The notes beneath the pieces are model-generated. The model did no database searches, was not told where the DNA came from, and was given only the letters and a program-made list of their open reading frames with translations. Source: a virus. From it: 30,214 bases of DNA. The stretch's first letter is position 1, and each line of letters begins with the position of its first letter. The stretch covers positions 1-30,214 of IMG/VR virus record IMGVR_UViG_3300042397_001621, one strand, 5' to 3'. Made by a program: the position numbers and the translations under genes. Shown here piece after piece: positions 1 to 30,214 of the stretch.

Positions 1-1211
1 CCTAAATCTGTCACACTTAAAGTATAAATCCCTGATGATAAATTTTCAAATCTCCAAACATTACTATTTATAATGTTTGTTGTAACATTACCGTTAGAAT
101 CCGTTAAAGTGTACGTATATGGTGGTGTCCCCCCTAATACTGTTATTGGTCCTAATATCCCTGACAAGTCATTACATTTTGAATTGGTTATATTAACAAA
201 CACGCTTGATATACCTGCAGGGGTTAATAATGTTGTCGATGAAGTTGCTTTACATAAACCAGCATCAGTTACTTCAACAGTAAACTCACCCGGTGATAAA
301 CTTGTGAAAATAACTGTTCTATCAAAAGTAACAATAGATTCACCATTAGAGGCTAAATAATAAAACGGTGCAGTACCATCTACGACTATTACAGTAACTT
401 CCCCATCACTCGTAAAACAACTTGGTTGAGTTACAAATAATGAACCGATTGACACCGGATTTACAACCGCAACGTCAGCACTTTTAGATACACCACAACC
501 ACTATTATCAGTGACTGTAACACTATATGTTCCAGCGGTTAATCCTGTTAATGAATCACCAATTTGACCATTTGACCATAAGTAAGTATATGGTGGGTTA
601 CCTGTTAAACCACTAATAAATATTTTACCTGAATTTGTTGTACAACCAGCATCATTAACTACAAATAAATCATAATTTATTGTTGTTGAGGTTTTTACAA
701 TACAAGTTTCTGACATACCCGTACATCCAGCACCATCATCAGCAATCACATAATATGTACCCGCACTTAATGATATAAATTCCGCAACATTTGAATAAGG
801 TGATAACGACTCGATAAAACCTAACGTATTTTCATATAACGAGAATGTAGCATTCCCATAAGAGTATGTTGTAGAGGCGGTTATTGACCCGTTATTCAAA
901 CCACATAAAGTATCTGTATGACTATCAATTGAAGTACAAGTACCGCTAGAAATTAAAAAATTTACAGGTAACACTGTATTTGGTGTACAACTATCAATTA
1001 TGTTGAATGTATAAGTTCCAGCACTTAAAAAAATCTTATTATACGTAGAAGTCCCCGATATATCAACTAAAGGTATTACATCATTTATTGGGGTAAGCCA
1101 TTGTATGGTATATGGGGGGGCATCCCCAAATATATCAAGAGTTACCCCTCCCGAAAAAGTGTTAGTACAATCACCTGTTATACTAATATTATATGTTATT
1201 TCACAAGCCAT
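1..1211 (-). CDS. SprB-repeat (Ig-like) tail/adhesin protein, 3' end outside the window
   Basis: The reading frame starts at ATG 1209-1211 (MACEITYNIS) and stays open to the left edge, giving 403 codons with no stop, so the C-terminus is missing. I read about five tandem beta-sandwich repeats of roughly 75-95 aa. Each has a PPYTYxWSNG-type element (for example near residues 31-38, 204-217 and 358-368) followed by an L(S/T)AGTYxVxVTDxxGC-type element. This pairing is the signature of the SprB repeat, known from the flavobacterial gliding adhesin SprB and other Bacteroidota surface proteins. It is the last visible gene of the baseplate operon, four bases after the wedge gene at 1216-4224. A role as distal tail fibre or host-surface-binding protein is inferred from position and fold. 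No signal peptide is seen, as expected for a virion protein. Repeat family is fairly sure; function is not. Confidence 0.8.
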   Translation of the reverse strand, partial: MACEITYNISITGDCTNTFSGGVTLDIFGDAPPYTIQWLTPINDVIPLVDISGTSTYNKIFLSAGTYTFNIIDSCTPNTVLPVNFLISSGTCTSIDSHTDTLCGLNNGSITASTTYSYGNATFSLYENTLGFIESLSPYSNVAEFISLSAGTYYVIADDGAGCTGMSETCIVKTSTTINYDLFVVNDAGCTTNSGKIFISGLTGNPPYTYLWSNGQIGDSLTGLTAGTYSVTVTDNSGCGVSKSADVAVVNPVSIGSLFVTQPSCFTSDGEVTVIVVDGTAPFYYLASNGESIVTFDRTVIFTSLSPGEFTVEVTDAGLCKATSSTTLLTPAGISSVFVNITNSKCNDLSGILGPITVLGGTPPYTYTLTDSNGNVTTNIINSNVWRFENLSSGIYTLSVTDL

Positions 1212-1215
1212 TTTA

Positions 1216-4200
1216 TTATGAGCAACTAATTGTAAAGTTTATTCCTACATCTATTTTTATATTCCATCCTAAGTCTTTATCCGCACAGTTTGTGTTAAAT
1301 ATTGTTACGGTCGTATAAGTCTCGTTAAAATAATAATCAAGCCCCCTTGTGAGTAAACCATTTAAAGAGTATCTTAACGATGTAACCCATTTTTCATTAG
1401 TTGGTGCACTAATTGTTGAATTTACACCTGAACCACTAAAAAACCAATCATTAATTATTAATGTATCATTAAAGATAACGTTAACATACCATTGTGAGTT
1501 CACACTAAAACTATCACAATTTATCAATTGATTGTTTGACACATAAGTGTTTATAACAGAATTAAGAACACCATTAAAATTAGAAACCTTACCACCAAAC
1601 GGATAAACCTCACATTCTTTTAATTGACGAGGACAATCATAATTATAGATTGTAGTTGTTAATTCACACGGTTTACAAGGAACCGGAACAAACTGACAAC
1701 CTCGTTGTCTTCTCCAAACAAATTTTTGTCTGTGGAAAATTGAATTTTCTAATTTAACCCCCGTATTCCAAATAGTACTTGCAGGTATCATTTGTTCTAC
1801 CAAACGAATCCAATAATCCCCCATACCATCCACGTATTGTGTCATAGTTTCATAGGTAAAGTTATCGTTAGCAATACCCGCAATATTTTCAGACTCTAAG
1901 TATCTCCAATAGATTGATTGTAATGTTGGATAACCACTCGTAGCACCATCTGTTGCAAATTGTCTATTTCTAACATTAATAGTATTTTTCCAAAATGTTT
2001 GAGCAAACTCAAAGAATGATTTATTCTTTGGTTGCGGATTAATAACCGTCCAATCAATATCACCTTTACTAGGGTATATAGACACAGGATTAGGGTCACA
2101 ATGAGTTGGTGGAACATAATTTAAACCTTCATTAGGTATTGGGTAATTAAATTGGTTTGACATATACCAAACATCATATAATAATCCTTGACCCGGATTT
2201 AAAAACAAGTCAACGTTTTTAACGTTAATTACTAAATTATCATTATCCGTATTATAGAATGAGTCAAGTCCACCATCAAAATTAGACCTAAGACCTACTT
2301 CAGTATCAACCCAACTTTTATTATTATCAACTACCGGTTTTAAATTAAACCCTAATGTTGTATAAGGTAATTGTCTATAAACATTTAAGAAATCTTGACC
2401 ATAACTAAATGGTGTTAATTTAGTTTGATAGTTAGGATTAGACCCTGTAAACACACTAGTTGTTAAATCAACTTGTTCTAGTGACCTATGTTTAGGTGTT
2501 GATTCAAACCAACCACTACCCATTTGAAAGAAATAAGAGTCCGTATTAACGGGTGATTTAGGATACCCTAAGTTATCTATAGGATAATCCGCAAGACTCA
2601 CATTTGAATCTGTTAATTGTGATGTTGTTGTAAAACCACTATATTCAATATTTTGAATTCTAAAAGTATATGATGGGTCTACAACAGGAACACTCTTTGA
2701 GTATGTACCTCCTGAGATGTTCGCAAATTGAGTATTGAACTCATTTAAATTAATTTTTTGGTCAGCTAAATAAACATACTCATTGAACTCAACTAAAGCA
2801 TCAGGAGCACCAATCATTCTCATTAATGTTTCAATAGATTTTCTAGTACCTTTTGATTTGAATAGGTAAGCAGAATTAAGAATTAAATTATTATAATAAT
2901 TATAATTCAACTCATCCGGAGTCTGAGATTGAGCGACACCAGTAAATGACGAAGTGTCACTATTTTTTTGCCCAAAAACAGAGTCTAAAAAACTATCATT
3001 CGATATTGGAGTAATGTTTGTCGCCCACCCTAATGTTTGAGCTAAATTTTTTAGTAATTGAGATGGTATATCATTTCCTGAATTATAATTTACAGAATTC
3101 ATATAAGCCAAAGCATTTATGAATTTTTTAGTTTCATCAAAACTTCTACCATATATTTGTAATACTTTTTGAATCTTTTGGTCTGTAGTATCAAATTCTC
3201 TAAACGAATCTGTTGTCAAAAATCTCGACACTAAATTTGTTTGATAACCATCAAAAGACGCACTAATATCGTTTAATGTAGTCAAATAAACTGTAAACGC
3301 ATTAGTTAAAATATCTAAATTCCAATTACCATATAAAGGCCAAGTAACATTTTCATTGTTAATATAATAAGCCCCGTCATCCGTTTCCATTGGAACTTGG
3401 AAAGTTGCTGTATATATTGGCGATATATTTCTATTCAATAAAAATCGTTGGACTTCGTCAAATTTAACACTAAACACCGCATTAACTTCGTGGTCATTTG
3501 GTCTAATAACTATATCATCAGTTGTACTTGTATTTCCGGAAAATGGATTACCCGTCACATAAATTGTAAGAGTACCTGAAGATGTTGTATTTGTCGGCAC
3601 AATCTGTACCACATTATATCCCATACCATTATAATATAACGAATACTTAGCGTATTGTGTCGTCATATTACGTAACTCAGAAACTTGTATTTCTCTCAAC
3701 TGTAGATTTCTAGTTGCATTAACTGAAAAATCAATATCAAATGGGTTTCTAATTCTATCAACAACTAAATCAAAACTAGTTTCCATTGTAATTGGATTAT
3801 AAACTATATTAGTTGCTGTATCACCCGTAGTATAATTTTCAGACATAAATGTCATTTCTAAAGCCGCGGGAAAATTACTAATAATAGTTTCAACCGATGT
3901 TGAAATCCTTTTAACCATTGACCCATATGTAGTAAAATTAGTAACTTGAGTTAAATCAAAATTAGGATAAACTTTAAAATTATTTTCAAAAATAGCCCTT
4001 GATTGGTCAACACTTGAAAGTCCTAATCCCTCTAAATTTACAGGACTTGAAAATGTTCCTGTTGTAAAAGTTCTATTAACCTTTTCGTTTAAGGCGGTGG
4101 TAAACTCAAAATTACCTTGCGTTAACCCTCCTCCAGCAACTAATTGGAATCCAACTAAGTTATCTGAAAAAGTACCCGCACCTGTTGCCGGTTGTGGTGG

Positions 4201-4224
4201 ACAAGTAAAATTTTGATTTGCCAT
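1216..4224 (-). CDS. Baseplate wedge protein, gp7 / P2 gpI-like (Tail_P2_I-type core)
   Basis: This 1002 aa protein has a core at about residues 340-480 that resembles the P2 gpI / T4 gp7 wedge family. Visible there are an FDETKKFINALAYM stretch, an LLKNLAQTLGW stretch, and the motif LFKSKGTRKSIETLMRMIGAP, the typical KGT-(x)n-G element of Tail_P2_I proteins. In contractile tails this subunit joins gp25/W and gp6/J in the wedge, and both partners are encoded upstream in the same operon. The N-terminal third looks like beta-rich structural sequence. Beyond about residue 835, after a basic RQKFVWRRQRG stretch, lies a Cys-rich segment (five Cys in about 35 residues, including CKPC) and a beta-rich C-terminal extension. 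The start ATG overlaps the preceding stop by one base (TAATG), suggesting translational coupling. Family assignment is by motif recall, not alignment. Confidence 0.7.
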   Translation of the reverse strand: MANQNFTCPPQPATGAGTFSDNLVGFQLVAGGGLTQGNFEFTTALNEKVNRTFTTGTFSSPVNLEGLGLSSVDQSRAIFENNFKVYPNFDLTQVTNFTTYGSMVKRISTSVETIISNFPAALEMTFMSENYTTGDTATNIVYNPITMETSFDLVVDRIRNPFDIDFSVNATRNLQLREIQVSELRNMTTQYAKYSLYYNGMGYNVVQIVPTNTTSSGTLTIYVTGNPFSGNTSTTDDIVIRPNDHEVNAVFSVKFDEVQRFLLNRNISPIYTATFQVPMETDDGAYYINNENVTWPLYGNWNLDILTNAFTVYLTTLNDISASFDGYQTNLVSRFLTTDSFREFDTTDQKIQKVLQIYGRSFDETKKFINALAYMNSVNYNSGNDIPSQLLKNLAQTLGWATNITPISNDSFLDSVFGQKNSDTSSFTGVAQSQTPDELNYNYYNNLILNSAYLFKSKGTRKSIETLMRMIGAPDALVEFNEYVYLADQKINLNEFNTQFANISGGTYSKSVPVVDPSYTFRIQNIEYSGFTTTSQLTDSNVSLADYPIDNLGYPKSPVNTDSYFFQMGSGWFESTPKHRSLEQVDLTTSVFTGSNPNYQTKLTPFSYGQDFLNVYRQLPYTTLGFNLKPVVDNNKSWVDTEVGLRSNFDGGLDSFYNTDNDNLVINVKNVDLFLNPGQGLLYDVWYMSNQFNYPIPNEGLNYVPPTHCDPNPVSIYPSKGDIDWTVINPQPKNKSFFEFAQTFWKNTINVRNRQFATDGATSGYPTLQSIYWRYLESENIAGIANDNFTYETMTQYVDGMGDYWIRLVEQMIPASTIWNTGVKLENSIFHRQKFVWRRQRGCQFVPVPCKPCELTTTIYNYDCPRQLKECEVYPFGGKVSNFNGVLNSVINTYVSNNQLINCDSFSVNSQWYVNVIFNDTLIINDWFFSGSGVNSTISAPTNEKWVTSLRYSLNGLLTRGLDYYFNETYTTVTIFNTNCADKDLGWNIKIDVGINFTISCS

Positions 4225-5132
4225 TATTGTGTTATATTTGTAAAGTTTTTACTAAAATCAATATTATTTCCTCTATCTTGTCTAACTTCATATAATAAAC
4301 TATTAAATTGGTCTCTAATTTCGTATAAGTTGTATTGTTTGTAAATATTATTACTTGTATCGTATAGAGTATAGATACCATCATCAATTGATTTAGTTTG
4401 ATTACCATAAAGAGCAATTGCTAATGTCGAAATATCGTGTTCTGCAATTTCAATATCTAAACTTATTGGATTAAAGAAAGTATTTGTAATTATAATATTT
4501 TGATTTGGCTGTCCAATATAAGGAGTCGCGTTTGGATTATTTGTTGGTGCAGAAGATGGTGATACTGTACAAAACAATAAATTAGTATTGTTGTTAGTAT
4601 AACGATATCTAATCGCTTTTTGTGATGAGTTTGTTAAATTTTGAACAACAGGTTCACAAAAGAATGATGATGTTATTATTCTAAAAAAATTAGGTATTTT
4701 TGTACCATCTGAATTTAAATATTCAATTCTGAATCCAACTAAACCTTGACTAACAAATTTGTTTCTATAGTTTGACGGAACCGAATTTAAATCAATCACT
4801 AAACCTTTAACATTAGGTAATGAAGATAACACCCCACAATCCAATATAGTGGTTCTAATTTGAGCCGGTCTAAGAAATAAGGTATATATACCAATTTTAT
4901 TAAATTGTTCCGCAGGTAGTCTTAAATTGTATAACCCTCCTAAAATTTCAATATTAGAGTTAACCCCTGTAGTATCATTATTGTAGTAAGGTGTTAATAC
5001 AGATAACGCATCCAATTTTGTTAAAACAAAGTTGTTTGTTTCATCTCTTGTTGGAGTATAATTTAATATTATCTCTACATCTTCCGGACTTACGTCTGCC
5101 GGTCTTATCGTTCCATAGGTTCCTGTTGCCAT
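4224..5132 (-). CDS. Unrecognised baseplate/tail structural protein (302 aa)
   Basis: I do not recognise this protein. It is 302 aa, rich in Asn, Thr and Ile, has no signal peptide or membrane segment, and looks beta-rich. A conspicuous central stretch, KGLVIDLNSVPSNYRNKF (about residues 110-127), reads like an ordered fold rather than linker. The C-terminus is charged and possibly helical (EIRDQFNSLLYEVRQDRG). It lies between the PKD-domain protein and the gp7-like wedge gene, one base after the former's stop and overlapping the latter's start by one base. It is therefore very probably co-translated with baseplate components, and a baseplate or tail-fibre connector role is inferred from that context only. 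Confidence 0.6.
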   Translation of the reverse strand: MATGTYGTIRPADVSPEDVEIILNYTPTRDETNNFVLTKLDALSVLTPYYNNDTTGVNSNIEILGGLYNLRLPAEQFNKIGIYTLFLRPAQIRTTILDCGVLSSLPNVKGLVIDLNSVPSNYRNKFVSQGLVGFRIEYLNSDGTKIPNFFRIITSSFFCEPVVQNLTNSSQKAIRYRYTNNNTNLLFCTVSPSSAPTNNPNATPYIGQPNQNIIITNTFFNPISLDIEIAEHDISTLAIALYGNQTKSIDDGIYTLYDTSNNIYKQYNLYEIRDQFNSLLYEVRQDRGNNIDFSKNFTNITQ

Positions 5133-5133
5133 C

Positions 5134-6318
5134 TTATGTTGTTGCGTTAATTATGTTAAAAAATTTATATCCGTACTTTTCTAAGCTACCGATACTGTTA
5201 ACCTCACCAAGTCTTTCAATACTCTCTAAGGCTGAGTTCTTCCCCCGTTCTATAAATACATTGCTTTGCACTTCTGCTTCATCAATTATCCCTAATAATA
5301 GTTCATTTTTTACAATTGGTTGACAAATTACTGTATCAGTGGTTAATCCTGATGATTCAGCAATAAAAAGTGTAGTACCGTTATTATAATCATAGTAGGT
5401 AATATCATTAATTGTATAGGCAGTGTATAACCCTCCATCAAACACCCCTAAATATCTACCAATAAACCCTGTGTTTCCGGTTATATCATAAGTAGTTACC
5501 GAATAAGGTGTGGGACCATATTGTTTTAAATCAGTTAATGATGATGTTGTATACCCCGTAATTAAAAAAGGTACTGTTGTAAATTGAGTTATATCTTGAG
5601 TTGTTGAATCGCAATTACTATCACCACTGAATATATATTCATAAGGTACTAATATACCATCCCAATTACCACCCATAGGGGTAAAAAAGGCATCACCATT
5701 AGGGTTATCGATTGTTGTTCCTGTAAATGGAAGGTGTACTGTTTTAGTAATTGTGTTTGTTCCCCAAGGGCTAAGACCTGTTAATGTAATCTGAGTTTCA
5801 CCTGTTACCGTATAATCGTGATGTATTTGAGCGGTTGATGTTATAGGTTCAGGTAACGAACCATCCCCCCAATCAACCTTATATGTTGAAAACTGTAAGT
5901 ATTTCTTAAATTCAACATCTGATGTATTATAAAAATAAACTCTTTGGGGTTCTAAAGTCGTTGCGGAAAATAAAAAATTCAACATAGTGTCTTTTTGTAC
6001 AACCATACCGTCAAATATCGAATAATATCCAATATCAACCGTATTTTCTGTAAGTAGAATAGGAACCGTTAAACCCGTTAATAATGAGTCATATTGTGTG
6101 GTACCTGTATTGTACGTACCTCCCGATAACACTTCAGTCATTGCGGAATAGGCATACGTTGAACCTGTTACTTTTATTTCAATCATTTTTGATTGAAGGA
6201 CACAACATTCCTTAGAATATGATGTTCCCGTAATAGTGGCTCCATTATAATTAACTTTAAATATATCCCCACTAATCACACCAGGCGAAATCTTTATACT
6301 ATAATTTTTATCTATCAT
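5134..6318 (-). CDS. PKD-like domain tail structural protein (394 aa)
   Basis: The protein is 394 aa. At about residues 125-200 it carries a PKD-type Ig fold: the diagnostic VDWGDGS element, then a histidine-containing IHHDYTVTG strand and an ITLTGLS strand, matching the usual WGDG...H-Y...G pattern. PKD domains occur in extracellular adhesins and polysaccharide-degrading proteins, and in phage tails they usually act as spacers or host contacts. The rest is Thr/Gly-rich and beta-rich with many YxxTxYDITGxTG-like strands. The C-terminal 40 residues are charged and possibly helical (NVFIERGKNSALESIERLG). It starts two bases after the upstream stop, without a Shine-Dalgarno sequence. An accessory baseplate or fibre role is inferred from operon position. 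Confidence 0.65.
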   Translation of the reverse strand: MIDKNYSIKISPGVISGDIFKVNYNGATITGTSYSKECCVLQSKMIEIKVTGSTYAYSAMTEVLSGGTYNTGTTQYDSLLTGLTVPILLTENTVDIGYYSIFDGMVVQKDTMLNFLFSATTLEPQRVYFYNTSDVEFKKYLQFSTYKVDWGDGSLPEPITSTAQIHHDYTVTGETQITLTGLSPWGTNTITKTVHLPFTGTTIDNPNGDAFFTPMGGNWDGILVPYEYIFSGDSNCDSTTQDITQFTTVPFLITGYTTSSLTDLKQYGPTPYSVTTYDITGNTGFIGRYLGVFDGGLYTAYTINDITYYDYNNGTTLFIAESSGLTTDTVICQPIVKNELLLGIIDEAEVQSNVFIERGKNSALESIERLGEVNSIGSLEKYGYKFFNIINATT

Positions 6319-6320
6319 AA

Positions 6321-7205
6321 TTAAGGGTTAATATATTCATACCATTTTATGGAACTTGTATCTCCAATTCTATTACCACCATTATTAAATATTTTATATG
6401 TATAATTAGAGTAATCTAACACAACTTTATAATAAAAATAATTTTCAGGTACAAATTGGAATAATGACGGAACTAACGGTAATACTTGAGGTGTTGTCAT
6501 CATTTTAACAAAAATACCTAATCTAGCATCAAAAAACTTAGCCGTCATATAAAAAGTTTCAGTAGTATTTGTTGGGTCAGGATTGATATTTAAAAAATTC
6601 TTTTTCCTTAACCAATATAAAAAGAACCCTTCCTTATCCCCAACATAATCCAATTTAAATGATGGTATTTTAATGTTAACCGGAGGTTTAGATGTTGATG
6701 TTAATCCCGTAACAGTATATCCTTGTTGTACGGGTATAATTACACTAAAATAATTAGTCTGAGTTGTTGCCGATGTACTATCATAAAAATCCAATTTAAA
6801 AAACGATTTTGTAAAAGGTTTTATATAATAATAAATTTCTTTAGTTGTAAAACCTTCAGGTATATAACTTATCTTCCAATCTGACGCAACCGCAGTTGTA
6901 ATATCCAAAGACGGGTTTGGTGGGACTGTTGGTTGTAAAACACCATTATCATCAGGTAATAACACACTAAAAAAATGGAAATCATATTTAACGTCAGTTT
7001 TAGTATCACTACTATACGGTGCGTGAGCAAATCTTAAAATCTCAAAATCATCCGCAACACCGGTAACTCTTTCAACAGCGTATTGTTGATATTCATTAAC
7101 AGCATCTGTTCTACCTAAGAAATCCCATTTGATTTCCACGGGTAGATTAATATATTTGTCATCACCTTTCGGTAGCGTAAATTTAAACTTATTATTCACA
7201 TTCAT
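6321..7205 (-). CDS. Unrecognised tail structural protein (294 aa)
   Basis: I do not recognise this protein. The open frame extends upstream to an ATG at 7256, but that would overlap the previous gene by 65 bases. I prefer the ATG at 7203-7205 (MNVNNKFKFTLPKGDD), which gives a 14-base overlap and a well-ordered N-terminus. The product is then 294 aa, aromatic-rich and beta-rich (for example ENYFYYKVVLDYSNYTYKIF near the C-terminus). It has no membrane segment and no signal peptide. Its place among baseplate genes suggests a virion component. The overlap with the upstream gene and the two-base gap to the downstream gene imply translational coupling. Confidence 0.6.
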   Translation of the reverse strand: MNVNNKFKFTLPKGDDKYINLPVEIKWDFLGRTDAVNEYQQYAVERVTGVADDFEILRFAHAPYSSDTKTDVKYDFHFFSVLLPDDNGVLQPTVPPNPSLDITTAVASDWKISYIPEGFTTKEIYYYIKPFTKSFFKLDFYDSTSATTQTNYFSVIIPVQQGYTVTGLTSTSKPPVNIKIPSFKLDYVGDKEGFFLYWLRKKNFLNINPDPTNTTETFYMTAKFFDARLGIFVKMMTTPQVLPLVPSLFQFVPENYFYYKVVLDYSNYTYKIFNNGGNRIGDTSSIKWYEYINP

Positions 7206-9039
7206 CGTTTTTAGGTTCAGCAGCACCATAAAGTGTTGCATAATAGTATCTATCACTCTCTTTATAAGTAGTTCCTTCCGGTATTATTCTAAAAATAAAA
7301 TTACCATAAGGATAATGAGTACCATTTAAAAATGGGTAATCAACACCGTTAAGTTCAGCGTCTTTAAATCCATACTCATATATGTCTCTCCATATAAATG
7401 AATTATAAGTTGTTGAGAAATACGAGTAATCAGGTATATCTACAGTATTTCTAACATCACCAGTTTCAATATAATCAGAAAAAACTCTAAGTGTTAGTTT
7501 TCTATGTGGTTGATAATAATAACCATATCTACCCACAGTATTATTATTTTGATTTAAAACATTTGGTACTTGGAAAACATCATCGTTATATGTAATTTTA
7601 TGATAATTTTCACTCAACAATCTTTCTTTTTGTTCAAAATTATTCCATTCATAAAAACCACCGTCTATTGTATCCCCACTTTTAAGTGTCCTAACATAGT
7701 TAAATTGAATTGTACCAGGTGTTGTCGCATTATAATTAGGCCCCACATAATTATCAATAGGGATACTTGTTATGTTTGATAAAGAGTTCTTCCACCAAGT
7801 ATTTGGAGCTAATGAAACCCTTAAAGGTAAATTAAACTCATAACCCTGTTTTAATTTGGTAACAGTATTACCCACAGTACTAAACATTAACCCAAAATAT
7901 CCTTTCCACACAGTCGTAACAAATAATTCACTAATAGGTCTTTTATGATTATCCCTTAATGGTTTAACATCAATATCTCTATTAAAAGATAATGAATAAG
8001 ATTTAGCACCCTCTTTAACTGAAACACGACTAATTTTATTAGGTGTATATGCCGAACTTTCGTATTTTTTATTATCACCAAAAACATTTTGTTCAAACCC
8101 CGCATTGGTTAAGACGCAATCATCAACATCTGTAATTATTTTATGTCTTAAAACATAATACTCTGACATAGTATCTTCAGCGTTTTCATTATTAATTATC
8201 CGTTTAAAATTACCAAAATCATCATTACTAAATATTGCCGTACTAAATCCAATATTATATATATTAAAAATATATTCATCATAATCAGGTAACCCATTTC
8301 CTAATGAATAAACTTGGAAAGTGTCTTCAAAACCGTTAAATTTATTTTTAATTTTAGCGTATTCACCAACAGATAATCCGTGTTTAATTGGACATTTAAA
8401 TTGAATAATTCTGTTACCATTCATCATTAAATCATTACCATTAGTATCACTAATACTTAAAATAAATGGAATTCCTTCCGACGCAAGGAATTGATTGGTC
8501 GTTGAGGATGCCTCGTCATTAAAAAATAATCTTTTACCCGGTAAGTTTAAATAAGGATAACTAATAAAATGATTCCAATTATAAGTGGAGGCATTTTTAG
8601 TCACAAAATTAACGTGAACCATACCATTACTATCCGGTGTAGTATAACCTGAAGTATTATAATCATTCCTTATAAAATCAAATTCATTATATTGAGGATA
8701 CCCTTCCCACAGTACAGCGTCAGGATTTGTTCGACATTCATTAATAGTATTTGTTGTTGAGTTTGTATAATATAATGTATTCTCTAATGGGGTGTAATTA
8801 CAACGACCAGAATACGCATTATCAAATAATAATACAAATTTACACACAGGTCTAAAAACTGTTGATTTTTCTCTCTCATCGACAAATAATTGAGCTAAAT
8901 TAATATCAATACTTCTATCAAATTCCTGAACCGTTTTTGCTGTTTGAACCAATGGTGTTGGTATTGATAAATTAGTATTTGTCGCCGTTTTATAACGTAA
9001 TGAACCTAAAACTATCCTTATGTCGTCTCTATTACCCAT
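7192..9039 (-). CDS. Unrecognised large tail/baseplate structural protein (615 aa)
   Basis: The protein is 615 aa with an ATG start one base after the stop of the 1777 aa gene (TAA-T-ATG). It is rich in Tyr, Phe and Asn with many short beta-strand-like stretches and no membrane helices. The N-terminal 60 residues are partly helical and charged (AKTVQEFDRSIDINLAQLF, then VDEREK), which could be a docking region. The remainder contains aromatic runs typical of phage adhesion or fibre proteins, such as YGYYYQPHRKLTLRVF and FIWRDIYEYGFKD. No family is recognised. A receptor-contacting or baseplate-peripheral role is inferred from composition and operon position only. Confidence 0.6.
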   Translation of the reverse strand: MGNRDDIRIVLGSLRYKTATNTNLSIPTPLVQTAKTVQEFDRSIDINLAQLFVDEREKSTVFRPVCKFVLLFDNAYSGRCNYTPLENTLYYTNSTTNTINECRTNPDAVLWEGYPQYNEFDFIRNDYNTSGYTTPDSNGMVHVNFVTKNASTYNWNHFISYPYLNLPGKRLFFNDEASSTTNQFLASEGIPFILSISDTNGNDLMMNGNRIIQFKCPIKHGLSVGEYAKIKNKFNGFEDTFQVYSLGNGLPDYDEYIFNIYNIGFSTAIFSNDDFGNFKRIINNENAEDTMSEYYVLRHKIITDVDDCVLTNAGFEQNVFGDNKKYESSAYTPNKISRVSVKEGAKSYSLSFNRDIDVKPLRDNHKRPISELFVTTVWKGYFGLMFSTVGNTVTKLKQGYEFNLPLRVSLAPNTWWKNSLSNITSIPIDNYVGPNYNATTPGTIQFNYVRTLKSGDTIDGGFYEWNNFEQKERLLSENYHKITYNDDVFQVPNVLNQNNNTVGRYGYYYQPHRKLTLRVFSDYIETGDVRNTVDIPDYSYFSTTYNSFIWRDIYEYGFKDAELNGVDYPFLNGTHYPYGNFIFRIIPEGTTYKESDRYYYATLYGAAEPKNDECE

Positions 9040-9040
9040 A

Positions 9041-12000
9041 TTAATTTACTATAATTTCTGTATTAATCCATTTACCTTTAAATCTATCAAAAGATGACGC
9101 CCCTCGTTTTAACCCAAAATAAAAATGGAATGGTGCTCCAACAGTAACTAACTGTTTATCAATAGTTTGTGTATTTTGCGACCAAGCCGATGTTGCAGCA
9201 ATTAAATCACCAGCACCATCCACCGCATAGATAAAACCTTTATCATCAAGAATGGTAATCCCATAATTTCTAAAATATCTTGAGTTAGCTTCTAATCTAT
9301 CTAATGATTGATATTTAGACGAATATATATAACCTGCATCCCCCTCGTCAACCCACTCATTTCCATCCGTTCCAAAAATACTTGAACCATTTTCTATCTT
9401 CCATTGTGATAACGGTACTTCTTGAGAATAGATTGGGAAATTACTAAATGAACACCCTTGATTACTAATTAAACCTGTTGGGTCAATTATAGTTCTCTTT
9501 GGTGTAAGAAAATCTCTAGTTTGAGTATCCGACGAAAAGAAAATCCCGATTAAACCATCACACCCAATATATATTGGACTTTGTTTTGGTGAAGGTTCGT
9601 CCGGATAATTTGTCGATTGAAACGCCGCAACACCTAATTCAGAACTAATAGATATTAATTGAGAGTAATCCGAATCAAACTTTAAATTAGTTCTTGTGTT
9701 AAAATATTGTAAAATATTTAAACCAAGTAAATTCTCTAAAAAATCATTATCTAAAAATCGACTAATAATAAATAAATTAAGTATCTCATCTACGTGAGAA
9801 AAAGTGGATGAATCCAATTTATTAACAATATACCCGTCATATTCATCAGACATTACAATTTCTTGTAAAAAATTACTTCTTGGACCTAAATCCATTATTG
9901 TTGTAGGATATTTAATGGATTTAGTAAATTGTTTACTATCACCATCATAACCCGTACATCGGTAATAAAAGTTTCGACTACTCGTGTGTCGAATAACAAC
10001 TTCTGTTGGATATCGGAATATAGGTGCGTTTGGAGTACTAGATGTCGGGGATGAAAAACCAATTGTGTCATTTTTAAATGACATAACATATAAATTACCA
10101 TTAACCCAATTATTGCTAAATGTATGTGAAAAAACATTTCTACAAGCACCTAACATAACCATATTTCTAGCAATCCATTCTGACATTAAAGCCCAATCAT
10201 TTATTAAAGAAAGAAATACAACTGTAACAAATTTATAACATCCTTTACTAAATATTGTTTTACCCAAAAATCTAGATTTACTACGGTCTATGGTGATTAC
10301 GGCATTATTTGCACCATTACGGGGAAGACATTGTTTACCATAACACTCTAAGTTTGCAGAACCATTACACGTAAATGTTGTGAATAACGCATTAATATTT
10401 TTTTGATTTTTTAAGTCCTCTGAATTATCTTGACTAACACCTGAACCCACCGTTCCTGTTGAACCTACTGTTGACGTAATTCCCACAACACCCTTATCAG
10501 GTATTATATAAGCCTGTAGGTTGTAATTTTTTTGTAATACCCAAGAATTACAACAAAATTCTAACGGTACTGTTGAGGTCGGTAATCTATCTCCTCTCAT
10601 TATTTTTACTTTACCTGAAGAACCAGTACTAAAATTTAAAGTATTTCCCGTTGTATCATATGTTGGTGAAAAATAATAAGTTTGTATTGTTGCCTCCATA
10701 GGTAGTACATCGTCAATTCTAACCCCACGTAGTTTATGGTTAGCATTCCACCCTCCACATTGAGCCCTTCTTCTATAACACGTATGCTTAGCTCTAGAGA
10801 AGTATCCTATCATTGCCATTATTGAACTTCCTTCAACAATCTCTAGAGGTAGATATCCTTGAGCATTATTTGATAAAGTATAAGGGGTCCCAAATCTAAG
10901 ATAAAATATATCACCTACATCGTTACAATTTTGACACGCACCTTCCAATTTGTCACTCGATTTTATTGTTTCTATGTTTTTTGTAAAATTATTTTGTGAA
11001 GAAACAGATATTCCTAATGTAGAATTTGTTTTAGCGACTAAAACATTATTTACCTTAGGATTAGACGTAGTACCAGCATTTATACAACCAGGTGTAAAAG
11101 AACCCGACCTATTATCTAACGATGAATAATAACTAATTAAATTAGAATTAAACCCGGAATAACCTGCCGATAGTAATACATTAGGTGTTGTGATTATTGT
11201 TGTCATATCATCACTATACCCTGTAACAGAACCTAAAACATCATTTGCTTGTGGAGTAAATAAATATGAATCATAATACAACTTATTATTAGTATAAGCA
11301 TCAGTACCAAGAGCGTCTCCGGTTGTAACACCATCTATTGTACTTGAGGGATAATCCGTTTTTGAATGACTAATATTTAAAAACCCTTTTTGAATAGGTA
11401 TATTCATTCTACATTTAGTTGATACTTTAATATCGTCTTCATTAGGAAATCCAAAAAGTTTACCTAACCCATATTCAATATCAATTTTATCCGTATAGGG
11501 GTCAACACCTCTATTTAATATAATTACACCTATAGACGCATTATTCTTAATCGAATCTATTGGTCTTAAATAATAGGATATTGGGTCAGAAGAACCATTA
11601 TCAGTGTCATTATTATACATAATATTATGTAATGTAGTCACATTTCTAATATATCTCTCATTCAATGACCCCGCTATTGGTGTAGTACTACACATTGAGG
11701 TAAATGCACTATACGTCATTCCAGTAATTACTTGGAAATATTCAATATCTGTTGGGAATCGATAAAGTTCATTATACTTAGTATTACCTGTTAGACTAAC
11801 ATTATAAGTTGAATTGGGTCCTGAAACAGTTGAATTACCGTCAAAACTAGCATAAGATACCGGCACCGTTATTGTTCCCGTAGATGTAGTCCCTGTTAAT
11901 GGACGAACTAAACCAGTTGTTCCCGTAATCGCATAATTACCCGCATAATTAAGAATTGTACTATTAATATTCGGGTCTTTACTAAATGTTGGGTTTTGAA

Positions 12001-14374
12001 AAGAAATCATTTGACCTGACACATATTTTTTAAGTGTCGCCTTATCACAAAGAATTACAATAGTATTATCATAATGTTTCTTTCCGGGATTACTTTGTGG
12101 TTGATAGGTTACTCTAACTCTATTTACACCACCACCAGGATTATTTGACCCTCCATCAAAATATTTTGCCTTAACATTAAATAAATTAATTCTATCAGCT
12201 ATCGGTAGTCCTGTTGTTATCCAAGTATATGAAGGAAGACCTTGTTGGGTAGATGGATAAGGAACCCCATATCCAGGATTTCCTGTTTCTCCATCAAAAT
12301 ATCTACCTGTAAATTCATAATTAATAGCGAATCGTCTTGCTGTACTTAAAGGATAACTATAATTAGATGAATTATACGTTGTTGTCGCCGTTTTTGGTAT
12401 TTTCCAAGGACCTAACGTAGATACTAATAAAATAGGTGTACCTATACTAAGTGCCGATTTTGATAACTCATCTTTTGTTATTGTTGGACAAGGAACAATA
12501 TCTTCATTACCCGAACTTAAATCTTTATCACCCCCATCTTCATCCGGATTTTCATCAACAGGGTCTCCTTGTTTACAATCACACATATTACAATCAGGGT
12601 ACGTTAATATAGGTACCGCAATACCACTTAAATTAATCTTGAATAATTGGAGAAGAATATAAACACACAATGCTGCAAACAATAAGTAAGTCGCTCCTAA
12701 TAGTAATTGACCCGGAATGGTAACAACCCCTAATCCAACCCCAACAGACGCCGCAAAATGTTGTATAGAAACTATAAAATAATAAACAGCAAGGAATCCG
12801 AAAAATAATCTTAATATCCATACAATAAAATAAACGATATGTAAAAGAAGTATTATTGCATAAAATATTGGTGTTAATATTATACTTAAAAATGAAAATA
12901 ACACATAAAAGAAATCAAACCTAAAATAACCGTCATTTGTTGGATATCGGTTATTTTCACTTTCACACACATCATCCAATATGTTTTTAATACCTGTAAA
13001 TCTTTGATATGAACCTCTTCTATATTCATCAATAAATTGTGAAACAGTATAAACTTTATTATATTGCATCATATAAAATCTATCTTTACAATCAATAGCT
13101 TCTTGTATCATTTCCGGATAACTAGTATCATCCCCATAATCATCCCAATTAAGACTAAACGCATATGATTTTTGTTGGAGTTGTGGGTCACCAGTTTCAC
13201 CCCAATCTTTAATATTTGGGACTAAATAATTAGCTCTTTTAGTTGATGCTGAGGCCGATGGAGATTGGGACCATTTAATTTTAAATCTATACTTACCTTT
13301 TGTTGGAACCCCTTTTTCTGGGTCAGGAGATAATACCTGCTCCCCAAATTCATTAGTTATGTAATAATCCAAATTCATTGGGACATCTATCATCCAAGTA
13401 CCATTTTCATCAATAATTGTTCCTCCACCTTCTAAACCATATGATTCCAAAATAGGTCTTCCAATCGAATCTTCCTGCATTGTTTGCCTAATTGCCAATA
13501 TTTCACCCGGACCTGTTATTACATTACATAAAAAACCAGAACCTCTTGTTGGTCTATTATTCGCTCTAATTGCATTACTATCAGAATCTGAAATCATTGA
13601 CCCCATAAAAATAGCTGTAGGTTGTATATTAATATTCGCCTCTCCCGTTAAATCAAAATCTGTTCTAGTAATACCTAAATTACATATCTCAGGTTGTCCC
13701 CATAAAGGTTCAATTTCTATAGTTCTATTAAAACTAACAATTTGAGGTAATTCCCTCAAATTAGTTGAAGCCCTAAACTTGGTACCGTCAACTTGATTTT
13801 CAGTTGCTCTACCCATTCTAATTAAATCCTGAGGTGATAACGAAAATTCACCAATATCAGATAAATCAATATCAACAAAAATAGTGTGAGAACCAACAGG
13901 AACCCCAAAAATCATATAATCACCACTTTGATTAGTTACCGCGTTATATTTAAAATATTTGTCGTAAATTTCACCAAGAACAGGACTTAATAATACGTCT
14001 CTACGAGTAAAAAAAGTACCGGTTGGTATATGAGCACTATATGAAGGTTTATAAGGTAATAGATTATACCTATAACCATCATCATTAACATCATACAAGT
14101 TACTGTACGGATAAATGTTAGATATTACCGGGTCATCTTTATCAATTGAATCTAATGGAATGAAAACGGATACTTTAGCATTTGGGATACCAAAACCATT
14201 ATTTACACTGACTCTACCAACAACAACACCGTAATCGGCACATTGTCGTGTGTAGATATCACTTTGAAGGATTTTTAAGGATAGAATTTCTAAATACTCG
14301 AACTCTTGGTCAATCATCACCTTTAATGAGGTGTCTACACCGACTTGAGTTCTTATTCTATAAGAATTTGACAT
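9041..14374 (-). CDS. Giant virion-type protein with carboxypeptidase-regulatory-like domain and multi-span hydrophobic region (1777 aa)
   Basis: The protein is 1777 aa and has an ATG start. Residues about 47-180 look like a CarboxypepD_reg (transthyretin-like) beta-sandwich: VVGRVSVNNGFGIPNAKVSV, an insertion, then TNQSGDYMIFGVPVGSHTI. Such domains are abundant in Bacteroidota envelope proteins. Residues about 485-580 are almost uninterruptedly hydrophobic, enough for three or four membrane helices (FYVLFSFLSIILTPIFYAII, HIVYFIVWILRLFFGFLAVY, TYLLFAALCVYILLQLF). This is followed by a Cys cluster (CNMCDC) and an acidic linker. More Cys-rich patches occur in the second half (CYRRRAQCGGW, CYGKQC). 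It lies directly after gp6, so it belongs to the baseplate operon. I infer a tail-tip or baseplate component that may contact or enter the host membrane. The gene is certain; the function is not. Confidence 0.75.
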   Translation of the reverse strand: MSNSYRIRTQVGVDTSLKVMIDQEFEYLEILSLKILQSDIYTRQCADYGVVVGRVSVNNGFGIPNAKVSVFIPLDSIDKDDPVISNIYPYSNLYDVNDDGYRYNLLPYKPSYSAHIPTGTFFTRRDVLLSPVLGEIYDKYFKYNAVTNQSGDYMIFGVPVGSHTIFVDIDLSDIGEFSLSPQDLIRMGRATENQVDGTKFRASTNLRELPQIVSFNRTIEIEPLWGQPEICNLGITRTDFDLTGEANINIQPTAIFMGSMISDSDSNAIRANNRPTRGSGFLCNVITGPGEILAIRQTMQEDSIGRPILESYGLEGGGTIIDENGTWMIDVPMNLDYYITNEFGEQVLSPDPEKGVPTKGKYRFKIKWSQSPSASASTKRANYLVPNIKDWGETGDPQLQQKSYAFSLNWDDYGDDTSYPEMIQEAIDCKDRFYMMQYNKVYTVSQFIDEYRRGSYQRFTGIKNILDDVCESENNRYPTNDGYFRFDFFYVLFSFLSIILTPIFYAIILLLHIVYFIVWILRLFFGFLAVYYFIVSIQHFAASVGVGLGVVTIPGQLLLGATYLLFAALCVYILLQLFKINLSGIAVPILTYPDCNMCDCKQGDPVDENPDEDGGDKDLSSGNEDIVPCPTITKDELSKSALSIGTPILLVSTLGPWKIPKTATTTYNSSNYSYPLSTARRFAINYEFTGRYFDGETGNPGYGVPYPSTQQGLPSYTWITTGLPIADRINLFNVKAKYFDGGSNNPGGGVNRVRVTYQPQSNPGKKHYDNTIVILCDKATLKKYVSGQMISFQNPTFSKDPNINSTILNYAGNYAITGTTGLVRPLTGTTSTGTITVPVSYASFDGNSTVSGPNSTYNVSLTGNTKYNELYRFPTDIEYFQVITGMTYSAFTSMCSTTPIAGSLNERYIRNVTTLHNIMYNNDTDNGSSDPISYYLRPIDSIKNNASIGVIILNRGVDPYTDKIDIEYGLGKLFGFPNEDDIKVSTKCRMNIPIQKGFLNISHSKTDYPSSTIDGVTTGDALGTDAYTNNKLYYDSYLFTPQANDVLGSVTGYSDDMTTIITTPNVLLSAGYSGFNSNLISYYSSLDNRSGSFTPGCINAGTTSNPKVNNVLVAKTNSTLGISVSSQNNFTKNIETIKSSDKLEGACQNCNDVGDIFYLRFGTPYTLSNNAQGYLPLEIVEGSSIMAMIGYFSRAKHTCYRRRAQCGGWNANHKLRGVRIDDVLPMEATIQTYYFSPTYDTTGNTLNFSTGSSGKVKIMRGDRLPTSTVPLEFCCNSWVLQKNYNLQAYIIPDKGVVGITSTVGSTGTVGSGVSQDNSEDLKNQKNINALFTTFTCNGSANLECYGKQCLPRNGANNAVITIDRSKSRFLGKTIFSKGCYKFVTVVFLSLINDWALMSEWIARNMVMLGACRNVFSHTFSNNWVNGNLYVMSFKNDTIGFSSPTSSTPNAPIFRYPTEVVIRHTSSRNFYYRCTGYDGDSKQFTKSIKYPTTIMDLGPRSNFLQEIVMSDEYDGYIVNKLDSSTFSHVDEILNLFIISRFLDNDFLENLLGLNILQYFNTRTNLKFDSDYSQLISISSELGVAAFQSTNYPDEPSPKQSPIYIGCDGLIGIFFSSDTQTRDFLTPKRTIIDPTGLISNQGCSFSNFPIYSQEVPLSQWKIENGSSIFGTDGNEWVDEGDAGYIYSSKYQSLDRLEANSRYFRNYGITILDDKGFIYAVDGAGDLIAATSAWSQNTQTIDKQLVTVGAPFHFYFGLKRGASSFDRFKGKWINTEIIVN

Positions 14375-14446
14375 ATATTATCTTTTTTAATAAATAGTTT
14401 ATACACTATTTTTAAAAGATAATTCATTATTATTTAAAATAAATTA
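14375..14446 (-). promoter_or_regulatory. A/T-rich leader with hairpin and TATTTAT box upstream of the 1777 aa gene
   Basis: This 72-base gap separates gp6 from the 1777 aa gene and is one of the few real spacers in the tail operon. It contains an imperfect inverted repeat, 14380-14398 against 14405-14420, with a six-base loop. The TATTTAT box (minus strand, 14390-14396) lies in the arm nearest the gene, 15 bases before the ATG. The stem has almost no G/C pairs and no following T-tract, so a terminator is unlikely. An internal promoter or RNA leader is more plausible. Confidence 0.35.
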
Positions 14447-16285
14447 TTATGAGAAATTAACTGTTTTAAGATTTTTAACTCTAATATTGATATCTTTGTT
14501 AGAATATCTAATTTGATAACTCTGAGTTGGTTCCGCATAAATTGTTTCATCAATCAACTCAATTTGTCTTGTTGTTGGGTCTGAATATCTTTGAGATGTT
14601 TGAGATGATGAATATTGTCCACCAACATTATTAAAAAATTGTACATCTGAAATTGTAATAACCCCATTTTCATTTTGTAACAATCTTTTTAAATCAGATA
14701 CGTTAACATTTTGACCCATTTGTCTGTTTGACGGACTAAAATAGTCAGAAACTACAGTTATTAACTGAGATATAACAGTACCTTGATTTTGAGAGTTATC
14801 CAATACAACGTCAACGTTTACACTTAAATCAATTACATTAGCACTTTGAACTGAAACGTAATCATTAATCATTCTATAATTTGAAAGGTAATTAGCAACA
14901 TTACTTTTTAACGTATTTGAAACAACTTCCGTTAATGCTCCCGATTCATCATATGATAACATTTGAATAATAATTTTATTATTTTGTTCAGTAATAGCAA
15001 CTTTAGCTGGTGCTCCGTATTGTGACGGCATTGTTCTAATAATTGATTCATAATCATTAACAGTTACCGCTCTATTTTGTGCGGAAAAATTATAAGAAAC
15101 CATATTTCTCACTTCTTCCGTTGTTGGAAAGTCTGCCCCACCAATTGCCGCTGTAACATTTGAACATCTCAATGAATTAACAACCGTTGTATTAATACTT
15201 TCTGACGGTCCATTAACAAAAAAGGAAACTGTACCAACTTGCGTGATTGTATCAACACCTAAGTTACTTCCGGTACCACCACCAACTCTGTATTGAACAA
15301 ATAGTGTAGTGTTTGCCTTTAGAGTACTACCTAACCCTAAATTATTTGAGTATTTGTTTAGGTTTAACATAAATCCGTTTGCCGCGAATTCTCTTAATTG
15401 TTCATCTGCGGATTGATTACCTCCACCGAATGTCATTTTTAAGAATCCTTCAGGCGTAAATTCAGAAATAAACTTATTACTTGTCTGAATATATCTCCCA
15501 ACTTTAATTCCCGGAGAATCAGATACTTTTGTTGGGTCTTCAACGAAGACTCTGTCTTGAGCTAAAGCTTGAACTTCATACCATTTATTATCTGTTCCTA
15601 AAAATTCTTGTGATGATGGTACGTTAGTATATTGAGTCCCATCTTTTAATAAAACTCCGGTGATTCCTAACACATTTTTTTCTGGTAAGAATAATTCATA
15701 AAAAGGTTTAACATCATTAGGTGTTATAACTTTTTTAAATACTTTAGTCAAACCATTAACAACGGTTTCTCGTTTAGTAATTGTGTAATTAAGTATTCTA
15801 TTATTTGAATCAAAATTTGGGATTTTCAATCTATTTGGGAACCCATCAGCATTAGTTGGTGACGCAAAATCAATTTCATAAACCGTTTCAAAAACTTGTC
15901 CCGCTCCGTTAAATTGAGAACCTCTTCTTAATACCCCACAGTAACTTAAATCTTCTTTATCCCCATAAGCCGGTACTGTAATTGAGAAATCAATTAACGC
16001 AACTGACGGTCTCATTCCCGGTATTTTTAATCCATAAGTTTTTGCAATATTATATACTGACGACCTTTGTTGAGCGTATTGTAACACAGTCTCCTGAACA
16101 CTTCTATCAATATTAAATTGTAAGTTATCCGTTACCGCAGCATTTAGGTCTAATAAAACCGAAAATACCGATGCGTCATTAAAATTCTGAACAGTTTCAG
16201 GATAATAAGTTTTAGTAAAATTTATAAGTTCCGTTCTGATTGATTGGAAATCTCTTGTTGTGTATGAAATCTTTTTATTAGCCAT
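14447..16285 (-). CDS. gp6: Baseplate wedge protein gp6 (Baseplate_J family)
   Basis: This 612 aa protein matches the T4 gp6 / P2 gpJ family. The N-terminus (ISYTTRDFQSIRTELINFTK, then ETVQNFNDASVFSVLLDLNA) is typical of T4-type gp6. At about residues 385-445 is the Baseplate_J signature: an AIGGADFPTTEEVRNMVSYN stretch, then NRAVTVNDYESIIRTMPSQYG. gp6 dimers form the continuous inner ring of the wedge and contact gp25 and gp7, encoded just upstream and downstream. Length is close to T4 gp6 (about 660 aa). It starts four bases after the gp25 stop, with no Shine-Dalgarno sequence. The C-terminal third (DVVLDNSQNQGTVISQL onward) looks like the usual ferredoxin-like wedge domains. Confidence 0.92.
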   Translation of the reverse strand: MANKKISYTTRDFQSIRTELINFTKTYYPETVQNFNDASVFSVLLDLNAAVTDNLQFNIDRSVQETVLQYAQQRSSVYNIAKTYGLKIPGMRPSVALIDFSITVPAYGDKEDLSYCGVLRRGSQFNGAGQVFETVYEIDFASPTNADGFPNRLKIPNFDSNNRILNYTITKRETVVNGLTKVFKKVITPNDVKPFYELFLPEKNVLGITGVLLKDGTQYTNVPSSQEFLGTDNKWYEVQALAQDRVFVEDPTKVSDSPGIKVGRYIQTSNKFISEFTPEGFLKMTFGGGNQSADEQLREFAANGFMLNLNKYSNNLGLGSTLKANTTLFVQYRVGGGTGSNLGVDTITQVGTVSFFVNGPSESINTTVVNSLRCSNVTAAIGGADFPTTEEVRNMVSYNFSAQNRAVTVNDYESIIRTMPSQYGAPAKVAITEQNNKIIIQMLSYDESGALTEVVSNTLKSNVANYLSNYRMINDYVSVQSANVIDLSVNVDVVLDNSQNQGTVISQLITVVSDYFSPSNRQMGQNVNVSDLKRLLQNENGVITISDVQFFNNVGGQYSSSQTSQRYSDPTTRQIELIDETIYAEPTQSYQIRYSNKDINIRVKNLKTVNFS

Positions 16286-16289
16286 AATA

Positions 16290-16748
16290 TTATATATTAA
16301 TTATTACAAAATCGCTAGTATTAAAAACATCATCTGTGATGATATAATCAATCCTAACTTTAGCGGTATGTTCTAATTGACCAATACCAGGTACTCTAAA
16401 AACTCTATCGTTTTCACCATTAATATAAGACCCTTTATCTTCTTGTCCATCAGATGCCGCAGTTACACTAATATTAGTAAGTTTTAAATTTGGCATATAC
16501 AAATCAACAGCGTCACGTATTTCAGATTCTATTTGTGAAAATGTAGGTGTATCTAATGGGTCAAAAAGAAATTCATATAATCTTGTCCCAAAATCAGGTA
16601 AATAATATCTTGAACCTTTCCTTGTTAGTAAAAGATGTATTAAATTGTTTCTAATTTCTTTTTCGGTCGTACTAGATAAATCTAAATATTTCCCATCAAA
16701 AGAATCTCTGAAAGGAAAAGTTAACCCGTATGTTGTTCCATCTGCCAT
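16290..16748 (-). CDS. gp25: Baseplate wedge protein gp25 (GPW/gp25 family)
   Basis: The family core is clear: IRNNLIHLLLTRKGSRYYLP, then DFGTRLYEFLFDP and a conserved helix. The TRKGSR...P(D/E)FG element is the hallmark of GPW/gp25 proteins, the most conserved contractile wedge subunit. gp25 sits at the sheath-baseplate junction and nucleates sheath polymerisation. I place the start at ATG 16746-16748 (MADGTTYGLTFPFRDS), giving 152 aa. The frame is open back to a TTG at 16791-16793, but that would use a rare start lying next to the terminator of the upstream operon. gp25 is the first gene of the tail operon, four bases before gp6, and probably has its own promoter in 16749-16832. Confidence 0.92.
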   Translation of the reverse strand: MADGTTYGLTFPFRDSFDGKYLDLSSTTEKEIRNNLIHLLLTRKGSRYYLPDFGTRLYEFLFDPLDTPTFSQIESEIRDAVDLYMPNLKLTNISVTAASDGQEDKGSYINGENDRVFRVPGIGQLEHTAKVRIDYIITDDVFNTSDFVIINI

Positions 16749-16779
16749 AACTATAAATATAGTGTCGTCATTATTTTTT

Positions 16780-16786
16780 ATAAATA
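16780..16786 (-). promoter_or_regulatory. Candidate TATTTAT promoter box upstream of gp25
   Basis: Read on the minus strand this is GTATTTATAAAAAATAAT, about 30 bases before the preferred gp25 ATG and just past the nrdA terminator, where a new transcript must begin. The same box occurs in three other gene leaders in the window. It could serve as a -10-like or phage late element. The sequence is A/T-rich, so chance occurrence is a real possibility. Confidence 0.3.
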
Positions 16787-16790
16787 CCCC

Positions 16791-16823
16791 CAAAATAAAA
16801 AATCACGACCTAAGCCGTGATTT
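16791..16823 (-). terminator. Rho-independent terminator after nrdA
   Basis: The stem AAATCACG/CGTGATTT (16800-16807 with 16816-16823) has an eight-base loop. On the minus strand it is followed by a T-rich run (TTTATTTT). It begins ten bases after the nrdA stop and separates the replication/nucleotide operon from the tail operon. Confidence 0.8.
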
Positions 16824-16832
16824 ATATTCTTG

Positions 16833-19247
16833 TTAAGAACCACATCCGAAACATTCAAATTCCGTATCTGTTGGTTTTTGTGTTAATTCAACCGTTGGTT
16901 TATCAATTGATTTTGGTTGACCTACTTTAGATATGTCCACCGCCAAGTGTTTTGCTCCGGTCGATATCGCTTTCGTTCTAACATAATAACAAAGAGTTTT
17001 TAAACCTTTACCCCAAGAATGGAAGTGTGATGATGAAATTTTTGATAATGTTGGGTTAGACATATAGATATTCATTGATTGTGATTGGTCAATGAATGGT
17101 GCTCTGTCAGCCGCCATATCAATAAGTTCTCTTTGAGATATCTCCCAAATTGTTTTGTATTTTGGAATTAAATGTTCAATTCTTTTAACTTTTTTATTGT
17201 AATTTTTATCTTCTTGGTCAAGATAATTATTAAAGTTAATATTTTGAATTGACCCTTCATTCATAATAATTTCATTTTTCAAATCTTCAGACCAAATACC
17301 TATTTTTTCAAAATCGTTAATTAAGTATTTGTTAACAATTAAAATCTCACCACCAACAACACGACGATTAAATAATGCCGAGTGAGCCGGTTCTGTCATT
17401 TCAAATGAACCTGTGATTTTAGCTGAAGATGCAACTGGCATTTGAGCAGTGAATAATGAGTTACAAACTCCGTGATTGGACACTTCTAACTTAAGTGAGT
17501 CCCAATCCCACATTCTACCTAATCCTTCGTAATCTAATCCCCACATATCAAATTGGAATATACCTTTTGACATTGGTGAACCTTTAAAGAATTCGTATGG
17601 TTTATATTCACCTGATTTACATAACTCCATACTCTCAGTGATTGCCGCAAAGTAGATTGTTTCAAATATTTCTTTGTTTAATTGTTTTGCCTCTTCAGAT
17701 GTGAAAATATAATCCATTAAGAAAAATACGTCAGCAAGACCTTGAGTTCCAATCGCGATTGCTCTTTGTTCTAAACCACCTTTTCTACCTTGTTCAGTTG
17801 AATAACTATTAATGTCAACAACTTTATTAAGTGCTCTAACAACTTTTCTAACCTCACTGTAAAGTAATTTGAAATCAAATTCACCTTTAACAATAAAGTT
17901 TTTCAACACCATAGATGATAATGTACAGATTGCGGTAGTATTCTCATCAGTATATTGGTAAATCTCATTACATAAGTTAGATTGTTTAATCACCCCAATG
18001 TTTTGATGGTTTGTTTTTCTGTTTGCACTATCTTTAGAACATAAATAAGGAACTCCTGTTTCAACTTGAGATTCAATAATTTTATTCCAAATTGTTTGTG
18101 CCTTTACTTTTTTACCAAGACCAAGTTCAACCGCTTTATTGTAGTTCGATTCGTACTCATCACCATAAGTTTCCTGTAATGGTTTGATACCCGCCTTTTT
18201 AATATCGTTAGGACAGAACAAATACCAATCCGCATTGTTTTTAACCGCATTCATAAAGTTGTCCGGTAACCATATTGAGGTAAATAAATCTTTTGCTCTC
18301 AATTCTTCAGCCCCCGTATTTTTTTTGATTTCAAGTAAATCAATGATGTCTTTATGCCAAGGTTCAATATAGATAGCCGCACTTCCCGGTCTTCTACCTT
18401 GTTGGTTAAAGAATCTTAACCCTTCATTAACAATCTTTAGGTATTTCAATAAACCACCAGCAAATCCACCTGATGAATTAATACGACTCTCTTTACTACG
18501 AATGTTTGACATACATAACCCAATACCAGCGGCATCAGATGAATATGTTGAAATGTCATTGAATGTTTGTAATAACCCTTCTCTTGAATCTCCGTGATTG
18601 TATTTTAATACACAAGACGCTAGTTGAGGTGTTTTAGTTCCCGCGTTAATCATAATTGGTGTTGCAGGAGATATAACTTGATTTGATAATGAATGATAAT
18701 ACTCAACCGCTTGTTCAAATGATTTAGTAACCCATAAAGCCACTCTCATATACATATGTTGAGGTCTTTCAATTACTCTCCCTTCAGGATTTTTTAACAA
18801 ATACATTTCTTGTAATGATTTCCACGCAAAATAATCAAAATTGTAATCATTTTCGTGATTAATTACAGAATCAATATTTTCAGGACCATATAGTTCAATA
18901 GTTTCCATTAACTTATCGTTAATGATACCATCAACGTGTAATGTGTGCATTGTGTTACAAAAACTATCATCAGTTTCTTTATGGTATGCAGAAATAGCCA
19001 CAGAAGACGCCAATCTTGAATAATCGTGGTGACTTCCGGTGTATGCCGCAGCAATCTCATAAACCAATTTATCCAACTCTTTGGTTGTAATAACACCCTC
19101 TGTTGGAACTGAAGTAATCACCTTAATGAATACCTCATCAGCATTTACGTTTAATCCTCTTGCCGCTCGTTTAACTCTATTATAAATTTTTTGGGGGTTG
19201 AACGAAACTTCGTCCCCCCCTCTTTTTCTTATCTTTAGTGACATCAT
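16833..19247 (-). CDS. nrdA: Ribonucleoside-diphosphate reductase, large (alpha) subunit, class Ia
   Basis: NrdA reduces ribonucleoside diphosphates to deoxy forms, with NrdB supplying the radical. The 804 aa protein is complete. An N-terminal ATP-cone (residues about 3-95) suggests dATP/ATP activity control. The active-site set is present: C212 (QLASC), the N424-x-C426-x-E428 loop (NLCNE) and C441 (CTLSS). The radical-relay tyrosine pair lies in KTLCYYVRTKA near residues 754-755. The mobile C-terminal redox pair is C799/C802 (ECFGCGS), to be re-reduced by thioredoxin or glutaredoxin. From memory, the sequence and the CxxCGS tail are closer to the eukaryotic R1 subtype than to E. coli or T4 NrdA. 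It follows nrdB by one base and is the last gene before the terminator. Confidence 0.97.
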   Translation of the reverse strand: MMSLKIRKRGGDEVSFNPQKIYNRVKRAARGLNVNADEVFIKVITSVPTEGVITTKELDKLVYEIAAAYTGSHHDYSRLASSVAISAYHKETDDSFCNTMHTLHVDGIINDKLMETIELYGPENIDSVINHENDYNFDYFAWKSLQEMYLLKNPEGRVIERPQHMYMRVALWVTKSFEQAVEYYHSLSNQVISPATPIMINAGTKTPQLASCVLKYNHGDSREGLLQTFNDISTYSSDAAGIGLCMSNIRSKESRINSSGGFAGGLLKYLKIVNEGLRFFNQQGRRPGSAAIYIEPWHKDIIDLLEIKKNTGAEELRAKDLFTSIWLPDNFMNAVKNNADWYLFCPNDIKKAGIKPLQETYGDEYESNYNKAVELGLGKKVKAQTIWNKIIESQVETGVPYLCSKDSANRKTNHQNIGVIKQSNLCNEIYQYTDENTTAICTLSSMVLKNFIVKGEFDFKLLYSEVRKVVRALNKVVDINSYSTEQGRKGGLEQRAIAIGTQGLADVFFLMDYIFTSEEAKQLNKEIFETIYFAAITESMELCKSGEYKPYEFFKGSPMSKGIFQFDMWGLDYEGLGRMWDWDSLKLEVSNHGVCNSLFTAQMPVASSAKITGSFEMTEPAHSALFNRRVVGGEILIVNKYLINDFEKIGIWSEDLKNEIIMNEGSIQNINFNNYLDQEDKNYNKKVKRIEHLIPKYKTIWEISQRELIDMAADRAPFIDQSQSMNIYMSNPTLSKISSSHFHSWGKGLKTLCYYVRTKAISTGAKHLAVDISKVGQPKSIDKPTVELTQKPTDTEFECFGCGS

Positions 19248-19248
19248 A

Positions 19249-20199
19249 TTAAAAATCGTCTGTAAATGTTAATGACTCCCCTAATTTGGCCTTTTGATAC
19301 TCCATTGTTCTTGATTCAAAGAAATTACCCTTTGTTTCAACAGCAATCTGTTCCATAAATTTAAATGGTTGTTCCACATTAAAGTGTTTTTTACAACCAA
19401 ACTTAACCAATAATCCGTCGGTAACAAATTCAAGATATTGTTTCATCAAGTTTGAATTCATACCAATTAAAGACACAGGTAATGATTCAGTGATAAATTC
19501 TTTTTCAATCTCTAAAGCAGATAGTAAGATTTCTTTAATTCTTTTTTCTGTTGGTTTGTTCTCAACGTGATTGTTAATCAGATGAATAGCAAAATCACAA
19601 TGTAAGTTCTCATCTTTGAAGATTAATGAATTAGCGTTACACAATCCTTGCATAATTCCTCTTGATTTCATCCAAAAGATAGAACAGAATGACCCTGAGA
19701 AGAAGATACCTTCAACCGCAGCAAATGCCACTAATCTTTCTTGAAAAGAAGAATTCTCAATCCAATCAAGAGCCCATTTAGCTTTCTTTTGAACTGCCGG
19801 TAATCTATCAATAGCGTGGAAACATTCATCTTTCTCTTTATCATCAGACACATAAGTATCAATCAACAATGAATACATTAACGAGTGAATGTTCTCCATC
19901 ATAATTTGGAATCCGTAAAAGAACTTTGCTTCAGCATATTGAACCTCTTTTAAGAAATTCTCAGCCAAGTTTTCATTTACAATACCATCAGACGCTGCGA
20001 AGAACGCTAATATATTTTTAAGGAAATATCTTTCATTATCAGATAGGTTTTCCCAATCTCTAATATCGTTAGATAAATCTACTTCTTCTGCCGTCCAAAA
20101 AGCAGCTTGATGTTGTTTGTAAAATTCCCATATATCATTATGTTCAATAGGGAAGATAACAAATCGGTCATTATTTGGTTCTAATATTTTTTCTTTCAT
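19249..20199 (-). CDS. nrdB: Ribonucleoside-diphosphate reductase, small (beta, R2) subunit
   Basis: The 316 aa protein is a ferritin-like radical-generating subunit. All expected diiron ligands are visible: D41 (WTAEEVDL), E102 and H105 (MENIH), E163 (AVEGIFF), E197 and H200 (DENLH). The radical tyrosine is Y109, four residues after H105. The C-terminal tail ending LTFTDDF is the typical peptide that docks into NrdA. Several runs ([40 protein letters not shown]) match vertebrate R2 nearly word for word as I recall it. This is therefore the eukaryote-like R2 subtype, not the E. coli type. It lies one base after the helicase stop and one base before nrdA. Confidence 0.97.
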
Positions 20200-20200
20200 A

Positions 20201-21586
20201 TTAATTGTTTTGTATTTGTTGTTTTTCTTTTCTTTTATCTAACAAGTCTTTAATTCTTTGTCTATTTCTTTCTTCAGTTTGTTCTTCAAGACCCAAGAAC
20301 GTCACCGAACTTTCTGTGTCAATCTCCAACATACCATTATCAAATTTACAATTCTCAAAGACAACTCCGTCATCACCAATACGTGATTTAGTAATTGCAA
20401 TCGTTGCTAGTTTCATTTCTTTTTGTTGTAGAGATTTAGCCACGGAAATGATTACGTGCCCAACCTGTGCTTTTTTGATAGAACCACCCATTTGGTCGGT
20501 AGTTACCACATCAGAAGATATTGAACTTCTATTACCTTGAGTCGCTGTCCATCCAACTAAATTAAGTTCGTGACACATAGATTCAAAACCTCTCATCACA
20601 GACCCTTCAGATTTCCATTCATCCCCCAAGTTTTTATCCGGAACCACACAATCAATGTAGTCCAATAATACCATATCAATTTTGATACCTTCAGAAATCA
20701 TTTTTCTAATTTGGTTTTTAATCTGCATCATTGTTACAGTATCAGATGGAAGTTTTTTAAGTATCAATTCATTAGGCATTTTTTCCTTAATTTCTTGAAC
20801 TTTAACCATAACTTCATCTTTTCTTAAAGACAATTCATCCGGGTGGATTTTTGTCCATAATGTAATGTGTTTACGTTGAATAATCTTTGGGTTATCCTCG
20901 AAAAATATTTGTAAAACATTGTACCCCAAATTAAACGCGTGATTTGAGATTTTTGTCAGTAAAGTTGATTTACCAACACCTGTTGGTGCTAATACTACAC
21001 CGATTTCACCTTTTGCTAAACCTCCTTTTAAAAGTCTATCTATACCCGGAATACCCATTGGTATTGGATGACGATAATCTTCATTTAAAACATCATCTAA
21101 GTTACTGAAAACACTCTCAGTTCCCTTATCGTGTTCCCCCACTTGAAGAGCTTTACTAACCATCTCTTCTAATGTGTCATAACTCTCAAATTCACCAGTG
21201 TCAATAATTTTTTGAGCCTTAACCATTACTTTCTGTAACTCCTGTTGTTTACAGAACTTCATTGATTTTTCCTGTACAAATTCAGCACCTTCAAGCGTAG
21301 ACTCCTTAACTTTTGTAAGGGTATCAATAATGATTTTTGCCGCTAAGGGTTGTTGTATCTCAGATTTTGTAATTTGTTCTAAGGTGTCAAAGGTTGGTGT
21401 GTGTTCGTATTTTGTGTAATACTCTTTAATCATTTGAATGATTAGTTTGAAGTATTTATTCTCAAAATAACTTGTTTCAATCACATCTATAATAGACCTT
21501 GAAAAGTCTTTGTCGATTATGATTTGGTTTAATAATTGTATCTGAAATGTACTACCTAGATACTCGAAATTTTTGTTTGACGCCAT
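20201..21586 (-). CDS. gp41: Replicative DNA helicase, gp41/DnaB family
   Basis: A 461 aa SF4 hexameric helicase that would unwind the lagging-strand template at the phage fork. The N-terminal domain (1-150) is helical, and a linker containing [17 protein letters not shown] leads into the RecA-like core. Walker A is APTGVGKS (200-207, K206), and a catalytic glutamate is likely at E230 (IFFEDN). Walker B is DMVLLDY (D309), with the downstream DnaB motif GWTATQGNR. The length is close to T4 gp41 (475 aa). No separate primase gene (gp61-like) or primase domain is visible in the window. It sits in the operon between the unknown 150 aa gene and nrdB, after a 30-base spacer holding a TATTTAT box and an A-rich stretch. 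Confidence 0.93.
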
Positions 21587-21609
21587 ATATTTTTTCTTTT
21601 AGTGTAATA

Positions 21610-21616
21610 ATAAATA
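21610..21616 (-). promoter_or_regulatory. Candidate TATTTAT box upstream of the helicase gene
   Basis: On the minus strand GTATTTATTATTACAC directly follows the TAG of the 150 aa gene and lies 23 bases before the helicase ATG. It matches the box found before gp25, the 1777 aa gene and the 74 aa gene, so it may be an internal promoter. A nearby five-base inverted repeat is too weak to call a terminator. Confidence 0.2.
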
Positions 21617-22069
21617 CTACACACTTAGGGTAACATCTAGATATTTTTTTGTTAAATTTTTAGATGAAAAGATGTCAGTCAACTCCATCAATAAGTTTTT
21701 TAGGTGTGGGCGTACATCCACAGTATATCTTATCTTTGGAGGGTATACTTTAGCATCTACCTGTCTATGACAAATTGTCATATCATTTTGTTTGATGAAG
21801 ATGTTGAAGTACTCCGGACCATCCGTATAAGACGTGTCTAAAATAGTTGGATTGTTAATAATTTCGTACATATTGTCCGTCATATACGTTACGGTTTTTA
21901 ATGATAATTGTGTGTGAATATCTTCTTTAAATTCACGAAGTAATTCATAAAGTTCTAATGAGTTTTTTGCCTCACTATTAAACTCTCTCACGTTAAAAAA
22001 TCTCTGTACAATGATGTTATCATTTACCATCATTAAGAATTCTAGTTTTACCGAATCTTGGTCTTTCAT
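21617..22069 (-). CDS. Unknown protein of the replication operon (150 aa)
   Basis: I do not recognise this protein. It is 150 aa, soluble-looking and mixed alpha/beta. A charged helical centre (NSEAKNSLELYELLREFKED) is followed by a segment rich in ordered strands (TVTYMTDNMYEIINNPTI, MTICHRQVDAKVYPPKIRY) and a helical C-terminus (VRPHLKNLLMELTDIFSSK). It contains a single cysteine and no nucleotide-binding motif. It lies between the 5' nuclease and helicase genes and has small gaps on both sides. In T4, gene 40 sits next to 41, but I see no membrane segment like that of gp40. Co-transcription with the replisome suggests a replication or recombination accessory role, by inference only. Confidence 0.65.
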   Translation of the reverse strand: MKDQDSVKLEFLMMVNDNIIVQRFFNVREFNSEAKNSLELYELLREFKEDIHTQLSLKTVTYMTDNMYEIINNPTILDTSYTDGPEYFNIFIKQNDMTICHRQVDAKVYPPKIRYTVDVRPHLKNLLMELTDIFSSKNLTKKYLDVTLSV

Positions 22070-22077
22070 AGTTTTAA

Positions 22078-23082
22078 TTAATTGTTTTTAAAATTTCTTT
22101 TTTCTTTTCTTGTTAGTTTTAAAAAGGGTCTAACAAAATTAACCCAAGCATCATCCCCTTTTGGTAGATACTTAAAAAACCCGTCTTCCATCATCATTTT
22201 AATAAGACCTCTATGTCCCCTTCCATCAGGGTCTAAAGTTTCTCTATAATATAACTCAACAAGTTCTTTAGCATCCTCACTAATCAGAGGGTTTGACAAA
22301 TTTATAATTTTTTCGTTAATAACAAAATATTCATCACCATAAACCCCACTTTTAGTTTTACCGGATAACAAATTTTGTAATGTTTTATTACCCTTGTTCT
22401 CCTTTAGAAGGATTTCCGCCTTTTCTAAAATATCGGTAATTGAAACCGGTTTTTCAAGTAACTCAGGAAAAAACTTAATAAGAGTTTTTTCACCCAACCC
22501 ATATATCCCATCAATATTGTCAGATTTATCTCCCGATAATATTTTATAAGTTCTAATGTTTTCGTGCGGAAATTCGTAAAAATCACATTTGATTTTACTA
22601 CCTAAATGATAAGTTTCTTTAGTTCTTGGGTAATATACTGATACCTTGTCTGAAATTAATTGAGTAAGGTCTTTATCCCCCGAGAATATAGTTTTTTGTT
22701 CGTTCTCCGAGATTTGGCAATAGTAAGCAATCAAATCATCCGCTTCGTTATTATCTACGTTGATTTGTCTTATATAACAATCCTCCAAGTATTGTTTGAT
22801 TCTTTCTTTCTGCTCAGTGAAAGAATCTAACTTATACTCGTTGTCTCTGTCTCTACGTTGTTCTTTATATTGGGGATAAATAAGTTTGCGAGCTGAGGAG
22901 TTATCATCACCATCCCACATAACAACAACTTTATCAAAGTTTTGTTCATCTATGAATCGTCTAATGGTATTCACAAAGTGCCATAAGGCACCTATGTGTT
23001 TCCCATTATGATAATAATCTTTTACTCCGTGAAAGCCAATTTTTACTAAATTATTGCCGTCCACTAATAGTGTTTTAGTCAC
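22078..23082 (-). CDS. 5'-3' exonuclease / flap endonuclease (T4 RNase H-like, FEN family)
   Basis: The 334 aa protein has the PIN-like fold of phage 5' nucleases. Metal-binding acids appear in the expected order: D8 (LLVDGNN), D58 (MWDGD), E113/D115/D116 (NNEADDL), D136/D138 (SGDKDL) and D185/D188 (SGDKSDN). The last group runs into the helix-hairpin-helix GIYGLGEKTLIKFF. An arch-like basic helix (YPQYKEQRRDRDNEYKL) lies near residue 75. In T4 such an enzyme removes RNA primers from Okazaki fragments. The start codon is GTG (23080-23082). An in-frame stop lies about 20 bases upstream with no ATG between, and the catalytic D8 requires this N-terminus. It lies 21 bases after the recombinase gene. 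Confidence 0.92.
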   Translation of the reverse strand: MTKTLLVDGNNLVKIGFHGVKDYYHNGKHIGALWHFVNTIRRFIDEQNFDKVVVMWDGDDNSSARKLIYPQYKEQRRDRDNEYKLDSFTEQKERIKQYLEDCYIRQINVDNNEADDLIAYYCQISENEQKTIFSGDKDLTQLISDKVSVYYPRTKETYHLGSKIKCDFYEFPHENIRTYKILSGDKSDNIDGIYGLGEKTLIKFFPELLEKPVSITDILEKAEILLKENKGNKTLQNLLSGKTKSGVYGDEYFVINEKIINLSNPLISEDAKELVELYYRETLDPDGRGHRGLIKMMMEDGFFKYLPKGDDAWVNFVRPFLKLTRKEKRNFKNN

Positions 23083-23103
23083 TTGTTTTGTTTGTATTCG
23101 TTA

Positions 23104-24108
23104 CTAGTCTTTTTCTTCAACCTCTTTCAAATCAAAATCACCATCTGTTCCGATAATGTTTTTCCAATATTCAGAGTATTCTTTTTTGTACTTCTCAATT
23201 GAAGCCTTTTCTTCCGATGTTTCTTTACCTGCTAAAAATCCGTGAGGTGTTACAATAATTTTCCCATCTTCATAACCCAATCCATTGATGTGGTTCTTCA
23301 TAACAGAAATTTTAGTTCTAACTGCGAATTTAATAGTTCTCTTATCTTTAGTTGCGGTAATCTTTGTAGTTCCCGCCCCTTTCTCATTCCCAAAACGGAA
23401 AACTAATGAAGAGTTTAACCAAATCGCCTCACCACCTTTAGCCTTGATTTTAGGTTGTCCAAATGGATTATCCGGAAGTTCAACCCAAGGTTGGTTAACA
23501 ATAACCAAAGTGTTTTCATATTTAGAATCCGCCTTACGACTTCCCGAAATTCTTTGATTGATACCCATACCAATTTTATCGGCTAAAGCCGCCGCGTTGT
23601 GTTGTTTTCCACCCTTACCCTCGTAAGTCATTTTACAAGGAACTGAACCAACCGAATCCCATAAGAATAGTAAACTATAATCTAATTCACCTTTCTCTTG
23701 AGCATCTAATAAAGAATTAATGTAATCAGTAATTTGTTCAATGTAATCAAAATTATTATTGAAGATGTAAAATCCATCCCATTCTAATTCACCTGTTTCC
23801 TCGTCAACCATTTCTTCACAATCAAAACCCATAAGTTTTGCGTGTTCAAACGACCACTTCTGTTCGGTAATGATGAATACCGGTAATATTTGTTTTTTCT
23901 GAGCATCAACAGCACATTTTACCAAAGCCGTTGTTTTACCTGTATCTGAGTGACCCAAGAACATATTTAAGTGTCCTATAGCCGGCCCGGGAATACCAAC
24001 AGCATCCAAAAAGTCAGGACCTAAATCAAAGAACCTTTGTGGTTTGTATTTTGCAGATGTCGAGAATTTGTCCTTAATGGACTTAAAATCGTGTTTTTTA
24101 ATCGCCAT
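23104..24108 (-). CDS. uvsX: UvsX/RecA-type strand-exchange recombinase
   Basis: The 334 aa protein is an ATP-dependent recombinase. Walker A is GHSDTGKT (52-59), followed by a conserved switch segment ending FIITEQKWSFEHAKLMGFD. Walker B is LLFLWDS (D151), leading into SVGSVPCK. A DNA-binding loop region near NAAALADKIGMGINQRIS and the ENTLVIVNQPWVE strand complete the RecA core. The C-terminal 40 residues are charged and helical. UvsX coats ssDNA, displacing gp32, and drives strand invasion for recombination-dependent replication, which fits the gp32-like gene directly upstream. UvsX, Sak4-like and RecA families can be confused; the length and T4-type context favour UvsX. Confidence 0.88.
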   Translation of the reverse strand: MAIKKHDFKSIKDKFSTSAKYKPQRFFDLGPDFLDAVGIPGPAIGHLNMFLGHSDTGKTTALVKCAVDAQKKQILPVFIITEQKWSFEHAKLMGFDCEEMVDEETGELEWDGFYIFNNNFDYIEQITDYINSLLDAQEKGELDYSLLFLWDSVGSVPCKMTYEGKGGKQHNAAALADKIGMGINQRISGSRKADSKYENTLVIVNQPWVELPDNPFGQPKIKAKGGEAIWLNSSLVFRFGNEKGAGTTKITATKDKRTIKFAVRTKISVMKNHINGLGYEDGKIIVTPHGFLAGKETSEEKASIEKYKKEYSEYWKNIIGTDGDFDLKEVEEKD

Positions 24109-24200
24109 ATGTCTAATTAATTTAATTTTTTAGTTTGTTTAGACAAGTTGGACACCAAGATAGTCCTAGTGTCCAAGTTATATGTCCAAGTTTTGTTTGA
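24109..24200 (-). promoter_or_regulatory. SSB-recombinase intergenic element with TTGGACA repeats and hairpin
   Basis: This 92-base spacer is long for this operon. It holds three copies of TTGGACA: two direct on the minus strand (24183-24189 and 24170-24176) and one inverted (24148-24154). The second and third form an eight-base perfect stem (24148-24155 with 24169-24176) around a 13-base loop. No T-tract follows, so it is not a simple terminator. It could be an operator, an RNA processing site, or an element that sets the ratio of SSB to recombinase. Confidence 0.45.
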
Positions 24201-25055
24201 TTAGAACGGCATATCAGAGTCTTCTTCATCATCCGCTTGTGGGTCAACCGGAGCAGACGGTTTAGAACCACCAAAAGACGTTTCATCTTCATCAGAGTTA
24301 CCATAATCATAACCACCTTTATCTGAGTTCCATTTTGGAGTTTCCCCTCTTGCAATAGCTTCTAAATATTCAACAGGTTTTTTAGAATAAACATCTTCCC
24401 AAGTTAACTCATCGTTAATCCAAGATTCCGCAATTCCTTTATCTTCGTGAACCGGAGTTGCATCATCATACATAACTGTCTGAATTACTGTGTAGTAAGC
24501 ACCTTTTGGAGTTTTCGCTTTAGTTAATTCTAAGATAATATCCCTACCTTTTTCAGGGTCTGCAATATCACCTTTGTTTCTGTAGATTGGAATAATTTTG
24601 TCGTATATTCCCTCATTTTTGTAGTTAGACTTAAATCTCCAAAATTTAACACCGTCTTCTTCATTATCTCTATCGATAACTTTAACAATGTAAAATTTAC
24701 GTGATAAGTAATTTGATGCTAATTTTTTATCAGCCTCTTTACCTGTTGAACGTAATTCTTCGTAAACCTCTGTTAAAGGTGAACGTTCACTGTCGTTTTT
24801 TCCCGGGTCATAAAATTTTTGGAATTTTCCATCTACTTGAATCTCGTGGTACCAAACTTCTTTAAATGGTGAAGAACCATCTTTTGTTGGTAAGATTCTT
24901 AATCGTTTTTGTCCTTGAGTTTCCTTATCAGTAAGGATTGCCGCAAAGTATTTTTTCATTCTTTCTTCTTGTGTGAATTTTGAGGTAGAAGAAGTACTAC
25001 CTTGTTTTGCTTTCTCGTATTGAGCCAAAACTGCGTCTAATGAATTTGTCGCCAT
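24201..25055 (-). CDS. gp32: gp32-like single-stranded DNA-binding protein
   Basis: The 284 aa protein aligns by eye with T4 gp32. The core shares the LRILPTKDGSSPF element (T4 LRFLPSK...PF), a region around H70, and a VKFWRFKSNYKNEGIYDKI element (T4 VFKYRFGKKIWDKI). It should coat ssDNA at the fork and help load UvsX and the helicase. The whole protein has no cysteine, so the gp32 zinc-binding Cys set is absent; the matching stretch reads YDPGKNDSERSPLTEV. The C-terminus is a disordered acidic tail ending DDEEDSDMPF, which resembles the bacterial SSB tip (DDDIPF). It is the first gene of the replication operon, 30 bases after the -10 of a sigma-70-like promoter. Confidence 0.85.
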   Translation of the reverse strand: MATNSLDAVLAQYEKAKQGSTSSTSKFTQEERMKKYFAAILTDKETQGQKRLRILPTKDGSSPFKEVWYHEIQVDGKFQKFYDPGKNDSERSPLTEVYEELRSTGKEADKKLASNYLSRKFYIVKVIDRDNEEDGVKFWRFKSNYKNEGIYDKIIPIYRNKGDIADPEKGRDIILELTKAKTPKGAYYTVIQTVMYDDATPVHEDKGIAESWINDELTWEDVYSKKPVEYLEAIARGETPKWNSDKGGYDYGNSDEDETSFGGSKPSAPVDPQADDEEDSDMPF

Positions 25056-25084
25056 AGTGTTTAAAATATTTAAAGGTTTATAAA

Positions 25085-25113
25085 AGTATAAGTGTCAGCC
25101 GTGTGTTTGTCAA
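25085..25113 (-). promoter_or_regulatory. Sigma-70-like promoter of the replication operon
   Basis: On the minus strand, TTGACA (25108-25113) and TATACT (25085-25090) are separated by exactly 17 bases, a near-perfect E. coli-type promoter. It lies directly after the terminator at 25124-25150 and 30-58 bases before the SSB ATG. An overlapping Bacteroidota-type reading (TTTG ... TAnnTTTG) matches less well. Confidence 0.75.
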
Positions 25114-25123
25114 ATTGTTTTGT

Positions 25124-25150
25124 AAAAAAAAAGACGGTCCTAAGACCGTC
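25124..25150 (-). terminator. Strong rho-independent terminator after the 224 aa gene
   Basis: A seven-base-pair G/C-rich stem (GACGGTC with GACCGTC, 25133-25139 and 25144-25150) has a four-base loop. On the minus strand it is followed by a run of nine T. It starts four bases after the stop of the 224 aa gene and insulates the structural genes from the replication operon. Confidence 0.92.
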
Positions 25151-25154
25151 ATAT

Positions 25155-25829
25155 CTATCTTAGTTGTTGAAATGATGATGGTTGTGTTTCGTCACCAAAA
25201 TTTCTAAATGTTTTTTGTATTTCATTAGGAGAGTAATCTTCAACATCATTCTGAGTTAAAATATATTCATTTTTTCCTGATTTTTCCATATCCTCTTCTT
25301 TATCATCAAAGAATTGACTTAATTTTTGATTGAATGGTCCTGAATCTAATGTTCTTAATTCTAATTTTTCTTGAGGAGTTTTTTCTCTGTATTTTTCAAT
25401 TTTTGATTCTAAATCATTTAATTTAGACATAATACCATCCATCTCACCAAGTTTACTTTCTAAACCATCTAAGTGCTTGAATAAGTTTTCAAAATATTCT
25501 TCTTGTTTCTCCTCAACTTTTTTCTGAGAATTTACCAAATCCGTAATATCCATTTCTTCAGTACCACCAACTTTACCTTCGTCACCTAATTTTTCAACAT
25601 CAGGGTCATTTGCCAAATCCACAGGTTGTGGACCTGCAGGTGCTGCCGGAGCAGGTGCTGCAACATTTGGGTCAACCGGTGCCGGAGCCGGAGCTCCACC
25701 CTCTGGTGGTAAGGCGTTTGGGTCTTCACCCGGAGGTGGAGGTAATGTAGCGTCTTGTTCTACAATATAATTGTTAATTGAATTATATCTAGCAATTTCT
25801 TCTAAAATTCTATTATCTATTTTTCTCAT
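25155..25829 (-). CDS. Unknown protein with Pro/Ala-rich linker and coiled coil (224 aa)
   Basis: I do not recognise a family. The N-terminus (MRKIDNRILEEIARYNSINN) is a short charged helix, followed at about residues 28-72 by a low-complexity linker of Pro, Ala and Gly (PPPPGEDPN, APAPAPVDP). Residues about 95-155 are strongly heptad-like and charged (VEEKQEEYFENLFKHLDGLE, then LESKLGEMDGIMSKLNDLES), so a coiled coil is likely. The C-terminus is acidic and Gln/Ser-rich. The helix-linker-coil layout and high charge recall scaffold or core proteins and tail-assembly chaperones, but this is a weak inference. It is the last gene before the terminator and follows the 74 aa gene by one base. The linker codons are locally more G/C-rich than the neighbours. 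Confidence 0.65.
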   Translation of the reverse strand: MRKIDNRILEEIARYNSINNYIVEQDATLPPPPGEDPNALPPEGGAPAPAPVDPNVAAPAPAAPAGPQPVDLANDPDVEKLGDEGKVGGTEEMDITDLVNSQKKVEEKQEEYFENLFKHLDGLESKLGEMDGIMSKLNDLESKIEKYREKTPQEKLELRTLDSGPFNQKLSQFFDDKEEDMEKSGKNEYILTQNDVEDYSPNEIQKTFRNFGDETQPSSFQQLR

Positions 25830-25830
25830 C

Positions 25831-26055
25831 TTATCCGTTTAATAATTGTTTTACACCTGTTGTGGTTTCAACTTGTATTTTTCTATTTTGGCTCATTGTA
25901 TTGTCAACTCTTTCGATTAGACCATCTTTCATTCTAATTGTATAACAATCTCCTGAATCCAAATCACAAACTTGTTTTGAACCGTTACCCATATCTTTCT
26001 CAGTAGTACGGGTTTTTTTACCTAAGTAATTCTCTAATAATGATTTTGTATCCAT
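25831..26055 (-). CDS. Small unknown protein (74 aa)
   Basis: A 74 aa protein starting at ATG 26053-26055 (MDTKSLLENYLGKKTR). It has a helical N-terminus and a compact beta-hairpin-like middle (VCDLDSGDCYTIRMKDGLIE), where two cysteines seven residues apart could pair or bind a metal. I know no family. Support for a real gene comes from its dedicated 40-base leader, its one-base gap to the next gene and its balanced charged composition. Confidence 0.6.
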   Translation of the reverse strand: MDTKSLLENYLGKKTRTTEKDMGNGSKQVCDLDSGDCYTIRMKDGLIERVDNTMSQNRKIQVETTTGVKQLLNG

Positions 26056-26069
26056 AATCTTTTTTATAT

Positions 26070-26076
26070 ATAAATA
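26070..26076 (-). promoter_or_regulatory. Candidate TATTTAT box upstream of the 74 aa gene
   Basis: On the minus strand GATATTTATATATAAAAAAGATT leads into the ATG, with the TATTTAT box 14 bases before the start. The leader of the 1777 aa gene is very similar (CTATTTATTAAAAAAGATAAT, box 15 bases before ATG). The shared box, A-tract and GAT suggest a common phage promoter type. Confidence 0.35.
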
Positions 26077-26095
26077 TCTGTTAGTTAAGAAAAAA

Positions 26096-29000
26096 TTAAA
26101 GTTTAAAGTTATATGAGAATGTTTTTACAGCTTGTTGTCTTGTAGAGTCACGTTCACCTCCCGGTGTTATCGGATTAGCAATTAACTCTAATGTTAATTT
26201 ATATTCTCCTTTATAATCTTTCTTGTCACAGTCAAAATCTCTCAATAATGATTCAGTATCAACAAAATATTCTTGACCATTTGTTGATATATCACCAGCA
26301 TTTAAGTCTTGATTAGTTCCAGTACCTCCCGCACAAGACGCTGTTATAGTATAATCCCATCTTGCAACAAATATTTGCCAAGCACCTTGAGCAGGGTCTA
26401 TAGTCACTTTTAATGATTCAATAATTGGTGAATTTGAAATTGTATATTTATATTTTGAAATAAATGGTGTTGGTGCCGGAACATCTGCGGCTGGTTGTGT
26501 TCCCGAAACATTACCTGTTACAGGATTAAAAATATTAATAGCCTCTTGAACTCTACTTTCAATATTTGATATATCAGTAGGATTCATTGTGGTATATTCA
26601 TCTTCATTTTTAGGAATACCATTATCCGAATATAATATTAAAAATTTAGCAATATCTTTAGCATCAATACTTTTAATCATACTAGCTCTATTTTGATATC
26701 TTTCCATTAAAAAATTAATATGGTCTCCCACACTATTAAAGAAGGCGTACGCTGTCTGAACTTTACCATCAGTAGAATTACTTGAGTCACAGTAATATTT
26801 AGTCATAAAATATTTATCCCCCGTAGCCCCCCAATACGGATTTAAATTAACACCACTATAATTATGTGCCACTGTTTTTAACTGAGACCCATTTGCCGAA
26901 CTCAAGTACATTTTAGCAAAAACTGCATATCTAATTCTATTATCAGTATTTGTAGTTATTAACGAAATAACATCATTATAATTAACGGTAGTTGCCGAAG
27001 GTTTGTCAAGAGTATATTTATCATAATTACTAATTGGTTTACACGTTTGAGTATTATCACTTTTGGTACCACCTTTCTTTGTTAATTCTTTAACCTTTTC
27101 CTCTTTCTGTTTTTTAATGTTTGAATTACTAGTAGTTCCCGTTGACGACGCTTTTACCTTATCAGCCTTTTCTTGTGAGAGTTTATCAGTAATTGTCTTT
27201 AACAATGTTGTTTTAAGAGATTGTATATAATTTTCAACCTTAGGTAATGATGCCGTAGGTTGTCTAATACCTTCAATAACTGTTTCAAAATTACCCGGAG
27301 TAATTGTATGATTAACACTTGTTATCATATATGGTCCACTAAACATTGGAACATTTCTTAAATTAAAATACATTGTTGGTTGGATTATCGCGTTACCCAT
27401 CATAGTAATAGTACAAGAATAACTTCTATTTTTATACACATTATATAATGAAGTACTTTGAGTAGAACCACCTCTATTACCCGATTGATTAGCCATTTGA
27501 TTAATAACTTCTAATGATTCCGCAGTTGATTTACCAGGGTTCTGAGAAACATTGAATCCTTGAAAAATTGATTGATTTTGAGGACCCATATCAACATTAA
27601 ACCCAACAACTTTGTTTGATTTATCCCAATCTTTTTTACCAATTTGATTTTCTAATAATGGGTTATCACTTGCACGTCTTAAATCAAATGCGTCATTTCT
27701 AAAACGATAATCAACGTTATTTTTTAAATCTAATTGTTCACTTGGTTTTCCACCATAAAAACAAACCATTTTTGCTGACGAATTTCTGTAATCAACATTT
27801 AAAAAAGTACCAAACATTGTATTAGCAAATTCTAACGTTCCTTCAGGACTTGGTTTTGCGTTTTTAACCGCGTCTTGTACATTATAAAAGTTAATATATG
27901 ATGGGATATTCATAACAACAAAGTTATTCTCAACTAATATTGTTTGAATATACGTTAACATATTTGTTTTAACATTAATATCGGTTAACCTATCTTTTAA
28001 TTTGATAACATCAACCAATATTTTGTCTCCAACATCACGACTTGCTCTATCCAATAATAATATATCTTCAAATAACGTTTTTGTTTTGAAATCATTACCC
28101 GCAATCCATTTATCATTCGTTGCTTTGAATGACTCCCATAACTCAACTTTAGTTTGATTACTATCTAAAACACTTTGAGTTTTTTGTTGAGGTGTATCAT
28201 TAACATTTGGTAATTCTTTTTGAATCTTAATCATCAAATTATTCAAAATCTTGGTATTAAAAGAATCAATACTTGTTAAGTAATCATTAACTAATGTGAT
28301 AAATTTATCATAGTTCAATGTAGGGTCTTTTAATTTTTGTGTAGCATAAATCTTAATAATTGGATATAAGTTCGTAATACTTTCAACAGTAAACGCGACA
28401 TTACAATCAATGAAAAAATCTGTGATATAAGAACCACTATCTTTATAAACTAATTCAGGTATATCTGAAAACCCAACATAAGTTTTCAAAGCATTCCAAG
28501 CATCAGGATATGTTGTCTGTGATAAAGCCAAGGTTGTTTGACTTGGTAGACCATTTGCTGTGTTAGATGTATAATAATCCCAAGTAATTGGTGACGTAAT
28601 AGGGTGTTTAGAGAAAGTATAAAATAATCTTTTATCAAACCCACCCGGATTTCCATATTTAAACACAACGTCATAATTTAAGAAATTTGTAATAAGGTTT
28701 GATAAATTAGTTAATTGTCTTGTTTGGATATCCGTAACGGTACCATCACTACTTAAACCATTTACGGTTGGTACCACCATCATACTTGTCATTAATTTTT
28801 GGAAATTACCAAATGATTTTTCAGTATCAGTATCAACCTCAGATTCATTCTCATCAAAAGTATAAATTGATTTAGAAAATTTTAAAAACTCTGTTTCAAA
28901 TTTATCTAACACATTTTTTTCAAAAACCGAAAACATTTCACTAATATTTGTGTAGTCATTAGTTACCCCATTGAATGAATAATTTTGTTGAGAACTTTGA

Positions 29001-30214
29001 CCCGTAAATATTTGTTTTAAATATTGACTTGGTGTTGGTTTCACTAATTTTGTATTATCAAAATATCCGTAGTTTGGTGCTGACCAAAATAATCTAACAG
29101 AACCATTATACATAGATGTGTTACCGGTAACTTCAATTTGAAGAGTACCATTAGGGGTAAAACACTCATTAAATGTTTGATTGAATAATGAACCTTGTGA
29201 AGGCATTATATATGACGATATTTTATCCGGTGTTTTAACCGATACCGACCAAGGAATGACTTTAATAAATCTAGTGGAACCTGTAGCAACACCATTTGAA
29301 CCATTAATAACACTATCAACAACATTATTTAATGTTACTCCTTTATTAAACCCATTTTGTATGTCCGCATTAGTATACCCTGAATAAACCTCAAACCCTT
29401 GATAAAATACGTTGAAGTCATTTATTAATTTTGGATAAAATCCGGTGTTAATTGTAGTTGTGTCCGCAGATACATTTGAGAAAAATAATGGGAAACTTGT
29501 GTCCACAGTATTTTGTAAAACAACACTAGTTGACCCTGTTTGTCCCGGTATTGTAAACGTATATATTTTAGTAGGGTCTGAATTAACCGGGTCATAATTG
29601 ATATTTGCATCAAAATTTTTCCAACAATTATCTAAAATATCAACACCACTATTAGTAAATGTTTTATATCTATTCCAAATAGAACCCATCTTCAATATCC
29701 AAGCGTAAGGCATTTTGTGAACCGCACCAAATTTCTTTAATGTTGCAAAAAGGTAATCTAAATCTTTTTGAGAACTACCCTCATATGTTTTTGATTTCTC
29801 ACGTAAAGTCGTTAATGGTAAACTATTTAAAAACAAATATGCCGAAGATACATACGGGTATAATTCTTTATTTTTAAATTTATTAACACCCTCTTGAATT
29901 GAATTAATAAAATAAGGAGTATTAAACATTGATGTTGTTTGATAAGTACTTACCCCACCACTATAATTATGATATATAATATCACCTTCTGTTGGTAGTT
30001 GAGCGTCATATGTTCTTGTACTATAAAAATTACTTAATTCCAATTTATTAACAACCGGAGCATTAATTGTTTTATAGACAAAATTAGTTATTGGTCTATT
30101 CACATCAACTGATTTAGCGTCAGTAAAATTTGAAATAACTTTATTTTTTGTATTGTACGTTAATCCCTTAGTTGTATTGAAAGCAGAGTTATAATTTGAA
30201 CTACCTCCATCAGC
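26096..30214 (-). CDS. Giant tail/baseplate hub-like structural protein, 5' end outside the window
   Basis: The frame is open to the right edge. A GTG at 30101-30103 would give 1335 aa, but 37 further sense codons precede it, so the true start is probably outside the window. At 27255-27430 a segment (ITMMGNAIIQPTMYFNLRNV, then PMFSGPYMITSVNHTITPGNF) matches the pattern of tail hub/late-control proteins as I recall it: G-x-P-x-(I/M) start, NVP-F-G-Y and V-H-x-I. Next come a Lys-rich linker and, at about 26610-26990, a segment with a faint likeness to FlgJ-type glucosaminidases (HNYSGVN, TAYAFFNSVGDHINFL). The C-terminus is beta-rich with several Cys. A baseplate hub or central tail protein is inferred. 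The hub-like match is moderate and the enzyme-like match weak. Confidence 0.7.
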   Translation of the reverse strand, partial: ADGGSSNYNSAFNTTKGLTYNTKNKVISNFTDAKSVDVNRPITNFVYKTINAPVVNKLELSNFYSTRTYDAQLPTEGDIIYHNYSGGVSTYQTTSMFNTPYFINSIQEGVNKFKNKELYPYVSSAYLFLNSLPLTTLREKSKTYEGSSQKDLDYLFATLKKFGAVHKMPYAWILKMGSIWNRYKTFTNSGVDILDNCWKNFDANINYDPVNSDPTKIYTFTIPGQTGSTSVVLQNTVDTSFPLFFSNVSADTTTINTGFYPKLINDFNVFYQGFEVYSGYTNADIQNGFNKGVTLNNVVDSVINGSNGVATGSTRFIKVIPWSVSVKTPDKISSYIMPSQGSLFNQTFNECFTPNGTLQIEVTGNTSMYNGSVRLFWSAPNYGYFDNTKLVKPTPSQYLKQIFTGQSSQQNYSFNGVTNDYTNISEMFSVFEKNVLDKFETEFLKFSKSIYTFDENESEVDTDTEKSFGNFQKLMTSMMVVPTVNGLSSDGTVTDIQTRQLTNLSNLITNFLNYDVVFKYGNPGGFDKRLFYTFSKHPITSPITWDYYTSNTANGLPSQTTLALSQTTYPDAWNALKTYVGFSDIPELVYKDSGSYITDFFIDCNVAFTVESITNLYPIIKIYATQKLKDPTLNYDKFITLVNDYLTSIDSFNTKILNNLMIKIQKELPNVNDTPQQKTQSVLDSNQTKVELWESFKATNDKWIAGNDFKTKTLFEDILLLDRASRDVGDKILVDVIKLKDRLTDINVKTNMLTYIQTILVENNFVVMNIPSYINFYNVQDAVKNAKPSPEGTLEFANTMFGTFLNVDYRNSSAKMVCFYGGKPSEQLDLKNNVDYRFRNDAFDLRRASDNPLLENQIGKKDWDKSNKVVGFNVDMGPQNQSIFQGFNVSQNPGKSTAESLEVINQMANQSGNRGGSTQSTSLYNVYKNRSYSCTITMMGNAIIQPTMYFNLRNVPMFSGPYMITSVNHTITPGNFETVIEGIRQPTASLPKVENYIQSLKTTLLKTITDKLSQEKADKVKASSTGTTSNSNIKKQKEEKVKELTKKGGTKSDNTQTCKPISNYDKYTLDKPSATTVNYNDVISLITTNTDNRIRYAVFAKMYLSSANGSQLKTVAHNYSGVNLNPYWGATGDKYFMTKYYCDSSNSTDGKVQTAYAFFNSVGDHINFLMERYQNRASMIKSIDAKDIAKFLILYSDNGIPKNEDEYTTMNPTDISNIESRVQEAINIFNPVTGNVSGTQPAADVPAPTPFISKYKYTISNSPIIESLKVTIDPAQGAWQIFVARWDYTITASCAGGTGTNQDLNAGDISTNGQEYFVDTESLLRDFDCDKKDYKGEYKLTLELIANPITPGGERDSTRQQAVKTFSYNFKL

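Follow-up and report, generated by a model that had tools for sequence, protein, structure and literature searches.

A SprB-repeat protein of the baseplate operon in uncultured Bacteroidota myoviruses, a probable adhesion-fibre shaft

The window, meaning the whole stretch of DNA analysed here, is a linear virus record of 30,214 bp with all of its main genes on the minus strand. Read along that strand, a tail/baseplate block runs from the gp25- and gp6-like genes through five genes of 1777, 615, 311, 394 and 302 codons to ORF2 and ORF1, so that gp6 and gp25 stand at the opposite end of the operon from ORF1. ORF1 starts at an ATG at position 1211, four bases past the stop of ORF2, and is truncated at base 3 by the left edge of the window. 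The block and the repeats in the visible part of ORF1 are laid out as follows (window coordinates).

3..1211, minus strand: ORF1, N-terminal 403 codons of a SprB-repeat rod protein (complete gene, 1,048 aa, L011:13014-16160)
933..1211, minus strand: repeat R1, N-terminal and divergent; its HMM matches R6 (3.2e-07) and R7 (4.5e-06)
681..932, minus strand: repeat R2, divergent; Cys103/Cys163 invariant
456..680, minus strand: repeat R3, 26.9 bits; Cys190/Cys239 invariant
213..455, minus strand: repeat R4; Cys265/Cys320 invariant
3..212, minus strand: repeat R5, cut at the window edge; complete in L011 (334-418), with Cys346/Cys406
1216..4224, minus strand: ORF2, 1,002 aa, invariant upstream partner of ORF1 across a 4-bp gap
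1219..1632, minus strand: ORF2 C-terminal domain, homologous to 597-709 of full-length ORF1; the two are a proposed docking pair
4224..14374, minus strand: five genes (302, 394, 311, 615 and 1777 aa) of unrecognised family, in the same block and collinear with ORF2 and ORF1
14447..16285, minus strand: gp6-like baseplate wedge protein (Baseplate_J)
16290..16793, minus strand: gp25-like baseplate wedge protein

The complete ORF1 gene was obtained by the leftward extension that an earlier note on this DNA had proposed, from a contig (L011) that is 99.993% identical to the window over 14,224 bp and extends beyond its edge. That note had counted five tandem repeats; five are present in the window, but the complete gene has seven, followed by an alpha/beta domain, a Pro/Thr linker and a tip. 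Domain limits were drawn from an alignment of 43 relatives, per-repeat HMMs and an AlphaFold model (residues of full-length ORF1).

1-571: seven beta-sandwich repeats (basis: alignment, per-repeat HMMs and AlphaFold model)
597-709: alpha/beta C-terminal domain
about 720-840: Pro/Thr-rich linker
after the linker: distal tip of ~200 aa

The Pfam family PF13573 takes its name from SprB. By hmmscan, the window part of ORF1 matches this family at 60.4 bits (E 1.3e-16; cut-off 28) and the full-length protein at 75.3 bits against the same cut-off; SprB is the sole Pfam family to pass, with Y_Y_Y, SdrD_B, PKD and BiPBP_C all below their own cut-offs. A genome search with SprB gave four separate sites (E 3e-5 to 3e-8). 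The claim of SprB-type repeats is borne out, including the preference for SprB over generic Ig-like families, and both quoted sequence elements, PPYTYxWSNG and LSAGTYxVxVTDxxGC, are found in the window repeats: PPYTYLWSNG and LTAGTYSVTVTDNSGCG in R3, PPYTY in R5, and LSAGTY in R1 and R2. R3 is the most SprB-like and best conserved repeat (mean pairwise identity 56%), and R4 matches SprB above cut-off at 342-434 (29.3 bits). HMMs of single repeats match other repeats with E values down to 3.6e-16, compared with at most 16 bits across 1,600 shuffled control segments, which indicates that the repeats are mutually homologous, well above chance. These matches support membership of the SprB repeat family, beyond a generic Ig-like fold. 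The Cys pairs of repeats 2-5 listed above are invariant in the alignment of relatives and may form disulfides.

The AlphaFold model of ORF1 is a seven-domain beta-sandwich protein (pLDDT 81, pTM 0.31) in which R1 too is a beta-sandwich. The domains are dependably predicted, but their placement relative to each other is unreliable because pTM is 0.31. The best solved structures for the model are those of GhpA, the grappling hook protein of Aureispira (Saprospiraceae; 9flp, E 2.7e-18, 9fly and 9flw), a Bacteroidota surface filament that is likewise a string of similar beta-sandwich domains. Unlike ORF1, GhpA is cellular and 5,898 aa long, and with 14-18% identity and low TM-scores (0.2) the likeness is at the domain level only.

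Bacterial relatives of repeats 3-4 belong to Bacteroidota in 9/9 loci, with identities of 26-46% (26-37% in 8/9), and the HMM of phage R3 reaches 57.6 bits in a Saprospiraceae protein. NrdA of the window is closest to those of Cellulophaga and Tenacibaculum phages (38-41%, 552-583 bits), the next-closest isolates standing at 28.7% and 315 bits. Bacteroidota, the phylum to which the earlier note had pointed, is well supported as host by these comparisons, and we read the viruses as a large, freshwater, Bacteroidota-infecting group.

What membership of this repeat family says about function is a separate matter. SprB of Flavobacterium johnsoniae, the gliding adhesin with which ORF1 shares PF13573, has a mass of 669 kDa, is a T9SS substrate of type B and is anchored by SprF (PMC9143113); ORF1, unlike it, has about 1,048 aa, a fixed seven repeats and a place in a phage tail operon, and its neighbours in the window and in the loci of relatives are phage genes. 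Across 148 Bacteroidota genomes, SprB repeats occur in 31/36 of those with a clear GldJ (E below 1e-30, our own threshold) vs 5/112 of the others (Fisher p 1.5e-21); the repeat is a good marker of T9SS/gliding lineages. It is no marker of a gliding adhesin, because each of four Bacteroidota genomes has 21-132 matches to PF13573, spread across many long proteins.

The window part of ORF1 has no hydrophobic segment, N-terminal or internal, by hydropathy, and by the same measure its N-terminus (MACEITYNISITGDC) has none resembling a signal peptide. No T9SS sorting domain was found above cut-off in the full-length protein: TIGR04131 is absent, and Por_Secre_tail scores 13.6 bits (cut-off 23) at a place inside repeat R5. 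The search is able to see such a domain, since it detected the one of a megaphage protein used as positive control. The two absences fit a virion part assembled in the cytoplasm.

The control protein, encoded by the 642-kb megaphage LR756502.1 (L181:19379-24388), is a SprB-repeat protein of 1,670 aa and about 17 repeats; its N-terminus looks like a signal peptide, and it has a sorting domain of T9SS type B (TIGR04131 50.1 bits vs 35). Its gene lies away from any recognised relative of the window tail genes. The T9SS of the infected cell could display this host-style adhesin.

The earlier note had envisaged a captured gliding-adhesin module, and in its full form this proposal makes ORF1 SprB itself, working through the host by cell display, by binding the gliding machinery or by mimicking the host surface. 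Family membership and the co-occurrence of SprB repeats with GldJ speak for such a capture, but the missing secretion signals, the fixed repeat number, the location in a baseplate operon, the low identity to bacterial repeats and a phage-specific C-terminal domain, which occurs in none of the bacterial loci with related repeats, make it very improbable. The reading of ORF1 as a gliding adhesin proper was rejected for the lack of signal peptide and sorting domain, given the positive control. The ORF1 repeats are proposed instead to come from the pool on which secreted proteins of Bacteroidota draw.

Scanned once with ORF1, viral contigs yielded 417 confirmed relatives, 80 of which were kept. 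All of these loci (80/80) have an ORF2 homologue immediately upstream of ORF1, and the part from the 1777-aa gene to ORF2 is collinear on one strand in 75/75 relatives with about 10 kb upstream, a set that overlaps the first in part. ORF1 was found in 73 of these 75 loci, the exceptions (L037 and L075) ending at or within ORF2. Placement in the tail/baseplate operon, as first claimed, is confirmed, and ORF1 sits inside this block in every readable relative. The description of the virus as T4-type holds for its gp25/gp6/UvsX/SSB content, but no T4 relative was detected for most of the genes that lie between gp6 and ORF1. When profiles of ORF1, ORF2 and their neighbours, leaving out the 1,777-aa gene, were compared with T4 gp6-gp14, wac and Hoc and P2 W/J/I/H, nothing significant emerged, and neither T4 gp12 nor the H fibre of P2 showed detectable homology to ORF1; the test had little power, its gp6 control scoring only 2%. 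A P2 gpI-like identity for ORF2 found no support in the same low-power comparison. The 1,777-aa protein (window 9041-14374) has four to five hydrophobic segments clustered at residues 486-590, which is unusual in a virion protein; T4 gp7, likewise following gp6, carries a predicted membrane domain in its annotation.

A position at the end of a wedge-to-fibre operon also recalls neck or collar whiskers, Ig-like fibres at the head-tail junction that steer other fibres or sense the environment. In T4, wac comes last, behind 6-7-8-9-10-11-12, at the same operon end as ORF1; the wac product of Enterobacter phage EC-F2 (Pseudotevenvirus), encoded downstream of a tail fibre gene, has SprB-like Ig domains; and a PDB relative of ORF1 by profile, 9occ, is a putative neck whisker protein (E 4.7e-4). 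EC-F2 differs from the window virus in its enterobacterial host, and its wac has about 36% identity to the SprB consensus over a short stretch only. ORF1 itself gave no profile match to T4 wac (low power), no gp13/gp14 neck genes are recognised adjoining it, and its C-terminal domain is common to ORF2 and not to any known neck protein, so a whisker role appears unlikely. Ig domains in wac proteins of Pseudotevenvirus and related enterobacterial phages match the SprB consensus at E 1e-3 to 6e-5 (L182:6432-8462).

ORF2 has no Pfam, PHROG or NCBIfam match; its model is poor (mean pLDDT 51), and a PDB structure search with it returned nothing below E 0.001. Its C-terminal domain aligns with that of ORF1 by hhalign at a probability of 96.1 (E 3.5e-9), compared with 0.2-0.3% and no significance for controls, and two independent models give both domains the same H-E-E-H-E-E-E order. 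A domain shared by adjacent genes would most simply reflect duplication together with a common or mutual binding site. Gene order suggests that ORF2 may be the baseplate attachment site for ORF1.

The layout of ORF1 resembles that of T4 Hoc, a monomeric Ig-like string with an alpha/beta C-terminal domain that binds the capsid (PMC10385173), and weak PHROG Hoc matches (E 9e-8) point the same way. These matches span the Ig repeats only, and hhalign of the ORF1 C-terminal domain with T4 Hoc, a single-sequence target of low power, gave 0.4% probability. Hoc occupies the capsid, unlike ORF1, which always lies within the tail block; the variable part of Hoc is its Ig string and the conserved part its C-terminal domain, the opposite of ORF1, whose Ig rod is conserved better than its C-terminal domain. 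A Hoc-like capsid decoration is accordingly a weaker proposal than a neck whisker, and we hold it to be highly unlikely.

Among 47 non-redundant relatives, the ORF1 core measures 707-734 aa, so the repeat number is constant at seven, which rules out that variability arises by tandem expansion. Past the core, the extension ranges from 3 to 695 aa; a Pro/Thr linker follows the core in 27/47 by strict count, and 15/47 have at most 50 aa there, a few of these being truncated at a contig end. In 28 close pairs, chosen for sharing at least about 87% identity in ORF2, the median falls from 90% in ORF2 to 83% in the ORF1 core and 58% in the tip (tip boundaries drawn by a simple Pro/Thr rule), the tip being lower than the core in 26/28; in one pair (L042/L030) the tips are unrelated at 92% ORF2 identity. 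Tail fibres usually have a conserved base and an exchanged end. The identity gradient and variable tips make a fibre, the role earlier suggested, the best reading of ORF1.

The region downstream of ORF1 differs among loci. In the clade of the window the next genes lie on the opposite strand and encode a 199-aa protein with a RuvC-like motif, an 804-aa protein and a 444-aa protein with one further SprB-like repeat; elsewhere, a glycosyltransferase-like gene of 325 aa or large repeat proteins follow on the same strand. Many relatives with short extensions have separate downstream genes instead, including ORFs of 98-100 aa and about 1,000 aa. ORF1 could on this account be an arm or spacer of the baseplate that serves structure alone and takes no part in receptor binding, with recognition left to proteins of the downstream module; the short-extension relatives agree with this, but most relatives carry long, fast-evolving tips in the same polypeptide, and we consider such a division of labour improbable, somewhat more so than a whisker. 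The shaft reading is nonetheless weakened by the 15/47 relatives with at most 50 aa behind the core, since not every member of the family has a tip in the same polypeptide.

Several further features of the downstream module were recorded. Roughly one locus in three encodes, immediately behind ORF1 or in its vicinity, a 320-330 aa glycosyltransferase-like protein with a DxD-type motif (HDADIIF) and no Pfam match (L042:16591-17568 and equivalents). Glycosylation of fibres and action on the host are possible roles for it, and its association with the Pro/Thr linker is inconsistent across loci. Additional SprB-like repeats occur in downstream-module proteins at L011:19231-20565 (minus strand), L042:17595-18983 and L061:17301-17669. 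Two large proteins adjoining a tip-less ORF1 (L073:15592-18378 and 18391-19611) are packed with SGGxxNTSS / TVGGG repeats, which look like the head repeats of trimeric adhesins. In most loci of sufficient length the variable module has at or close to its end a 199-206 aa RuvC-like protein (VLGLDVSTKTIGWALF) without a Pfam match, found at L011:16189-16788 (minus strand) and in many relatives.

Phage fibres and decorations with Ig-like repeats are already known. BACON and PKD Ig-like adhesins are found in gut Bacteroidota phages, crAss-like and Flandersviridae-like (PMC13370021, PMC6949934); like ORF1, they are Bacteroidota-type Ig-like repeats near phage structural genes, but they belong to other repeat families and other phages and have shown epithelium binding, whereas ORF1 has SprB repeats and a C-terminal domain shared with its neighbour. 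The database protein A0A6J5LD72, automatically named 'SprB repeat [uncultured Caudovirales phage]' (UniProt/BFVD, 714 aa), matches the whole ORF1 core (34%, E 8.4e-58) and is a core-only member of the same family, too short for the Pro/Thr linker and tip; we found no function, context or literature for it. A search of open-access papers gave no description of SprB repeats in a phage tail protein. The architecture of the ORF1 family, with its fixed seven-repeat rod, neighbour-shared domain and exchangeable tips, seems to be undescribed.

ORF1 is probably a virion protein of a myovirus that infects Bacteroidota, forming the shaft of a baseplate-borne adhesion fibre. Seven SprB-family Ig-like domains, mostly with a conserved Cys-Cys pair, would form a rod of fixed length, and the alpha/beta domain (597-709) would dock on the baseplate, the simplest partner for this contact being its homologue at the C-terminus of ORF2. 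In most relatives (27/47, strict count) the Pro/Thr-rich linker would hold an exchangeable tip that faces the host surface and presumably binds the receptor; in the others the tip would be missing, or perhaps encoded by separate genes just downstream. The repeats would now act as a structural spacer, possibly with some weak binding of their own. There is a slim chance that the rod also interacts with the moving adhesin layer of the host (SprB-family filaments or the SprF/GldK track), and if so, gliding adhesins would serve as first receptor or carry the phage along the cell.

Relatives of ORF1 constitute a large family, probably of adhesion fibres, in uncultured myoviruses of Bacteroidota, and they offer three handles: a fixed SprB-type shaft, a putative docking domain shared with the neighbouring gene, and exchangeable tips, whose sequences could be tied to host range. 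SprB-family repeats are apparently common to Bacteroidota and their phages, and therefore an automatic 'SprB repeat' name in a phage is no sign of gliding.
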